From positions 372,001 to 436,000 of the forward strand of contig NZ_CP099997.1 in the NCBI RefSeq assembly GCF_024138145.1: 64,000 nucleotides of DNA, in the 5' to 3' direction. Under the pieces are notes generated by a model, which saw only the letters and a program-made list of their open reading frames with translations, searched no databases and had not been told where the DNA came from. The position numbers were made by a program, and so were the translations under genes. The stretch comes from Natronosalvus halobius (GTDB lineage Archaea > Halobacteriota > Halobacteria > Halobacteriales > Natrialbaceae). Shown here piece by piece: positions 1 to 64,000 of this stretch (the stretch's first letter is position 1; every line of letters starts with the position of its first letter).

Positions 1-2
1 TC

Positions 3-425
3 GAGTTCAAACGCCGGTCCGACGGTTCGTTCGTGCTCATGGAGGTGAACCCGAAGTTCTGGGCGTCGTACGCGCTGGCCAGCGAGCGCGGCTACCGATT
101 CGCCTCGACGATGGTCGCCTCCGCTCTCGGCCTGAACGTCGACATACCGGTCAGGACCCTCGAAACGGTCGACGAAATGGTATTTCCGCTTCGGGAACTC
201 CAGTACTGCGTTCGGCAACCGACCCGAAGCGAAATCTCGGCCGCTGCCAGGACGGTACTGACCCCAGGTGCGAAGTGGAGCCTCGACTGGACCGACCCCA
301 TCGCCTGGCTGATGCCACCCGTCGCCGCGATGGAACGAGTCACCGACGTAGAGACTCGACTCGAGGCCGCCGTCGAGACCGTAACCGGCCGCCGATCGCG
401 GAACGTCAGGGAGGATCGACGATGA
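3..425 (+). CDS. ATP-grasp carboxylate-amine ligase-like protein, C-terminal part (partial gene)
   Basis: The gene starts before the window. The frame is open from base 3 to the TGA at 423-425 and leaves 140 residues. Near the left edge (residues 11-20) is the ATP-grasp signature VLMEVNPKFW, whose Glu and Asn normally hold Mg-ATP in the active site. The complete ligase at 13164-14366 has the matching LLEINPRFW, so the two are probably distant paralogues. Family members join a carboxylate to an amine with ATP. The substrate here is unknown, and the glycan context suggests modification of a sugar or amino acid. The stop overlaps the next start by ATGA, so the three first genes are probably co-translated. 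Confidence 0.75.
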   Translation, partial: EFKRRSDGSFVLMEVNPKFWASYALASERGYRFASTMVASALGLNVDIPVRTLETVDEMVFPLRELQYCVRQPTRSEISAAARTVLTPGAKWSLDWTDPIAWLMPPVAAMERVTDVETRLEAAVETVTGRRSRNVREDRR

Positions 426-464
426 CGGGTATCAGTGAGAACCGAATCGACGATGACGGGTATC
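415..464. repeat. 19-bp direct repeat across a start codon
   Basis: The 19 bases ATCGACGATGACGGGTATC occur at 415-433 and again, identical, at 446-464. Each copy contains an ATG. The first copy spans the stop of the upstream ligase gene and the start of the small gene at 422. The period is 31 bp, not a multiple of three, so the second ATG lies in another frame. Confidence 0.9.
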
Positions 465-670
465 TGCGAATCGATCGTGAACCCTACACTGGTCGCTCTA
501 CCGAGGTCGACAGCCGGGTCGCACGTCTCGAGAGCACATCTGTCGGTCTCGAGCGTGCCTCCATCGGGTCATTCGTCCAGGACGGCGAGCGATTTTCGAA
601 CGTACCTCGGGGAGTGACCACCGACCGGAAATCGCTGAGAGACGGCCAGAAGGGGCGTGGTAGTGCATGA
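422..670 (+). CDS. Small acidic protein of unknown function, coupled to both neighbours
   Basis: This is an 82-residue protein with no recognised family. Its ATG overlaps the stop of the upstream ATP-grasp gene (ATGA at 422-425), and its TGA overlaps the start of the downstream membrane-protein gene (ATGA at 667-670). Overlaps at both ends are typical of translationally coupled genes and are the main reason to accept it. Third codon positions are mostly G or C, as in real genes here. The sequence is charged and lacks membrane segments or a signal peptide, so it is probably cytoplasmic. It could be a small partner of the ligase or the membrane protein. Function is not known, and a chance frame cannot be fully excluded. 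Confidence 0.6.
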   Translation: MTGISENRIDDDGYLRIDREPYTGRSTEVDSRVARLESTSVGLERASIGSFVQDGERFSNVPRGVTTDRKSLRDGQKGRGSA

Positions 671-2496
671 AGACGATGTTCGACCGTGCCTACCTTGTTT
701 CGAAGTTATTCTTGATTCCCATCGCTGTCCTGGGCGTCGCTGGCCCATACGTCGTCGGTCGCGTGAACCTCTCTATCCTGGGACTCTACCTGGCCCTGCC
801 GATGACGCTGGCCGTCGTCGTACTGTGGCGCGGAGGGAACCGTCGCGACCGAGAACCGGTCGGATGGATTGCCGTCGACTGGCGCGTGTTCTCCATCGGT
901 TTTCACCTCGTCGTCTCCAGCCTCGTCGTTTCGCTTGCGATTTACGATGTCCGTCCTCTCGCGTTCTTCGTCGGACTCGCCGTCCTGTACGGACTGATCA
1001 TCGTGTTGATCTGGTTGCCTAACCTCGCCCCCAGACGCACGCCGGTCTGCCTGTACCACATGGTCGTTGCCTTCGCGCTCACCGTGTTCAGCGTGACGTT
1101 GAAGTATGACTTTTTTATCGGGAACACGGATTTGACCGTTCACGTCTCGCTGATCGATTCGCTCGTCGAAACCGGTGCGCCGGTGTCGTTGGAACTGTAC
1201 GAACCGTTTCAGCTGTGGCACGTGTACGCGGCGACGACGCACCAGCTGCTGGGCGGTTACTTGACGACCCACCGAACGGTGTACGTGCTCAGCGGGGTGC
1301 TGTTCGGAGCCGGCGTCCTCGCAGCGTACGGATTCGGACGGCGGGTCACGCTGAACGAACGCGTGGCGCTCCTGACGGCGCTGTTCACAATATTTCACCC
1401 GTTCTATATCTTCTACGGAATGTACTCGATTCCGCGGAGCGTCACCTCAATTGTCTTTCTTGCGCTCCTCATCACCCTCCTCGGCCGGACGGCCCCCGGT
1501 ATGCGCCTCGCTGGCCTGGTGTTTCTCGTCGCAATCGTCGTTTATCACCCCGTCTCTATTCCGTTCGTGTTCATCATCATGACGATCGTTTACGCGGTCG
1601 AACGAATCGTCAGGCGCTCGTCTGCGGTCGAGACCCAACCGCCGACCGTCGATTCCTTCACGATGGTAGCCACGGGACTGGTGACGCTCACCTACTGGCT
1701 GTACGCGGCCGAACCCCTGGTCGAAACGATCCTCGGAGCACTGACGAGCGCCGCATCGGGTTCTCGAACCGAACCGCCGCCGCAGGGGGTCGTTGCCAGT
1801 CCGTGGGCGGAGGTTGCAAACTACGTCCCGTACTCGTTTTTCATCTTCTTCATGCTCCTCGGTGCATTGCTGTGGCTCCGGGACGACACGCGCGAGTGGA
1901 TCGCCACCGGCGTTATCGGCATCTCCGCGCTGCTGCTCGTTCCTCTCTCCGTCCCGGGACCCACACTCCTCCTCGAGGGTCTCGCCGGGATCAACGTCAA
2001 CCGGTTCGTTCACTACACGTACATGCTCTTCGCACTGACGGGGGCCATCGGCGCGTATCGACTGTTCTCACGGGGCGGGTTCAAACTGTTCGTCGTTCTC
2101 GTCCTCCTGCTATCGCTCTTCGGCTTCACCGCGGTCTCGAACGACTTCGTCGCGAGGGACAACCCCGCCGTCGAGCGGCCGTTCTACACTTACTACCTGA
2201 CCGAGCAGGAACGCCAGTCGTACGATGATCTCGACGCGATGTACGACGGGGTGATCGAAACCGATAGACCGACGTGTCGGTACATGGGCGAAATGCTCGA
2301 CGCCGAGTGCGTCGTGGTCGACGCCAGCACGGAGAATGCGATGTTCGCGGAAGCAGAGAGCGTACTGATACGAGACGGCGAACTCGAGCGCCGTCCGTTG
2401 CAGTTCACGGCGTACGTCGACGAGGAGATTCCGCTCGAGAACCTGGCTGAGCGTAACCGCGTGTACGACTCCGGTTCGGTCACGTACTACCGGTAG
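667..2496 (+). CDS. Large multi-pass membrane protein, possible GT-C-type glycosyltransferase
   Basis: The protein has 609 residues, with about 12-13 hydrophobic segments from residue 10 to about 500, then a soluble C-terminal region of about 110 residues that probably faces outside. A loop after the fourth or fifth segment contains a conserved-looking acidic motif (FFIGNTDLTVH, about residues 148-158), followed by a Trp-His pair (LWHVY). This layout resembles GT-C lipid-linked-sugar transferases, where an acidic residue in the first outer loop is catalytic. The assignment is from shape and context only. It follows the coupled ligase and small gene by an ATGA overlap and lies in a surface-glycan island. 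It could instead be a polymerase or an unrelated membrane protein. Confidence 0.7.
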   Translation: MKTMFDRAYLVSKLFLIPIAVLGVAGPYVVGRVNLSILGLYLALPMTLAVVVLWRGGNRRDREPVGWIAVDWRVFSIGFHLVVSSLVVSLAIYDVRPLAFFVGLAVLYGLIIVLIWLPNLAPRRTPVCLYHMVVAFALTVFSVTLKYDFFIGNTDLTVHVSLIDSLVETGAPVSLELYEPFQLWHVYAATTHQLLGGYLTTHRTVYVLSGVLFGAGVLAAYGFGRRVTLNERVALLTALFTIFHPFYIFYGMYSIPRSVTSIVFLALLITLLGRTAPGMRLAGLVFLVAIVVYHPVSIPFVFIIMTIVYAVERIVRRSSAVETQPPTVDSFTMVATGLVTLTYWLYAAEPLVETILGALTSAASGSRTEPPPQGVVASPWAEVANYVPYSFFIFFMLLGALLWLRDDTREWIATGVIGISALLLVPLSVPGPTLLLEGLAGINVNRFVHYTYMLFALTGAIGAYRLFSRGGFKLFVVLVLLLSLFGFTAVSNDFVARDNPAVERPFYTYYLTEQERQSYDDLDAMYDGVIETDRPTCRYMGEMLDAECVVVDASTENAMFAEAESVLIRDGELERRPLQFTAYVDEEIPLENLAERNRVYDSGSVTYYR

Positions 2497-2567
2497 TGCG
2501 GCTCTCTCGTCTCGAGGAGCGACTAACAGCGTCCCTTTCCGCCTCGAGGAACGACGACTTTGGCCGC

Positions 2568-4127
2568 TCACTCGACCGTCCAGGAGTACCAGTCCCCGTT
2601 TCGATAGATCGAGAGTCGTTCCTCGTCAGCATCCGGATCCGTCCAGGCGACGAGGACTCCCTCACGCCCGTGATCGTGCCAATCGCCGTCGTCGGCCGGA
2701 TTCGACGACCCGTTGGCCCCGAGTCCGTCGATGACCGTTCGAACGCCCGTCGAAACGTCCCCTGGAACGTTTTCGACGACGACGTCTGGCACGTCGATTT
2801 CGAGTCGTCCGACCGAATCACCGGTCTCGAGAGTGACGTCCCGGACGACACCGCCTCTTCCCGATTCGAAACGTATTGGTCGCTCGGAGTCGTATCGACC
2901 GCCGATCACGCGGCAGTTCTGGGGGCCCCCGTTGAATCGTATCGGATACACGTCGCCGGTGAGCGAACACGAACAATCCAGAAACGCCGTCTCGTCCCTG
3001 GCCACGGTGATCGCGTCTTCCGTGACGTTGGAGTTCTTTTCGCCAAAGAACGTGCAGTCTCGAAACGTCACCAGGCCGTCGTCGCCTTCGCCGTCCTCGT
3101 TGACGACCGCGATCCGTCGATCCGCGTCGGATCCGAACCGAGAGCCGGTTATCGTGACTGACGCGCCTGAAGGCGCAACCTCGAGCACTGGCCGTGATCC
3201 CTCGGCGTCGTTGTACCCGTAGCAGTTCTCGACCCAGCAGTCGCCGTCACGAAGCCAGTAGCCGCGGGCGTTGGACAGCTCAGAATCGCGGACCCAGACG
3301 ACGCTGTCGCGAACGACGCCGCCGATTCGAACGTTCGAAATGTCGTTGTCGATAGCCGTACAGTTCTCGATGACGACCGACCCGTTCGAACAGTAGAATC
3401 CGTTGTCGGCGCAGTTCCGGACCAGACTGTGCGTGATCGTTGCGACCGCGTTGTCGGTCGTCTCGACGTAGACACCCACGCCTGGCCCCCCATCGACGAC
3501 GCAGTCGTAGATTTGTCCACGAGAGTCTTCCATCCCCATCAGTTCGATCATGCGCCGACCGCTCGTCGGCCTTCCCGCTGTCACGAGATGTTCGAAAATC
3601 ACGTCTCCGGTCGCGTACGAGACGACAGCGGAACCCGCGATGCCGTCTTCGTCTTCGACGTTCCCGAAATCGAACTCGAAGCCGCCGATGTAGACGTTGT
3701 GTCCGCTGAACGACCGGGACGGACCCAGTGCAAATACCTTAGAATCGTAGACGCCGACTCCCTCGAACGTCGAGGACGGTTCGATCGTCGCGTTGTAGCC
3801 GAGTAATCCGAAGTCTCGAAACGAATCGTGTTCGAATCCGGCGTCCATCCGGTACGTCCCGGGTGGAAAGAGGACGAGTAGTTCGTCGCCGCCTTCCTCG
3901 GCGATAATCTCCTCGAGAACTGGTGTGACGTCGTCCTCGCCGGTCGGGTCCGCTCCGTAGTCGACGACGTCGACGTGGCGCCAGTGATCCGCGAACGTCG
4001 CCCTGTCGGCATCGGGTGCTGGTACGTTCCCGTCCTCGTCTATTTCTGCACCCTGGACGGACAGTACGTAGCCAGCGAGGGTCGGTGGGAGGCCACCGAC
4101 TGCCGTCAGGTACTTCCGGCGATTCAT
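2568..4127 (-). CDS. Exported right-handed beta-helix protein (pectate-lyase-like)
   Basis: The protein has 519 residues. It begins MNRRKYLTAVGG, a twin-arginine-like signal followed by a hydrophobic stretch, so export by Tat is likely. After residue 50 comes VVDYGADPTGEDD, which is the usual opening of the Pectate_lyase_3/glycosidase beta-helix domain. It is followed by many short repeats with Asn-Cys and Val-Glu-Asn turns, typical of parallel beta-helix coils. Such proteins bind or cleave polysaccharides. No lipobox is visible. It is convergent with the membrane-protein gene at 667 and divergent from a FemAB-like gene, inside the glycan island. A role in binding or trimming surface polysaccharide is inferred; the substrate is not known. 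Confidence 0.75.
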   Translation of the reverse strand: MNRRKYLTAVGGLPPTLAGYVLSVQGAEIDEDGNVPAPDADRATFADHWRHVDVVDYGADPTGEDDVTPVLEEIIAEEGGDELLVLFPPGTYRMDAGFEHDSFRDFGLLGYNATIEPSSTFEGVGVYDSKVFALGPSRSFSGHNVYIGGFEFDFGNVEDEDGIAGSAVVSYATGDVIFEHLVTAGRPTSGRRMIELMGMEDSRGQIYDCVVDGGPGVGVYVETTDNAVATITHSLVRNCADNGFYCSNGSVVIENCTAIDNDISNVRIGGVVRDSVVWVRDSELSNARGYWLRDGDCWVENCYGYNDAEGSRPVLEVAPSGASVTITGSRFGSDADRRIAVVNEDGEGDDGLVTFRDCTFFGEKNSNVTEDAITVARDETAFLDCSCSLTGDVYPIRFNGGPQNCRVIGGRYDSERPIRFESGRGGVVRDVTLETGDSVGRLEIDVPDVVVENVPGDVSTGVRTVIDGLGANGSSNPADDGDWHDHGREGVLVAWTDPDADEERLSIYRNGDWYSWTVE

Positions 4128-4439
4128 ACTCCGCGAGACGCCACGCGGAGGGATACCAATTTCTTAGAAGCGTGGCTAGATGACCAGTTCAATTCGACAT
4201 TTCGACAGAATATTCGCTACTGGTCTCGTTTTTTAACACGATATCCGACATGATCGGTGAGTGCACGAATGACGAAAGTGCTGCTGCTGCTCGAGTCCAG
4301 GATCAGGAAGACGGCGACGCGCCTCCGACGCTGGAGTAATAGCTCATTCCGATCCCGTACCGGTAGGATAACAAAGGCTATCTCGGACACACGTATCAGC
4401 GACTCGGCTAGCGCCGTTTCGGTCTCGAGAAAACTAGAG
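4128..4439. promoter_or_regulatory. Divergent intergenic region with a 7-bp inverted repeat
   Basis: These 312 bases separate the beta-helix gene (minus) from the FemAB-like gene (plus). Directly before the minus-strand ATG lies an inverted repeat CTCCGCG-8 bases-CGCGGAG at 4129-4150, which could fold in the 5-prime leader or bind a regulator. The stretch is AT-richer around 4160-4250 and probably carries promoters for both sides. A frame from 4257 runs into the downstream gene, but its residues look non-coding and were not accepted. Confidence 0.5.
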
Positions 4440-5480
4440 ATGAGTGTTAGAATTTCGGTATTGAACCCCGCCGATCGTGAGTCGTGGAACGAATACGTCG
4501 AGCGGTCACCGCAAGGATCGGTCTTCCATCGGTACGATGCGCTCAGAACGCAGGCGGCGTACTCAGACGCCAGGATATACCCTCTCGTCGGGTACAAAGG
4601 CGAGGAACCGATCGGGATCTTTCCCGTTTTCGAAAGCCACACGGGCCCCGTCGCGTTCGCGTTCTCTCCACCGCACGGGTTACACGTACCCGCTCTCGGT
4701 CCCGCGTTGCTCAACATGGACCAGCTCAAACAACGCAAACGGGAGAAGCGCCACAGTCGGTTCATCGATGGGTGTTTCGAGTGGATCGACCGCGAACTCG
4801 AGCCGACGTACACCTCGATTCGAACGTCGTGGCGGTACGACGACATGCGACCGTTCAAGTGGAACGGATTCGATGTCCACCCGAGTTACACGTACGTCGT
4901 CGACCTCGAGACCGACGAAGAGACGTTGATCCGTCGGTTCAGTCGAACGACGCGTCGAACCATCCGGAATCATCTCGACGACGAGTACACGGTGACAGTT
5001 GGCGGTGTCGACGCGGCCAGGTGGATCATGGAGCAAGTAGTCGGTCGATTCGAAGAGCAAGGAAAGACGGCGACGATGTCCCCGTCGTTCGTGGTCGAAC
5101 TCTACGAGCGACTTCCTGAAGGTGTCGTGAACCCGTACGTGCTCTCCGTCGACGGAGACCCCGTCACCGGTACGATTCTCCTCGTGGACGGGGAGACGGC
5201 CCACCGGTGGCAAGGTGGAACAAAGCCGGGGACCTCACTCCCAGCGAACGAACTCCTCGAGTGGCGGATGCTCACCGATGCGATGGAACGCGGTGTCAGT
5301 GAGTACGAAATTGTCGACGCCAACATCCCGCGAATTAACGAGTGGAAGTCGAAGTACAATCCGAACGTCCGAACGTACTACACGATGCAACGAACCGGTC
5401 AGGGAATGGCCGCTGCCGTTCAGCTGTATCTCAGACTTCGAGATCGTAATGGACTCGTCACGAAACTCGCACCCGGCTGA
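4440..5480 (+). CDS. FemAB/GNAT-like N-acyltransferase
   Basis: The protein has 346 residues from the ATG at 4440. This start was chosen because the paralogue at 7253-8353 begins with a matching block (SVFHRY plus the same spacing), and codons upstream look non-coding. The first half carries the N-terminal FemAB-like region. The second half (about 170-330) carries the acetyltransferase fold with ETAHRWQGG and a terminal KSKYNP stretch typical of GNAT_6/FemAB relatives. In bacteria, FemAB enzymes add amino acids from aminoacyl-tRNA to peptidoglycan precursors, and relatives sit in exopolysaccharide loci. Archaea have no murein, so here it probably modifies a glycan or lipid carrier. The donor and acceptor are unknown. 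Confidence 0.8.
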   Translation: MSVRISVLNPADRESWNEYVERSPQGSVFHRYDALRTQAAYSDARIYPLVGYKGEEPIGIFPVFESHTGPVAFAFSPPHGLHVPALGPALLNMDQLKQRKREKRHSRFIDGCFEWIDRELEPTYTSIRTSWRYDDMRPFKWNGFDVHPSYTYVVDLETDEETLIRRFSRTTRRTIRNHLDDEYTVTVGGVDAARWIMEQVVGRFEEQGKTATMSPSFVVELYERLPEGVVNPYVLSVDGDPVTGTILLVDGETAHRWQGGTKPGTSLPANELLEWRMLTDAMERGVSEYEIVDANIPRINEWKSKYNPNVRTYYTMQRTGQGMAAAVQLYLRLRDRNGLVTKLAPG

Positions 5481-5669
5481 TAGAACGGCAACAGAAGTGC
5501 TGTCGACGTGATTGCCAGTTCGAGTCGGTCGAGAATAGTATATTCCCGGCCTGACCTGGTCTCTGCCCCCCATGGTACCCGCGAAAAGCGATCGACTCGG
5601 TAGTCCTCGGCAACTCGTCTCTTCGTCGTCTCTCGACGGTGCCGTTTCTTGTGTGCCGACTCCACCCTC

Positions 5670-7196
5670 TCAATCGTGGAACGTCGGAATCCGCTCGAGC
5701 AGTTCGAGCAGGTGCCGTTCGATCGTCTTCGGTAACGCCGTCGCGGTCGCGATTTCTTCGAGGTCGTCGCTCGTAATCGCGCCGGTCATGACCGAGGCGA
5801 CGGCGAACACGACCGCACCGAACGGTGGGACGATCACGAGCGAGAGGATCGACGACTCGATCGTCCACGAAACGAGAAATATCGACGTGGCTGATACGAT
5901 GATCGTGACGAACGTAGCCCCCCAGCGGATGCCCGCGAGCGGTCGGTATCCCAATCGGCGAGCGATGGCCGTCTGGAACACGACGAGACTCCCGTAGCCG
6001 ATAGACGTCGCGATGGCGGCCCCGATCATTCCGTAGCTCGGAATCAATAACAGGTTCAACAGTAAATTAATCAGCGAACTGGCGCCCGTCGCGAGGAGGA
6101 GCGGACGAAGCGATCGCCTGGCCTGGTTGATGGCGAGGGACGGTCTGGCGACCGCGAACCCGAGTACGCCCGGGAGCAGCAACAACAGGGGCGTGATTGC
6201 CGGTCGAAACGACTCGCCCAGGTATAGCGGAACGAAGTCGGCTGCCAGCGCAGCGAGGCCGAGTACCAGCAACGTCGTAAACAGGAACACGTAGCGAGTA
6301 ACGATCTGAGATTGCCGCTCGATAGCGTCGATATCCCCGCGCTCCCAGAGGTGTGAAACCCGCTGCAATAGTGCGTACTGAACGGCGATCGGCGCGAACC
6401 AAAGAACTTCGGCGATCACCAGCGCACCTTTGTAGTATCCCACGAACTCGTCGGATAGCCAGACCTGGAGCAAGAGCACGTCGACGTGGTACAGGGACGT
6501 CAAAAAGAGGAAGAAGCCGATCGTACTCACGGTGTAGGTGAGTATCTGTCGTTTCGGAAGGCCCACATCGCTCGGGAAGAGGGCCTGGCGAAAAGGTAAC
6601 AGACGACTGACGATGCCCAATCCGAACACGATAGTGAACGCACTGGAGACGATGGATCCGAGCAATACGCCCTCGACGCCGTATCCGAGGTAGACGAACG
6701 TGATCGCGAACGCGACGAATAGCGTCTCCTTGATTACTTTTAGCGGTTCCGAGCGAGACTCCAGTTGGAGTCCCATGAGCGTCCACAGGACGTGCGTCGC
6801 CAGCTGGTTGAAAACGAGGTACGCGGCAAGCACGTAGAAGAGTGACGTAAACGCCGGTCCGAACGTGGATGCTGCGAGACCCGTGTACGCCGCCAGAGAG
6901 AGTAGCGTAGCGGCGAGGAGCCCAATCACGAACACCGCTCTGAACACGTACCCGAAAATGGCAGCTTGCCACGCCGCGTCCGACCGCTCGGAGATGTACT
7001 TTCGAACCGTATCGCCCGTTCCCGAGACCAGAACGATTCCGACGACGGAGTAGACGGACAGGACGAGCGCGTACCGACCGTACTCGACTGGTCCGAGAAG
7101 CCGAACGAGAACTGGTGTGAACCCCACTCCGAGTAGCAAGATGTATGCCTTCGAAACGATGATCGAGACGACCGCGGATGAAAATGAATTGCGCAT
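5670..7196 (-). CDS. Polysaccharide flippase (Wzx/RfbX-like, MOP superfamily)
   Basis: The protein has 508 residues and about 14 transmembrane segments over nearly its whole length, the normal size and pattern of O-antigen/teichoic-acid export proteins. The N-terminus has the family-type opening of a first helix followed by a PVEYGRYALVLSV motif at the start of helix 2 (the GxxxFGxYxL element). It would turn lipid-linked oligosaccharide from the inner to the outer face of the membrane. It is the last gene of a minus-strand run with deacetylase, formyltransferase and FemAB-like protein, 56 bases after the FemAB-like gene, which supports a shared pathway. The C-terminus after about residue 470 is cytoplasmic. 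Confidence 0.9.
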   Translation of the reverse strand: MRNSFSSAVVSIIVSKAYILLLGVGFTPVLVRLLGPVEYGRYALVLSVYSVVGIVLVSGTGDTVRKYISERSDAAWQAAIFGYVFRAVFVIGLLAATLLSLAAYTGLAASTFGPAFTSLFYVLAAYLVFNQLATHVLWTLMGLQLESRSEPLKVIKETLFVAFAITFVYLGYGVEGVLLGSIVSSAFTIVFGLGIVSRLLPFRQALFPSDVGLPKRQILTYTVSTIGFFLFLTSLYHVDVLLLQVWLSDEFVGYYKGALVIAEVLWFAPIAVQYALLQRVSHLWERGDIDAIERQSQIVTRYVFLFTTLLVLGLAALAADFVPLYLGESFRPAITPLLLLLPGVLGFAVARPSLAINQARRSLRPLLLATGASSLINLLLNLLLIPSYGMIGAAIATSIGYGSLVVFQTAIARRLGYRPLAGIRWGATFVTIIVSATSIFLVSWTIESSILSLVIVPPFGAVVFAVASVMTGAITSDDLEEIATATALPKTIERHLLELLERIPTFHD

Positions 7197-7252
7197 GGTT
7201 CAGACTGGAGCGTGCGTTCGTCTCGGTGACTGCGTGCTACTCGGAAGTCTGA

Positions 7253-8353
7253 TCACGAGAAAATCTGACCGACGACTTTGGATTTGATTTCTGCCGTTCT
7301 CTCTCGTACGGCCTCTGGGGCGACCGGCGTAGATGACGTGTACCACTGGTGAGCGACGCGTCCGCCGTTCAGTGCCGCCAGGGCGGCCCGGGGATACCCC
7401 CGTTCCCAGGTGAGACAGGGGGCCGCGCGGGTAGCGAAGCGTTCCTTGAACCGAAACAGTCCGTTTCGAAAGTCGGGCTCCGCTCCGCGGAAGTTGTACG
7501 TCTTGTAACCGTTTTCGATGGCCCACTTAATTGCGTATTCGTGGATTAGTTCCGATGCGTTGAACTGAAAGTGATCTTCCGTGACAGCTGAACGAAGGTA
7601 GTGGACCGTCGATTGCTCATCGTCGAGCACGAACAGCATCAGCCCACATCGTTTGCCGTTGACGTGGAGTGAGAACACCTTTACTCGCTCGGGAAGGGTG
7701 GCGAGTTCGACGAAGAACGACCGAGGTAACACCGCTTCGCCGACTCGCTCTGCGACCTCGGTGTAGTTCTCGTGGACTTCGCTGAGAACCTCTTCGGTCA
7801 ACTCCTCGTCGACGACCGTTCCATCGTGATCGTGACCTCGTCTGATTGCCCGTCGCCTTGAGCTGTCCATCTCTATGAGGAGCGTCTCCCAATCATGTGT
7901 GGTGTCGAGGAGCATGTGACAGTTATTAATTCGGAGGCTATACCCGTGCTCCAAGAAGTGATCGTGATATCGAACGTAGGGCGAATCGAGATTATCGATT
8001 TGATGGAAGCGAACCGTTCCTTCACAGAGTCGAGCAGTCGACTTAAATATCAAATCAAGTGCTGCTTCCTCGTCGCCCATAGCGATTGGTCCACCCGACC
8101 CAGGTCTTATACTGTAGAGCCGTCGAATTGGGACTGACCCGATCGAACCGACGAAGTTCGGCGAAATAGCGATGGGATTACCCTTCTTCTCGACGAGTAG
8201 ATGACGTGGCTCGAGCGGTTGGCCCCGTTCGATTGCGCGAAGCCAGCCGTAACGATGAAAGACGCTTCCCAGGTCGGCCTGTTCGACGACGTGGTTCCAC
8301 TGGTTTCGATCGGCCTGTTCGATGCTGTCGAGACGCTTTACAGTGAGGGACAT
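7253..8353 (-). CDS. FemAB/GNAT-like N-acyltransferase (second copy)
   Basis: The protein has 366 residues and the same architecture as the gene at 4440: an N-terminal block with DLGSVFHRYGWLRAIE at about residues 27-42, and a C-terminal GNAT_6-type domain (about 170-340) ending in a YNFRGAEP...RFKERF signature. Proteins of this kind occur in bacterial exosortase-linked exopolysaccharide loci, where they accompany a DUF3473-type deacetylase, as here. The likely role is transfer of an acyl or aminoacyl group to a sugar amine exposed by the deacetylase. This role is inferred from context. It shares the minus-strand operon with the formyltransferase (148-base gap) and the flippase (56-base gap). 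Confidence 0.82.
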   Translation of the reverse strand: MSLTVKRLDSIEQADRNQWNHVVEQADLGSVFHRYGWLRAIERGQPLEPRHLLVEKKGNPIAISPNFVGSIGSVPIRRLYSIRPGSGGPIAMGDEEAALDLIFKSTARLCEGTVRFHQIDNLDSPYVRYHDHFLEHGYSLRINNCHMLLDTTHDWETLLIEMDSSRRRAIRRGHDHDGTVVDEELTEEVLSEVHENYTEVAERVGEAVLPRSFFVELATLPERVKVFSLHVNGKRCGLMLFVLDDEQSTVHYLRSAVTEDHFQFNASELIHEYAIKWAIENGYKTYNFRGAEPDFRNGLFRFKERFATRAAPCLTWERGYPRAALAALNGGRVAHQWYTSSTPVAPEAVRERTAEIKSKVVGQIFS

Positions 8354-8501
8354 AGGGCTCGTTACGGTCGGTCAACGACCCACGGGGAGGCAGAAATAAC
8401 TTCGTCCGAATCCTCAGAGTAGTGTGACGTTTTCGACTGTGGCTCGAGGATGAATCGAGGGAAGGTGGTACTCGAAATCGGCGAGTGCCGGCTGGTCGAG
8501 A

Positions 8502-9284
8502 CTAGATGAATCGATTCCCGCGACGCCGAAACTCCCGTCGGTCGTCCCGGGTCGGAAACGAGTAGTACTCGCCCTCTTCGAGATTGTTGGGCCTCGTTTC
8601 GATAGTTCCGTCGGCGACTTGATCGATGACGTCTACCGCGACGGTTGGCCCAACCTCTGTCAGTTTGAGATAGACGTCGTGCATCGTGTCATTGGGCCGT
8701 ACCTCGTACTTCCGTTGCACGATGATATCGCCGGAATCGAACTCCGGCGTCATGTAATGGGCGGTGACGCCGTTCTCGTCCTCCCCGTGATAGAGCACCC
8801 AGAACGACGTCGACAGGCCGCGATACTTCGGCAGGAGGGACCCGTGCACGTTGATCGCACCGTCCTTCGGAATCTCCAGTAGGTCTTCTTCCATTCGTTG
8901 ACCACAGGCGATCGATAGAATGAGATCCGGTTCCGATTCTCGGATCTCACCGACAAACGCCTCGTCGTTGACGTCGTTCACTTCTTCCACCGGAACGTCG
9001 TAAGCCGCCGCTAGCGATCGAACTGAGTGAAATCGCCCCGTGGTCCGATAGACTGGTCCCGTCGGCAACCTGGCGGCGATTTTCCCCGCTGCATACCGGA
9101 GGCCAAACCGAAAAAACGCCGACGGACCGAACATTTGGAACCGGCCTCGGACCTCCTCGAGCGCCGATCGTTGCATCGGCGCGAGAACGACCTTCGAGAG
9201 GGCCTCGGATCGTTCGGCGAACACCGGCTCGAGGTACCGCGGCATGTAGATGGGGCCGTCCTGCGTGAAGAGGATCACGTCCAT
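8502..9284 (-). CDS. Formyltransferase family protein (sugar N-formyltransferase candidate)
   Basis: The protein has 260 residues and belongs to the 10-formyltetrahydrofolate-dependent transferase fold of methionyl-tRNA formyltransferase and ArnA. The catalytic triad is present: Asn and His in INVHGSLLPKYRG (about 142-154) and Asp in FDSGDIIVQ (about 178-186). It lacks the C-terminal tRNA-binding domain of Fmt, and archaea do not formylate initiator tRNA, so a sugar amine is a likelier acceptor, as in WbkC or VioF. It overlaps the deacetylase gene by 10 bases (9275-9284). That fits a two-step exchange of N-acetyl for N-formyl on one sugar, which is an inference. Confidence 0.85.
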   Translation of the reverse strand: MDVILFTQDGPIYMPRYLEPVFAERSEALSKVVLAPMQRSALEEVRGRFQMFGPSAFFRFGLRYAAGKIAARLPTGPVYRTTGRFHSVRSLAAAYDVPVEEVNDVNDEAFVGEIRESEPDLILSIACGQRMEEDLLEIPKDGAINVHGSLLPKYRGLSTSFWVLYHGEDENGVTAHYMTPEFDSGDIIVQRKYEVRPNDTMHDVYLKLTEVGPTVAVDVIDQVADGTIETRPNNLEEGEYYSFPTRDDRREFRRRGNRFI

Positions 9285-10090
9285 GCGTACGCCACCGGTT
9301 CGTAGAGGTCGGACACTTTCTCGAACGTGTACCCGTTTCGTCTCAGCGTCGAGACGAACCCGGTGAGTATGTCGACGGATCGATCCATGTTCCGGGTCAT
9401 GAGCGTGCGCTTTGGTTGTGGCAGGTGATCGTGAAACTCGGTCCTCCAGAAATCCTGCAGGTGGGAGTCGTACACTAGCGGCGTGGGAAGGGGCGTGTGT
9501 TTCAGTAGGGAGATATATGGACGCCCGAGGAGTTTAAGATAGTTCTGGGAGATCGGAATCCGGAGCCCAGGGACGGCCGCAAACGGGATCTCGAGGAGTT
9601 GATCGGCTTCCGGCGGGACGTACGGCGTGAGCGGGGCGTGGATATTGTTGTATACGCCGGGGCGATAGGAGGGGAAGACGCTGGAACTGAACTCGAACCC
9701 CGCCCGCTCGAGTTCAGCCCACTCGCCCTGGACGATGTTGCCCTGCGGTGCCCGGTACCCACGGGGTGGTTCACCGAAGTGTGACTCGAATGCTGCTATC
9801 CCGCGCTGGATTTCAGTCTCGAATTCGTACGATTTCGTCATGTCGTGTTGATACGAGTGAAGGTGGAATTCGGCGTCTAGCTCCCGCCGAAGGCGCTCGA
9901 CGATCCAGGGATGATTCTCAATCGTAATCCCGACGGCGAAGACGCTAATCGGGACGTCCAGCTGCTTGATGAGGGCGATATAGTCGTCTACGTGGTCGAA
10001 CGTCGGATTGGGACTCTCGTCGCCCGGGATACACCAATCTTCCTCGAGATCGAGTGTCATGCAGGCTACGGGTTGACTACTGCTCGACAT
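9275..10090 (-). CDS. Polysaccharide deacetylase (NodB homology domain)
   Basis: The protein has 271 residues. NodB motifs are visible: the catalytic/metal Asp region TLDLEEDW (about residues 12-19), the metal-binding HSYQH (HSxxH, about 98-102) and RAPQGN (about 129-134). The enzyme removes N-acetyl groups from hexosamines. The length and the DLEEDW start recall the DUF3473-containing deacetylases of exopolysaccharide loci. No signal peptide is seen, so it probably acts in the cytoplasm on a lipid-linked or nucleotide sugar. It is the first gene of the minus-strand operon that continues into formyltransferase, FemAB-like protein and flippase. Confidence 0.88.
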   Translation of the reverse strand: MSSSSQPVACMTLDLEEDWCIPGDESPNPTFDHVDDYIALIKQLDVPISVFAVGITIENHPWIVERLRRELDAEFHLHSYQHDMTKSYEFETEIQRGIAAFESHFGEPPRGYRAPQGNIVQGEWAELERAGFEFSSSVFPSYRPGVYNNIHAPLTPYVPPEADQLLEIPFAAVPGLRIPISQNYLKLLGRPYISLLKHTPLPTPLVYDSHLQDFWRTEFHDHLPQPKRTLMTRNMDRSVDILTGFVSTLRRNGYTFEKVSDLYEPVAYAWT

Positions 10091-10114
10091 GGAGTCTCTA
10101 TCCGAAATTGAAGG

Positions 10115-10128
10115 GCATAAATTTTTAG
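10115..10128 (-). promoter_or_regulatory. TATA box for the deacetylase operon
   Basis: On the minus strand an A/T run (CTAAAAATTTATGC) lies 25-38 bases before the deacetylase ATG at 10090. This is the expected place for an archaeal TATA box of a leaderless mRNA. Confidence 0.6.
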
Positions 10129-10385
10129 CGTATAATTCCTGATTACCGAAGGGGTTGCTTTACTGTTGCAGGTCAATATAACCGGAACGGATCTGGGCGG
10201 TAAACGAGCCTCACCTCTGTTCTCCGACTGGCACTCGACTATTACATTCTGGATACGAGTCGACCAGCGGGGATATGACGCACAGACGGTGGGGTCAAAT
10301 GACTTTCAACAGTGGATTACTCGAGAGGCGCCACAAATACGGTCGCTATAGCTTTTACCGCGTTTCTCGTTCGATACGTCCACAG

Positions 10386-10655
10386 ATGAGACCGCATCGA
10401 ATGCGGTTCGTTCTCGTTCAGTGTTCGTGGCTGCTGGGAACGGTACTCGTACTCTCAGTGACCGGGCTCTACTCGTACGGCTTGTTTATTCTGTTCTCCG
10501 CACTCGGCGTCGCCATCCTGACGAATCTGCTCAATCTGTCACACGTGCAGTCGCGTTGGATCGATCGGCCTCGAGTCCTCACCAGGGTCTTGTTGGCGGG
10601 TGCCACAGCAGTTCTCTGTTATCGTTTCGTCAGCCTGTTCGTCTTGTCACCGTAG
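10386..10655 (+). CDS. Small membrane protein of unknown function
   Basis: The protein has 89 residues from the ATG at 10386, with three hydrophobic segments (about 9-27, 29-45 and 63-85) and a short Arg-rich loop between the second and third. The frame is open further up, to ATGs at 10275 and 10299. Those extra residues are Arg-rich and not acidic, and a TATA-like TATAGCTTTTA lies at 10347-10357, about 29-39 bases before 10386, so the shorter form is preferred. Small proteins like this accompany DUF1616 genes in haloarchaeal surface-glycan loci. No function can be assigned. Confidence 0.6.
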   Translation: MRPHRMRFVLVQCSWLLGTVLVLSVTGLYSYGLFILFSALGVAILTNLLNLSHVQSRWIDRPRVLTRVLLAGATAVLCYRFVSLFVLSP

Positions 10656-10797
10656 TCAGCGCCCGTCGAGCGTCGATCGATAAGTCGAATTGATACCTCG
10701 CGTCTGGTTCGGTTCGTCTCGTTACGTGTGACTCGACACAGCACCACTTCGCTGGAAGCAACTGGAAATCTGCAAAAGTCATCGCTTCGAACGATCT

Positions 10798-11661
10798 CTA
10801 TCGATACTCGAGAACCCACTTTCCGTCGTCTACCGCGAAGGCCTCGAACGAGATCCGGCGGTCGAGACCGACTGCGAGGCCGACCGCGAGAAAGGAGGCG
10901 ACCGGGTGGTCGAACTGATTCAGGGGGCCGAAGACGTTCCCCGAAATAGTGATCGTGACAGTTCCTCCGTCCGGTCGCACGATCGCGTCGGCATCCGTGA
11001 TAAACTCAAAACGCTGTCGGAGCGAATCTATCAATTGTTCGACCAGAAGTTCCGGGGAGTTTGCGACCGGTTCGTCCAGTGCCCGTTCGAACTCCTGGAA
11101 CAGCGTTGCCCCGGTCGGCTCGAGGACGAGTCCACGTTCGCCCGAGTCGACAATAGAGAATCCAGCCGCGTCCTGGACGCCGCTGTCGACGTCGGCCGGG
11201 ACGAATAACCGAGCTCCGGACTCGACACCGCTCGGGTTCGGCACGTAGATCCGCTCGGTACTCGAACCGAATGTCGTCGTGATCGCCTCGAGGTTTGTCG
11301 CACACGTCCCGTAGACCTGGGACCCATCTCTGGCATCGATCGACCGAGTACCAGTCATCCCGTACGTGAGAACGCCGGCGAACAGTCCGATCCCCCCGAG
11401 CGAGAAGAGGACTTCGCGGCCTGCCGATACGACAAACCCAGCGGCGAAACAGAACACGCCGATGGCGACGAATCCCGCTATCGTAAGTCGCTCGCGCGTC
11501 GTTCGAGCGCCGACAGGGAACCGTACCGGACGATCACGAACGACGGAGGTTCCGGCACCATCAGCTGGAGCAGTTCCTCCTTCGAAGCCCCGCTTATCAC
11601 CGCTCTGGTCGAACGCAGCGGACGATGCATCCGGCGTGCTATCGTATTTTTCCGGGCTCAT
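10798..11661 (-). CDS. Haloarchaeal conserved protein with two membrane helices
   Basis: The protein has 287 residues from the ATG at 11661. An ATG at 11787 would add 42 residues of non-haloarchaeal composition, so the later start is preferred. The first 70 residues are disordered and acidic. Two transmembrane helices follow at about 76-98 and 100-118, separated by a tight turn. A soluble domain of about 165 residues comes next, with an alternating strand-helix pattern and a conserved-looking GTVTITISGNVFG segment. I do not recognise a named domain with certainty; it resembles haloarchaeal DUF-type proteins found beside DUF1616 genes. It could be a membrane-anchored accessory factor of surface-glycan assembly. 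Confidence 0.65.
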   Translation of the reverse strand: MSPEKYDSTPDASSAAFDQSGDKRGFEGGTAPADGAGTSVVRDRPVRFPVGARTTRERLTIAGFVAIGVFCFAAGFVVSAGREVLFSLGGIGLFAGVLTYGMTGTRSIDARDGSQVYGTCATNLEAITTTFGSSTERIYVPNPSGVESGARLFVPADVDSGVQDAAGFSIVDSGERGLVLEPTGATLFQEFERALDEPVANSPELLVEQLIDSLRQRFEFITDADAIVRPDGGTVTITISGNVFGPLNQFDHPVASFLAVGLAVGLDRRISFEAFAVDDGKWVLEYR

Positions 11662-12053
11662 ATGGGGTTTCTCGAACGAGACGGCGGTTCGTTCGAATGG
11701 GAGGACTCGTCGATGCACGACCGTGCCACCTGAAGCCAGTGAGGGACGAACAGGCGTTGCGGGCACGAACCAGTCTCGTCCTGCCACCGAGGGACGTGCA
11801 AGTGATTGCGGCCGTCTCTGGAGGTCGTCACAGTGTCTCTTCTCAAACTACCGAGGACGACTGCTTTAAATTGCTGGTCGTCAATCACGGTTTACCTGTC
11901 GTTAACGGGTCTTAACGGACGATTTCTCACAGTATAGCTGCGTCCATTCTGCGTATCACGATAGCGTTCGCCGGTTCAACGATCATCGGTTCCAGACTGT
12001 CCGGTCAACCGTCCATCCGATTTTAATCGCGGTTCGTAAAAGAGACAGAGAGG
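11662..12053. promoter_or_regulatory. Divergent intergenic region with a TATA box
   Basis: No gene is supported in these 392 bases. A good TATA-like CGATTTTAAT lies at 12018-12027, 27-36 bases before the ATG at 12054, giving a leaderless mRNA for the DUF1616 gene. An ACGGG/CTTAACGG repeat near 11897-11918 is the only other patterning seen. Confidence 0.55.
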
Positions 12054-13070
12054 ATGATTCGTTCGCCCGTCCGACCGCACGTTCGTCGACTGCCGGCGGA
12101 CCTGACGGTCGTTCTCGCTCTCACGGTACTGACGAACGTCGTCGTGTTTGCCCCGGTGATACGGGAAACGCCCCTTCGTGTTGCGTTCGGCCTGGTCTTC
12201 ATCCTCGTTGCTCCAGGATACGCGCTGGTTGCTCTCGTGTTTCCGGAGCGCGGGCCAGTAGACCGATTCGACGATGTCAACGGGGAGATGCGGTCACCGA
12301 CGACCATTCTCGAACGCCCTCGGTCGTGGTGGGGAACGATCGACGGCCCGGAACGCATCGCGTTTTCGATCGCTTCGAGCGCCGTGATCGCCCCGGTGGT
12401 CGGCTTTATCGTGGTAACCGTTCAGGGATCGTTCCAGTTTGGACCGACGTTCGTCGCCGTCTCGGCCGTTACCGTCGCCCTCACTGTCGGCGCAATCTGG
12501 AGACGCCTGGCGCTCTCACCGGACGATCGGTTTCGAGTTCCATATGGCGAGTGGACGGACACCCTTCGTGCGGCGGTGTTCGATCCCAACTCTCGCGGTT
12601 CAGCGATCCTGAACGTTGCACTAGTCTGTACGATACTGCTCGTGATCGCGAGCGTTGGATACGCGGCCACGGCACTTCCACAGGACGACGAGTACTCCAC
12701 GATATACGTTCTCTCCGAAGGCGATGCAGATTCGGTTCTCGAGATCCCGCCAGGAGAAAGTCGAGAGGTCGTCGTGGGCGTCGACAACCGCGAACGACGC
12801 GCGACGACGTACACGGTCGTCGTCGTCGAGCAGGAGATGGACGTCTCTGAAAACGAAACCCGAGTCGTGGACCAGCGCGAACTCGATCGGTTCGAGTCGA
12901 CGACCGATCACGGTGAGACGTGGCGTCTCGCTCACGATATCGAGCCGACCGCGGACGGCGAGGTACGCATCGTCTGGTTGCTGTACGTCGACGGCGACGC
13001 TCCTGAGGAACCGTCGATCGAGTCCGCAGCGTATCGGGTGCACCTGTGGGTCGAGGAAGGCGATTCGTGA
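12054..13070 (+). CDS. DUF1616 family membrane protein
   Basis: The protein has 338 residues. Four transmembrane helices occupy about 17-35, 43-62, 101-122 and 127-147, with the DUF1616-type segment FILVAPGYALVALVFPERG (about 49-67) between the first and second pairs. A fifth helix (about 192-212) precedes an outer domain of about 125 residues that looks like an immunoglobulin-type beta domain (VVVGVDNRERRATTYTVVVVEQ). DUF1616 proteins are common beside haloarchaeal glycosylation and archaeosortase-linked genes, but their activity is not established. A leaderless promoter is visible upstream. The gene converges on the ATP-grasp ligase gene. Confidence 0.85.
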   Translation: MIRSPVRPHVRRLPADLTVVLALTVLTNVVVFAPVIRETPLRVAFGLVFILVAPGYALVALVFPERGPVDRFDDVNGEMRSPTTILERPRSWWGTIDGPERIAFSIASSAVIAPVVGFIVVTVQGSFQFGPTFVAVSAVTVALTVGAIWRRLALSPDDRFRVPYGEWTDTLRAAVFDPNSRGSAILNVALVCTILLVIASVGYAATALPQDDEYSTIYVLSEGDADSVLEIPPGESREVVVGVDNRERRATTYTVVVVEQEMDVSENETRVVDQRELDRFESTTDHGETWRLAHDIEPTADGEVRIVWLLYVDGDAPEEPSIESAAYRVHLWVEEGDS

Positions 13071-13163
13071 ACAGTCGAGGTTTGGCGAAAGGGCGAACTC
13101 GTTACCGGCTTGGATTCCTTCCTACCGGCGTTGACTCCTCACTACCCTACTTCGACCCCCTCT

Positions 13164-14366
13164 CTACCCCGCCCTGTTTCGGAGGACCCGACAGAGTTCA
13201 CGCGAAAACGGAACGGGGTCGTCCAGCCGAAAGACGTCGAAGTGAGGCGTCCGGACACACGACTCGAGAATGTCTCGTGCCGTGTCCAGGACCGGGGGTC
13301 GATCGACGAGTATCGGCTCGTCTCGTCGAAGGCTGAGCAGGTAGTGGACCTCGCCGTAGAGGTAGTGACTCCTGACGCCACGTTCGTACTTCGCGCTGAT
13401 CGATGATTTTCGGCCAAGCGCTTGCAGCCAGTAGTACGCCGGAAAGTTGGCGCCCGCCCGGACCGCACAGGGGAGCGATTGCCAGAACCGCGGGTTGATC
13501 TCGAGCAGCTTGTACTCGCCGGTGGTGGCGTCCTTCGCGTACTCGATGCACGCGATGCCGTGCCAGTCGAGGCTATCTAATAGCCTCCGGCCGACCGCCT
13601 CCAGTTTTGAATCGTGTATGGATTCCCGATAGACGCCACCACCGCCTGTGTAGGACGTCCCGCGGATCTGTCTGTGCTGGAACGTCGCGACGGCCTCGCC
13701 ATGGTCGTACAGCGCACCAAACACGTACTGGTCGTCGTGTCGAACGTACTCCTGGACGATTGGTTCGTGTCGCATGATGGCACGAATCGTCGCTTTGTCG
13801 GGTTCGTCCCCGGGCTCGACGTAGACAACGTCTTTTTCGACCGCGGACGTGTTCGAGGCGAGCGTCGGCGTAAGTTCCGCGGTGAGAAGATTGTACCTTG
13901 ATTTGATGACTGATGGATCGTCCCACCGGTCGACATCGTCGAGGCATCGCGTTTCCGGAACTGGAACGCCGGCCTCGCGAGCGGCCTCGTAGAGTTTCGT
14001 TCGGTCGTTGACGACCTCGAGCGCTTCAGTCGGCGGCGCGATCACCGACGCGTATCGTTCGAACTCGTCTCGGTAGGTCGCGAACACGTAGGGATCGGCC
14101 GGGCGTAGCGGGAGGATCGCCCGAACGTCCGGTCGTGCGGCGATTCCCTTCAGTGCGTCTTTGTACGCGACGAGGTCGTCGTCGGGGGAACAGATCTGGA
14201 TTTGTTCGTCACAGAATCGCGATCCGCCAGCGGGGACGTCTTCGCGTTCCGAGGCGACGATCGTGTGGACGCCGCGCTCGGCGAGCGAGCGAACGCACGT
14301 GTAGCAAGCGGGGTTGTATTTCGCGGGAAGAAGGACCGTTTCCCGGCCCGACGCGTCGGTGACCAT
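13164..14366 (-). CDS. ATP-grasp carboxylate-amine ligase-like protein
   Basis: The protein has 400 residues with the three ATP-grasp subdomains: an N-terminal Rossmann-like region (1-115), a central lid with VIKSRYN and VQEYV (about 165-225), and a C-terminal catalytic part with CIEYAKD and LLEINPRFW (about 290-315), which holds the Mg-binding Glu and Asn. The family joins carboxylates to amines or thiols using ATP. The paralogue at the left window edge has the same C-terminal signature. Its place between DUF1616 and GT4 genes suggests it makes or attaches an amino-acid substituent of a surface glycan (inference). A TATA-like GTTAATACC on the minus strand (14391-14399) lies about 25-33 bases before the start. 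Confidence 0.85.
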   Translation of the reverse strand: MVTDASGRETVLLPAKYNPACYTCVRSLAERGVHTIVASEREDVPAGGSRFCDEQIQICSPDDDLVAYKDALKGIAARPDVRAILPLRPADPYVFATYRDEFERYASVIAPPTEALEVVNDRTKLYEAAREAGVPVPETRCLDDVDRWDDPSVIKSRYNLLTAELTPTLASNTSAVEKDVVYVEPGDEPDKATIRAIMRHEPIVQEYVRHDDQYVFGALYDHGEAVATFQHRQIRGTSYTGGGGVYRESIHDSKLEAVGRRLLDSLDWHGIACIEYAKDATTGEYKLLEINPRFWQSLPCAVRAGANFPAYYWLQALGRKSSISAKYERGVRSHYLYGEVHYLLSLRRDEPILVDRPPVLDTARDILESCVRTPHFDVFRLDDPVPFSRELCRVLRNRAG

Positions 14367-14618
14367 CGGGAGGATACGAGAGGGTGCAACGGTATTAACG
14401 GCGACAACCGTTCGTCTGCGTAATTACGTGTTTCTGTCGTCTCCAGCGAGCGCGTAGACGGGTGTTACATTCCGTCTCGATGATGAACGAGGGAAGTACC
14501 GTCGACGCCTTCAGTAGCCGGTCTCGCTTCGCCGTGGAAAGTGGCGACCCCACTTCTCTCCGTTCACCGTAGGGATGTAATGATCCACCTCGAACGACGG
14601 CCGGAATCACAAATACCC

Positions 14619-14628
14619 TATATTTTTA
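14619..14628 (+). promoter_or_regulatory. TATA box for the GT4 gene
   Basis: TATATTTTTA lies 27-36 bases before the ATG at 14655, in the position expected for a leaderless archaeal transcript. Confidence 0.65.
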
Positions 14629-14654
14629 CCCCCTCGCTGGCATCTACAGCGTAG

Positions 14655-15737
14655 ATGCGAATCGCGTTCGTCTCCTTCGAAACCGCCCACCACCGAGAGA
14701 CGGAGACGAACGAACGCTTTCGGACCATTCTTGAACTCCTCACCGACCGCGGTCACGACATCCACGTTTGCTGTGCCCAGTTCTGGCCAGGCGAGGCGTC
14801 CACGCTCGAGCGGGACGAGGTCACCTACCACGGCGTCTCGACCGGCCTCGAAGCGCGCCAATCGTTCCTGCTTCGCCTCCCGTTCGTCCTCCGATCGATC
14901 GGCCCGGACGTGATCCACACGAGCGCCGACCCCGCGGGCCAGGTGCGGGCGGCCAACTGGGGGGCGACGCTGGCTCGATCCCCGCTGGTCCTCGAGTGGT
15001 ACGGCGCGGGGATCGGCGTCGACGGTGCCGTCGGCATCCCGGACGACCGTGGCCATCGCTACGCGGCCCAGAAGGCGGACCGCATCGTCACGCCGTCGCG
15101 GATGGTCCGTACGTGGGTCAGAGAGCGGGGCGCTTCGGGCGACCGGGTCGACGTCGTCCCGAATCCGATCGACATCGACCGGATCGAGGCGACGCCGCCG
15201 GGCGACCGGGTCGACGTCGTCTACGCCCGGCGCCTCGACGAGGGGGCGAACCTCGAGAGCCTGCTCCTGGGACTCGCGGAACTCCGGGACCGCAACTGGC
15301 ACACCCTCGTCCTCGGCGACGGACCACAGCGAGGGATGTACGAGCAACTCGCGCAGGACCTGCGGATCGACGACCGGGTAACCTTTGCCGGAGAGACGAG
15401 TCGTGACGAGCGCATCGCGGCATACCGGAGCGCGCACGTCTTCGCCCAGACGGCCACCGAGTGCGTCTTCCCGACCGAGTTCGCCTGGGCGCTGGCCGCG
15501 GGCTGTGTCGGCATCGTCGAGTACCACGTCGACTCCGCGGCCCACGAACTCGTCGAGGGCTGGGAACGGGGCTTCCGGACCACGAGCGAGCAGGAACTCG
15601 CCGACGCCATTCTCGAGGCCGGTGACCTCGAGCACCGGACCTACGACGAGTCGTTCGCGAATCTGGACCGAGAGGCGGTGCTGGCGACGTATCTCGAGAC
15701 CTATCGGGAGCTCCAGGACGGACGCGGGCTGCTTTAG
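14655..15737 (+). CDS. Glycosyltransferase family 4 protein
   Basis: The protein has 360 residues in a GT-B fold: an N-terminal acceptor domain with the opening MRIAFVSFETAHHRETETN, then the NDP-sugar domain from about residue 155 (VDVVPNPIDIDRIE, then YARRLDEGANLESLL). The acidic pair usual near the donor-phosphate loop (EX7E) is not clear; the region reads ECVFPTEFAWALAAG, so donor binding may be unusual. The enzyme would transfer a sugar from a nucleotide donor to a lipid-linked glycan. It is the last gene of the surface-glycan island. A 22-bp in-frame repeat (15137-15158 and 15200-15221) codes for GDRVDVV twice. Confidence 0.85.
   Translation: MRIAFVSFETAHHRETETNERFRTILELLTDRGHDIHVCCAQFWPGEASTLERDEVTYHGVSTGLEARQSFLLRLPFVLRSIGPDVIHTSADPAGQVRAANWGATLARSPLVLEWYGAGIGVDGAVGIPDDRGHRYAAQKADRIVTPSRMVRTWVRERGASGDRVDVVPNPIDIDRIEATPPGDRVDVVYARRLDEGANLESLLLGLAELRDRNWHTLVLGDGPQRGMYEQLAQDLRIDDRVTFAGETSRDERIAAYRSAHVFAQTATECVFPTEFAWALAAGCVGIVEYHVDSAAHELVEGWERGFRTTSEQELADAILEAGDLEHRTYDESFANLDREAVLATYLETYRELQDGRGLL
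15137..15221. repeat. 22-bp in-frame direct repeat inside the GT4 gene
   Basis: Identical 22-base copies at 15137-15158 and 15200-15221 are 63 bases apart, so both read as GDRVDVV. They span the first nucleotide-sugar-domain strand and the next strand. Confidence 0.85.
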
Positions 15738-15787
15738 TGGGATCGGCTGCCGAGGCCCTTATCCAACTCGATGCCCTGTAGCCGCTA

Positions 15788-18043
15788 ATGAGTGAGCAAG
15801 CCGAGGACGTCGACGGGAGGTTCTGGGACGGCGAAGACGGCTCCGAGGCAAGCCAGCGCTGTCGTTCGCTGGTAAACGCGCTCGACGACGGGATCACGGT
15901 CGTCGATGCCGCCGGCGAGGTAACGTTCGCGAACGAACGTGCCGAGGATCTCCTCGGACGGCCTCACGAGGCTCTCGTCTCCGCCGACGATGCTCGCTGG
16001 ACCCTCGTCGACGAGGCCGGCGAGCGGCTCGGGTCGGGCGAGTTCCCGTTCGATCGCGTTCGCGCTCGGCAGATCCCGATTTCCGATCAGATTGTCGGCC
16101 TCCGTCGCCTCTCCGGAGCGTGCACGTGGCTGTCGGTCAACGGCGCGCCACAGTGGAACGAGAACGACGAGTTCGACGGCGCCGTCTTCGTGTTCGAGGA
16201 CGTCACCGACCAGCGCGACGCAGAGACCGAAGTCGAGGAGATCCTCGGACGGGTAACCGACGCCTTCTACGCCCTCGACGAGGAGTTCCGGTTCACCCAC
16301 GTGAACAACCGGGCCGAAGAGCTGCTCCAGGCATCCGAGGAGGAACTGCTCGGTGAAGTACTGTGGGAGCTGTATCCGGAGGCGGCCGAAATCGACGACG
16401 TGTGGGACGCCTTCCAGGCGGCGATGGAAACCCAGGAACCCCAGAGTTACGAACTCTACTTCGACCCCCTGGAATTCTGGGTCGAAGCGACCATCTATCC
16501 CTCCGAAACCGGCGTGTCGGTGTACTTCCAGGACGTCACCGAGCGCAAGGAGCGCGAGCAGTACCTGGAGGCTGCCAAGACGCAACTCGAAGCCGCGACG
16601 GAAGCCGGCGCGGTCGGTACCTGGGAGTGGTACATCTCCGAGGATTCGTTCGTCACCGGCGCCTCCTTCGCTCGAACGTTCGGCGTCGATCCGGAAGCCG
16701 CTCGCGAGGGCATCCCGCTCGATCGGGTACTGTCGTCGGTCCACGAAGACGACCGCGACCGCGTTGCCGCGGAAATCGAGAACGTCGTCGAGAACTGCGG
16801 TACGTACGAGGCGGAGTACCGCGTCTGGAACGCCGACGACGAACTTCGGTGGGTCGTCGCCCGCGGTCACGTCGAGTGCGACGAAGACGGCACCCCCGAG
16901 CGGTTCCCCGGCGCGCTCACCGACATCACCGAACGCAAGCGAGCCGAACTCCAGGTCGAAAAGCAGTCGCGGGAACTCGCAACGCTGTTTCAGGTCCTGC
17001 CCGTCGGCGCCGTGGTCGCGAACGCGGACGGATCGCTGCGCAGAGCGAACGACACGGCCAGGGACATCTGGGGCGGTGACGTCTTCGATGCCGAGTCCGT
17101 CCAGGAGTACGAGAAGTACACTGCGGTATGGTCGGACTCGGGCGAGCCAGTCGGGCCCGAGGACTGGACGATGTACCAGGTGCTCCAGGGCGAGGAAGTC
17201 ACGGAACCGAACGTCTACGAGATCGATACGTTCGATGGCGAGCACCGAATCATCATGGAACACGGCAAGCCGGTGCGAGACGAGTACGGGAACGTGAGCC
17301 GTGCCGTCGTGACGCTCACCGACATCACCGAACGCCGGGAGTACCAGCGAAAACTCAAGGAGTCCAACGAACGACTCGAGCAGTTCGCCTACGCCGCCAG
17401 CCACGACCTCCAGGAGCCCCTTCGTATGGTCACGAGCTATCTTCAGTTGCTGGAACGCCGGTATAGCGACGTCTTCGACGACGATGGACAGGAGTTCCTC
17501 GAATTCGCCGTCGACGGCGCCGAGCGGATGCGCGAGATGATCGACGCGCTCCTCGAGTACTCGCGCGTCGACACCCGTGGCGATCCGTTCGAACCGGTCG
17601 ACCTGGACGCCGTACTCGAAGACGTTCAGGAGGATCTGACGGTGCGGATCGAGGAGAGCGACGCCGACATCGCGACCGATGACCTTCCCCGTGTGAACGG
17701 CGACCCCAGCCAGTTACGACAACTGTTCCAGAACCTCCTGTCGAACGCGATCGAGTACCGGGGTGAGGAGCCACCGCAGATCGACGTCTCCGCCGAGCGA
17801 GCGGGCGAGCACTGGGTACTTTCGGTCCGCGACGAGGGGGTCGGGATCGATCGGGAGGATGCAGAGCGCATTTTCGAGGTGTTCCAGCGTCTGCACACGC
17901 ACGAGGAACATCCAGGAACCGGTATCGGACTCGCGCTCTGCCAGCGTATCGTCGAACGCCACGGCGGCGAGATCTGGGTCGAGTCCGAGCCTGGCGAAGG
18001 AGCGACGTTCTCGTTTACGCTTCCTGTGGCTCGTGCAGAGTGA
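15788..18043 (+). CDS. PAS-domain sensor histidine kinase
   Basis: The protein has 751 residues and no membrane helix, so it is cytoplasmic. Four PAS-type sensor domains lie in order (about 20-140, 145-255, 262-385 and 395-517), each of the last three ending in a (V/D)ITER-type PAC motif. The dimerisation/phosphoacceptor helix follows with His in ASHDLQEPLRMV (about 537-548), the phytochrome-like HisKA type. The ATPase domain has N-box NLLSNAIEY, G1 DEGVGI and G2 GTGIGLALC. It would sense a small molecule, redox state or oxygen and phosphorylate a response regulator, none of which is encoded nearby. A TATA-like CCCTTATCC (15756-15764) supports the start. The ligand is unknown. Confidence 0.9.
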   Translation: MSEQAEDVDGRFWDGEDGSEASQRCRSLVNALDDGITVVDAAGEVTFANERAEDLLGRPHEALVSADDARWTLVDEAGERLGSGEFPFDRVRARQIPISDQIVGLRRLSGACTWLSVNGAPQWNENDEFDGAVFVFEDVTDQRDAETEVEEILGRVTDAFYALDEEFRFTHVNNRAEELLQASEEELLGEVLWELYPEAAEIDDVWDAFQAAMETQEPQSYELYFDPLEFWVEATIYPSETGVSVYFQDVTERKEREQYLEAAKTQLEAATEAGAVGTWEWYISEDSFVTGASFARTFGVDPEAAREGIPLDRVLSSVHEDDRDRVAAEIENVVENCGTYEAEYRVWNADDELRWVVARGHVECDEDGTPERFPGALTDITERKRAELQVEKQSRELATLFQVLPVGAVVANADGSLRRANDTARDIWGGDVFDAESVQEYEKYTAVWSDSGEPVGPEDWTMYQVLQGEEVTEPNVYEIDTFDGEHRIIMEHGKPVRDEYGNVSRAVVTLTDITERREYQRKLKESNERLEQFAYAASHDLQEPLRMVTSYLQLLERRYSDVFDDDGQEFLEFAVDGAERMREMIDALLEYSRVDTRGDPFEPVDLDAVLEDVQEDLTVRIEESDADIATDDLPRVNGDPSQLRQLFQNLLSNAIEYRGEEPPQIDVSAERAGEHWVLSVRDEGVGIDREDAERIFEVFQRLHTHEEHPGTGIGLALCQRIVERHGGEIWVESEPGEGATFSFTLPVARAE

Positions 18044-18111
18044 TTGCGCTGGGTGAGCCGATTCCGGTCCCAGTTTTTGAGCCCGGTTCCGGCTCTACCC
18101 CGGTTCCGCCA

Positions 18112-20667
18112 TCAGGGCTCGCCACTCGAGACGTCGTCGCCGCGAGTCGCGAGCGCCGTCTTCATCGCGGCGACGTTCTCGGGGACGTCGTGGACGCGAA
18201 CGACGTCTGCGCCCCGGTCGACCGCGAGGGCCGTCGCTGCGATCGTCGGCTCGAGGCGCTCGCCGCGGGCGCGACCGACGCGCTCGAACATCGACTTGTG
18301 GGAGTGGCCGATGAGAATCGGGCAACCGAAGGTGCGAAATTCCTCGAGTCGATCCAGGAGTTCGAAGCCTTCGTCGGGCGTCTTCGCGAAGCCGAGTCCA
18401 GGATCGATGAGGATCTGGTCGCGCTCGAGGCCGGCCTTCTCCGCCAGCAACACGCGCTCGGTGAGTTGCTCGATGACGTCCTCGACGACGTCGTCGTACT
18501 GGACGTCACGATCCGGGACGACCGGCGCGTCGATGCTGTGCATGAGGACGACGGGGGCGTCGTGCTCGGCGGCGACGAAGCGCATCTCGGGGTCGGCCAG
18601 CCCGGAGACGTCGTTCACGACGTCTGCGCCGGCCTCGAGGGCGGCCTCGGCGACGGCTGCTCGCCGGGTGTCGACGGAGAGCAGGGCGTCCACGCCCTCG
18701 TCACCGTCCACGCCCCTGTCCTGGTCCTCGTCACTGTGTCCATCACTGCCCCCGCCCCCAGCTAGCCGTTCGATCACGGGCACGACGCGGTCGATTTCGT
18801 CGTCGACCGAGACGGGATCGGCGCCGGGGCGGGTCGATTCTCCGCCCACGTCGACGATTTCGGCACCGGCGTCGACCATGTGCTTGGCGCGGTCGAGGGC
18901 GTCCTCGAGGGCGTCGTACCGGCCGCCGTCGTGGAAGCTGTCGGGGGTCACGTTCAGGACGCCCATGATGCAGGGACCAGTTTCCCAGGGATACTTGGAC
19001 GGCTCGTTTACAGGGGCGTCGAGCTCGAGCGTCGTCCGAAGGTCGTGGGCAATCGACGCCAGGCCATCCGATCGGTCGACGAGCGTCCCGGTCAGGCGGT
19101 CGAACTGGGCGAGTGTCCCCATTAGAACGGCCTCTATCGGGTCGTCCGCGGTCCGGATGCGCGAGAGCGAACACTCCCCGCCGACTCGCACGAGTTCCCG
19201 TTCGATCGTGCTCGCCCCGTCGCGGGGTAGGGCCATCGTGACGACGCGGTGGACGCCGCTCTCGGTCACGTCGGTGATCGTCGCCTCGTCGACGTCCGCC
19301 GCCTCGAGCACGTCACGGGCGTCGCTCCGGTCGCGCACCCGCTTCGGGACGGCCGTTCGCGTCCACCGACGACGAGCCTCGGCGACGGCAAACAGCGACC
19401 CGGTGACGAGCACGCAGTCGTCGGGCTCCGCCGCCTCGAGAGCCGCGTTCAGCGCGTCCAGGACAGCCACTTCGGTGTCGACCGACGGGGCGCCGGCGTT
19501 CGCGAAGACCCGCGCGAGTACGTCGGCGTCCTCGGCGCGCTCGAGGCTCGGTTCACAGGCGGTGACCTGGTCGGGGGTCGGCAGCGCGGCGGCCATCTCG
19601 CGGTGGTCCTTGTCGTGCATCGCGCCGAAGACGAGCTGGAGGTCGTCGTATTCGAACGAGGCGAGCGTCTCGGCGAGTCGCTCGCAGGCCCCCGGGTTGT
19701 GCGCGCCGTCCAGGACGACCAGGGGGTCGGTTCCCATGACCTCGAATCGGCCCGGCCAGTGGGCGTTTCGGAGGCCGCGCTCGACGTCGCGCGTCGAGAC
19801 GTCGGCGACCTGTCTGGCGAGCACGGCGGCGATGCCGGCGTTTTCGGCCTGGTGGGCGCCCAGTACCGGGAGGCGGGCGTCGACAGTCCATCCGTCGCCG
19901 TCGATGGAGACGGCGGCCTCGGCGTGGTTCGTTCGGCCTCCGTAGCGGACGGTGACGTCGGGTCGGTCGGCTGGTTCGCCCTCAGCCTCGAGAGGGCCGC
20001 CTTCGACGGTCCCCACCGTCACCACCTCACCTGCGACCGATCGCACCGTTTCGAGGGCCGTCCCGGTCGTCGCCGTGACCAATGGCGCGTCCGCGGGGGC
20101 GACCTGAGCCTTGTCCGCGGCGATCTCTTCGATCGTGTCGCCGATAATTCCCGTGTGTTCGAGGCTGACGCTGGTGACTGCGCTGGCGACGGGGTCGACT
20201 ACACTGGTGGCGTCGTAGCGGCCACCGATGCCGACCTCGAGGACGGCGACGTCGACGTCCTTTCGGCCGAAGTGCCAGCACGCGAGGGTCGTCATCGCCT
20301 CGAAGAACGTCGGCGAGGCGCCCGCGGCCGCCTGGGCGGTCAGGTACTCGCCGGTTCGCTCGCCGAACTCCCCAACGGCGGCCTTCGGGATCTTCCGCCC
20401 ATCGACGCGGACCCGCTCGCGGAGGTCCTCGAGGTGCGGAGACGTGAAGAGTCCCACCGTGAGCCCCGCTTCCCGGAGGACCGACTCGAGCATCCGCGAC
20501 GTACTGCCCTTTCCGTTCGACCCGGCGACCTGTACGAACGAGACGCCCTCGTGTGGGTCCTCGAGGTGCTCGAGGAACGCCCGGGTCGACTCCGTGCCCG
20601 GGCTGGGACGGAATCGACGTAGGCCGACGAGGAGGTCCGCCGCCTCGTGGTATTCCATACGCGTCAC
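18112..20667 (-). CDS. folCP: Fused dihydrofolate synthase / dihydropteroate synthase
   Basis: The protein has 851 residues. The N-terminal half (about 1-425) is a FolC/Mur-ligase-type folate synthase with the P-loop GSNGKGSTSRM (about 44-54) and LDGAHNPGA (about 312-320). The C-terminal part (about 575-851) is dihydropteroate synthase with MGVLNVTPDSFHDGG, GGESTRPGA, VVNDVSG and DPGLGFAKT. A middle stretch of about 145 residues has no clear enzyme motif. The order, FolC then FolP, is the haloarchaeal arrangement described in Haloferax volcanii. It joins pterin with p-aminobenzoate and then adds glutamate, in the cytoplasm. A TATA-like CCCTAAAGC on the minus strand (about 20691-20699) precedes the start. 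Confidence 0.93.
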   Translation of the reverse strand: MTRMEYHEAADLLVGLRRFRPSPGTESTRAFLEHLEDPHEGVSFVQVAGSNGKGSTSRMLESVLREAGLTVGLFTSPHLEDLRERVRVDGRKIPKAAVGEFGERTGEYLTAQAAAGASPTFFEAMTTLACWHFGRKDVDVAVLEVGIGGRYDATSVVDPVASAVTSVSLEHTGIIGDTIEEIAADKAQVAPADAPLVTATTGTALETVRSVAGEVVTVGTVEGGPLEAEGEPADRPDVTVRYGGRTNHAEAAVSIDGDGWTVDARLPVLGAHQAENAGIAAVLARQVADVSTRDVERGLRNAHWPGRFEVMGTDPLVVLDGAHNPGACERLAETLASFEYDDLQLVFGAMHDKDHREMAAALPTPDQVTACEPSLERAEDADVLARVFANAGAPSVDTEVAVLDALNAALEAAEPDDCVLVTGSLFAVAEARRRWTRTAVPKRVRDRSDARDVLEAADVDEATITDVTESGVHRVVTMALPRDGASTIERELVRVGGECSLSRIRTADDPIEAVLMGTLAQFDRLTGTLVDRSDGLASIAHDLRTTLELDAPVNEPSKYPWETGPCIMGVLNVTPDSFHDGGRYDALEDALDRAKHMVDAGAEIVDVGGESTRPGADPVSVDDEIDRVVPVIERLAGGGGSDGHSDEDQDRGVDGDEGVDALLSVDTRRAAVAEAALEAGADVVNDVSGLADPEMRFVAAEHDAPVVLMHSIDAPVVPDRDVQYDDVVEDVIEQLTERVLLAEKAGLERDQILIDPGLGFAKTPDEGFELLDRLEEFRTFGCPILIGHSHKSMFERVGRARGERLEPTIAATALAVDRGADVVRVHDVPENVAAMKTALATRGDDVSSGEP

Positions 20668-20790
20668 TCAGAGCGCGTCCGCTTTAGGGTGTCGAACCTC
20701 GGTGAGCGGAGACTCGAGACGTGGTACTTTCGAAATCAGTGGTAGCGCGTGTCGATGCCGTATCCGAAGCGATAGTTCCTACCAATTTAT

Positions 20791-20809
20791 TACTATATGT
20801 TTTATAGTA
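20791..20809. repeat. AT-rich inverted repeat
   Basis: TACTATA, 5 bases, TATAGTA forms a perfect 7-bp stem within a strongly AT-rich 60-base stretch. It lies after the stop of the minus-strand gene at 20868 and about 120 bases before the folCP start. A terminator or operator role is possible but unproven. Confidence 0.5.
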
Positions 20810-20867
20810 TAGACCATATCGATTCCCACGTGCGGTTCATTTATCGATACCGTGTGTCGAACCGACG

Positions 20868-21104
20868 TCAGACTCCGCCGTGACCGTTCGGCGGCCGCAA
20901 CACCATGCCGTCGAGCATCGCCACGAGACCCACCAGACTGGCCATCATGAGCGCGGACTCGAATGCGATGTCGGCCAACAGACTCGCCCCAGCGGTGGTC
21001 AGGAAGGCGAGCGGGATAATTGCGAGGTGCAGGTCGTATCGGTCGAATTCTATCTCGAGGTCGAATCGGGGATCAGTCGGCGTATCGATGCCTCTCGTCG
21101 TCAT
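20868..21104 (-). CDS. Small membrane protein of unknown function
   Basis: The protein has 78 residues from the ATG at 21102-21104. The frame is open further up, but the added residues are Pro/Ser/Thr-rich and unlike a haloarchaeal protein, because they are the reverse strand of the neighbouring glycine-zipper gene. The N-terminus is acidic (PTDPRFDLEIEFDRYD, about 9-24) and is followed by two hydrophobic helices (about 27-46 and 48-69). A short Gly-rich tail ends the protein. No domain is recognised. It is transcribed away from the glycine-zipper gene at 21259, and the 150 bases between them probably hold both promoters. Confidence 0.65.
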   Translation of the reverse strand: MTTRGIDTPTDPRFDLEIEFDRYDLHLAIIPLAFLTTAGASLLADIAFESALMMASLVGLVAMLDGMVLRPPNGHGGV

Positions 21105-21258
21105 TGTAATCACCGGTAGACGGTACGGGGTCGCTCGCCAAATTAGTTTTGATACTCCTGGCGATAACCGGGAACGTGCCGTAATAGTGTGGTGTCTCGT
21201 CTCCGCTGCGAAATGGGGCGAGCGATACGGTAATAATCCGGCGGGCGTCTGTATCGCT

Positions 21259-21429
21259 ATGGGAATCGAAACGGACGACGATGAGTCGAAACTGGGCGTG
21301 GGAATTGCGGTGGGCGTCGGAATGGGGGTATCCATTGGCGTAGCGATGGACAATATCGGTGCGGGAATCGCTATCGGCGTCGGAACCGGCGTTGCGCTCG
21401 GAGTCGCGTGGAGCGAAGTCGACGACTAG
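21259..21429 (+). CDS. Glycine-zipper microprotein
   Basis: The protein has 56 residues. After an acidic start (MGIETDDDESKLG) come about 35 residues in which Gly recurs every second or fourth position with Val, Ile and Ala (GVGIAVGVGMGVSIGVAMDN, then a second half with GAGIAIGVGTGVALGVAW). This is a glycine-zipper pattern that can form tightly packed membrane helices. The two halves look like an internal duplication around Met-Asp-Asn. Similar short proteins occur in haloarchaea, but their role is unknown. The ATG at 21259 was chosen because upstream codons are not protein-like. A chance frame is unlikely, given the regular pattern and acidic ends. Confidence 0.65.
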   Translation: MGIETDDDESKLGVGIAVGVGMGVSIGVAMDNIGAGIAIGVGTGVALGVAWSEVDD

Positions 21430-21490
21430 TCGACGAACGGCCGTCCGTGTGCACAGACAATCACGACCACGATGGAGTGCGTTCTGTACG

Positions 21491-22582
21491 TTATTCCGCA
21501 CGGGAAGGCGCTCTGTTCTGGCTCTCGAAAATTGCTCGAGCATCCGCCTCGATACGGTCCATCACCGCGCGTTCGCTCCCGTCGGGCACCTCGAGATGCT
21601 CGAAGTCGTTCATGATGCGGACCATCGCGACCAGTTCGTAGAGCGGCTCGGGGGTCGAAACCGCGTCCGCTCGATCCGGCCTCGCCGTCCGGTACCCCGA
21701 CAGCATCGCCTCGCGGACGAGGGGTCGCCGATCCGACACGCCGGACAGCCCCGCCAGGAAGGCGCCGCTGTAGAGGTAGGCGGCGAACTCGAAATCGAAC
21801 GCCGCCGGGACGGCGAGGGTGTAGCCCCAGTCGAGCATCGCCGTGATCTCGCCCGCCTCGGACTCGACGAGGAGGTTGTGTAAGCCGTGATCGTTGCGGC
21901 CCAGAACGGGATCGAACGGCCTCTCCAGGGCATCGATTCTCGCCTCGATCCACCGCCGCAAATCGGGTGTAAGCGGCGAAAAACGGGAATCGGCGTGGCG
22001 CTCTAGTTCGCGGTCGACGTACGACTGCAGAAACTCCGGCCAGGTGGCCCGCAGATCTCCAACCGTCAGGGCCGACGGCTCGCACTCGGGCCGCCCGCCG
22101 ACGAGGTCGGGCCCGTCGCGACGGACGTGACCGAACCGCTCGACCGCCGGCACTGCGTGTAACTCGGCCAGGTACTCGCCCGTCTCCCGTGCGAGTCGCG
22201 AGAGGGTGTCGTCCTCGAGGTGGCACACGTCCTCGTAGGGCAGCGCCTCGCCGGGCAATGCCTCCATCAGGTAACACGGAGCAGGGAGCGTCTCGTGGTC
22301 GTCCAGGACGCCGAGCACTTCGGGGACCGGGATCGACGTGTGGGCGTCCAGGACGGCCTGGATGCGCGCCTCGTCGGGGATTCCCCACGTTTTCCCGTCG
22401 GGCGAGGCCTTCAGGTACAGGGGCCGCGAACCGCCGTCATCGACGGCCTCGAGACGGTAGACCGAACAGAAGCCGCGTTCGACCGGGGTCGCGTCTCGAA
22501 GCTCGAGCGTTGGGTCGACCATCTCGACGAACTTCTCGACGGCCGACGCCGACAGTGCTCGTGCTTCGGGAACGTCGTCCAT
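21491..22582 (-). CDS. Aminoglycoside-phosphotransferase-family kinase
   Basis: The protein has 363 residues of the APH/choline-kinase fold. The N-lobe contains SRPLYLKASPDGK, with the likely ATP-binding Lys (about residue 59), and YLMEALPGEALP as hinge. The catalytic loop reads GRNDHGLHNLL, with Asp and Asn correctly spaced (D-x4-N) but Arg in place of the usual His before Asp. The metal-binding Asp is in MLDWGY. The substrate may be a sugar, alcohol or small metabolite; antibiotic resistance is not implied. It is a single gene between the glycine-zipper gene (convergent) and carB on the same strand, 88 bases away. Confidence 0.85.
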   Translation of the reverse strand: MDDVPEARALSASAVEKFVEMVDPTLELRDATPVERGFCSVYRLEAVDDGGSRPLYLKASPDGKTWGIPDEARIQAVLDAHTSIPVPEVLGVLDDHETLPAPCYLMEALPGEALPYEDVCHLEDDTLSRLARETGEYLAELHAVPAVERFGHVRRDGPDLVGGRPECEPSALTVGDLRATWPEFLQSYVDRELERHADSRFSPLTPDLRRWIEARIDALERPFDPVLGRNDHGLHNLLVESEAGEITAMLDWGYTLAVPAAFDFEFAAYLYSGAFLAGLSGVSDRRPLVREAMLSGYRTARPDRADAVSTPEPLYELVAMVRIMNDFEHLEVPDGSERAVMDRIEADARAIFESQNRAPSRAE

Positions 22583-22670
22583 AGCCCGAATACCGAATCG
22601 CCCGACAGAATTCTTTCGGTGGTGGGTGACTCTTCACCAGTGCCCCCTTACCAGGGTAAGTCCGGCCCGA

Positions 22671-25600
22671 TCAGCCGCCCCAGTTCGCCACCCGCTGTGG
22701 CCGGTCGGTCACGGCCGCCACGTCGAGGTCGCCGTCGAATCCCTCGAGCGCCTCGAGGTACGCGCGAGCGCTGGCCGCCGTCGAGAGGTACGGGACGTCC
22801 TCCTCGACGGCCATCTCGAGGGCGTCGCGGTCGTCGCTGACGACGAAGTCGACCTCGCCCTTCATGATCGCGGCGGGGACGTCCTCGAACTCGGCGACGT
22901 CGAAGGACCCCTCGAAGCCGTCGACCGCGAGGTCGATCACGGCGGTTCCCTCGCTGACGGCGTTGCCGGCGGCCTGCTGGCCCTTCCAGTAGGCCGTCGC
23001 GAAGTCGCTCGCGGTGCCCATCACTTCGCCGGTCGACTTCATCTCCGGGCCCAGACGTGGGTCGCTTCCCGGCAGGCGGTCGAACGGAAGGACGACCTCC
23101 TTGATCGACGTGTGCTCGGGAATTCGCTCGTCGACACCCTGCTCTGCGAGCGACTCGCCCGCCATCACCTTCGCGGCGAGTTTGGCGATCGGAACGCCGG
23201 TCGCCTTCGAGACGAACGGGACGGTGCGCGAGGAGCGCGGGTTGGCCTCCAGGACGTACACCTCGACGTCCTGATCGTCGTGGACGCCGGTGACCGCCAA
23301 CTGAACGTTCAGCAGACCGACGGTCTCGAGCGCGGTCGCGATCTCCTCGGTGACTTCGCGCACGCGAGCCATCGTCTCGTCGTCGAGCGAGCGCGGCGGG
23401 ATCGTACACGCGGAGTCGCCGGAGTGAACCCCGGCGCTCTCGACGTGTTCCATGACGCCGCCGATCACGATGTCCTCGCCGTCCGAGACGGCATCGACGT
23501 CGAGTTCGACCGCGCCCTCGAGGAACTGGTCGATGAGTATCGGTTTGTCGGGGCTCACGCGGACGGCCTCCTCGATGTACGTCTCGAGTTCGTCGTCGCT
23601 GTGGACGACCTGCATCGCGCGGCCGCCGAGGACGTAGGATGGACGGACGAGAACCGGGTAGCCGATATCGTGAGCGAGGTCGAACGCTTCCTCGCGGCTG
23701 TAGGCAGCACCACCTTCGGGCTGGGCGATGCCCAGATCGTCCATGAGCTGGTTGAACCGGTCGCGGTCCTCCGCGAGGTCCATCGCTTCGACGCTGGTTC
23801 CCATCACCGAACAATCGAGGCCGCGGCGCTCGAGTTCGGCCTCGAGCGGTTCCCCGATGTCGACGGAGGTCTGGCCGCCGAACTGGACCATGACGCCGTC
23901 GGCGCCGGTCGTCTCGACCACGTCCGCGACCTCCTCGGCGGTGATCGGCTCGAAGAACAGGCCGTCGCTGGTGTCGTAGTCCGTCGAGACCGTCTCGGGG
24001 TTGTTGTTGACGACGTGGGCGTCGATGCCCAGTTCCCGCAGGGCGCGCACTGCGTGGACGGCGCAATAGTCGAACTCGACGCCCTGTCCGATGCGGATCG
24101 GGCCGCCGCCGACGACGACGACGCTCTCGACGTCGGTGTCGACTTGGACCTCGTCGTGGGCGATGGGCGAGGAACCGGACTCGAGGGCGTCCCGCGCCGA
24201 GTAGTAGTACGGCGTTGACGCGGCGAACTCACCGGCGCAGGTGTCGACCTGCTTGAAGGTGCGCTCGGGAGCGACGGACTCGACGCTTCCAACGTCGGCG
24301 CCGGCACGAGCTGCGACTTGCTGGTTCGTGAAGCCGAGTTCGGCAGCCTCGGTGAAGTCGCCCTCGGAAGCGGCGACCGACGCCTCGGCGATGTTCTCGA
24401 AGCGCTCGACGTACCACTCGTAGATGCCCGTCAGGCTGCAGACGTCCTCGACGGTGTAGCCGCGCTCGAACGCCTCGAAGATGGCGTAAGGGCGGTCGGG
24501 CGTCGGCGTTTCGAGGTAGTCGGCCTCGAGTTCCTCGTCGGAAACGTCGGCCCAGTCGACGGCGGGGTCGTACTCCGAGGAGCGGAGCGCCTTCAACAGA
24601 CTCTCCTCGAACGTGCGGCCGATGGCCATCGCCTCGCCGGTCGACTTCATCGCCGTGCCGAGTTCGAAGTCGACGTCGTCGAACTTGTCCTTGGGCCAGC
24701 GGGGCACTTTCGTCACGACGTAGTCGATCGCCGGCTCGAACGCCGCGGTCGTCTGTCCCGTAATTTCGTTTTCGATCTCGTGGAGCCGTTTGCCCAGCGC
24801 TACTTTCGCGGTCACGCGGGCGATGGGGTAGCCCGTCGCCTTCGAGGCGAGCGCCGACGAGCGAGAGACGCGCGGGTTCACCTCGACGACGCGGTACTCG
24901 CCGCCGGGCGTGCCATCGTCGTGCCAGGCGAACTGGATGTTACACCCGCCCTGGATGCCGAGTTCGCGGATGACGTCCAGCGCCGCGGTGCGCATCTCCT
25001 GGTGACCGTCGTCGGGGATGACCTGCGAGGGGGTGACGACCGTCGACTCGCCGGTGTGGATGCCCATCGGGTCGAGGTTCTCCATGTTGCAGATGATGAT
25101 ACACGAGTCGTCGGCGTCGCGCATCACCTCGTACTCGAGTTCGACCCAGCCGGCGATCGATTCCGTGATGAGGACCTCGTTGTTCCGCGAGAGGCGGAGT
25201 CCTTTCCGCACGCGAGCGAGGAGTTCGTCCATCTCCTCGACGACACCCGATCCGGAGCCACCCAGCGTGTAGGTCGTCCGGGCGATGACAGGGAGCCCGC
25301 CGACGGCGTCGACGGCGTCCTCGACGCGCTCGCGGAGGTCCTCGTCCGTAACCTCGGTGACCGACTCGCCCGAATCCAGCGAGATGGTCGTCGACCGCGG
25401 CACTGGCTGGCCGATGCTCTCCATGCGCTGGCGGAAGAGGTCCCGGTCCTCCGTGGCGTAGATGGTGTCGAGCGGCGTCCCCATGATCTCGACGTCGTAC
25501 TCATCGAGGACGCCCTCCTCGGCGAGTTCGGCCGTGACGTTCAGTCCAGTCTGGCCGCCGAGGCCGGCGATGACGCCGTCCGGGCGCTCTTTCCGGATAA

Positions 25601-25841
25601 TCTCGGCGATGGCGTCGGTCGTGATCGGCTCGAGGTAGACCCGGTCGGCCATCTCCGGATCGGTCATGATCGTCGCCGGGTTCGAGTTGACGAGAACGAC
25701 GCGCGCGCCCTCCTCCTGGAGGGCTCGGCAGGCCTGGGCGCCCGAATAGTCGAATTCGGCGGCCTGTCCGATCTGGATCGGCCCGCTGCCGATGAGCAGG
25801 ATCGTGCGTCCGTCGTCCCCGGTGTCGTGGTCGGTGCTCAT
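22671..25841 (-). CDS. carB: Carbamoyl-phosphate synthase large subunit
   Basis: The protein has 1056 residues from the ATG at 25841; an ATG at 25937 would add 32 residues lacking the family start. Two homologous ATP-grasp halves are evident: the first opens with LLIGSGPIQIGQAAEFDYSG and the second with VVGGGPIRIGQGVEFDYC. Oligomerisation and C-terminal allosteric (MGS-like) domains complete the usual length. It makes carbamoyl phosphate from bicarbonate, ammonia and 2 ATP for pyrimidines and arginine, in the cytoplasm. The glutamine-hydrolysing partner carA is not in this window, so it must be encoded elsewhere. A minus-strand TATA-like GCTTATTACG (25869-25878) lies 28-37 bases before the start. 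Confidence 0.95.
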   Translation of the reverse strand: MSTDHDTGDDGRTILLIGSGPIQIGQAAEFDYSGAQACRALQEEGARVVLVNSNPATIMTDPEMADRVYLEPITTDAIAEIIRKERPDGVIAGLGGQTGLNVTAELAEEGVLDEYDVEIMGTPLDTIYATEDRDLFRQRMESIGQPVPRSTTISLDSGESVTEVTDEDLRERVEDAVDAVGGLPVIARTTYTLGGSGSGVVEEMDELLARVRKGLRLSRNNEVLITESIAGWVELEYEVMRDADDSCIIICNMENLDPMGIHTGESTVVTPSQVIPDDGHQEMRTAALDVIRELGIQGGCNIQFAWHDDGTPGGEYRVVEVNPRVSRSSALASKATGYPIARVTAKVALGKRLHEIENEITGQTTAAFEPAIDYVVTKVPRWPKDKFDDVDFELGTAMKSTGEAMAIGRTFEESLLKALRSSEYDPAVDWADVSDEELEADYLETPTPDRPYAIFEAFERGYTVEDVCSLTGIYEWYVERFENIAEASVAASEGDFTEAAELGFTNQQVAARAGADVGSVESVAPERTFKQVDTCAGEFAASTPYYYSARDALESGSSPIAHDEVQVDTDVESVVVVGGGPIRIGQGVEFDYCAVHAVRALRELGIDAHVVNNNPETVSTDYDTSDGLFFEPITAEEVADVVETTGADGVMVQFGGQTSVDIGEPLEAELERRGLDCSVMGTSVEAMDLAEDRDRFNQLMDDLGIAQPEGGAAYSREEAFDLAHDIGYPVLVRPSYVLGGRAMQVVHSDDELETYIEEAVRVSPDKPILIDQFLEGAVELDVDAVSDGEDIVIGGVMEHVESAGVHSGDSACTIPPRSLDDETMARVREVTEEIATALETVGLLNVQLAVTGVHDDQDVEVYVLEANPRSSRTVPFVSKATGVPIAKLAAKVMAGESLAEQGVDERIPEHTSIKEVVLPFDRLPGSDPRLGPEMKSTGEVMGTASDFATAYWKGQQAAGNAVSEGTAVIDLAVDGFEGSFDVAEFEDVPAAIMKGEVDFVVSDDRDALEMAVEEDVPYLSTAASARAYLEALEGFDGDLDVAAVTDRPQRVANWGG

Positions 25842-25972
25842 TCGTTGTCCGTCCGAAGTGTGTACATCGTAATAAGCGCCACGAAATAGTGCGATTCTCG
25901 AAATAGAATTTCGAATTTCGTACGATCGACTCGCCACACCTGGTCGCTGAGCTGCCTCAACGGCCGAACTCC

Positions 25973-25980
25973 TTATAGTA
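25973..25980 (+). promoter_or_regulatory. TATA box for the GAF/PAS kinase gene
   Basis: TTATAGTA ends 27 bases before the ATG at 26007, giving a leaderless mRNA. The 165-base gap to carB is divergent and holds both promoters. Confidence 0.65.
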
Positions 25981-26006
25981 GTACCCAGTCATCTATTGCT
26001 AACTAC

Positions 26007-28880
26007 ATGTCTGGTGGTGGTAGTGGTGGACAACGAGCATTCGGTGGTGGGTCGATCGTATACGTCGACCCGACCGACCGAGCGCCGCGAGTCGTCGACG
26101 CCCTCGAGTCATCGTGTCCTGGACTGTCCGTTCACAGGGCCGAGACTGCTGCAGACGCGGTTCGAGCGCTCGACAATCGATCGGTCGACGGCGTGGTGAC
26201 CGTCGACCGACTCCCCGATTCCGACGGGCTCGCACTCGTCGAAACGATCCGCCGAACTCACCCCACCCTTCCGATCGTGCTGTACGCCCGTCACGGCTCC
26301 GAGGAACTCGCGAGTCGCGCGATCGACGCAGACGTGACGGCGTACGTCCCCGCCGCCTTCGACGGTCCCGCGGACGCCGTCGAGCACCTGTGCGACCGCG
26401 TCGAGCGTGTGCTGGCGTCGACCGGCGACGGTCGATTTCGTCGGGTCGACGCGATGCACGACGTCGCTCTCGAGTTCGAGACCTGCCACGACCCCGAAAC
26501 CGTCTACCGGCTCGCGGTCGAGGCGATGATTCACGTCCTCGAGAGCGACGACAGCGCGCTGTACGTCGAGGAAGACGGCGTGTTGCGGCCGGCAGCCGCC
26601 AACGGCGCCATCGTCTCCGAACTCACCGAGACGTTCGAACCCGACCAGGGCGTCGTCGGGCGGACCTACCGGTCCGGCGAGTCGTCCCTCGACCTGGACA
26701 TCGGCTCCGACGAGGACGCCGATCCCGTCGCCGACGAGCTTCGCTCCGGGCTCAGCGTGCCCGTCGGATCCTTCGGCGTGCTCCAGGCCACCTCGCGCGA
26801 TGCGGCGGCGTTTACCGAACGCGACCGCACGCTGGCGGAGTTGCTCGCGGCACACGTCTCCGCGGCGATTTCGCGCATTCGGTCGGAACGGGCCGTCCGT
26901 CGTGAACGCGACCGCTTCGGCGCGCTGTTCGAGAACGTCCCCGACGGCGTCGTCGTCGTCAGCGAACCGGGACTGGATCGGATCGTCGCCGCTAACCCCG
27001 GTTTCGAGCGCCTGTTCGGCTACGAGGCGGACGAGGTCGCGGGCGAGATCCTCGGCGAATCGCTGCTCCCGGCGGGCGAGGACGTCGTCCCGATCTACGA
27101 CGCAGTCGGGCTAGATGAAGTCGTCACCGAGGAGGTCACGCGACTGACGGTCGACGGTCCCCGTGAGTTCCTCCTCAGGGGGTTCGCCGTCGAACTCGAC
27201 GGCACCATCTACGAGTACATCATCTACACCGACGTCACCGAACGGAAACGGCGCGAACGGGAACTCGAGGAGTACCGAACGCTCGTCGAGACGGTCGGCG
27301 ATCCCATGTACGTCCTCGACGCGGACGGGACCGTGGCAGTGGCTAACGACGCGATGGCCGAGGCGGTCGGTCAACCCAGAAGCGCGATCCTCGGCGCCCA
27401 CGCTCGATCGTTCATGCCCGAATCGACACTCGAACGAGGAAAACGAGAACTGCGGGCGATTCTCCAGGAAGACCGGCAGTGGGGAACGTTCGAGTTCGAA
27501 TTCACGGACGCCAGCGACCGCACTCACGTCGCCGAGGCTAACGTCGCCCCGCTGGTCGACGACGGCGACCTCGTCGGCAACGTCGGCGTTATTCGCGACA
27601 TCGCTGCGCGAAAAGAGCGCGAACAACGAATCCGCGCGCTCCACGACGGCACCCGGCGGCTGATGGCCGCCGAGAACGCCCCAGAGGTCGCGACCGTCGG
27701 CTGTGCACTCGCGACCGACATCCTCGAGTACCCCCTCACTGGCATCCACCGGTACGATCCGGAGGCTGACGGGCTGGTCCCCATCGCTGTCTCGGACGAC
27801 GTCGCCGACCTCCTGGACGAGCCGGACGTCATCGAACGCGACGGCGGCCTGGCCTGGACGGCCTTCGACTCCGGTCAGGTGATGGCTCACGGGGACGTCC
27901 GACGGGAAGAGGGTGTTCGAAACCCAGAGACGGCGATCAGGAGCGAGGCACACTTTCCGCTCGGCGAGTACGGCGTCCTCATCGTCTCCTCGACGGAGCG
28001 CGACGCCTTCGACGAGGAGTCGCTCGCAATCGCGAAAATCCTCGCCGCGAACGTCGAAGCCGCCCTCGAGCGTGCCGAACGCGAAACCGAACTCGACCGC
28101 CGTCGCCGGGAACTCGAGCGCCAGCGGCGAGAGCTCGAGCGCCAGAACGAACGCTTAGAGGAGTTCGCAGGAACGGTCTCACACGACCTCAGAAACCCGC
28201 TGACGCTCGCGACCGGCCACGTTGATATACTCGCTACCGAACGAGAAGAAGAGCACGGCGACCACCTCAGCGAAGTGCAGTGGGCGCTCGATCGAATGGA
28301 CGACATCATCGACGACGTGCTCGTGCTCGCTCGCAGCGGGCGACAACTCACCGACACCGAATCGATTTCCCTCGAGACGGTGGTTCGACGGGCCGGTCGA
28401 ACGGTCGATCCAGCGCTCGACATCGACGTCGAGGGCTCGCTTCCGGCCGTGACCGGTGAGGAGACGCGACTGCTGGCGCTGTTCGAGAACCTCTTTCGAA
28501 ACGCCCTCGAGCACGTCGGATCCGACGTTTCGCTCACGGTCGGTTCGTTCGACGACGGCTTCTACGTGGCCGATGATGGGCCGGGCATTCCGCCGGACGA
28601 ACGGGAGGCGGTCCTCGAGTCCGGCTACACGACCCACCCGGAGGGGACGGGATTCGGTCTGGCGATCGTGACGGAGGTCGTGGACGCTCACGGCTGGGAG
28701 ATAGCGGTGACGGAGAGCAAGGCCGGCGGCGCGCGATTCGACGTTTCGCTCGGAAAAGAGGCGGGCGGTGTCGATCACGACCAGGACGACGATCACGATT
28801 ACGATCACAATTACAACCAGGACCAGGGCGACGATGGCGACAGGAATGGAGACCGAGTGACACAGATCGACACGGAGTAG
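26007..28880 (+). CDS. Hybrid sensor kinase: pseudo-receiver, GAF, PAS, PAS, GAF, histidine kinase
   Basis: The protein has 957 residues and is cytoplasmic. Domains in order: a receiver-like domain (about 15-130), GAF (about 148-295), PAS (about 305-415), PAS (about 420-535), GAF (about 540-690), a coiled stretch of ERQRRELERQNERLEEF, HisKA with the phosphoacceptor His in VSHDLRNPLTLA, and an ATPase domain with NLFRNALEH, DDGPGI and GTGFGLAIV. In the receiver the usual phospho-Asp position (four before the Pro of RLP) is Val, so it probably cannot be phosphorylated. The last 45 residues are Asp/His/Asn-rich (DHDYDHNYNQDQ). It would relay an intracellular signal to an unlinked regulator. The ligands are unknown. 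Confidence 0.88.
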   Translation: MSGGGSGGQRAFGGGSIVYVDPTDRAPRVVDALESSCPGLSVHRAETAADAVRALDNRSVDGVVTVDRLPDSDGLALVETIRRTHPTLPIVLYARHGSEELASRAIDADVTAYVPAAFDGPADAVEHLCDRVERVLASTGDGRFRRVDAMHDVALEFETCHDPETVYRLAVEAMIHVLESDDSALYVEEDGVLRPAAANGAIVSELTETFEPDQGVVGRTYRSGESSLDLDIGSDEDADPVADELRSGLSVPVGSFGVLQATSRDAAAFTERDRTLAELLAAHVSAAISRIRSERAVRRERDRFGALFENVPDGVVVVSEPGLDRIVAANPGFERLFGYEADEVAGEILGESLLPAGEDVVPIYDAVGLDEVVTEEVTRLTVDGPREFLLRGFAVELDGTIYEYIIYTDVTERKRRERELEEYRTLVETVGDPMYVLDADGTVAVANDAMAEAVGQPRSAILGAHARSFMPESTLERGKRELRAILQEDRQWGTFEFEFTDASDRTHVAEANVAPLVDDGDLVGNVGVIRDIAARKEREQRIRALHDGTRRLMAAENAPEVATVGCALATDILEYPLTGIHRYDPEADGLVPIAVSDDVADLLDEPDVIERDGGLAWTAFDSGQVMAHGDVRREEGVRNPETAIRSEAHFPLGEYGVLIVSSTERDAFDEESLAIAKILAANVEAALERAERETELDRRRRELERQRRELERQNERLEEFAGTVSHDLRNPLTLATGHVDILATEREEEHGDHLSEVQWALDRMDDIIDDVLVLARSGRQLTDTESISLETVVRRAGRTVDPALDIDVEGSLPAVTGEETRLLALFENLFRNALEHVGSDVSLTVGSFDDGFYVADDGPGIPPDEREAVLESGYTTHPEGTGFGLAIVTEVVDAHGWEIAVTESKAGGARFDVSLGKEAGGVDHDQDDDHDYDHNYNQDQGDDGDRNGDRVTQIDTE

Positions 28881-29064
28881 GCCCCGTTCTGTCGAGACAC
28901 GGTGACTCGAGTTCCGGGCCGTCACGAGCACGAAGGGCCGTCGTGAGCGCGAGAGGCCGTATGGCCGTTCACGGTATCGTCGCGCTCTTTCTCGGCTAGC
29001 TCACGCTTCGACGTCACAAAATGGTGACCTGGACACGAACTGTCTCGGCGAAAACGGACGCCGG

Positions 29065-29604
29065 TCACACCGGCGCGTCGTGCTCGCTCTCGAAGTCCCG
29101 CACGTCCCGGTACTGATCGACGAACGACTCGACGTCGAACTCGAGCATCTGCGTCTCGAACTCGGTGATCGCGTCGCCATCGTCGGCGTGGCTGATCGCG
29201 TGTTCCATCAACTCGACGATTAGTTCGACGACGACGACGTGGAGCCGTCGAGCCTCGAAATCCGTGACCCACAGGAGGGTGTACCCGACCGAACCGTCCT
29301 CGGAGGCGTCGTGGACGACGACCTCGTCGGGGAACTCCTCCATGACGATACCGAGCAGGTGGGGCGTGCCGAACTCGTCGAAGTCGTCGGCCGTATCGAC
29401 GGTCTCCTGGAGGACCGCGACGAGTGACTCGGGGACGAACCGCGAGGGTGGGTGGACGTCTGTGACCACGGCGTGGCGATCACCGCACGAACAGCTGTAC
29501 TCGCGCATACCGAGGTCGATCTCGTGGGGGTCGAGCGACTCTCCGCACGGTAGCTCGAGTTGGTTGGTGTCGTCGCCCGGGACGCGAGGCTCGGGGTCGG
29601 CCAT
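29065..29604 (-). CDS. Haloarchaeal conserved protein (DUF5815-like)
   Basis: The protein has 179 residues and is strongly acidic. Its features match a haloarchaea-specific family that I believe is DUF5815: LPCGESLDPHEIDLGMREYS near residue 18, a C-S-C-G-D-R-H knuckle (about 38-44), VTDVHPPSRFVP, and a helical C-terminus ending in VDQYRDVRDFESEHD. The two Cys and His near residues 38-44 could bind a metal. No function is known. It lies downstream of the membrane-protein gene on the same strand with a 61-base gap, so co-transcription is possible. Confidence 0.75.
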   Translation of the reverse strand: MADPEPRVPGDDTNQLELPCGESLDPHEIDLGMREYSCSCGDRHAVVTDVHPPSRFVPESLVAVLQETVDTADDFDEFGTPHLLGIVMEEFPDEVVVHDASEDGSVGYTLLWVTDFEARRLHVVVVELIVELMEHAISHADDGDAITEFETQMLEFDVESFVDQYRDVRDFESEHDAPV

Positions 29605-29665
29605 CGCCGGGGCTTAGGCCGGTGTCGTGATAAGGACGACGACTCGAGACGGCCCCGCGTCGAGC

Positions 29666-30526
29666 CTACGGGAGAAGTTCGTCGTCGATACCCGCCCACT
29701 TTTCGTCCTCCTCGGCCCGGCGGGCCTCGAGCTGATCGAATCCGCTCGCGAGCAGAGCTAGCGCGAAGAGCCAGGCCAACGAACTGAACGCAACGTTCGC
29801 GAGTTCGCCCGCAAGGGGCGACGACTCGAGGGCGGCGAGGGCGACGGCGCCCAGTGAACTCACGGTGAGGAAGCTCAGGACGATGACGGCCAGGAGCGTA
29901 AAGACACGAAGCCAGGACCCACGGGTCAGCTCGACGCTCCGGCGGGCCGCGTCGATCGGTCCGACTCGCTCGGTTGCGAGGTACGGGTGAGTGAACGCGA
30001 GGGCCGTGGCGACGACGAGCCCGGGGACGACGAACAGCGCGAGGCCGAGTCCCACCAGCAGGGACCCGCCGAACGCGGCGGCGACTGCCGAGAGCGTCGC
30101 CCGACCGAGCCCGTCGTTCCACCCCGGTTGCTCGGCTGACGTGGGATCGAGGAGCGGTTCACCGTCGACGGGCTCACCGTCGGCGGCGTCTTCCCGCCCA
30201 CGTGTACGCGCTGCCCGCTCCGAGAGCACCCGAAACGCCACCACCGAGAGCGCGACGAACGCGATCAGCATGGCGAGCCAGAGCGCGGTCGCCACCCCGA
30301 CCGAGAGATCGACGGCGAGGGGAAACTCGTCGGGGAGCGTCTCGAACCCCGGGACGAACAGCTCTTCGTCCTCGATGAACGCCCGCTGGGCCTCGAGCTG
30401 GCTCTGGAGGCCGACCAGCATCAGCGCCTGGACGACGACCAGCCCGCCCAGAACTGTCAGGGCGCGCCGATCGCTCATGCGCTCGAACGCCTCGTCGATT
30501 GCCGTCAGTACCGAGAGCTGCGCCAT
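29666..30526 (-). CDS. Multi-pass membrane protein of unknown function
   Basis: The protein has 286 residues and about six hydrophobic segments: about 22-41, 80-103, 140-165 and 168-185, then about 217-240 and 245-266. A long acidic linker separates the second and third. The segment THPYLATERVGPIDAARRSVELTRG (given here as two parts: about 186-197 and 198-209) resembles the cytoplasmic helix of YciC/DUF4013-type membrane proteins. The C-terminus is acidic (about 268-286). The start lies 2 bases after the stop of the upstream gene, so both are in one operon. Function is unknown. Confidence 0.75.
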   Translation of the reverse strand: MAQLSVLTAIDEAFERMSDRRALTVLGGLVVVQALMLVGLQSQLEAQRAFIEDEELFVPGFETLPDEFPLAVDLSVGVATALWLAMLIAFVALSVVAFRVLSERAARTRGREDAADGEPVDGEPLLDPTSAEQPGWNDGLGRATLSAVAAAFGGSLLVGLGLALFVVPGLVVATALAFTHPYLATERVGPIDAARRSVELTRGSWLRVFTLLAVIVLSFLTVSSLGAVALAALESSPLAGELANVAFSSLAWLFALALLASGFDQLEARRAEEDEKWAGIDDELLP

Positions 30527-30528
30527 GT

Positions 30529-30939
30529 TCAGGGCCAGTCGTCGCGAATCGCTTCGTCTGGATCGTCCGCCTCCTCCGGCTCAGTCGCCAGCGTCCACCC
30601 GGCCGCCTCCGCGGCGTCCTGGACGTGGAGGAACTCCCAGCCGACCTCGTCGGCGAGGGCCTCGTCGTCGTCGCCGACGCCGACAAAGACGTGTCGCTCG
30701 GTGTCGAACTGGCGTTTGACGCTATCGAGGCTCTCGGCCTTGCCGCGGGGGCCGGAGAAGAAGTCCTGTCGGACCCGGTTCTTCCGGGTGAAGTTCGTCA
30801 CCACGTACGTCGGCTCCTCGGAGACGACGCCGACGTAGGAACTCCAGCCCCGGGCGTCGTCGAAGACGGCCTCCGGCGAGGCGAGCGTCTGCAGGGCATC
30901 GAGTTCGAACGCGAGCGTCATGTCGCTTCCGCCGTTCAT
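30529..30939 (-). CDS. Haloarchaeal conserved protein (DUF7124-like)
   Basis: The protein has 136 residues from the ATG at 30937-30939; a second ATG at 30919-30921 (MTLAFELDAL) is an equally good start. It contains YVVTNFTRKNRVRQDFFSG (about 46-64), which gives it a basic, Phe-rich centre in an otherwise acidic protein. A VFVGVGDDDE segment and a C-terminal acidic tail follow. I believe this is the haloarchaeal family DUF7124, whose function is unknown. The next gene starts 2 bases after its stop, so they form an operon with the membrane protein. Upstream residues in the open frame to 31059 look non-coding. Confidence 0.72.
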   Translation of the reverse strand: MNGGSDMTLAFELDALQTLASPEAVFDDARGWSSYVGVVSEEPTYVVTNFTRKNRVRQDFFSGPRGKAESLDSVKRQFDTERHVFVGVGDDDEALADEVGWEFLHVQDAAEAAGWTLATEPEEADDPDEAIRDDWP

Positions 30940-31093
30940 GTCGCCTAGATTGCGTCGCACTCCGGAAAACCGCTTCGATACGCCCGGCAAAGGTCGGCGC
31001 CACACCGGCCAGAGACGGATTGACGACCCAGTCGTAGGTGGGGGCGGTTCGACACGCACTCCCTGAAACCTGGAACCGGGGACGAGTCGGGGG

Positions 31094-31321
31094 TCAGTCG
31101 TACCTCACACAGAAGTAGTCGGTGTGAATAATCACGTCGCCATCGGCCAGTTCTTCGTCCTCGAGAACGGCAATCGAACCGGATTCCAGGCCCTCGAGAA
31201 ACCGGGTCAGCGCCTCCTCGCTCAACTGATCGACGTGGCGAACCCGTGACGACGTCGGGATCGAGTCGGTTCGCCGGAGGGTCAACGTCCGATGGAGGGG
31301 CTCAGTGTCACTGGTGGACAT
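31094..31321 (-). CDS. Small acidic haloarchaeal protein
   Basis: The protein has 75 residues from the ATG at 31319-31321. The sequence is soluble and acidic, with RHVDQLSEEALTRFLEGLES in the middle and a C-terminal VIIHTDYFCVRYD. No known domain is recognised. Third codon positions are G/C-rich, and the composition suits a real protein. It is transcribed in the same direction as the genes at 29065-30939 and lies 154 bases before them. Function is unknown. Confidence 0.6.
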   Translation of the reverse strand: MSTSDTEPLHRTLTLRRTDSIPTSSRVRHVDQLSEEALTRFLEGLESGSIAVLEDEELADGDVIIHTDYFCVRYD

Positions 31322-31402
31322 GTTCCAAGATACCAAATGACATGGGAACTCATAAGCGTTCGGTTCCAGGAAGAGTCGTGTGGAATAAGATGTGCGTCGA
31401 CC

Positions 31403-31500
31403 GACGACTCGTTTCCCCTTCCGTCAACTCGTTTCATCCATCGACGAGTCATTTCTCCCTCCATCAATTCCCTTCATCCATTGACGAGGTATTTTGTCCA
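31403..31500. repeat. 40-bp imperfect tandem repeat, about 2.4 copies
   Basis: Copy 1 (31403-31442) and copy 2 (31443-31482) both start with GACGA, carry a TCAA core and end in TTCATCCAT, and match at about 31 of 40 positions. A third partial copy begins at 31483. Sequence drift suggests an old duplication. Confidence 0.75.
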
Positions 31501-31537
31501 CCAATAATTTGCCGGGCCACGGACGCAAATTCACCCC

Positions 31538-31572
31538 CTCCTCTTCCTGCTACTTTCTCCTCTTCCTGCTAC
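31538..31572. repeat. 16-bp direct repeat
   Basis: CTCCTCTTCCTGCTAC occurs at 31538-31553 and again at 31557-31572, separated by 3 bases. Confidence 0.85.
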
Positions 31573-31647
31573 AGTCCAGCAATCGTCGACGAGAGTCCTT
31601 CTCGAGCGTGAAGGGTTCGAACGGCGTCCGTCTCATCTTTCGAGGAA

Positions 31648-33714
31648 TTAACTGGCCTGTGCGCTCGCCGTCGCCGTGGTCGCTCGCGGGAACCGGAGCC
31701 GAACGATGCTCCCCCGTGGGTCGTTCTCGGCGAATTCGACGTCCCCGCCGGATCGGGCGACGACCCAGTTCACGAGCCACAGCCCGAGTCCGCTGGCGTG
31801 TTCCAGCGACGTCTCCCGTCCGGCAGTCAGCACCTCCTGTTCGACCGCCGGAATCCCCGGCCCGTCGTCGGCGATGACTACGTCGACGGTCGTTTCCGTC
31901 CGGTCGATGGTGACTTCGATAGACGGGTCCGAGCGATCGCTGTGCTCGACCGCATTCTTGAGGACGTTGTCGATCGCCGACGTGTACAGGGGATTTACCA
32001 GGGCGAGCGCCTTTTCGTTAGCGTCGGCGTTGACGTCGATGTCGACAGTAACGATCGCGTCGTCGTACCTCCGCTGTAGCCGCTCGGTCGCCGCATCGAC
32101 AGCAGCCGCCATGTCGACCGTTCGATGGTCCGCCTCCCCGTGTAATACCATGTCAACGTCCCGTGCCAGTTCGCTGAGCTCGGCGAGCGCCGTCGCTTTC
32201 TCTTCGATCGTCTCGAGGTGGGATTCGCCACCGGCGTCGACGTGGTCTTCGAGCAGATTCGCGTAGCCCGTGATGATGTTCACGTTGTTTTTGACGTCGT
32301 GTCTGAGTACGCGATTGAGCACCTGCAGTCGCTGTTCGTATATCCGCTCGTCGGTGACGTCCGTCCCGGTCACGACGAACTCGCCGGCCCCGTCGAACAG
32401 CGGTTCGATCGTCGTCCTGAACAGGCTCCACGTCCCATCGACGTGTCGAGCGCGATGTTGGACCGAACCGCTGCTGGACCGTTCACTGACCTGTTTCCGT
32501 AACTTGCGGACGTCTTCGCGGTCGTCCGGATGGACGTACTCGAGGAGCGAGCGTTCGACTACCTGTGTCGGCTCGTACCCGAGCACTCGCGTGAGTGAGG
32601 GGCTCACGTATCGAAGCGTCCAGCTTTCGTCGATGGTGGCGACCACGTTCGGTGACTTTTCGATCATACTTTGGTATCGTCGCTGGAACGTTTCCTCGTC
32701 GGTCACGTCCTCGAACAGAAGGACGGTGGCGACGGTACTCCCGGACGTCACTCCCAGCGCTGATACCTCGAGCCGTTTTGCTCCCCCGCTCGCCTCGACC
32801 GTTACGCGTGCGTCCTCGGCGTCGTTCTCGACGACCGAGACGACCTCCGGATACGCTTCGAACGCGTCTACGAGCGAACTTCCGAGTATTCGATCGCCGA
32901 ACAGCGACCGTGCGGGGTCGTTGGCGTCGATAACGGTCTTTTCGTGCGAGAGGACGACGACGCCTTCCGCAAGATTCTCGAACACCACGTCCCGGGCGAT
33001 CGGTGAGATTTCGAACAATCGGTGGCTGAACAGCGCCCAGGCGACGAGCGGTGTCGTGAGCAGGAACGCGACCGGCGTGAGATCGAAAAACAGCGGCGTG
33101 ATCCATCCGGTCATGCCGACGATCGTGGCGACGGCCGGGACGAGTCCCGCGAGCAACAGGAGTATCGCCTGGCGACGGACCGGCCCTGCCTGGCGCCTGA
33201 TCGTTCGCCAGAGTAGCACGTACGTTACGAAGTTGATCGCGTAGGAATATACCTGCACGAACAGGAAGAACGCGCCCGGCGTGAATGTGAGCACGTAGAG
33301 CCCGTCGACGTATTCGACGGTCGGATCGAGATACATAAACTGGTCTGCCCTGCCACTCCACACGACCAGGAGCGTCGCCGTCGGTACTGCGGCAAGCAGG
33401 GCGAGTCGTCTCCCACGGGCCCACCGCTCACCTCCCGTGTAGACGAGAATGAATAGCGGCCACGAGAGCATCATCAGTGCGACGCCGATCCAGAGGAATC
33501 GATTCCAGGCCAATTTGGCCGACACCGTCGTCGCCGAGACCTGGAGTGCGTAGGTCAGCGACCACCAGACGGTCGCGGTCGCGATGCCGAAAAAGGCCAC
33601 GACGACGACGTCGTTCCGTGGGTAGTAATTCCGGAAGACGTACATCGCGAATCCGAACGAGACGAGCGCGCTGGCACTGAGAAGTGCCGTCCACAGTGAT
33701 AGGTGCCATTCCAT
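31648..33714 (-). CDS. 7TM-PAS sensor histidine kinase
   Basis: The protein has 688 residues. The first about 225 residues contain seven transmembrane helices of the haloarchaeal histidine-kinase N-terminal 7TM type. Two PAS domains follow (about 232-330 and 336-452, the second with YVSPSLTRVLGYEP and PDDRE). Then comes a phosphoacceptor helix with His in VLRHDVKNNVNIITGY, and an ATPase domain with VLKNAVEHSD, DDGPGIP and GLGLWLVNW. It would sense a signal at or in the membrane. No response regulator is encoded nearby. The gene is divergent from the small membrane-protein gene at 33961. Confidence 0.9.
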   Translation of the reverse strand: MEWHLSLWTALLSASALVSFGFAMYVFRNYYPRNDVVVVAFFGIATATVWWSLTYALQVSATTVSAKLAWNRFLWIGVALMMLSWPLFILVYTGGERWARGRRLALLAAVPTATLLVVWSGRADQFMYLDPTVEYVDGLYVLTFTPGAFFLFVQVYSYAINFVTYVLLWRTIRRQAGPVRRQAILLLLAGLVPAVATIVGMTGWITPLFFDLTPVAFLLTTPLVAWALFSHRLFEISPIARDVVFENLAEGVVVLSHEKTVIDANDPARSLFGDRILGSSLVDAFEAYPEVVSVVENDAEDARVTVEASGGAKRLEVSALGVTSGSTVATVLLFEDVTDEETFQRRYQSMIEKSPNVVATIDESWTLRYVSPSLTRVLGYEPTQVVERSLLEYVHPDDREDVRKLRKQVSERSSSGSVQHRARHVDGTWSLFRTTIEPLFDGAGEFVVTGTDVTDERIYEQRLQVLNRVLRHDVKNNVNIITGYANLLEDHVDAGGESHLETIEEKATALAELSELARDVDMVLHGEADHRTVDMAAAVDAATERLQRRYDDAIVTVDIDVNADANEKALALVNPLYTSAIDNVLKNAVEHSDRSDPSIEVTIDRTETTVDVVIADDGPGIPAVEQEVLTAGRETSLEHASGLGLWLVNWVVARSGGDVEFAENDPRGSIVRLRFPRATTATASAQAS

Positions 33715-33863
33715 GAATTGTCTTTCAGCGCTTGCCGGCGCGTGTCTCTACGCATTCTCTTGTGAGTGGGGACGTTATCCGTGTTGTGGCTCCGCTCGAT
33801 CGACCAATAAAAAATTGATACGTCGAAGGCGTGTCATATTCTACTCGATTGTAGGGAATCTGA

Positions 33864-33911
33864 AGCGCGTCAAACGTGGTGAACCCTCACAGCGCGTCAA
33901 ACGTGGTGAAC
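33864..33911. repeat. Two copies of a 21-bp direct repeat; second copy extends to a 26-bp dispersed element
   Basis: Identical 21-base copies occur at 33864-33884 and 33891-33911, 27 bp apart, with the core GTCAAACGTGGTGAAC. The second copy with its left flank (33885-33910) reappears in inverted orientation at 57010-57035, identical over 26 bp. Both sites lie in upstream regions of genes. Confidence 0.9.
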
Positions 33912-33960
33912 GTACCCTCGAGAACTAACCCGCTCGCGGTCCTACGTACCCCGAGATACG

Positions 33961-34413
33961 ATGGCCACACCAGAATCGTCCGAGTCGAGCGACGAAGCGA
34001 CACAGCCGAGGCGCCCACGCGTCGACGACACGACGGGCTACGGTGTCGCGATGACGTTCGTTGCCGGCGTCCTGCTGGCGCTGGCATACTACGGCTGGCT
34101 CGCGATTCGAGGGCCACAGGGTCTCGGACAGGCCCTCCCCGAGCCGTTTTACCTGCTCGCGATTGCCCTGCTGTTCGTCGTCGAACTCCTCAACAGTCGC
34201 CGGGCCGGGCTAATCGTCGCCGTCGCCCGCGCCATGGCTGTCGCGGCCCTCTACGGCGCCCTGTTCGTCCTCGCTGTCGAGGGAGGAGCGTACATCCTGG
34301 ACGACCCGGCGGTCTTCCTCGAGAACTTCGTCGGCGTCACCGTCGTCGCGATTTCGCTCGTCGCCGCCGCACTCGTGTACGTGGCGTATCTGACGGTGCT
34401 CGAGGCGTCGTGA
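33961..34413 (+). CDS. Four-helix membrane protein of unknown function
   Basis: The protein has 150 residues: an acidic soluble start (residues 1-26), then four hydrophobic helices at about 29-47, 60-79, 82-103 and 122-147. The layout recalls phosphate-starvation-inducible PsiE-type proteins, but key residues cannot be checked, so no name is given. The direct repeats at 33864-33911 lie 50-97 bases before its start and may act in its control (inference). It is divergent from the 7TM kinase gene. Confidence 0.72.
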   Translation: MATPESSESSDEATQPRRPRVDDTTGYGVAMTFVAGVLLALAYYGWLAIRGPQGLGQALPEPFYLLAIALLFVVELLNSRRAGLIVAVARAMAVAALYGALFVLAVEGGAYILDDPAVFLENFVGVTVVAISLVAAALVYVAYLTVLEAS

Positions 34414-34785
34414 GCCCGAGATCCCGGTAAATAGCATTTCATATGTAGGTTTGCGTCCCAGACAGTTACTCATCCGTGGCATATCGTAATGCTGGTACTG
34501 AGACTCCCACGTTCGAAGGGACGCTCGTGATCCTCCCTATCCCTGCCACGACCCGTCGAACGCGTCGCCTGCTCGGGGGACGGCTCCAGATCCGGCGCTG
34601 TTACCGACTGCGGACGCCGTCCCCACGACCTCGAACTCGACGTACTGTCGGCGCTCGAGTCTGATCGGTGACGGAGATCCGCACGGATTTCGTCGACTCG
34701 ACCGACCGTTTACCAGAAGTTGTGAAAACACACAAACACAGACGCACACCATCCAACCGCTGTATTGCTGTTCGACGTGTCGCTC
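34414..34785. other. Gene-free stretch between two convergent genes
   Basis: These 372 bases lie between the 3-prime ends of the small membrane-protein gene and gltB. No gene is supported. A short CA-rich run (about 34727-34746) and scattered short frames are present, but none has haloarchaeal composition with a start signal. Confidence 0.6.
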
Positions 34786-37700
34786 TCAATCGTCGCTCGC
34801 GACAAACCCGGACGACCCAGGACTCGATTCGGCGGCGGGCGACTCGGGAAGTTCGGCGCGGACGTCGTTCCGACCGTCCTCGGTGATCGCCTGGCGGTAG
34901 GCTTCGGGCATGACCTTCACGAACGACTCGAGGGCGCGCACCCAGTTTGCCAGGAGTTCCTGTCCGCGCTCGGAGCCGGTGTAGGCGACGTGATTCTCGA
35001 GCAGGCGCTCGAGCATGGCCTCGTCGGCCTCCTCGAGGTCCTCGTGGAGGGAGACCATGCCGGTGTTGGCCTTGCGCTCGAGTGCCGCGTCGGGGTCGAA
35101 GACGTACGCGACGCCGCCGGACATTCCCGCGGCGAAGTTGGTTCCGGTCTCGCCGAGGACGGCGACGACGCCGCCGGTCATATACTCACAGCCGTGATCG
35201 CCGACGCCCTCGACGACGGCTTTGGTGCCCGAGTTGCGAACGGCGAAGCGCTCGCCGGCGACGCCGTTGACGTACAGTTCGCCGCCGGTCGCGCCGTAGA
35301 GGGCGACGTTGCCGATGGCGACGTTCTCGGTCGGTTCGTAGGCGGCCGTTTCGGGCGTCCGAACGGTGAGCTTCCCACCCGAGAGGCCCTTGCCGACGTA
35401 GTCGTTCGCGCTGCCCTCGAGGTGGAACGAGAGGCCGTGGGCGAGGAACGCACCGAAGCTCTGGCCGGCGGTGCCCTCGAGGTCCACCGTCAGGGTGTCC
35501 TCGGGGAGGCCGGGTTCGCCGTAGCGGCTCGACACCCGGTTCGAGAGCATGGTGCCGACAGCGCGGTCGACGTTCGTGATCTCGGTTTCGACGGTCCGGG
35601 GAGTCCGGTCCTCGATGGCCGCACTGGCCTCCTGGATGAGGGTTCGGTCGAGGTGATCCTCGAGGCCGTGGTCCTGTTCCCGAATCCTGGTCCGGACGTC
35701 GCCTTCGGGTTCAGCCAGGACGGCCGACAGGTCGACGGTGCGGGCCTTCGGGTGGTCGACGTCCTCGCGCTGGGAGAGGACCTCGACGCGGCCGACCATC
35801 TCTTCGACGGTTTCGAAGCCGAGTTCGGCCATGATCTCGCGCAGCTCCTGGGCGATGAACGTCATGAAGTTGATGACGTGTTCGGATTCGCCGGGGAAGC
35901 GCTTGCGGAGGTCCTTGCGCTGGGTGGCGACGCCGACCGGGCAGGTGTTCTTGTGACACTGACGAGCCATCACGCAGCCCTCGGCGACGAGGGAGGCGGT
36001 GCCGAAGATGTACTCCTCGGCGCCGAGCAGGGCGGCGACGGCCACGTCGCGGCCGGTCTTCATCCCGCCGTCGGCGGAGACGCGGATGCGGTCCCGGAGG
36101 CCGGTGGAACACAGCATCTGGTTGGCCTCGGCGAGCCCGAGTTCCCACGGGAGGCCAGCGTGCTTGATCGACGTCCGGGGCGACGCGCCGGTGCCGCCGG
36201 AGTGGCCCGAGATGTGAACCACGTCGGCGTTGGCCTTCGCGACGCCCGCAGCGATGGTGCCGATACCGGCCTCGGAGACGAGTTTGACGTTGATGTCGGC
36301 GTCCTCGTTGGCCGCCTTCAGGTCGAAGATCAGCTGTTTCAGGTCCTCGATCGAGTAGATGTCGTGCAGCGGCGGCGGCGAGATGAGGCCGACGCCGGGT
36401 GTCGACTTGCGCACGTGGGCGATCATCTCGTTGACCTTCTGACCGGGCAGGTGGCCGCCTTCGCCGGGCTTCGATCCCTGCGCCATCTTGATCTGGAGTT
36501 CGTCGGCGCTCGAGAGGTACGTGCTGGTGACGCCGAAGCGCCCCGAGGCGACCTGCTTGACGGTGCACTCGCGCTCGGTGCCGAAGCGTTCGGGCGGTTC
36601 GCCGCCCTCGCCGGAGTTGCTCTTTCCACCGATGCGATTCATCGCGACGGAGTTGTTCTCGTGGGCCTCCGGCGAGAGGCTCCCGAGGCTCATCGCGGCC
36701 GTCGAGAACCGCCCAACGATGTCGGCGACGGGCTCGACGTCCTCGAGCGGGATCGACTCGCGATCCGAGTCGAACTCGAGGAGGCCCCGAAGAGTCCGCA
36801 GGTCTGCGGACTGGTCGTTGATCCCCTCGGCGTACTCCCGGTAGCGCTCGTAGTCGCCCGAGCGGACTGCCTGCTGGAGCGTTCCCACGCTCTGGGGATT
36901 CCACTGGTGGTGGATCCCGCCCGAGCGGTGCTCGAACTCACCCTGGCGGTCGAGGGTCGCCTCGTCGCCGAAGGCCGTCTCGTGGCGCTCCAGGAGGTCC
37001 GTTTCGATTTCGGCGAGGCCGATCCCCTCGGTGCGGTTCTCGGTCCCCTCGAAGTACTCTTGGACGAGGCTCGAGTCGAGGCCGACGGCCTCGAAGATCT
37101 GGGCGCCCTGGTAGCTCTCGACCGTCGAGATGCCCATCTTCGCCATGATCTTCAGGAGGCCGTCCTCGAGCGCGCCGACGTAGGCGTCGATGGCGACGCC
37201 GGTGTCCGCGCCGTCGGATCCGGCCGTGAGGTCCGCGATGGTCTGGTAGGCGAGGTAGGGGTTGATCGCGTCGGCGCCGTACCCCACCAGGGTCGCGACG
37301 TGGTGGACGGTCCGCGGGTCGGCCGACTCGAGGACGATCCCGGCGTGGTTTCGCAGGCCGTTTCGTACGAGGTGGTGGTGAACCGCGCCCATCGCGAGCA
37401 GGCTCAGGATCGCAACCCTGTCGTCGTCGACGCCGCGGTCGGAGAGAATCACGACGTCGTTGCCGGCTTCGATTGTCGCGACGGCGTCCTCGCGAACGCG
37501 CTCGATGGCGGCTTCGAGGGCCCCGCCGTCGGACTGGTCGGCGGCTTCCGAGCGCTCGTACGTGATGTCGACCGTCCCCGCCGTGATGTCGTTTTCCTCG
37601 CAGTCGCGGATCGCCTCGAGTTCGGCGTCGGTGAGGACGGGCGAATCGAGGACCAGTTGGCGGGCGTGTGCGGGCGACTCCGAGAGCAGGTTGCGCTGGA

Positions 37701-39339
37701 ACCCCAGCCGGGACTCGAGCGAGGTAACCTGTTCCTCGCGGATGTAGTCGAGCGGCGGATTCGTGACCTGGGCGAACAGTTGTTTGAAGTACGAGAACAG
37801 CGGCCGGTTGAACTCGGTGAGTACCGACAGCGGCGTGTCGTCGCCCATCGAGCCGATGGGGTCTTTGCCCTTCTGCATCATCGGCTCGATCAGGTTCTCG
37901 AGTTCGTCGTGGGTGTAGCCGAACGCGGCCTGGTGGTGGCGGAGTCCGTCGACGGCCTGACGCGGTTCCAGGTCAGTCGTCTCGAGGAGGTCCTCGACGT
38001 GAACCTGTTCGCGGGCGAGCCACTCACCGTAGCGGTCGTCGACGAGGCCGTCGAAGACCTCCGTATCCGGGATGACCCGGCCCTCGTTCGGGTCGGCCAG
38101 GAACAGTTGGCCGGGCTGGAGACGCCCGCGCTCGGCGATGTTTTCGGGAGGCGTCTCGAGCGCGCCGGCTTCGCTGGCGGCGATCAGGCGGTTGTCGGTC
38201 GTCACGTCGTACCGGCACGGGCGCAGGCCGTTTCTGTCGAGGACGGCGCCAACGCGTTCGCCGTCGGTCGCCGCGACGAGCGCGGGGCCGTCCCAGGGTT
38301 CGACTAGCGACGCGTGGAAGTCGTACCAGTCCTTGCGCGCCTGATCCATCTGCTCGTCCCCGCGCCAGGCCTCGGGAACGAGCATGCGGAGTACGTGCGG
38401 GAGGTCTCGTCCGTCCTGCAACAGGAGTTCGACCGCGTTGTCGACGCTCGCAGTGTCGGACTGGTCGGGGTCGTTGATGACGGGTTTGACGGACTCGAGA
38501 TCGTCTATGACCTCGCTCTCGAGATCCGTCTCGCGGGCGCGCATCCAGTTGACGTTGCCCTGGATGGTGTTGAACTCACCGTTGTGGACGACGTTGCGGT
38601 AGGGGTGGGCGAGGTGCCACGCTCCGAGCGTGTTCGTCGAGAAGCGCTCGTGGACCATCACGAACGTCGACTCGAGGCGCTCGTCGGCGAGATCGGGGTA
38701 GTAGCCGGCGACCTGCTCGCCCTTGAGCAGGCCCTTGTAGACGAGGGTTTTCGAGTCCAGCGAGCAGACGTAGAATCGGTCGTTGCCGTCGACGTCCGTG
38801 GTCGAAACCGCGTTCTCGAGCGCACGCCGTGCGACGTAGAGGCGACGGTCGAAGTCGTCGCCGGCCAGTTCGTCCGCCGGCGAGACGAAGACCTGCCAGA
38901 CGTCGGGTTCAGACTCGATGGCCGTCGCACCGAGGCCGTCGTTTTCCGTCGGCACGTCCCGCCAGGCGAGGGTCTCGAGTCCGTACTCGGAGAGGGTGTC
39001 CTGGACGAGGTCGACGAGCGCTTTGCGGGCGGCGTCGTCCTGCGGGAAGAAGATAGAGCCGACGGCGTACTGCTTCGGCAGGTCGACGTCGAGTTCGTCG
39101 CGGAAGAAGGCGTCCGGCGTCTGGAGTACGATCCCTGCGCCGTCGCCGGTGTTCGCTTCGGCGCCGGTGGTTCCCCGATGCTCGAGGTTGACGAGGAGTT
39201 CGAGGCCGTCTGTAACGACGTCGTGGCTCGTTCCGCCGTCGAGATCCATGACGACGCCGAGGCCGCAGTTCGATCGTTCATCTACGGGGCTGGCGAGGCC
39301 CCGCTCGCCGTGAGACGAGTGGCTATGTGGCTGTGTCAT
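34786..39339 (-). CDS. gltB: Glutamate synthase large subunit
   Basis: The protein has 1517 residues from the ATG at 39337-39339. An N-terminal glutamine amidotransferase domain (about 25-430) starts with SNCGLG; Cys25 would become the catalytic N-terminal Cys after cleavage of a short propeptide. A central domain, an FMN-binding TIM barrel (about 800-1200, with HISGHSGGTGASP and SADGGMKTG), and the 3Fe-4S Cys cluster in GCVMARQCHKNTCPVG follow. The C-terminal GXGXG beta-helix domain (about 1250-1480) closes the protein. It turns glutamine and 2-oxoglutarate into two glutamates. No small subunit (gltD) is nearby, so ferredoxin or an unlinked subunit must supply electrons. Confidence 0.95.
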   Translation of the reverse strand: MTQPHSHSSHGERGLASPVDERSNCGLGVVMDLDGGTSHDVVTDGLELLVNLEHRGTTGAEANTGDGAGIVLQTPDAFFRDELDVDLPKQYAVGSIFFPQDDAARKALVDLVQDTLSEYGLETLAWRDVPTENDGLGATAIESEPDVWQVFVSPADELAGDDFDRRLYVARRALENAVSTTDVDGNDRFYVCSLDSKTLVYKGLLKGEQVAGYYPDLADERLESTFVMVHERFSTNTLGAWHLAHPYRNVVHNGEFNTIQGNVNWMRARETDLESEVIDDLESVKPVINDPDQSDTASVDNAVELLLQDGRDLPHVLRMLVPEAWRGDEQMDQARKDWYDFHASLVEPWDGPALVAATDGERVGAVLDRNGLRPCRYDVTTDNRLIAASEAGALETPPENIAERGRLQPGQLFLADPNEGRVIPDTEVFDGLVDDRYGEWLAREQVHVEDLLETTDLEPRQAVDGLRHHQAAFGYTHDELENLIEPMMQKGKDPIGSMGDDTPLSVLTEFNRPLFSYFKQLFAQVTNPPLDYIREEQVTSLESRLGFQRNLLSESPAHARQLVLDSPVLTDAELEAIRDCEENDITAGTVDITYERSEAADQSDGGALEAAIERVREDAVATIEAGNDVVILSDRGVDDDRVAILSLLAMGAVHHHLVRNGLRNHAGIVLESADPRTVHHVATLVGYGADAINPYLAYQTIADLTAGSDGADTGVAIDAYVGALEDGLLKIMAKMGISTVESYQGAQIFEAVGLDSSLVQEYFEGTENRTEGIGLAEIETDLLERHETAFGDEATLDRQGEFEHRSGGIHHQWNPQSVGTLQQAVRSGDYERYREYAEGINDQSADLRTLRGLLEFDSDRESIPLEDVEPVADIVGRFSTAAMSLGSLSPEAHENNSVAMNRIGGKSNSGEGGEPPERFGTERECTVKQVASGRFGVTSTYLSSADELQIKMAQGSKPGEGGHLPGQKVNEMIAHVRKSTPGVGLISPPPLHDIYSIEDLKQLIFDLKAANEDADINVKLVSEAGIGTIAAGVAKANADVVHISGHSGGTGASPRTSIKHAGLPWELGLAEANQMLCSTGLRDRIRVSADGGMKTGRDVAVAALLGAEEYIFGTASLVAEGCVMARQCHKNTCPVGVATQRKDLRKRFPGESEHVINFMTFIAQELREIMAELGFETVEEMVGRVEVLSQREDVDHPKARTVDLSAVLAEPEGDVRTRIREQDHGLEDHLDRTLIQEASAAIEDRTPRTVETEITNVDRAVGTMLSNRVSSRYGEPGLPEDTLTVDLEGTAGQSFGAFLAHGLSFHLEGSANDYVGKGLSGGKLTVRTPETAAYEPTENVAIGNVALYGATGGELYVNGVAGERFAVRNSGTKAVVEGVGDHGCEYMTGGVVAVLGETGTNFAAGMSGGVAYVFDPDAALERKANTGMVSLHEDLEEADEAMLERLLENHVAYTGSERGQELLANWVRALESFVKVMPEAYRQAITEDGRNDVRAELPESPAAESSPGSSGFVASDD

Positions 39340-39796
39340 ACACACCCGAGGTATTCGCACCCACAAGAGGGTACCCCATTATGACTAAGGGTATTATAAT
39401 GCCATATTAGGGAATTAAAATCGTAAGGGTGTACGGGAATTCGAAAGCGTGTCTACGAACGCAGAGAGTACGGCAATGGTAATGATTCGGTCCACGATCA
39501 AATTGAGCCACGCCGCTCCCGCTCGGTATCGAACATCGTCGGAGAAAGTGTCAGAGGCACGTAGTGCTCATCCGCTGGATGAACACCACGATATGTAGTC
39601 GTCGCTGGAGCAATATGCGCTATGGGGCTAAACGATTAGGTTCGGGAGAGCCACTCACGCATGCAGAGCCGAGGACTCGAAGGTGAGCCACTACGCGAAC
39701 ACGAATAGCAGAACGATCCCGAGACGAATGGAAGAACCGTTTCGAGACGAACGAGGCGGACGATCTCTAGACGACTAGAAGGACGGGAACGCTCGA
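39340..39796. promoter_or_regulatory. Long upstream region of gltB with inverted repeats
   Basis: No gene is supported in these 457 bases between proS and gltB. Close to gltB the DNA is AT-rich. An inverted repeat CATTAT-13 bases-ATAATG (39377-39401) includes a minus-strand TATA-like CATTATAATACC, placed about 50-60 bases before the gltB ATG, so the mRNA may have a short leader. A hairpin GTGCTCATCC-3 bases-GGATGAACAC with one G-U-type mismatch lies at 39564-39586. The latter may be a terminator of proS or a regulatory site. Confidence 0.55.
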
Positions 39797-41284
39797 TCAG
39801 TAGGTCCTGGCGAAGTACGCCAGCTGATCGGCGTGCTCGCCACAGACCGTACAGGCAGCGTCTTCGTCGTCGGGCGCGGCAGCCTCGCCGTCGGTCTCGG
39901 CGCTCTCCTCGGCGAGGGGCTGGAGGACGATTTCCGCGGAGACCTTCTCCTTGATGACCTCCTCGCAGGCCTGGTCGCCACACCATGGCACCTTCACGTA
40001 GCCGCCGTGGCGCCCGATCGTTCCCATGATCTCCTCGGGGCTGTCGGCAGTGCGTACGTTCGACTCGAGGGTCTCTCGAGCGGCCTCGTACAGTTTCTCG
40101 TAGATTTCGTCGAGGTGCTCGTCGACCGTGTAGGCGACGCCCTCGCGGTCGGCGACGGTCTTCTCGTTGTCCGGGCGGTGGACCAGGGTGACTTCACCGT
40201 CGTCGGCCTCGTTGGGACCGATTTCGATCCGGAGGGGGACGCCCTCGAGCTCGTGTTCGTTGAACTTGAAGCCGGGGTTTCGCTCGTCGCGGTCGTCGAG
40301 TTCGACGCGGAAGCCCGCGGCCTCGAGGTCGTCTGCGACCTCACTCGCGTACCCCAGGACCTGCTCCTCGGTGTCCTCCTGCCAGATGGGGACGATGACG
40401 ACCTGCGTGGGCGCAACGGTGGGGGGCAAGACGAGTCCCTGGTCGTCGGAGTGGGTCATGATAAGCGCCCCGAGTGCGCGCCAGGAGAGCCCCCACGAGG
40501 TCGTGTACGCCGTCCGCTCCTCCTCGTCTTCGTCCGCGAAGGTGATGTCGAACGCCTTCGCGAAGCTCTGGCCCAGGTGGTGGCTCGTTCCGCCCTGGAC
40601 GGACTTGCCGTCGGGCATCAGACACTCGACGGTCGTCGTGGTGTCGGCACCGGGGAACTTGTCGTGTTCTGGCTTTTTCCCCTTCAGGACGGGGATGGCG
40701 AACAGCTCCTCGTAGACGCGCTCGTACTGCCCGAGGCGGGTCCACACTTCCTCCCAGGCCCCCTGGTTCGTCTCGTGGGCGGTGTGGCCCTCCTGCCAGA
40801 GGAACTCCTTCGTGCGGAAGAACGGCTTCGTGTCCGTCGCCTCCCACCGAACGACCGAGCACCACTGGTTGAGTCGCATGGGGAGGTCGCGGTGACTGCG
40901 CGTCCACTCGGCCATGAAGGGCGCGATGATCGACTCGCTGGTGGGGCGGACGGCGAGGCGCTCCTCGAGTTCGTTGTGCCCGCCGTGGGTCACCCACGCC
41001 ACCTCGGGGTCGAATCCCTCGACGATGTCCTTCTCGCGCTCGAGGTAGCTCTCGGGGATGAACAGGGGGAAGTAGGCGTTCGTGACCCCGGTCTCCTTGA
41101 ACCAGCCGTCGAGGGTGTCCTGGAGGGTCTCCCACAGCGCGTACCCGCGGGGTTTCGTGACGATGAAGCCGCCCATGGGGGCGTAGTCCGCCAGGCCGGC
41201 CTTCTGTACGACCTCGGCGTACCACTCGCCGGGTCGATGATTCTTGGACTCGGTGATCCCGAGTTCCTGTGATTCTTCGCTCAT
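39797..41284 (-). CDS. proS: Prolyl-tRNA synthetase
   Basis: The protein has 495 residues, the archaeal/eukaryotic-type ProRS length. Class II motifs are visible: motif 2 NQWCSVVRWEATDTKPFFRT (about 142-161), motif 3 with GLSWRALGALIMTHSD (about 281-296), and the anticodon-binding domain from about 300. The C-terminal zinc-like domain has CGDQACEEVIKEK and CTVCGEHADQLAYFARTY, with four Cys in two pairs. It charges tRNA-Pro with proline in the cytoplasm. A TATA-like GTTTAAGAG on the minus strand (41307-41315) lies about 23-31 bases before the start. It is followed on the same strand by gltB. Confidence 0.96.
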   Translation of the reverse strand: MSEESQELGITESKNHRPGEWYAEVVQKAGLADYAPMGGFIVTKPRGYALWETLQDTLDGWFKETGVTNAYFPLFIPESYLEREKDIVEGFDPEVAWVTHGGHNELEERLAVRPTSESIIAPFMAEWTRSHRDLPMRLNQWCSVVRWEATDTKPFFRTKEFLWQEGHTAHETNQGAWEEVWTRLGQYERVYEELFAIPVLKGKKPEHDKFPGADTTTTVECLMPDGKSVQGGTSHHLGQSFAKAFDITFADEDEEERTAYTTSWGLSWRALGALIMTHSDDQGLVLPPTVAPTQVVIVPIWQEDTEEQVLGYASEVADDLEAAGFRVELDDRDERNPGFKFNEHELEGVPLRIEIGPNEADDGEVTLVHRPDNEKTVADREGVAYTVDEHLDEIYEKLYEAARETLESNVRTADSPEEIMGTIGRHGGYVKVPWCGDQACEEVIKEKVSAEIVLQPLAEESAETDGEAAAPDDEDAACTVCGEHADQLAYFARTY

Positions 41285-41417
41285 ACCTCGACAGTCTGCC
41301 AGCGCGCTCTTAAACGATGCGAAGGTGTGTGAGCAGTCACAGGGGATCGGTAGTACGTATCGACGCCGAGTCAGCGTTGTGGAACCAGTCCGAGCAGACG
41401 ATAGAGGCCGTGCGGCG

Positions 41418-42539
41418 TCAGTCCTGACCGCGAAGTCTGCGGTACACTGGCGGGGAAAATCGGGGCTCCAGCCGGGTCGGTGGTCGCCCCGGGCCGTTTC
41501 CGCTGGTTCGAATGCGAGTCAATACACCATCCTGTGCAAGTTCGTAGAGATGGCGTTTGACCGTTTTTTCGGAGAGAGTGACGTCAGCGGCGATCGATTC
41601 CGCTGATTCGTCGATCTCCGTGCCCGAGAGATTCAGCGTAACGAACCGATCGAGGACGGTTTGCTTGCTCTCGTGTAGCGACGCGATGGTTTCAACGTGG
41701 ATACACCGGTCCGGGGTGGTTTCGATCGCCTCCCCGACGTGCTCGGAGCCGATGTTCGTCGCTCCGTCTCGTTCGGCGAAAATGGCTGCGGCGTACAGCG
41801 CGGTAATCGCTTTCGTCGCATCGCCGGCAGCCCAGTCTCCAATCTCCCGCGTAAGCGCGTACTTCAGCCCGTTCGACGAGAGGCCGGACGAAGCTCGCGT
41901 AAAGAGGATATCGAGCAGCGCTTCAGAAGAGTAGGCCGGGATCCGAACCGTGCTATCGGCGGTGTCCATCGGTTGTCGGTCGACCGTGACCGTCGAAATC
42001 GGCACGTTAGCGGGGAGGTGGTCTCGAATCGTTCCCGACCGAGATTCGCTGACGTGGTCGATGGCGAGAACCGTGCGCTCCGTCGCCGCGACTGCATCCG
42101 TCAATCGCCATTCGATATCGTCGAGGCTGATCCCGCGCTTCGGCGTGGTCTCGTCGGTAAGTGCGTCGAGGACGCCTCGCAGAGTTTCGAACGTGGTTCG
42201 TCCGCGCGCGTCGACGTAGACGAACTCCGTCCGCGGTACGTTGGTCGTTCGGGTCGTGGTGACGATCGGGGCATCGCCGGGCGAGAACCGTTCGCTGAGC
42301 AACTGAAACAGGTTCGCAACGAGTACGGATTTTCCGGACCCTCGAGGACCATAAACGTGACAAGACGGTGGAAGCGAGCCGCTAAATGCCGGGTCCAGGA
42401 CGTCGAGAAGTCGTTCGATAATCGGTCCGTGCCCGATCGGTTCGTCGGGGCGGACCGCCGGATTCAGTGCGTTTTCGTCGACGATGAGACGGTTCCGATC
42501 GTCCGAGATACGACGACCGATTCGCTCCCACAACTCCAT
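41418..42539 (-). CDS. Orc1/Cdc6-family AAA+ protein with degenerate ATPase motifs
   Basis: The protein has 373 residues and the Orc1/Cdc6 layout: an N-terminal stretch with the ENALNPAVRPDEPIGHG opening, a P-loop GPRGSGKS (about 66-73), AAA+ domain and lid, and a C-terminal winged helix (about 300-370, with AESIAADVTLSEKTVKRHLYELAQ). Unlike replication initiators, Walker B reads VLAIDHVSE, with His where the DE pair needs Glu. Sensor 1 is VTVDR without Asn, and sensor 2 is GDATKAI instead of GDARRA. So it probably binds but hydrolyses ATP poorly. It may be a DNA-binding regulator or plasmid-type paralogue rather than the main initiator. No origin repeats were found next to it. Confidence 0.8.
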   Translation of the reverse strand: MELWERIGRRISDDRNRLIVDENALNPAVRPDEPIGHGPIIERLLDVLDPAFSGSLPPSCHVYGPRGSGKSVLVANLFQLLSERFSPGDAPIVTTTRTTNVPRTEFVYVDARGRTTFETLRGVLDALTDETTPKRGISLDDIEWRLTDAVAATERTVLAIDHVSESRSGTIRDHLPANVPISTVTVDRQPMDTADSTVRIPAYSSEALLDILFTRASSGLSSNGLKYALTREIGDWAAGDATKAITALYAAAIFAERDGATNIGSEHVGEAIETTPDRCIHVETIASLHESKQTVLDRFVTLNLSGTEIDESAESIAADVTLSEKTVKRHLYELAQDGVLTRIRTSGNGPGRPPTRLEPRFSPPVYRRLRGQD

Positions 42540-42753
42540 CAGCTACAGTTCGAAACCCTTGTGAAGTAAGCGTTACGGGTAATGGGCAGTTTTTTACGCC
42601 TACTCGGCACCTTCCGATCGTAAATATCTCTTCCCTGAGATCACATCGCTATCGGTCGAGAAGAAACGTCGTCGAAGTAAATTATCCCAAATGTTTACCC
42701 GGCAGGGTTATTATACCCCCCAACTATTCGGCACAGGAGTGAAGCGACGATGG

Positions 42754-42765
42754 GATATATTTATT
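42754..42765 (+). promoter_or_regulatory. TATA region of the phn operon
   Basis: GATATATTTATT lies 26-37 bases before the phnD ATG at 42791. A second TATATTTATT copy (42775-42784) follows about 20 bases later. The close repetition of the T/A element may mark a regulator site in addition to the TATA box. Confidence 0.55.
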
Positions 42766-42790
42766 ATGGTCCATTATATTTATTCCCACT

Positions 42791-43915
42791 ATGGTATTTA
42801 GCGGTGATTCCAGACGGCGATTTCTGAAAGGGGCAGCCTGTGCCTGCTGTGGTGCAACGCTGGCTGGCTGCTTGAGTGGAAACGACGACGAAGACGACGG
42901 TAACGGCAACGGGAACGGGAATGGCTCGAACTCGAATGACTACGCCGAATTCGATCCACTAGATCCCGAATTCCCACAGCTGACCTCGACACTCCTTGAG
43001 CACAGCTTCGAAACCGGATCGATCGAAGAACTCGACAACTTCGAACAGCGTGACGAACCCGTCTACGGCAACTCGCCCCAGGAGACGCCGGACGACGAGA
43101 GCGAGTGGCTCGATCCCGACACCCTCGACTTCGCGATGGTGCCAACCGAAGATCCCACGGTCTTCGAAGGCGTGCTCGATCCACTGCTCGAAAATATTGC
43201 TGAAGAGACGGGAAAAGAGGTCGTCAATAATCCGCTTCAGTCCTACGCTGCCCAGATCGAAGCGATGCGCAACGAGCGCCTGCACGTCTCCGGTTTTTCG
43301 ACTGGATCGACGCCATTCGCGGTCAACAATTCCGGCGCCGTCCCCTTCAGCATCCAGGTCGGCGAGGAGGAGTTCGGCTACCGGCTGTGGGTCATCACCC
43401 AGGCCGACAACGACGAGATCACCGAACTCGAGGATCTGGCCGGGAAGAACGTCGCTCACACCGACCAGTCGTCGAACTCGGGTCACCTCGCGCCGAACGC
43501 CCTGTTCACCGACGCCGGCGTGACCCCCGGTGAAGACTACGAGATCGAGTTCTCAGGCAGCCACGAGAACAGTGCTACGGGCATCTACCACGGCGACTAC
43601 GACGTTGCACCGATCTGTAGTACCTGCTACGCACGCGTAGCAGAGCGCGGTGACGTCGAAGCCTCCGAGGTCAAATGTATCTGGGCCAGCGCGCCGTTCC
43701 CCACGACCTCGTTCTGTTACCGCTACAACCTCCATCCCGACATTCAGGAGGGCGTTAGGCGAGCTTTCCTGGAGTACGACTACCAGGATACCCAGATCGC
43801 AGAGGAATTCGAAGGACGAGGGACCTGGGTCGAAATCGATTACGCAACCCACTACCACGACATCCTCGTCAACCATCAGGTCAATGGCGTCGACTACGAA
43901 GAAGACGAAGCCTAG
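42791..43915 (+). CDS. phnD: Phosphonate/phosphate-type ABC transporter, substrate-binding lipoprotein
   Basis: The protein has 374 residues. The N-terminus SRRRFLKGAACACCGATLAGC is a Tat signal (RRRFLK) with a lipobox ending in Cys at about residue 28, so it is a lipid-anchored surface protein. A Gly/Asn linker (NGNGNGNGS) follows. The mature domain is a PhnD/PtxB-type binding protein with PLQSYAAQIEAMRNERLHVSG and HTDQSSNSGHLAPNALF (phosphate-like ligand loop), then FSGSHENSATGIYHGDYDVA. It would bind phosphonate, phosphite or phosphate outside the cell and deliver it to the phnC-phnE-phnE machinery that follows with 6-base and overlapping spacing. Confidence 0.92.
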   Translation: MVFSGDSRRRFLKGAACACCGATLAGCLSGNDDEDDGNGNGNGNGSNSNDYAEFDPLDPEFPQLTSTLLEHSFETGSIEELDNFEQRDEPVYGNSPQETPDDESEWLDPDTLDFAMVPTEDPTVFEGVLDPLLENIAEETGKEVVNNPLQSYAAQIEAMRNERLHVSGFSTGSTPFAVNNSGAVPFSIQVGEEEFGYRLWVITQADNDEITELEDLAGKNVAHTDQSSNSGHLAPNALFTDAGVTPGEDYEIEFSGSHENSATGIYHGDYDVAPICSTCYARVAERGDVEASEVKCIWASAPFPTTSFCYRYNLHPDIQEGVRRAFLEYDYQDTQIAEEFEGRGTWVEIDYATHYHDILVNHQVNGVDYEEDEA

Positions 43916-43921
43916 TACCCG

Positions 43922-44743
43922 ATGCTCAAAGTTGTCGATCTGGATAAGACGTACCCAACCGGCGACCGAGCGCTCAAAAACGCCTCGATGGAGGTATCTG
44001 GCAACGAAGTCGTCGCCATCATCGGGCCCAGCGGCGCCGGAAAGAGTACGCTCATCCGGTGTATCAACCGGCTGACTGAGCCGACCGGCGGGGAGGTGTG
44101 GCTCGACGAAACCGAACTCACGGGGCTGTCGAAGCAAGCCCTTCGGAAGACGCGCCGAGACGTCGGGATGATCTTCCAGGAGTACGGACTCGTCGAACGG
44201 CTCACCGTGATGGAGAACGTCCTCTCGGGCCGACTCGGATACCTCAGCAACTGGGACGCGTTCCGCCGCAATTTCCCGGAGGAAGACGTTCGGTACGCGT
44301 ACGAAACTCTCGATCGGGTCGGTCTCGGCGAAATGGAAGACAAGCGAGCGGACGAACTCTCGGGCGGCCAGCGCCAGCGCGTCGGCATCGCTCGCGCGGT
44401 CGTTCAGCAACCGAAGATCATGCTCGCGGACGAACCGACGTCGAGCCTCGACCCGGACACATCCCGGGCCGTGATGGACCTCCTGACGGAAATCGCTCGC
44501 GAGGAGTCGATTCCGGTGCTCATCAACATCCACGAGGTGGAACTCGCGCTCGAATATGCAGACCGAGTGATTGGGCTTCACGACGGCAAAATCGTCTTCG
44601 AAGGTGGCCCCAGTGACGTCGACGAGTGGGCACGCGACGTCATCTACCGCGGTGAAAGCGCCGACCGTTCCTCGGAATCGGAGTTCGAAGACTCGAGCAC
44701 GGACGAGCACACCCCGGCAGGCAGCCCAACCAGAGACGTATGA
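43922..44743 (+). CDS. phnC: Phosphonate/phosphate-type ABC transporter, ATP-binding protein
   Basis: The protein has 273 residues. ABC motifs: Walker [10 protein letters not shown] (about 38-46), Q-loop [14 protein letters not shown], signature LSGGQRQR (about 145-152), Walker [12 protein letters not shown] and H-loop NIHEVELA. It is a peripheral inner-membrane ATPase that drives PhnD-PhnE uptake. The C-terminal tail of about 35 residues is acidic and Ser-rich ([18 protein letters not shown]), longer than in most homologues. It starts 6 bases after phnD and its stop overlaps the next start by 4 bases. Confidence 0.94.
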
Positions 44744-45588
44744 GCGAAGGAACAACCGGGGAGCGCTCGAGCGAAGATGCACGCGCCGATGGCGGTTATC
44801 CTGGACACTGGGAGCGGCCGACGGTATTTTACAATGCCACAGTAAAGTACGCCATCTACCTGGCTATCGCGGCGTTCGTCCTCTGGAGCCTCTGGGAAAT
44901 CCGGATCGGTTTCGATCGGTTCGCTTCCGGTTTCGAGGCCGCCGCGAATCTCGCTGAGGGGATGTACCCGCCGAACTTCGGGCCACGGAAGCGCGAACTC
45001 ATCTACGAGGGCATGGTCGAGAGTATCGCGATGTCGATCGTTGCGACGTTCATCGGCGTCATTATCAGCATCCCGATCGCCGTGATGGCGGCCGAAAATC
45101 TCGTCCCTCGACCGGTCTACTACGTCGGCCGCGGGATCCTCTCCGTTTCGCGTGCGCTGCACGAACTCGTGCTGGGAATTCTAGCCGTCGTCGCCGTCGG
45201 GATCGGCCCACTCGCCGGCGTGATCGCGCTGGTGTTCGCCACGCCTGGATTCTACGCAAAGTTGCTCGCAGAGGACCTGGAGGACATCGACGAGAGCCAG
45301 CGGGACGCAATTCGCGCGGTCGGCGGATCCCCGTTGCAGGTGTTGCTGTACGGCGTCTATCCTCAGGTCGTACCCCGAATTGCTGGCCTCGCGATTTACC
45401 GTTGGGACATCAACATTCGGGCAAGTACGATCATCGGCATCGTCGGCGCGGGCGGCATCGGCATTACGCTGATCAACGCGTTCGATCGCTACGAGTACGA
45501 CTTCGCGGTCGCGATCATCCTGGTCATCATCGCCGTCGTCCTGCTCGGTGAAGCCGTGAGTGCGTACACCCGGAGGCGGATACAATGA
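44740..45588 (+). CDS. phnE: Phosphonate/phosphate-type ABC transporter, permease
   Basis: The protein has 282 residues and about six transmembrane helices. The PhnE-type EAA loop includes [20 protein letters not shown] (about 183-202), which contacts the ATPase, followed by [22 protein letters not shown]. The start overlaps phnC (ATGA) and the stop overlaps the second phnE gene, so the genes are translationally coupled. With the second permease it forms the membrane channel of the importer. Confidence 0.93.
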
Positions 45589-46391
45589 GTATCGAATCAA
45601 CTGATGACTTCGGCGAATGGAGCACTAGGGGCCGGAAACGGCGTCTCGTCCGATACGTCGGCTTGCTTGTGACGTTCGTTGCCGTCGCCATTTCGTGGCG
45701 GGCGCTCAACGTCCGCTACGAATACGTCGAGACGGCCCCCGAGTCGGTCCAGGACCTCCTCAACCGAATGTATCCGCCGGACGCCGCGTACGCGAACGAA
45801 ATCGTCGGCCCGCTGCTCGAGACCGTCAATATAGCGATTCTCGGGACGGGGCTGGCCATACTGCTGGCCCTTCCGGTCGCGTTTATCGGAGCGGACAACA
45901 CCACGCCAAACCGGGCGACCTACCTGCTCGGAAAGTTCCTTATCGTCGCGACGCGCTCGGTCAACGTCATCATCTGGGCGATCATCTTCGTGATTCTCTT
46001 TGGATCGGGTGCCCTCGCCGGCGTCCTGGCAGTCGGCTTTCGGTCGATCGGATTCGTCGCGAAGCTCATCGCCGAAGAAATCGAGGAGATCAATCCGACG
46101 CAAGTCGAAGCCGTCCGTGCCACCGGCGCGAGCAGAACGCAGGCGCTGCTGTACGGAATCGTCCCACAGGTGAAGCCGGCGTTCGTCGGCGTTTCGGTCT
46201 ACCGGTGGGACATCAACGTTCGCTCGAGTACGATCATTGGCTTCGTCGGTGCGGGCGGTATCGGTGTCGAACTCCAGAACAGCATCAACTTCCTCGATTG
46301 GCACCGCGTGCTGACGATTCTCATTGCAATCCTCGTGGTCGTCCTCGTCAGCGAATTGATCTCGGCGTACCTTCGGTCGAAGGTGCGCTGA
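45585..46391 (+). CDS. phnE: Phosphonate/phosphate-type ABC transporter, second permease
   Basis: The protein has 268 residues and about six helices. It shares with the preceding PhnE the EAA-loop pattern (EEIEEINPTQVEAVRATGAS), then LLYGIVPQVKPAFVGVSVYRWD and SSTIIGFVGAGGIGVEL. The two permeases are related along most of their length, which suggests an old tandem duplication, and they probably form a heterodimer. Its start overlaps the previous stop by 4 bases (ATGA). The HAD hydrolase gene follows after 10 bases. Confidence 0.93.
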   Translation: MSIESTDDFGEWSTRGRKRRLVRYVGLLVTFVAVAISWRALNVRYEYVETAPESVQDLLNRMYPPDAAYANEIVGPLLETVNIAILGTGLAILLALPVAFIGADNTTPNRATYLLGKFLIVATRSVNVIIWAIIFVILFGSGALAGVLAVGFRSIGFVAKLIAEEIEEINPTQVEAVRATGASRTQALLYGIVPQVKPAFVGVSVYRWDINVRSSTIIGFVGAGGIGVELQNSINFLDWHRVLTILIAILVVVLVSELISAYLRSKVR

Positions 46392-46401
46392 CCCCCCATC
46401 T

Positions 46402-47190
46402 ATGCGCTTCGACGGGATCATCTTCGACCTCGACGGAACCGTCTATCGGGGCGACCGGATCGTTCCCGGAGCCCCGGCCGCGGTCGAACAGGCTCGAGCA
46501 GCCGGTTCAAACGTCCTGTTCCTATCGAACAATCCCACGAAGCGGCCGCCAGAGTACGCCGACCGACTGACCGAATTCGGCATTCCAACCGACGACGAGG
46601 ACGTGCTCAACTCAGCAGCCATCACCGCGGAGTGGCTCGAGGCGAATCATCCCGACCGACCGGCGCTGGTCGTCGGCGAGCAACCACTCGTTGCCGAACT
46701 CGAGGACGCCGGCATCACCGTGACGCGGGATCCCCGGCGGACGGAGATCGTCGTCGTGTCGATGGACCGATCGTTCGACTACGAGACGCTCCAGCTGGCA
46801 CTCGAGGCGGTCGACGACGAGACGCTGTTCGTCGCGACCAACCCCGACCGTACGTGCCCAGTCGAGGACGGGGAAATTCCCGACGCCGCCGGGATGATCG
46901 GCGCTATCGAGGGTGTTACCGGTCGATCTCTCGACCGCGTGCTCGGAAAGCCGTCATCCACGGCAGTCGAAATCGCGACGACGAGGATGGGCTGCACCCC
47001 CGAACGGTGCCTGCTCGTCGGCGATCGCCTCGAGACCGACATCGAGATGGGTGTCCGCTCGGGGATGACGACGGCGCTCGTTCTCACGGGTGCGAGCGAC
47101 GAGACGGATCTCGCGAGTGCACCGTACGAACCGAATTACGTCTTCGATTCGATCGTCGACCTGCCGGAACTGCTCTCGGTCGGCGGGTGA
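46402..47190 (+). CDS. NagD-like HAD phosphatase (class IIA)
   Basis: The protein has 262 residues. HAD motif I is DLDGTVYRG (about 9-17), motif II is FLSNNPTKRP (about 42-51), the motif III Lys is in LGKPSSTAVE, and motif IV is LLVGDRLETDIEMG (about 203-216). Class IIA enzymes dephosphorylate small substrates such as p-nitrophenyl phosphate, nucleotides or sugar phosphates. It lies 10 bases after the second phnE, in the importer operon. A role in releasing phosphate from an imported or recycled ester is plausible, but the substrate is unknown. No C-P lyase gene is present in the operon. Confidence 0.88.
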   Translation: MRFDGIIFDLDGTVYRGDRIVPGAPAAVEQARAAGSNVLFLSNNPTKRPPEYADRLTEFGIPTDDEDVLNSAAITAEWLEANHPDRPALVVGEQPLVAELEDAGITVTRDPRRTEIVVVSMDRSFDYETLQLALEAVDDETLFVATNPDRTCPVEDGEIPDAAGMIGAIEGVTGRSLDRVLGKPSSTAVEIATTRMGCTPERCLLVGDRLETDIEMGVRSGMTTALVLTGASDETDLASAPYEPNYVFDSIVDLPELLSVGG

Positions 47191-47247
47191 CCCACTCATC
47201 CCTGACTCGACAAGGAACCGCGAGGCCGTTTCTTCCGGTTCTCTCGA

Positions 47248-47257
47248 CTTTATACAA
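47248..47257 (+). promoter_or_regulatory. TATA box for the quinone oxidoreductase gene
   Basis: CTTTATACAA lies 21-30 bases before the ATG at 47278, consistent with a leaderless or very short-leader transcript. Confidence 0.55.
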
Positions 47258-47277
47258 ATCGGTCACGAAGACGGGGT

Positions 47278-48249
47278 ATGCGAGCCATCGAAGTCACCGA
47301 ATATGGTGATAGTGGCGTCCTCCAGATCGCCGATCGCGAACGACCGGATCCAGGCGCGGGCGAAGTTCGGATCGACGTCGAGGCCGCGGGGATCAACTTC
47401 GCGGACGTCATGCAACGACGCGGCGTGTATCCGGGTGGGCCGGAACCGCAGTACGTCCCCGGGATGGAAGCCGCCGGAACCGTCGACGCCGCAGGTGAAG
47501 ACGTCGACCTCGAGGTAGGCGACCGCGTGGTCGGCATGCTCGGCGGGGGCGGGTACGCCGAGTACGCCACCGCAAACGCACAGATGCTCCTGCCCATCCC
47601 CGACGGGGTGAGCTTCGAGGAGGCCGCTGGCTTCCCCGTCCAGTTCCTGACCGCCCACTCCTGCCTGTTCGAGTGGGGTGACCTCGAAGAGGGCGAGTCC
47701 GTCCTGATCCAGGCCGCCGCGGGTGGCGTCGGCACGGCGGCCGTGCAGCTGGCCTCGCGGGCCGGCGCGGAGGTCTTCGGCACCGCGAGCACCGAGGAGA
47801 AACTCGAGCTGGCGGCCGACCTCGGGTGTGGCCACCCGATCCAGTACACCGAAGTCGACTTCCGCGACCCCGTCGAGGAGGCGACCGACGGCCGGGGCGT
47901 CGACCTCGTCCTGGAGAGCGTCGGCGACGACGTGTTCGACCGAAGCCTCGACGCCCTCGCACACTTCGGGCGACTGGTCACCTACGGCGTGGCAAGCGGG
48001 GTACCCGCGCGTGCCGAAAACCGGCGCCTGCTCTTCGAGAACAAGTCCGTCGTTGGGTTCCACCTCGGCCAGGCGTCTCGACACGATCCGAAGCGGGTCA
48101 TGCAGGCGATTCCGGATCTGACCCAGGGGCTGGCCGAAGGAGAACTCGAGGTGATCGTCGGGGAGACGTTCGCGCTCGAGGACGCCGCCGAGGCTCACCA
48201 GTTCATCGAGGATCGAAAGAGTATGGGGAAGGTCGTGCTGGTACCCTGA
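47278..48249 (+). CDS. Quinone oxidoreductase, zinc-independent MDR family
   Basis: The protein has 323 residues. The GroES-like N-terminal half ends near residue 120, and the Rossmann half carries the NADPH-binding AAAGGVGTAAVQLA (about 145-158). The structural-zinc Cys cluster of alcohol dehydrogenases is absent, and the catalytic site matches quinone/enone reductases (QOR type), with GINFADVMQRRGVYPGG. It would reduce quinones or enones using NADPH in the cytoplasm. A separate promoter and an 88-base gap from the HAD gene suggest a separate transcript. The physiological substrate is unknown. Confidence 0.9.
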   Translation: MRAIEVTEYGDSGVLQIADRERPDPGAGEVRIDVEAAGINFADVMQRRGVYPGGPEPQYVPGMEAAGTVDAAGEDVDLEVGDRVVGMLGGGGYAEYATANAQMLLPIPDGVSFEEAAGFPVQFLTAHSCLFEWGDLEEGESVLIQAAAGGVGTAAVQLASRAGAEVFGTASTEEKLELAADLGCGHPIQYTEVDFRDPVEEATDGRGVDLVLESVGDDVFDRSLDALAHFGRLVTYGVASGVPARAENRRLLFENKSVVGFHLGQASRHDPKRVMQAIPDLTQGLAEGELEVIVGETFALEDAAEAHQFIEDRKSMGKVVLVP

Positions 48250-48342
48250 GCGGTTCGTGGTCGTCGACCCGAGGAGGCGGGTCGGTCGGTCGATCGATGG
48301 CCGAGTGATAGCTATTTTGCGCTGCTGGGTGGTTCGATATGC

Positions 48343-49608
48343 ATGGCCACAGAACGACCGCGAGACGCCCGTCACCGCGAGATCGACGCGATCGTGGAGG
48401 CGAAGGCGGGCGGCGTCGCGGAGACGAGAGACGAAGCCGACAAGTACACCGTCCTCGGGGCCGCCAGCCGACGCACGTTCGCGAACTGGCTGACACCGAC
48501 CGAGGAGCACTTCGTCTGCCACCGAAACGACATTCCGGACGCTGACGCCGACGCGTGGACCGTCTCGCTCACCGGAGAGTTCGACGGGGAACTTTCGATG
48601 GCCGACGTCAGGGACGAGTATCCGACGGTCGCAGTCGCACACACGATGGAGTGTGCTGGTAACGGGCGGGGGCAACACCGACCCGAGACAGGCAGCGTCC
48701 AGTGGGACTGCGAGGCTGCAGCCACCGCTTTCTGGACCGGGACGCCGGTGAGTTCGATTCTGCGGGACCACGGTGTGACCGATCCCGAGGGGCGATGGCT
48801 CACCGCCATCGGTGGCGACCCGTCGGACGGCGACGACGTATTCGCCCGGTCGATTCCGCTCGAGAAGGCGCTCGACGACTGCGTGCTGGCCTACGAAATG
48901 AACGGCGAGCCCTTGCCGCGAGAGCACGGCTACCCCGTCCGCTTGATCGTTCCAGGCTGGTACGGCGTCAACAACGTCAAGTGGGTCGAGGAACTCCGCG
49001 TCATGGACTCGATGGTCGTCGAGGGGAGCCTCGAGCGCCCCGGAGAGCACGCCCATTGGCAACAGGTGTCCTATCGTATCCATCCCAGGGGGAACGAACC
49101 CGACGAGAACGAGACGGTCGACACGTACGATACGTGGGCCCAGCTCGAGGGTGCAGTCGAGCACCCGTACCCGTTCGACGCGAACGTGATGTCGCTGATT
49201 GGCACGCCGGACGGAGCGTCCCCGATCACGGTGAGGGCAGGTGAGACGGTCGAAGTACGCGGCGTCGCCTGGGCAGGCGACGACGCGGTCGACCGCGTTC
49301 AGGTCTCCACCGATGGCGGCGATACCTGGATCGATGCAGAACTGTTCGGGCCCGACTACGCGGGCACGTGGCGACTCTTCCGGTACGACTGGGACGCAGA
49401 ACCGGGACGCCACACCCTGCTTTCGTGCGCGACCGACGACCTGGGCCGTCGACAGCCGTCGCGAATATCCGAACCGGACGCCTGGCGTGACGCCCTCGAG
49501 AACGACGAGTACCCCTGGAACGAAGGAGGATACGCTTCGAACGCGTACGAACCGAACGGCGTGGAGGTTCAGGTCCACGCCGACGACGACCGAAACGTCA
49601 GCAAATAA
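48343..49608 (+). CDS. Sulfite-oxidase-like molybdopterin oxidoreductase
   Basis: The protein has 421 residues. The molybdenum-ligating Cys is in MECAGNGR (Cys104), the sulfite-oxidase type. The Moco-dimerisation Ig-like domain covers about 290-400 (SPITVRAGETVEVRGVAWAG). There is no cytochrome b5 domain and no Tat signal, so it is probably cytoplasmic and receives or passes electrons through another carrier. It resembles YedY/SorA relatives, and sulfite is the most likely substrate but is not proven. The ATG at 48343 follows TATA-like GCTATTTT (about 48311-48318) by 25-32 bases. It ends 24 bases before the 3-prime end of the NUDIX gene (convergent). Confidence 0.85.
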   Translation: MATERPRDARHREIDAIVEAKAGGVAETRDEADKYTVLGAASRRTFANWLTPTEEHFVCHRNDIPDADADAWTVSLTGEFDGELSMADVRDEYPTVAVAHTMECAGNGRGQHRPETGSVQWDCEAAATAFWTGTPVSSILRDHGVTDPEGRWLTAIGGDPSDGDDVFARSIPLEKALDDCVLAYEMNGEPLPREHGYPVRLIVPGWYGVNNVKWVEELRVMDSMVVEGSLERPGEHAHWQQVSYRIHPRGNEPDENETVDTYDTWAQLEGAVEHPYPFDANVMSLIGTPDGASPITVRAGETVEVRGVAWAGDDAVDRVQVSTDGGDTWIDAELFGPDYAGTWRLFRYDWDAEPGRHTLLSCATDDLGRRQPSRISEPDAWRDALENDEYPWNEGGYASNAYEPNGVEVQVHADDDRNVSK

Positions 49609-49632
49609 GTCGAATCGCGTGCGCCGACGCGG

Positions 49633-50118
49633 TCACTCCTCCAGCGACGCGCCGCGCTCGAGGTCGTAGTCGACGAACTCGGCCTCGTCGAGCGGTCGGC
49701 CGCCCTCGAATGCGAACGTTCCCTCGACGGTATCGCCCTCGAGCACCGCGGGCAGCCAGATGTGATCGTCCTCCCACATGCGGTCGTAGGGCACCTCCTC
49801 GATTGGAACCCACTCGGGGCGGGCCTCCGCGGTCGCCACCGGTTGGCCCTCGTAGGTCTCGGTTCGGAAGACGTGACAGACGGTGTGGGCCTCCCCGTCC
49901 AGGGTGAAGGTGAGTTCGCCGGCCCGTTCGAGTGCCTCGAGGGGAATCTCGAGGCCGACCTCCTCGCGCACCTCGCGAACGGCACACTCCCTCGGCGTCT
50001 CGCCGTCCTCGAGTTTGCCGCCGGGTCCGTTATACCACCCCTCGCCGAGTCCGCGTCGCTTCTCGATGAGGAGCACATCGTCGCCGTCCAGGACGAAACA
50101 GAGCGTCGCCTCGATCAT
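49633..50118 (-). CDS. NUDIX hydrolase (MutT-type)
   Basis: The protein has 161 residues. The NUDIX box is complete in two parts: GGKLEDGETPRECAV (about 33-47), then REVREEVGLEI, fitting GX5EX7REUXEEXGU with its metal-binding Glu residues. The family cleaves nucleoside diphosphates linked to another group; the start IEATLCFVLDGDDVLLIEKRRG is close to 8-oxo-dGTP diphosphatase (MutT). It probably cleans damaged nucleotides, but substrate cannot be told from sequence. It is convergent with the molybdoenzyme gene and divergent from the Bat-type regulator gene. Confidence 0.9.
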   Translation of the reverse strand: MIEATLCFVLDGDDVLLIEKRRGLGEGWYNGPGGKLEDGETPRECAVREVREEVGLEIPLEALERAGELTFTLDGEAHTVCHVFRTETYEGQPVATAEARPEWVPIEEVPYDRMWEDDHIWLPAVLEGDTVEGTFAFEGGRPLDEAEFVDYDLERGASLEE

Positions 50119-50332
50119 GCTCGAGGGTTCGACTGGGCGGACAAAACTGGTGTGGTCCGCTGCGGCTGAGGTTTTGTTTCACCCCGAGGTAGACGGGCCT
50201 GATCTCGGCCGTTCGGATACGGCCACCCTCGTCGGATGAGACTCCCTGTCGATAATGGACCGTACGAACTACGTCTCTCGTTTCGATCCGCTCCACAAAA
50301 TCGAAGGCCGATGCCAACAAATAGACTCAACG

Positions 50333-50992
50333 ATGGCCACCGAAGCGACGTTTACCGTCCCCTCGAGTCAGTTCCCGCTGGGGACCGTATTCGAGCAGCT
50401 ACCGAACGTGACGGTCACCCTGGAGCGGATTATCCCCGCACAGGACGTGGTAGTGCCCTACTTCTGGGTGCGAGGAACCGTCGTCGACGACATCGAGGAG
50501 GCGTTTACCGAACATCCCGGCGTCAGAGACATCCGTCTCGTCGACTCCGTCGCGGACGAGTACCTGTTGCGTGTCGAGTGGTCGGTCGAGTATTCGGGGG
50601 TGCTCAGTGCGCTCGTAGAGACGGAGATACCGCTCATCGAAGCCGTCGGCACGAGCCAGGAGTGGACGTTCGACGTTCGCGGTGACGACCGAAGCGACAT
50701 CGCGGCCTTCCAGCAACACTGTAAGAGATTTGACGTACCGGTCACGCTGACGAGTCTCCACGCGTTGACACCGGTCGAGACGAACACCGAGGCGGCACTC
50801 ACCGATCCCCAACAGGAAGCGCTGGTACTCGCCTTCGACCGCGGCTACTTCGAGACTCCCCGGGAGGTGACGATGTCGGAAGTCGGCGACGAACTCGGCA
50901 TCTCCCAGCAGGCCGTCGCCTCTCGCCTTCGGCGCGGAATAAAGCACATTCTGGGGAGTACGCTCTCCGAGACGGGACGCTCGGACCGATAG
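50333..50992 (+). CDS. Bat-type HTH transcriptional regulator
   Basis: The protein has 219 residues from the ATG at 50333. An ATG at 50255 would add 26 residues of atypical composition. The N-terminal region (about 1-150) resembles the bacterio-opsin-activator sensor domain (FTVPSSQFPLGTVFEQLPNV). The C-terminal HTH_10 domain is EVTMSEVGDELGISQQAVAS and RLRRGIKHILGSTL (about 172-212). Such proteins are cytoplasmic DNA-binding regulators of unknown ligand. The genes it controls are not clear. It is divergent from the NUDIX gene and precedes a zinc-ribbon microprotein gene by 68 bases. Confidence 0.85.
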   Translation: MATEATFTVPSSQFPLGTVFEQLPNVTVTLERIIPAQDVVVPYFWVRGTVVDDIEEAFTEHPGVRDIRLVDSVADEYLLRVEWSVEYSGVLSALVETEIPLIEAVGTSQEWTFDVRGDDRSDIAAFQQHCKRFDVPVTLTSLHALTPVETNTEAALTDPQQEALVLAFDRGYFETPREVTMSEVGDELGISQQAVASRLRRGIKHILGSTLSETGRSDR

Positions 50993-51060
50993 ATCGCTTA
51001 AAAGGGTTTTGTATAACGCGAAGCAATCCTGATGATCGTTCTCCGTCGAATACACGAACG

Positions 51061-51249
51061 ATGCCCTCCAGTGAACGCGAGCGTACACTCGTCGCATGTT
51101 CTACCTGTGGAACCGCCTACGCTGCCACGAGCTGGCCCGACGGAAAACTGCAACCGATCGGAACGAAGAACGGCTGTCAGTGCGGGTCGACGGAGTTCCG
51201 CGAGGTCCGCGATCCAGAAACCGCCCCTCAGGAGGAAGAAGCCGACTGA
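51061..51249 (+). CDS. Zinc-ribbon microprotein
   Basis: The protein has 62 residues. Two Cys pairs are present: C13-S-T-C16 and C39-Q-C41. They give CxxC with CxC, a small zinc ribbon with 22 residues between pairs. The end is acidic (DPETAPQEEEAD). Small zinc-finger proteins of this type are common in haloarchaea and may bind nucleic acid or proteins. The function of this one is not known. It lies between the Bat-type regulator and the convergent MFS gene, 18 bases from its stop. Confidence 0.75.
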   Translation: MPSSERERTLVACSTCGTAYAATSWPDGKLQPIGTKNGCQCGSTEFREVRDPETAPQEEEAD

Positions 51250-51267
51250 CCGGTTCGAAGCAGCGCG

Positions 51268-52557
51268 CTAGGCCTTCGCGTCGGTGCTCGAGTCCGCGTC
51301 CGTCCGGTCGAACAGGCGGTCGAGGCCGAGTGCGAGCGCGGCCGACAGGGTGGCTCCGACGAGGGCGAATCCGGCGAGCGCGACGAAGAAGGTCGCGAGG
51401 CCCGCCTCGCCGAGCAGAAATCCGCCGATGGCGATGCTGGTCGCGCCGAACCCGAACTCGCCGAGGTAGGTGTAACCGTAGGAGAGCCCGCGACTGTCGG
51501 CGGGCGTGTAGACGGCGACGGCGTTCTGGTAGAACGGCTGGATGGCGAACAGGACGAAGCCGAGGACGCCACAGAGAGCGAGCAGGGCGCCCAGGCCACG
51601 GTCGACGACGGGGACGAACGCGAGCGCGAGGGCGGCCAGGACGGCGAAGAGTGCGGCCAACCCGCGAGCCGCTGGAACGCGGTCCGTGAGCTTTCCGCCG
51701 GCGTACTGACCGGCCATGCCGACGACCAGCAGGCCGACGTAGACGTAGAAACCGGGATCGATGTCGTAGCGCTCGAGCGTCGGGAACAGTTCGAGTCCCT
51801 CGAGCGCCGGCAGGCCGGTCATGATTTCGGGCAGGTAGGTGAGCACGCCGCGGTAGTACAGCCCCTCGAAGGTGACGAGCACGAAGACGATGGCGAAGGC
51901 GCTGGCGAAGAGTGCCCGGGAGTTGGCGAGAAACTCCGGCAGCGAGAGTGCCTCGTCCGGCCCGGCGTCGACGTCGTCCGCGACCGCGGCGGTCGCGTCG
52001 AAGTTCGCACTGAGCCCGTAAGCGACGGCGACGAACCCGGGGGTCGCCAGCAGGGCGGCGACCACGGGCCACTCCAGGACGATCAACAGCGTGGCGGCGA
52101 CGAACGGCCCGAGGGCGATGCCGAAGTTGCCGGCGATGCCGTGCCAGGCGAAGACGGTGCCACGCTCCTCAACGCCTGTGCTGATGAGCGCGAGTCCGGC
52201 GGGGTGGTAGACGCTGGCGGCGATACCCCACAGCAGGAGGCCGACGGCGACGGCGTAGATGGATTCCAGAATGGACGCCGCCGCGAGGACGACGAACGCG
52301 AGGCTCATCCCCAGCAGACAGAGCAGGATGAGCCGCTTCGGGCCGTACCGGTCGGCGAGGACGCCGCCGGGAAGGGCGCCGATGCCGAAGGGGGCGTACC
52401 CCAGCGCGACGACGAACCCGACGAGGGTGACGCTCACGTCGAACTCGGCGAGCCAGACGACGAGGAATATCGGGATCGAGGTCTCGAACCAGTGGACGAG
52501 GGCGTGACCCGCCATGGTGAAACCGGCGATCGAGCGGTCGTTCGAATCGAGAGACAT
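51268..52557 (-). CDS. MFS transporter
   Basis: The protein has 429 residues and 12 predicted transmembrane helices. The cytoplasmic loop between helices 2 and 3 carries GGVLADRYGPKRL (about 64-76), the MFS signature. The C-terminus is soluble and acidic (about 410-429). It is an inner-membrane carrier of unknown substrate. Its start is 195 bases from the aldo/keto reductase gene, which is divergent. Confidence 0.9.
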   Translation of the reverse strand: MSLDSNDRSIAGFTMAGHALVHWFETSIPIFLVVWLAEFDVSVTLVGFVVALGYAPFGIGALPGGVLADRYGPKRLILLCLLGMSLAFVVLAAASILESIYAVAVGLLLWGIAASVYHPAGLALISTGVEERGTVFAWHGIAGNFGIALGPFVAATLLIVLEWPVVAALLATPGFVAVAYGLSANFDATAAVADDVDAGPDEALSLPEFLANSRALFASAFAIVFVLVTFEGLYYRGVLTYLPEIMTGLPALEGLELFPTLERYDIDPGFYVYVGLLVVGMAGQYAGGKLTDRVPAARGLAALFAVLAALALAFVPVVDRGLGALLALCGVLGFVLFAIQPFYQNAVAVYTPADSRGLSYGYTYLGEFGFGATSIAIGGFLLGEAGLATFFVALAGFALVGATLSAALALGLDRLFDRTDADSSTDAKA

Positions 52558-52751
52558 GCGAGTCAGTGGTCAAACGGCTGGCGCCGGGGTACTTAGCCAC
52601 TCGGAAATCGGCAGGGTGGTAGGCGACGTTCTGTGGCCGCGATCGTGGAGGTCGAGGACGAGGACGAGGTCGGGGTGGAAGACGAGGTCACGACCGAGAA
52701 CACGACGTCAGTCCCCCCACGCTTTTATCGAATACCGGTGTGTGACGGGGT

Positions 52752-53759
52752 ATGGCGGATCGGACGATCGGCTACGCCGACGAGATGGAGTACACGACCC
52801 TGGGCGAGACGGGACTCGAGGTCTCTCGTCTCTGTCTGGGCTGCATGAACTTCGGGAGCGCCGAGCCCTGGATGATCGACGACGAGGAGCAATCGATCGA
52901 GATCGTCGAGCGCGCACTGGATCTCGGGATCAATTTCCTGGACACGGCCAACGTCTACTCCCGCGGGGAGAGCGAAGAGATCGTCGGCCGGGCGGTCGAG
53001 CCCTACGACCGGGACGAACTCGCAATCGCGACGAAGGTGTTCGGGCGCATGGGCGACGGGCCGAATCGGCAGGGCCTCTCGAGGAAGCACATCTTCGACC
53101 AGTGTCGAGCGAGTCTCGAGCGCCTCGGGACCGACTACGTCGACCTCTACCAGATCCACCGGTGGGACGAGGAGACGCCGATCCAGGAGACCTTGCGCGC
53201 GCTCGACGCCCTGATCGACGAAGGAGTCGTTCGCTACGTCGGCGCGAGCACGATGACCGCCTACCAGTTCACGAAGGCGCTGTACACCGCCGACGTCGAG
53301 CACATCGAGCGGTTCGTCTGCATGCAACCGGAGTACAACGCCGTGGATCGCCACGAGGAGGCGAATCTCCTTCCCGTGTGCGCAGGCGAGGGAGTCGGCG
53401 TCATCCCCTGGTCGCCCCTGGCCGGCGGCTTTCTGACCGGAAAGTACGTCCAGGACGACGATCCCGACGAGGGGCGGGCCGCAACCGACGAGTACACGAG
53501 ACGGCGCTTCACCGACGAGAACTGGGCCGTTCTCGAGGTCATCGAAGAGCTCGCCGAGGAACGGGGCGCGACCCCTGCACAAGTGTCGCTGGCCTGGCTC
53601 CTCCACAAGGACGTCGTCGACGCGCCGATCGTCGGCCCGCGGTCGATCGATCACCTGGAGGAGAACGTGGAAGCCGTCGGGTTCCAGTTGACGGAGGGTG
53701 ACCTCGAGCGCATCGAAGAGCCAATCGATCCGCGGTGGCCTGCGCCGGGGAAGAACTGA
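52752..53759 (+). CDS. Aldo/keto reductase
   Basis: The protein has 335 residues in a TIM barrel of the AKR superfamily. Catalytic residues are visible: Asp and Tyr in FLDTANVYSRGES (about 58-70), Lys in IATKVFGR (about 94-101), and His in LYQIHRWDEETP (about 133-144). Nucleotide-binding segments are PWSPLAGGFLTGKY and IVGPRSIDHLEENV. It reduces carbonyls with NADPH; the subtype (xylose reductase, YhdN-like) is not certain. The ATG at 52752 is preferred because TATA-like CTTTTATCG (about 52721-52729) lies 23-31 bases upstream; a second ATG at 52785 is possible. Confidence 0.92.
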   Translation: MADRTIGYADEMEYTTLGETGLEVSRLCLGCMNFGSAEPWMIDDEEQSIEIVERALDLGINFLDTANVYSRGESEEIVGRAVEPYDRDELAIATKVFGRMGDGPNRQGLSRKHIFDQCRASLERLGTDYVDLYQIHRWDEETPIQETLRALDALIDEGVVRYVGASTMTAYQFTKALYTADVEHIERFVCMQPEYNAVDRHEEANLLPVCAGEGVGVIPWSPLAGGFLTGKYVQDDDPDEGRAATDEYTRRRFTDENWAVLEVIEELAEERGATPAQVSLAWLLHKDVVDAPIVGPRSIDHLEENVEAVGFQLTEGDLERIEEPIDPRWPAPGKN

Positions 53760-53949
53760 CGAGGCGACCAGACGAGGCGAAGACGACACCGTCGACGAGT
53801 TCAGTCAAGTGCATTGCTCGCGCTGGTATTCGGGGTCGGAGGGGCAGCGCTGATCGTGAAATCGATTCGCCGAAACCACTTTTCTCGATACCGTCCGTTC
53901 TGATGGGCGAGGGAGTTCGCCGGCTATTCAATTTCGGACGGCGTAACGG

Positions 53950-54546
53950 CTACTCTTCCTCGAGCGACTCGTCGTTCACGCCGACGGCTCTCGAGACGTC
54001 CACTGTCCCTGGCTCATCCTGGCCACCGACGACCAACTCACCGTCTTCGTTCTCGACGTAGACGTCGTCGGCGAACCCGCCCTCGGCGTGGGGATGCTCC
54101 GGGTTCTGGAGTCGTTCGGGCGTCGACGGCGCCTCCGGAAGCCCACCGTCGGGCCTGAACTCCCCCAGGGGTCGATCGATCGTGATCCCCCAGGTCGCGA
54201 AGAAGTCGTGGTACCGGTCGTAGTGGTCCTCGAGTTCGTCGGCGGGGAACTCCATCATTTCGGTCCAACCGTGGTTGTAGAAGTCGAAATTCGCCTGGAT
54301 GTGCGTGATCTCGCGGGCCTCGGCCTCGGAGTACCCGGCGCGCAGGGCCTCGAGGTAGCTGTCCATCGTCGCCTCGAAGAGGCCGTCCAGGTGGGCCTTG
54401 CGCTCGTCGGCGCGGGCCGGATCGGCTTTCCCCAGGAAAATTTTCGTGTGGAGGCGAACGAGACCCGAAATGGCCACCGAGCGAACGACTGGGGTCTCGA
54501 GGGCCTTCCGGGAGGCGAAGTGACGAGCGTTCTGTCGAAGCTTCAT
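53950..54546 (-). CDS. Haloarchaeal conserved protein (DUF6149-like)
   Basis: The protein has 198 residues. It opens KLRQNARHFASRKALETP and contains FDFYNHGWTEMMEFPADEL (about 87-105), then HYDRYHDFFATWGITID, a pattern of a haloarchaeal family that I believe is DUF6149. The C-terminal 60 residues are acidic and probably flexible. No catalytic motif or membrane helix is seen. Function is unknown. It is divergent from the FAD oxidoreductase gene, 201 bases away, and is convergent with the aldo/keto reductase gene. Confidence 0.75.
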   Translation of the reverse strand: MKLRQNARHFASRKALETPVVRSVAISGLVRLHTKIFLGKADPARADERKAHLDGLFEATMDSYLEALRAGYSEAEAREITHIQANFDFYNHGWTEMMEFPADELEDHYDRYHDFFATWGITIDRPLGEFRPDGGLPEAPSTPERLQNPEHPHAEGGFADDVYVENEDGELVVGGQDEPGTVDVSRAVGVNDESLEEE

Positions 54547-54747
54547 GCCCGTGGGTTAGGCCGCGACCCTAATGAGCGATGTGGAGGAAGATCCGCGTAA
54601 ACTTGCACTACAAAATCGATAGTGCCGTCGTACGGCCCGAGTATCCGGCCCAATTCGCGTGCATTGTGGAGGCAAAGTGCGACGATTCGAGATCGAAGGT
54701 AGTCCAGATAGCAACCGACTTTAACCCCCGTTACGAAATTTCCCGAC

Positions 54748-55986
54748 ATGACCGAGTACGTTATCATCGGGGATGGGATCTCCGGCAGTTCGGCCGCGGA
54801 GACACTCCGGGAGGAGGACCCGGAGTCGTCGATCACCGTCATCACCGATGAGGGCGAACCGCTGTACAATCGCATCCTGATCAAAGAACACGCCAAAGGC
54901 AAACTGCCCGAGGCCCCGATCTCGATCCACGACGAGGACTGGTACGACGAGCGTAACATCGACCTCTCGCTCAACACGCACGTGACGACGATCGACACCG
55001 ACGAGAAGGTCGTCCGCACCCACGAGAAAGACGACGTCCCCTACGACAAACTGCTGATCGCGACGGGCGGAACGCCCACGCAGTTGCCGGTCGAAAACAG
55101 CGACGCCGAGGGCGTCCACCACTTCTGGACGTTCCAGGACGCCCGGAAAATCCGCGAGAGCGCCGAAGCCGCCGACGACGCGGTCATCGTCGGCGCCGGA
55201 TTGTTGGGCATCGACTTCGCGGCGGTCTGTGGCTCCCAGGGAGTCGACGGCAAGTTCCTGATGCGCGGGGACCGCTGGTGGCGCTACGCGCTCTCGGCCG
55301 ACGGCGCCGAGATCATGCACGACGGGATGCGAAGCGTGGGCGTCGAGCCGATCTTCGACAGCGGCGTCAGCGAGTTCGAGGTCGACGACGACGGCCGCGT
55401 CGAGGCCGCCATCGGCGGCGACGGCAACCGCTACCCGTGTGACTTCGCCGGCGTCGCGATCGGTCTGACGTTCAACACCGAATTCCTCCACGACACCGAC
55501 ATCGAGCAGGACAACGGCATCGTCGTCGACGAGTACATGCAGACGAACCTCGAGGACGTCTACGCGGCGGGCGACCTGACGCAGTTCTACGACGTTCTCC
55601 TGGGAGAACAGGCCCAGAACGGCTCCTGGGGCTCGGCCAAAGAGCAGGGGCGAGTCGCGGGCATCAACATGGCTGCCGACAACGAGGCCGAGCCCTTCGA
55701 ATGGGTTTCCTCGTATTCGATCACTCACTTCGACTTCCCGTTCCTCTCGTTTGGCCACCCCACCCTGGGCGACGAACACGCAGAACGTCGCTACTCCGAC
55801 ACCGAGTGGCGCCGCATCGCGTTCAAGGACGGCAAGGTCGTCGGTGGCGTCCTCATCGGCGACCTCTCCGCCCAGAGCAAGCTCAAACAACTCATGCGCC
55901 AACAGCGTATCGTCGCCGACCAGGCCGAGGTCCTCCTGGAGAAGCGGGTCGACCTGGACGAACTCGCGCCGAGCCAGGATCAATAA
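54748..55986 (+). CDS. FAD-dependent pyridine-nucleotide oxidoreductase
   Basis: The protein has 412 residues. The FAD-binding GDGISGSSAAETL (about 8-20) and NAD(P)-binding VGAGLLGIDFAAVC (about 149-162) motifs and VYAAGDLTQF (FAD motif, about 271-280) are present. The layout resembles rubredoxin reductases and the NirB N-terminal half, without the BFD or siroheme parts. It would move electrons from NAD(P)H to a small carrier or substrate in the cytoplasm. A TATA-like ACTTTAAC (54718-54725) lies 23-30 bases before the start. The electron acceptor is unknown. Confidence 0.9.
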   Translation: MTEYVIIGDGISGSSAAETLREEDPESSITVITDEGEPLYNRILIKEHAKGKLPEAPISIHDEDWYDERNIDLSLNTHVTTIDTDEKVVRTHEKDDVPYDKLLIATGGTPTQLPVENSDAEGVHHFWTFQDARKIRESAEAADDAVIVGAGLLGIDFAAVCGSQGVDGKFLMRGDRWWRYALSADGAEIMHDGMRSVGVEPIFDSGVSEFEVDDDGRVEAAIGGDGNRYPCDFAGVAIGLTFNTEFLHDTDIEQDNGIVVDEYMQTNLEDVYAAGDLTQFYDVLLGEQAQNGSWGSAKEQGRVAGINMAADNEAEPFEWVSSYSITHFDFPFLSFGHPTLGDEHAERRYSDTEWRRIAFKDGKVVGGVLIGDLSAQSKLKQLMRQQRIVADQAEVLLEKRVDLDELAPSQDQ

Positions 55987-56174
55987 TCGGCCGGTCATCG
56001 TCGGAGAACTCCTGTCGCGCTCATTCATCGAGACACAGTTGGTCTTGTCGAAACCCGCATACGATAACAGATTTCAGCCGTTGTGCTGAACTCACAACGC
56101 GAATGTCACACGAGGCCTGGCTCGATTTTCGAAGGTGGTGATCGGTCACTACAGGGAGAGCAAATACGACTTCA

Positions 56175-56750
56175 CTAGTCGTCTTTCGCGTACTTCTCGT
56201 GATTCTCGTACGTCAAATCTCGATTGTCTCCTGCGCCTGACTCATCGCAACCGGTGTGAAGAATACGTGGCTCATCGTCGATTATTTCTACCCCGAGAGC
56301 GGTCTCGCCACCCACTTCAGGCCCCTCCTCGTGTGCGCACGTAAGAACCGTCCAGTCAAACGTATCAACCTTCTTCTCGAATTTGGCTGTAATTGCATAT
56401 TCGTTCCCTACCTTGGCGATATCTGGAATCTCGATCCCCGTCTCTGGGGGGACGGCATACACGTTTTCGATGAGAACGTTTCGATCAGATTTTCGTTCGA
56501 CGATTACTTCTACGACGATTTCTGTCTCTATGGTGTTCTCTATAAATATCGAGTCGTGCCTCGTTTCGTCGTAGGTGTACGAGTTGTCGTCAGTTGGCTG
56601 GCCACCCGAATCGTCATTTTGCTCGTTGGTATCTCCAGGAGTGTTATCATTGCCATCAGACGCTCTGGAAGTAGAAACTTCATCAAGACAGCCAGCGATG
56701 GGCAGTGAGAAGGCGATTCCAGTGCCCGCAACGAACGTGCGCCGTTTCAT
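56175..56750 (-). CDS. Tat-exported lipoprotein of unknown function
   Basis: The protein has 191 residues from the ATG at 56750. KRRTFVAGTGIAFSLPIAGC is a Tat signal with a lipobox whose Cys20 would be lipidated. A low-complexity Asp/Asn/Ser linker (about 25-60) follows, then a beta-rich domain with HDSIFIENTIETEIVVEVIV. One C-x-H pair is in LTCAHEEG. The codons are AT-richer than elsewhere in the window, and the neighbourhood (56130-57120) is also AT-richer, which suggests a recent accessory gene. No homologue family is recognised. An alternative ATG at 56756 adds two residues. Confidence 0.75.
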   Translation of the reverse strand: MKRRTFVAGTGIAFSLPIAGCLDEVSTSRASDGNDNTPGDTNEQNDDSGGQPTDDNSYTYDETRHDSIFIENTIETEIVVEVIVERKSDRNVLIENVYAVPPETGIEIPDIAKVGNEYAITAKFEKKVDTFDWTVLTCAHEEGPEVGGETALGVEIIDDEPRILHTGCDESGAGDNRDLTYENHEKYAKDD

Positions 56751-57144
56751 AATCAATTCAACATGATGTGTGAATAAATGCGTTCTGCAAGGTCAAACGC
56801 ATTTTATCCCTTCTCCAAGTACACAATAGCCACCCGTGTGCAAGAATTGGCATCTCCCTGAGATAGCGAAATAAATTAGCCGTGCTGCACACGTTTCCTG
56901 TACTCGACAGGAACTTCACATCAATTTTCGACAACTTCAATAGAGCTACACAGAGCTCGGTAGGGTGTCGTGACCGCATGAACTCGATTACCCGGCACAG
57001 CGCCACCTATTCACCACGTTTGACGCGCTGTGAGGATGAGTCATCGGAGCTGACACGTCGGTGACTGCGGGTCGCGCTCGAGCAAGCCGAGCTATCGCCC
57101 CATTGCGTGAGAATATTTATAGCCGGACTCCAATACCACCACGT
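56751..57144. other. AT-richer gene-free stretch with dispersed element and TATA box
   Basis: No gene is convincingly supported in these 394 bases. A frame on the minus strand (56758-57006, 82 residues) is Cys- and Arg-rich and has no start signal. An inverted copy of the 26-bp element shared with 33885-33910 lies at 57010-57035. TATA-like ATATTTATA lies at 57113-57121, 24-32 bases before the CBS gene. Confidence 0.6.
57010..57035. repeat. 26-bp dispersed element, inverted copy
   Basis: Identical over 26 bp to 33885-33910, in the opposite orientation, with the core TTCACCACGTTTGAC on this strand. It lies 110-135 bases before the CBS-domain gene. Confidence 0.9.
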
Positions 57145-57543
57145 ATGGACGACATTTTCGTTGCCAGATTGATGAGCTCGGATCTCATAACGGTCGCCCC
57201 CGACACCCTCGTCGAGGACGCCGGCCAGACGATGCTCGAGAACGGCATTAGCTCACTCGTCGTGGTCGACGACGACGGTCGCCTCGAGGGGATCCTGACG
57301 ACGACCGACTTCGTCACTATCGTCGCTGAGAGCTATCCAAAAGCGGAGACGACCGTCGAGCGCTACATGACGACCGATGTCGTGACCGTTTCGCCCCAGC
57401 AGCCGATCACCGAGGTGGCGAACGTAATGCTCGAAAACGGGGTCCACCACCTGCCGGTCGTCGACCAGGACGAGGGCGTCGTCGGCATCGTCACGACGAC
57501 CGACCTGGCGGGGTACCTGACGACGATGCGGGCGTCGGTGTAA
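57145..57543 (+). CDS. CBS-domain pair protein
   Basis: The protein has 132 residues and consists almost only of two CBS domains (about 10-60 and 74-125), with ISSLVVVDDDGRLEGILTTT and VHHLPVVDQDEGVVGIVTTT as the conserved centres. CBS pairs bind adenine nucleotides and often act as stand-alone sensors. The start at 57145 is preferred because TATA-like ATATTTATA (57113-57121) lies 24-32 bases upstream; an ATG at 57061 would add 28 atypical residues. The partner is unknown. Confidence 0.9.
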   Translation: MDDIFVARLMSSDLITVAPDTLVEDAGQTMLENGISSLVVVDDDGRLEGILTTTDFVTIVAESYPKAETTVERYMTTDVVTVSPQQPITEVANVMLENGVHHLPVVDQDEGVVGIVTTTDLAGYLTTMRASV

Positions 57544-57629
57544 AGGTCTCGGAACCGAAACTCGAGTTGCGGTAGACGCTGCGGTATTCTGAGGATCGAG
57601 GTGAAATCCGTCGCATCCGATTCGCGTGA

Positions 57630-58004
57630 TCATTCTCCTGCCGCCGCGGCAAAGACATCGTCACGTAAAAACAGGTAGATCGCGAGGGCGATGAAAGCCG
57701 ACGCTACGATGCCCGTAAGGATCCCGATCGGAAACCGCTCCATTCCTTCGAGTACCCAGAGGATACCGAGATACAGCGCAAACAACGCGCCGACGAGGTA
57801 TAGCACGGGGCGCCAGTACGGCGTCGCGTAGAGGAGCGGCCCACCGAGGAAGAGGAGACCGATGACGACGAACTCCGTGATCAGTTCGTCGGGCGTGAAT
57901 GGAGCGACGAGACCCAGGTACAGGTGGATCCCCGCCAGGAGAAGACCCAGGGCCAGCAACACCCAGTTAAGCGTGTCCGTTTCCGGTCTCACTCCGAATT
58001 GCAT
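57630..58004 (-). CDS. Small membrane protein
   Basis: The protein has 124 residues and four hydrophobic helices (about 12-30, 37-56, 66-86 and 92-113), with a short acidic C-terminus. The helices carry few charged residues, which suits a passive membrane protein. No domain is recognised. It converges on the CBS gene, with 86 bases between the stops. Function is unknown. Confidence 0.7.
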   Translation of the reverse strand: MQFGVRPETDTLNWVLLALGLLLAGIHLYLGLVAPFTPDELITEFVVIGLLFLGGPLLYATPYWRPVLYLVGALFALYLGILWVLEGMERFPIGILTGIVASAFIALAIYLFLRDDVFAAAAGE

Positions 58005-58257
58005 GACGTCCCTAGTACCAGAAATGGGTGGATAAATGTTCTCGCCCGGTCACCCCCGCTTTTTCCGAGAACGTCGTCGAACCCACGTTTCGTCTGGCGT
58101 CCGCGTCGACCGAGCGCACACGTCAATTCCCGGCGCACAGAGTACTCGAGAGACCGCGGCTGTGAACGGCAGTGAGACGTAGAACTCGCTCGCGGCCGTG
58201 GGGTCGTACCCGACTCGAATCCAGCAGTCGCTCGTTCGGTGACGGTCGAACAGAAAG

Positions 58258-58330
58258 AGCCAGTAGAGGGATTTGAACCCTCGACCTAATCCTTACGAAG
58301 GATTCGCTCTGCCAGCTGAGCTATACTGGC
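58258..58330 (-). tRNA. tRNA-Thr (anticodon CGT)
   Basis: Read on the minus strand, 73 bases form a full cloverleaf. The 7-bp acceptor stem GCCAGTA/TACTGGC, the D arm GCTC/GAGC and the anticodon stem AATCC/GGATT are all perfect. The loop is TTCGTAA, giving the anticodon CGT (reads ACG, Thr). The variable loop is 5 bases, and the T arm is GAGGG/CCCTC with TTCAAAT. The discriminator base is U, as in Haloferax tRNA-Thr. CCA is not encoded. No intron is present. Confidence 0.97.
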
Positions 58331-58472
58331 GCAGGTGTCTGCGTCCACTTCTACGTAGGACCGATAGCCGGCATAAGGATTGCGAATCGAGTCTGTCGCT
58401 CGAGTCGTGTTCGATCTCTTTCACCGAGTCCGGTTCGGTCACCTTTCAACGCGGCTGGTTTTGACCATCGCC

Positions 58473-59546
58473 TCACAGCCGCTCGAGGTGCACGTCCAGG
58501 CAGACGTTGAGTTCGTGAGGCGCGTAGGATCGAACGACGCGCCGGGTCTCGACAGTCACCTCGTACTCGGGTTCCGCTGCTGCGCGAATCGCTCGCTCTC
58601 CTGGACCGAAGGGATCGTCCTCGTGCTGGATGTCGTAGTAGTGAATTACGCAGTCGTCACCGGCGATCGTCACCGCAGACTCGAGGAATGCGTCCGCACT
58701 GTGAGGGAGATTCATCACGATCCGATCGGCCCAGCCCTCGTAGTCGGGGGCGACCTCGCGGACGTCGGCGTCGATCGCCGTCACCCGATCCACGACGCCG
58801 TTCAGATCGGCGTTCTCCTGGAGGTACTCGATCGCGATTTCGTTGACGTCGACGCCGACGCACTCGGCGCCGCGTCTTGCGAACGGGATCACGAACGGGC
58901 CGACGCCCGCGAACATGTCGAAGACGCGCTCGCCCTCGGTCGCCTGCTCGACGACCCGGTGGCGTTCGGTGGCGAGACGCGGCGAGAAGTACACCGACGC
59001 GAGGTCGAGTGCGAACTCACAGCCGTACTCCCGGTGGACGACGGTCGTGCCCTCGCCGGCAACCACGTTCCAGTCGCGCACGCGAGTCTCGCCCTTGATC
59101 TTCGAGGCCTTGTTCAGGACCGTCTCGAGGGGCAGGTCGGACGCGAGGATGGCGGCGGCGATCTCCTGGGCCCGCTGTGGGTCGTCTTCCTCCAGGAGCG
59201 CGGTGTCGCCCAGTCGTTCGTAGGAAGGCTCGAAGCCGAGGAGATCCGCGGGCATCGTCTGTGTATCGCGAGCGGGTACGTCCTGGTCGACGAGCGCGTA
59301 GTCCACCTCGAGATCCTCGAGATCCGAGAGCAGGGCGTCTACCGGGCGTCCGCTCTCGCCGTCCGTTTCGCTCTCGCCCTCGTCGTCCGCTTCGCTCGAG
59401 TACCCACCCTGGACCGCGACTGGAACGTAGAGCCAGCCGTCCTCGACGGTGATCTCGAACTCGTCGGCGATCAGGTCCGCGTCGGCAAGCCGACTCCGAA
59501 CGGTCTCGCCGTGTTCGGGGCGAACGCGGACACACGGCACGTTCAT
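58473..59546 (-). CDS. trm5: tRNA (guanine37-N1)-methyltransferase Trm5
   Basis: The protein has 357 residues from the ATG at 59546; an ATG at 59561 is 5 residues earlier. An N-terminal domain begins MNVPCVRVRPEHGE and leads, through the D2-like segment KGETRVRDWNVVAGEG, to a class I methyltransferase domain with VFDMFAGVGPFVIPFA (SAM loop, about 213-228), GVDVNEIAIEYL and IVMNLPHSADAFL. The NLP motif is the Trm5 signature. The enzyme makes m1G at position 37 of tRNAs and the first intermediate of wyosine in tRNA-Phe. Taw1, the next enzyme of that pathway, is also in this window. An Asp/Glu/Ser-rich insertion lies at about 53-68. Confidence 0.93.
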   Translation of the reverse strand: MNVPCVRVRPEHGETVRSRLADADLIADEFEITVEDGWLYVPVAVQGGYSSEADDEGESETDGESGRPVDALLSDLEDLEVDYALVDQDVPARDTQTMPADLLGFEPSYERLGDTALLEEDDPQRAQEIAAAILASDLPLETVLNKASKIKGETRVRDWNVVAGEGTTVVHREYGCEFALDLASVYFSPRLATERHRVVEQATEGERVFDMFAGVGPFVIPFARRGAECVGVDVNEIAIEYLQENADLNGVVDRVTAIDADVREVAPDYEGWADRIVMNLPHSADAFLESAVTIAGDDCVIHYYDIQHEDDPFGPGERAIRAAAEPEYEVTVETRRVVRSYAPHELNVCLDVHLERL

Positions 59547-59613
59547 ATCTCCTGTCGCCACTCCGATGTCCTAACGGTGACGTTTTGTCGCTCGCGTCGG
59601 AACCGGCCCATAC

Positions 59614-60069
59614 ATGGCAGGTCGGACGGAACTCACGACGGTCGAGACGGTCCACGAATCGCGGTCGTGGCTGTTCACGGTTCGCGACCGCTACGGCGAG
59701 GCCGAGGAGGCGATCCTCGTCCCTTGCGAGGACGGCGTCGAGGGGTGGATCAACCGTTGTATGCACGAACCGCAACGACTCGACGTCGGCCGCGGCGTCG
59801 CGATGCGCGACGAGGAGATCATCTGCCCACGACACGGCTCGATGTACGACGCCTGTTCGGGGGCGTGCGATAACGGCGAAGCCGCTGGGACTCGGCTCGT
59901 CGGCGTCGACGTGACCGTCGAGGACGGCCGGGTCTTCCTGACGGATTCGATATACCGCTTCGACCACGAGGGCAACCTCCAGGACGACGGAGACGTGGAC
60001 GAAAACGGGAACGGGAGCGACGAAGACGGCGACGGCGGTCCATCGTCGACCTCACATCTCTCCTTTTGA
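59614..60069 (+). CDS. Rieske [2Fe-2S] protein
   Basis: The protein has 151 residues. The Rieske cluster ligands are C49-M-H51 and C71-P-R-H74, and the surrounding CPRHGSMYDACSG fits small ferredoxin-type Rieske proteins. It lacks a signal peptide or membrane helix, so it is cytoplasmic and could serve as electron carrier of an oxygenase or nitrite reductase-like system. The last 30 residues are a low-complexity Asp/Gly/Asn tail (GDVDENGNGSDEDGDGG). It is divergent from trm5 with 67 bases between starts. Confidence 0.92.
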   Translation: MAGRTELTTVETVHESRSWLFTVRDRYGEAEEAILVPCEDGVEGWINRCMHEPQRLDVGRGVAMRDEEIICPRHGSMYDACSGACDNGEAAGTRLVGVDVTVEDGRVFLTDSIYRFDHEGNLQDDGDVDENGNGSDEDGDGGPSSTSHLSF

Positions 60070-60088
60070 GGGAGTCAGTCGACGGTGT

Positions 60089-60120
60089 TCGAGGCCTATA
60101 AAGGGCGAGAAAGGCCTCGA
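60089..60120. repeat. 9-bp stem hairpin
   Basis: TCGAGGCCT, 14 bases, AGGCCTCGA forms a perfect 9-bp stem just past the Rieske stop (60069). It may end transcription. No long T-run follows, so a plain terminator is not certain. Confidence 0.5.
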
Positions 60121-60198
60121 GCGGAGTCGATATAACCAAATATCGAGAGCGCTCGAGAAGCTTGATCTCGAGAGCACTCGAACTACCTGCCCTCGAGA

Positions 60199-60891
60199 TC
60201 AGTCGAGATACCCGAGTACGTCGCTCCCCTCGAGGTAGACGAAGTCGTGTCGCTCGGCGTAGGCTCGCGCGTCCGCAGGCGCGAGCGCCTCGCCAGTCCG
60301 GTCGTCGAGCATCTCACAGACGACGACGGCGGGCGGCAGGTCGGCCTCGAGGGCCAGCGCGACGCCCAGTTCGGTGTGGCCCTCGCGCTGAGCGAGGAGG
60401 TCGGGGGCCGCCCGAAGCAGGTGGACGTGACCGGGGACGCGAAACTCCTCGGCGAAGTCGGTTTCGTCCGGGTCGGCGGCGGCCTCGCCGAGCGACTGGA
60501 TTGTCAGCGAACGGTCGTTATCGGTGATTCCGGTGTAGGTATCGCGGTGGTTGACCGTCACGGAGAACGACGACCGCTCGTCGTAGCCCAGGTCGTGGCC
60601 GGCCGTGGCCGGGTGGTCGACGGCGTCGTCGTAGAACGGGAGGTCGAACGCGTCGGCGACTGCGTCCTCGAACGCGACGCAGACGAGGCCGCCGGCATCG
60701 TTGCGCAGTCGGGAGACGGCCTCGGGCGTGACGGCGTCGGCGTGGTAGATCAGGTCGGTCTCGCCCTCGCGGTCGGCCGCGTCGTGGACGAGAATCGGCT
60801 CGCCAGCCTGCAGGCGCTCGAGGGCGGCGTCGACGGCTGCGGCAGCTGTCAGCGGTTCCTGGCGGGGGTTGGTAGTGTCAGATCCGTTCAT
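60199..60891 (-). CDS. ribB: 3,4-dihydroxy-2-butanone 4-phosphate synthase
   Basis: The protein has 230 residues, the size of stand-alone RibB. The active-site loops DAADREGETDLIYHA (about 37-51), FSVTVNHRDTYTGI (about 108-121) and REGHTELGVALA (about 168-179) are present. It turns ribulose 5-phosphate into the 4-carbon riboflavin precursor and formate, in the cytoplasm with Mg. The start is 1 base after the stop of the riboflavin kinase gene, so the two form an operon. Confidence 0.95.
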   Translation of the reverse strand: MNGSDTTNPRQEPLTAAAAVDAALERLQAGEPILVHDAADREGETDLIYHADAVTPEAVSRLRNDAGGLVCVAFEDAVADAFDLPFYDDAVDHPATAGHDLGYDERSSFSVTVNHRDTYTGITDNDRSLTIQSLGEAAADPDETDFAEEFRVPGHVHLLRAAPDLLAQREGHTELGVALALEADLPPAVVVCEMLDDRTGEALAPADARAYAERHDFVYLEGSDVLGYLD

Positions 60892-60892
60892 G

Positions 60893-61597
60893 TTAGCGGT
60901 CTCCGACGGTGATCGCCACGTGGTCGTCGTCCTGGAGGTCGAGTTCGTCGCGGAGTTTCGCAGGCGCGATCAACTCGAGTTGGTCCTCGTCGTGGTGGGT
61001 TCGTTCGGGGGCGATCGCGTGGACAGTCTCGTAAACGTCGCCGTCGGCCGTCTCGATAGTGGCGGGGTGACAGACGGCGGGGCCGTAGGTGCGCTCGTCG
61101 TTCTCCCAGCCGTCGATCGGAATCGACTCGAGGGAGGCCATCGCCCGGCGCCGTCGTATGCTCTCGTCCTGGAGGTCGATGTTGAGCGTTCCGGGGAACG
61201 GCTCGTAGCCCAGACGGTCGGAAAATTGGCGGCTATAGCCGGGCAGTGAGATGTAGTGGCGTCCCTCGCCCATGCCGCTGGTGACGACGCCCTCGAGTTC
61301 GACCTCGGGGTCGGCCTCGAAGAGCCGTTTGTACTCCTCGTACTCGGTGCGAAGCGCGCCCTCGCCCGCGTCGGTGACGACGACCCACTGGCCGTCCGCG
61401 ACGGTGTCGCGCTCGAGGTAGCCCGCACTCTCGAGACGCTGGAGACGTCGCGAGGCGGTCTGGTTCGACGCCTCGAGTCGATCCGCGAGGGCCGAACAGG
61501 AAATTTTGTGGTCGCCCTCGAGACCGCCGTCGAGCGCGAGAAGTTTGAGCACGGCGAGTTCGTCGTGCCCGACGGTGGTCGATACGGTCTCGTGCAT
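60893..61597 (-). CDS. rbkR: CTP-dependent riboflavin kinase with N-terminal HTH (RbkR)
   Basis: The protein has 234 residues from the ATG at 61595-61597; an ATG at 61624 would add 9 residues. The N-terminal winged helix (about 10-85, with [20 protein letters not shown]) binds DNA. The C-terminal domain (about 98-234) is the archaeal CTP-dependent riboflavin kinase with [15 protein letters not shown] (about 107-121) and [10 protein letters not shown]. RbkR proteins make FMN and repress riboflavin genes in response to the vitamin. It is followed directly by ribB, which it probably controls. About 270 bases upstream to taw1 hold the likely operator. Confidence 0.93.
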
Positions 61598-61870
61598 ACG
61601 CGACGGTTCGCCCCTCCGTGGCATAAGCGTACCGAATGTGGCACGCATTCCAAAACTGTTATGGGATTGTCGGCGGTTTATCGCTTCGACGGCCCGAGAA
61701 TTCTCTCGAGATTGTGTTTCGACTCCATCGGTATGTATCGATCGGTCCGTCCCATTTTCGAGACCGACAGCCGTGGGTACTGCTTCGAGAGGCGGGTCTT
61801 CCTCTACCTGGACTGTCGTCTCGACACTGACGGTCGGAGGTGATCCAATCAAGGCCAAACGGAGGACCAC

Positions 61871-62923
61871 TCAGTCGCTCGAGACAGGGTCGCGCTCCCA
61901 GAACGAACTGTCCTTCTTCAGTTTTGGAACCCAGGTGTCACTCGTCTTCGAGAGCAGGGCGACCCGCGAGGCGGGAACCTCCTTCACCTCGGTGAATTCG
62001 GGCATGTGGGAGGCGACCTCGCGCGCGAACTCGGCGACGTCTTCGTGGTCGGGCATCGAGGATCTGTCGAGTCGGCCGCGGGAGTGCCCGACGTGCATGT
62101 ACGCCTTGAGCTCGACGAAGTCGGGGTCGGCCCGCTGGTAGAAGGCGGCGTACCAGTCCGGGTCGCGCATGTTCTCGCCGTCGATCAACGTCGTCCGTAA
62201 GACCGTGCGCGTCTCGTCCTTTTCGGCGAGTACGTCCATCGTCTCGACGAGGTGCTCCCAGGCGTCGTCCTCCATCGCTTTGACGACCTGGTCGAACGTC
62301 CAGCGCTCGGGGGCGTCGACGCTGACGTAGAGCTGGGTCGGGTCGCACTCGCGCAGGACCTCGGGGCGGGTGCCGTTCGAGACGAGGAACGTCGTGACGT
62401 CACGGTCGTGGAACGCCTCGAGTAGCTCGGGGAGATAGGGATACAAGGAAGGCTCGCCGTCGAGGCTGATGGCGACGTGGCGGGGTTCCATCGCCTCCTC
62501 GAACACGGATCGAGGGACCTGGTCGTTGCCGCCGAATCCCGAGAGGAGCTTCTTCTGGAGGCGGATGGAGGCGTCGACGACGGCCTCGGGGTCGTCCCAC
62601 TCGACGCCCTCGAGTTCGTAGGCGTGGCCGTTGTGGTCGCGCCAGCAGAAGACGCAGCGCTCGTTACAGCGGACGACGGGCGTCATCTGGATACACCGAT
62701 GCGATTCGATGCCATACCAGATGTTCTTGTAGCACTTGCCCTCACCGCGGAGGGCGTTGGCCGTCCACCCGCAGGTCTGGGCGGCGGTGTGGTTCTCGTG
62801 GTGGTAGTTCGGCGAGTCGACCTGCATCGGTCCGCCACTGTCGTCCCCGTCTACGTTCACGTCTACGTCTACGTCGCCGTCCTCCGACGACGCATCGGCC
62901 CCGGAATCCGCGGCGTTGCTCAT
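61871..62923 (-). CDS. taw1: 4-demethylwyosine synthase Taw1
   Basis: The protein has 350 residues from the ATG at 62921-62923; upstream residues in the open frame are not protein-like. The radical-SAM Cys are C86-x3-C90-x2-C93 in RCNERCVFCW. A second 4Fe-4S cluster has C51, C64 and C77, spaced 13 and 13 as in archaeal Taw1. The barrel continues to about residue 330. The enzyme adds pyruvate carbons to m1G37 of tRNA-Phe after Trm5. An acidic N-terminal tail (about 1-31, with DVDVDVNVDGDD) is longer than in many homologues. Confidence 0.95.
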   Translation of the reverse strand: MSNAADSGADASSEDGDVDVDVNVDGDDSGGPMQVDSPNYHHENHTAAQTCGWTANALRGEGKCYKNIWYGIESHRCIQMTPVVRCNERCVFCWRDHNGHAYELEGVEWDDPEAVVDASIRLQKKLLSGFGGNDQVPRSVFEEAMEPRHVAISLDGEPSLYPYLPELLEAFHDRDVTTFLVSNGTRPEVLRECDPTQLYVSVDAPERWTFDQVVKAMEDDAWEHLVETMDVLAEKDETRTVLRTTLIDGENMRDPDWYAAFYQRADPDFVELKAYMHVGHSRGRLDRSSMPDHEDVAEFAREVASHMPEFTEVKEVPASRVALLSKTSDTWVPKLKKDSSFWERDPVSSD

Positions 62924-63100
62924 GGATAGTGCATGTGTCCGATACGGTAAAAGGAGAGTGGTCGACCGCTCTATCCCTCCACGAGTTGTAGAAGCGGTCC
63001 AGGCGTCCAGGAACGTCGATGCCGTTCCACAATTCGTCAGGCGTGACAGTCTCCTAAATTGTGACAGCAGATTATGTATTTTGGTCGTGGTAGCTGTCCT

Positions 63101-63609
63101 ATGCGTCGTAGACAGTACCTGATCATCGGTGGTGGCGTACTTGCCGCGTTCACGGGTGGAATTGCCAATTTCGAGCGCGTAGCGGCCCAGGAGGAAGATG
63201 CCGACCTGTTCGAGCAGTTCGTCACGGTCGTCCAGAACCTCTACGAGGATCGCGGCGCCGACCTCGTCGACGCCGATCACGGTCGATTGCTCGTCGACGT
63301 GACCGTAACGACCGGGAGTGACGAATTAACCGAGTCCACGTTCCACGAGGAAGTGGGCAGTCTCGTCGGAGCGTTCGCGGATTCGTCGGCGAAGCCGAGG
63401 ATCCGCCGTCGCTGGGACTACGCGTCTGGGTGTATTCGAGCGTCCAGGACGCAGAGGCCGCAGTCGATGCTGGCAACGAAGACAGCGCCCCGGAAGGACT
63501 TGCAAGCTATGCTGCTAACAGCGAATGGGCACGCGAGGACTACGAAACCGGGGAGATGGACCAATACGCATTCGACGTCCTGTTCACGATCGACCCGCCA
63601 CCGTTCTGA
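63101..63609 (+). pseudogene. Tat-exported protein gene disrupted by a frameshift
   Basis: The frame from the ATG at 63101 codes for a Tat-type signal (MRRRQYLIIGGGVLAAFTGG) and then an acidic domain to about residue 95 (VGSLVGAFADS). From about 63385 the protein-like sequence continues one base out of frame (to the frame of the stop at 63607-63609), with PPSLGLRVWVYSSVQDAEAA and an end MDQYAFDVLFTIDPPPF. The simplest explanation is a 1-base loss around 63385-63392, either in the genome or as a sequence error. Without it the protein would have about 169 residues. The product is probably an exported small protein of unknown function. Confidence 0.7.
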
Positions 63610-63737
63610 CTGTCGATCGCCTCGACGACGAGAAATGACGGAGGCTCACTGTCGGTACGGGTGTTGTAACAGTCGTCATGCCCTCGAAAGAGTCGGTTTC
63701 TCAGAAAGAAGCACAAAGGATGCCCGCTTAGATGCGT

Positions 63738-64000
63738 TCATTCACCGCGAACGCGCTCGAGCACCGCCAGTGTCCCGTCTGCGTGAGCCGTCTCGAGCAC
63801 CTCACCGGCCGCCGCCTTCGCGGCGTCGTCCGCATTGGCGACGGCGAAACTCCGACCCACGGTCTCGAACGTCGAGATGTCGTTCTCGGAGTCGCCGACG
63901 GCCACCGCGTCCTGGAGGGCGAAGCCGACGTGCTCGGCCAGGCGAGCGACGCCGCGGCCCTTGCTCGTCTCCGGACTGACGACGTGGTAGGCGTAGCCGG
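63738..64000 (-). CDS. Phosphoglycolate phosphatase, archaeal HAD type (partial)
   Basis: The right edge cuts the gene; 87 residues of the C-terminus remain, ending at the TGA at 63738-63740. They contain SPETSKGRGVARLAEHVGF, the HAD motif IV VAVGDSENDISTFE and FAVANADDAAKAA, as in archaeal HAD IIB phosphoglycolate phosphatases of the Thermoplasma Ta0175 type. It would remove phosphate from 2-phosphoglycolate or related small substrates in the cytoplasm. The N-terminal catalytic Asp motif is not in the window. It is convergent with the frameshifted gene at 63101. Confidence 0.85.
   Translation of the reverse strand, partial: GYAYHVVSPETSKGRGVARLAEHVGFALQDAVAVGDSENDISTFETVGRSFAVANADDAAKAAAGEVLETAHADGTLAVLERVRGE

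Follow-up and report, generated by a model that had tools for sequence, protein, structure and literature searches.

A two-part haloarchaeal locus with candidate FemX-type aminoacyl transferases and a portable deacetylase-formyltransferase pair

A putative surface-glycan island of Natronosalvus halobius comprises two separable modules that form no single pathway, and whose co-occurrence in genomes is not beyond chance. With about even confidence, we read it as a two-part locus in which a Fem core would aminoacylate a surface glycan from aminoacyl-tRNA, while a deacetylase-formyltransferase pair (DAC and FMT) would exchange N-acetyl for N-formyl groups. A preliminary description of this DNA had proposed that amines freed on one glycan are then formylated or aminoacylated. 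Judging from sequence, both the aminoacyl transfer it suggested and the coupling of deacetylase to formyltransferase are probably correct, yet the two would belong to separate modules, not one route.

The window, meaning the whole stretch of 64,000 nucleotides that was analysed, covers positions 372001-436000 in a 3.85-Mb genome, and the neighbourhood was extended into the 14 kb upstream. ORF checking and Pfam matches bore out the genes named in the preliminary description, all of which are open frames at the positions given there and belong to the families assigned to them. Homologues of the island genes were located in haloarchaea. The island reads as follows:

1..425, + strand: ATP-grasp protein 1, C-terminal part; retained together with Fem2 in relatives
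667..2496, + strand: 609-aa membrane protein with ~12 TM segments; recurrent core gene
2568..4127, - strand: beta-helix / pectate-lyase-like protein; here seen in congeners only
4440..5480, + strand: Fem1, FemABX-type (PF13480); invariant Lys inside an aromatic-Lys motif
5670..7196, - strand: Wzx-type flippase (PF01943/PF13440)
7253..8353, - strand: Fem2, FemX-fold aminoacyl transferase homologue (PF02388, PF13480, PF04339)
8502..9284, - strand: FMT, formyltransferase (PF00551, 1.7e-28); N-H-D triad and helical insertion at residues ~41-82
9275..10090, - strand: DAC, NodB/CE4-fold deacetylase (PF01522, 3.9e-11); 10-bp overlap with FMT
10275..10655, + strand: small membrane protein, 126 aa; recurrent core gene
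10798..11787, - strand: uncharacterised protein; recurrent core gene
12054..13070, + strand: DUF1616 membrane protein; recurrent core gene
13164..14366, - strand: ATP-grasp protein 2, carbamoyl-phosphate-synthetase-like group
14655..15737, + strand: GT4 glycosyltransferase; orthologues present in congeners

The first ATP-grasp gene had been assigned to the correct family but is not complete in the window: positions 3-425 cover no more than the last 140 residues of a 416-aa protein, and the gene starts 825 bp before the window. ATP-grasp 2 alone scores below the Pfam cut-off, and a joint profile of both ATP-grasp proteins matched carbamoyl-phosphate synthetase at 4.8e-17. The Fem1 frame is open from 4257 or 4440 to 5480, and the previously chosen start at 4440 agrees with the starts of its orthologues. 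The 14 kb upstream hold a hexapeptide acyltransferase-type protein, a Gfo/Idh protein, two UDP-sugar dehydrogenases, a DUF354 protein, a WecB-type epimerase and a methyltransferase; this gene set is compatible with a supply of acetylated amino sugars. The upstream WecB, dehydrogenase, Gfo/Idh and methyltransferase genes had been overlooked, as had the 609-aa, DUF1616 and beta-helix proteins. The 609-aa protein has no relative in Pfam, NCBIfam or, by profile, the PDB; it carries many invariant residues and recurs in Fem loci. Two further upstream genes of 682 and 354 aa (L002:13532-15580 and 15887-16951) match no Pfam family and have relatives near other Fem loci. Elsewhere in the window, the product of 18112-20667 (- strand) joins a Mur-ligase-type and a pterin-binding domain in a FolC-FolP-like arrangement. 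It belongs to folate metabolism and is not a murein ligase, and folate would supply the formyl donor.

Profile searches and predicted folds suggest that Fem1 and Fem2 are aminoacyl-tRNA-type rather than acyl-CoA-type proteins, in agreement with the aminoacyl transfer suggested previously. Against PDB sequences, a profile of 25 aligned Fem2 homologues matched FemX at 3.6e-12, followed by Sbb17 and Sba18 of streptothricin biosynthesis; weak E-values came next for FemA and S. aureus FemX, and one match was at chance level. For Fem1, the corresponding search returned lipid II:glycine glycyltransferase at 1.2e-7 and, at 0.003-0.01, Sba18 and FemX; one unrelated protein scored about as well as these two. 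The predicted Fem2 model (pLDDT 87) adopts a double GNAT fold like that of Weissella viridescens FemX, its top Foldseek match with TM-scores of 0.68 (query) and 0.73 (target). Here FemX, Sbb17/Sba18, FemA and MprF-type domains rank ahead of tandem acyl-CoA GNATs. The streptothricin enzymes Sba18, Sbb17 and Orf11 also match the Fem2 fold, with target TM-scores of 0.82-0.85, although they share only about 17-18% identity with it and serve Streptomyces antibiotic biosynthesis; Orf11 glycylates streptothrisamine using Gly-tRNA (PMC12945691). The best NCBIfam match of Fem2 is the XrtA-associated FemAB model TIGR03019, at 46.8 bits and below its cut-off of 260.35.

Residue conservation refines this picture. 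F304 and K305 of FemX are essential for catalysis (PMC4964394), and the aligned F302-K303 of Fem2 is invariant in 25/25 homologues. Similarly, all 12 Fem1 homologues possess an aromatic-Lys pair (Trp/Tyr-Lys). A Phe-Lys pair of this kind may also be present in PF13480 proteins that are uncharacterised and differ in function. At the position of FemX Tyr254, a proposed tRNA contact, Fem2 homologues have Tyr (14/25) or His (10/25). In contrast to FemX, the murein-precursor contacts are not retained: K36 is replaced by V, I or L in 25/25 homologues, and R211 corresponds to Arg in 1/25. With neither contact retained, a non-murein amine acceptor is likely for Fem2, which, unlike FemX, occurs in a glycan locus of a host without murein. 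This argues against a murein-acting member of the family and not against a FemX mechanism. Overall, Fem1 and Fem2 look like FemX-type aminoacyl transferases with a different acceptor, whose tRNA dependence we infer from homology and predicted fold.

Fem2 is present in 114/391 sampled genomes of the class and in 39/86 genera. Across 20 Fem2 neighbourhoods, picked from the top-scoring homologues and thus not a random sample, the core set comprises ATP-grasp 1/2, the 609-aa 12-TM protein, Fem1, Fem2, the flippase, small ORFs and the DUF1616 protein; one or both ATP-grasp genes occur in 14 of the 20. The congeners G175 (L064) and G277 (L084) retain the core in the same gene order. Conservation in relatives holds for each module separately and not for the island as a whole. 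Other neighbours of Fem2 include a proline-dehydrogenase-family gene (cluster c1), found in most of loci L088-L096, and a GINT1_N-domain protein (glucosamine inositolphosphorylceramide transferase) in three loci (L100:12306-13388, with relatives in L097 and L102).

The complete Asn-His-Asp triad ascribed to FMT is present as N145-H147-D183 and is invariant in 13 paired homologues. The predicted FMT model (pLDDT 92) matches the fold of sugar N-formyltransferases and shows insertion helices at 41-71 and 75-82, which are absent from a set of haloarchaeal formyltransferases referred to here as insertion-less. The hydrophobic moment gave no support for this insertion as a membrane anchor. FMT shares PF00551 and the N-H-D triad with ArnA, its best PDB sequence match, and with other sugar N-formyltransferases, but differs from ArnA in having the helical insertion, in lacking an ArnA-like C-terminal domain and in its partner, a deacetylase instead of an aminotransferase. 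In DAC, the catalytic and metal-site motifs D14, D18, H78, H82, R113-x-P115 and H210 are invariant in 14 aligned homologues; bacterial homologues carry either D or E at the D18 position. Simple hydropathy indicated no TM segment or signal peptide in either protein. Pfam did not assign DUF3473 to DAC, whose best NCBIfam match is the XrtA/PEP-CTERM polysaccharide deacetylase TIGR03006 (53.7 bits, below the cut-off of 276.2).

FMT adjoins a NodB-fold gene in 14 haloarchaeal genomes, either as DAC then FMT or as FMT then DAC, the latter with a different DAC subtype. Among GTDB contigs, a DAC homologue is adjacent in 16/16 loci with a near-full-length FMT match: two haloarchaeal loci (Halobellus and Halovenus), apparently from genomes included in the 14 above, and 14 bacterial loci. 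The latter are mainly from Bacteroidota and include Spirosoma, Larkinella, Fodinibius, Cytophagales/Cytophagaceae, other Bacteroidota and Prochlorococcus. The remaining 64 GTDB loci, with partial FMT matches, showed at most a weak NodB match, in 2 loci. Furthermore, FMT and DAC distances are strongly correlated (Mantel r=0.90 for 29 pairs, including one duplicate; r=0.95 for 15 haloarchaeal pairs, with the same duplicate), and 0/2000 permutations reached r in either case. Adjacency in haloarchaea and bacteria together with co-divergence upholds the coupling proposed earlier, and DAC-FMT is a portable two-gene module. Nine insertion-bearing FMTs (L067-L075, around 9.4-10.8 kb) stand without DAC nearby, three adjoining folD and six adjoining small membrane proteins of family c4, so the FMT subfamily is not always dependent on DAC. 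One pair, in G301 (L082), has transposase genes on either side of it on a short contig (3-335 and 9614-11014), which is consistent with mobility.

Sugar N-formyltransferases usually act after a PF01041 aminotransferase. We found PF01041 within 10 kb of 0/14 haloarchaeal pairs versus 6/7 insertion-less haloarchaeal FMTs (Fisher p=1.3e-4, an optimistic value because the genomes are related), and the 99%-complete pair genome G294 contains no PF01041 match at E<=1e-20. Around 10 haloarchaeal and 14 bacterial pair loci, the families in lists limited to 25 entries include GT4, GT2, epimerases and UDP-sugar dehydrogenases, with no PF01041 among them. The amine would therefore most simply be made by DAC, resulting in acetyl-to-formyl exchange, although an unlinked aminotransferase could be its source instead. 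The NodB fold also includes deformylases; removal of N-acetyl is the most likely activity of DAC, with deformylation as the alternative.

Three other explanations were weighed against the two-part reading. One of them, rather unlikely, casts the Fem-like proteins as ordinary GNAT acetyltransferases that modify sugars with acyl-CoA as donor. PF13480, named 'Acetyltransf_6', does match both Fem1 and Fem2, several plasmid homologues are publicly annotated 'GNAT', and tandem acyl-CoA GNATs occur among the lower fold matches. The best fold and profile matches, however, are aminoacyl-tRNA-dependent enzymes, every aligned Fem2 homologue keeps the catalytic pair of FemX, and other plasmid homologues carry the annotation 'peptidoglycan bridge formation glycyltransferase FemA/FemB family'. 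We consider it quite improbable that the pair follows the logic of ArnA then ArnD, whereby FMT would act on an amino nucleotide sugar, and the formyl group would later be taken off the lipid-linked sugar by the NodB-fold enzyme. ArnA is the closest solved relative of FMT and ArnD is itself a NodB-fold enzyme, but no ArnB-type PF01041 gene lies near the 14 haloarchaeal pairs or, at E<=1e-20, in G294, the NCBIfam models for DAC are the XrtA deacetylase and a PdaB-type model rather than ArnD, and ArnD is absent among the PDB profile matches of DAC; on this evidence the ArnA/ArnD reading is disfavoured.

The single route of the preliminary description, in which DAC would free amines on one glycan for formylation by FMT or aminoacylation by Fem proteins before flipping, likewise has a low probability. 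Its genes are neighbours here and in the congener G175, yet Fem cores are common without the pair, most DAC-FMT pairs sit outside Fem loci, and Fem2 occurs in 4/14 pair genomes against an expected 4.1, a chance-level co-occurrence. Decay in the congener G277 also counts against it: the core aligns at about 88% identity, whereas DAC is absent altogether and FMT for the most part. What is left at this site is a 174-bp remnant of the FMT 3' end, at 76% identity and with single-base gaps, indicating that the pair was formerly present there and was lost while the core stayed. The same remnant led us to abandon the idea that the pair had recently entered the core, with G277 representing the empty site, and to prefer loss. 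G277 possesses a second pair elsewhere (L066), whose FMT is 51% identical to that of the window.

For the preferred two-part reading, we infer the reactions and their substrates, the attachment to a lipid and the timing with respect to flipping as follows. The core (ATP-grasp 1/2, Fem1, Fem2, the flippase, the 12-TM protein and the DUF1616 protein) would build and export a glycan. Using aminoacyl-tRNA as donor and following the FemX mechanism, in which Lys303 of Fem2 would stabilise the intermediate, Fem1 and Fem2 would transfer aminoacyl groups onto an amine of a precursor that is cytoplasmic and probably carried on a lipid. Additional amide bonds may be made by the ATP-grasp enzymes. On the cytoplasmic side, DAC would take the acetyl group off a hexosamine and FMT would formylate the amine thus freed, for a net conversion of N-acetyl to N-formyl.

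Haloarchaeal walls offer precedents for amino-acid-bearing glycans. N-glycyl-glucosaminyl bridges are described for Halococcus morrhuae walls and a glutaminylglycan for the wall of Natronococcus occultus (PMC4187196). The N-glycyl-glucosamine of Halococcus morrhuae is a haloarchaeal product of the kind that Fem-type enzymes could make. The genus that includes G236 is presumed to be Halococcus because one of its genes is 92% identical to a gene on a named Halococcus plasmid. Among 10 genomes of the presumed Halococcus genus there was no PF02388 match, and remote profile matches only were found in 5 of the 10. We claim no link to the Halococcus wall because the presumed genus has no close Fem2 orthologue. 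Our search of the open-access literature returned nothing relevant on archaeal FemAB proteins or on the deacetylase-formyltransferase pair, and as far as we found neither Fem aminoacyl transfer nor an acetyl-formyl swap has been reported in archaea.

Tentatively, and with somewhat less than even confidence in the whole, we propose that archaea employ FemX-type, aminoacyl-tRNA-dependent aminoacylation of a non-murein surface glycan, together with a portable pair, common to Bacteroidota, Fodinibius and Prochlorococcus, that rewrites N-acetyl as N-formyl sugars and would provide N-formyl amino sugars without a dedicated aminotransferase. If this is true, it becomes testable how haloarchaea could attach amino acids to wall sugars (N-glycyl-glucosamine in Halococcus has been on record since 1979), and whether acetylated amino sugars become formylated after assembly as opposed to being built from amino nucleotide sugars. 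N-formylated glycans of bacteria and archaea would then have a simple genomic marker in the DAC-FMT pair.
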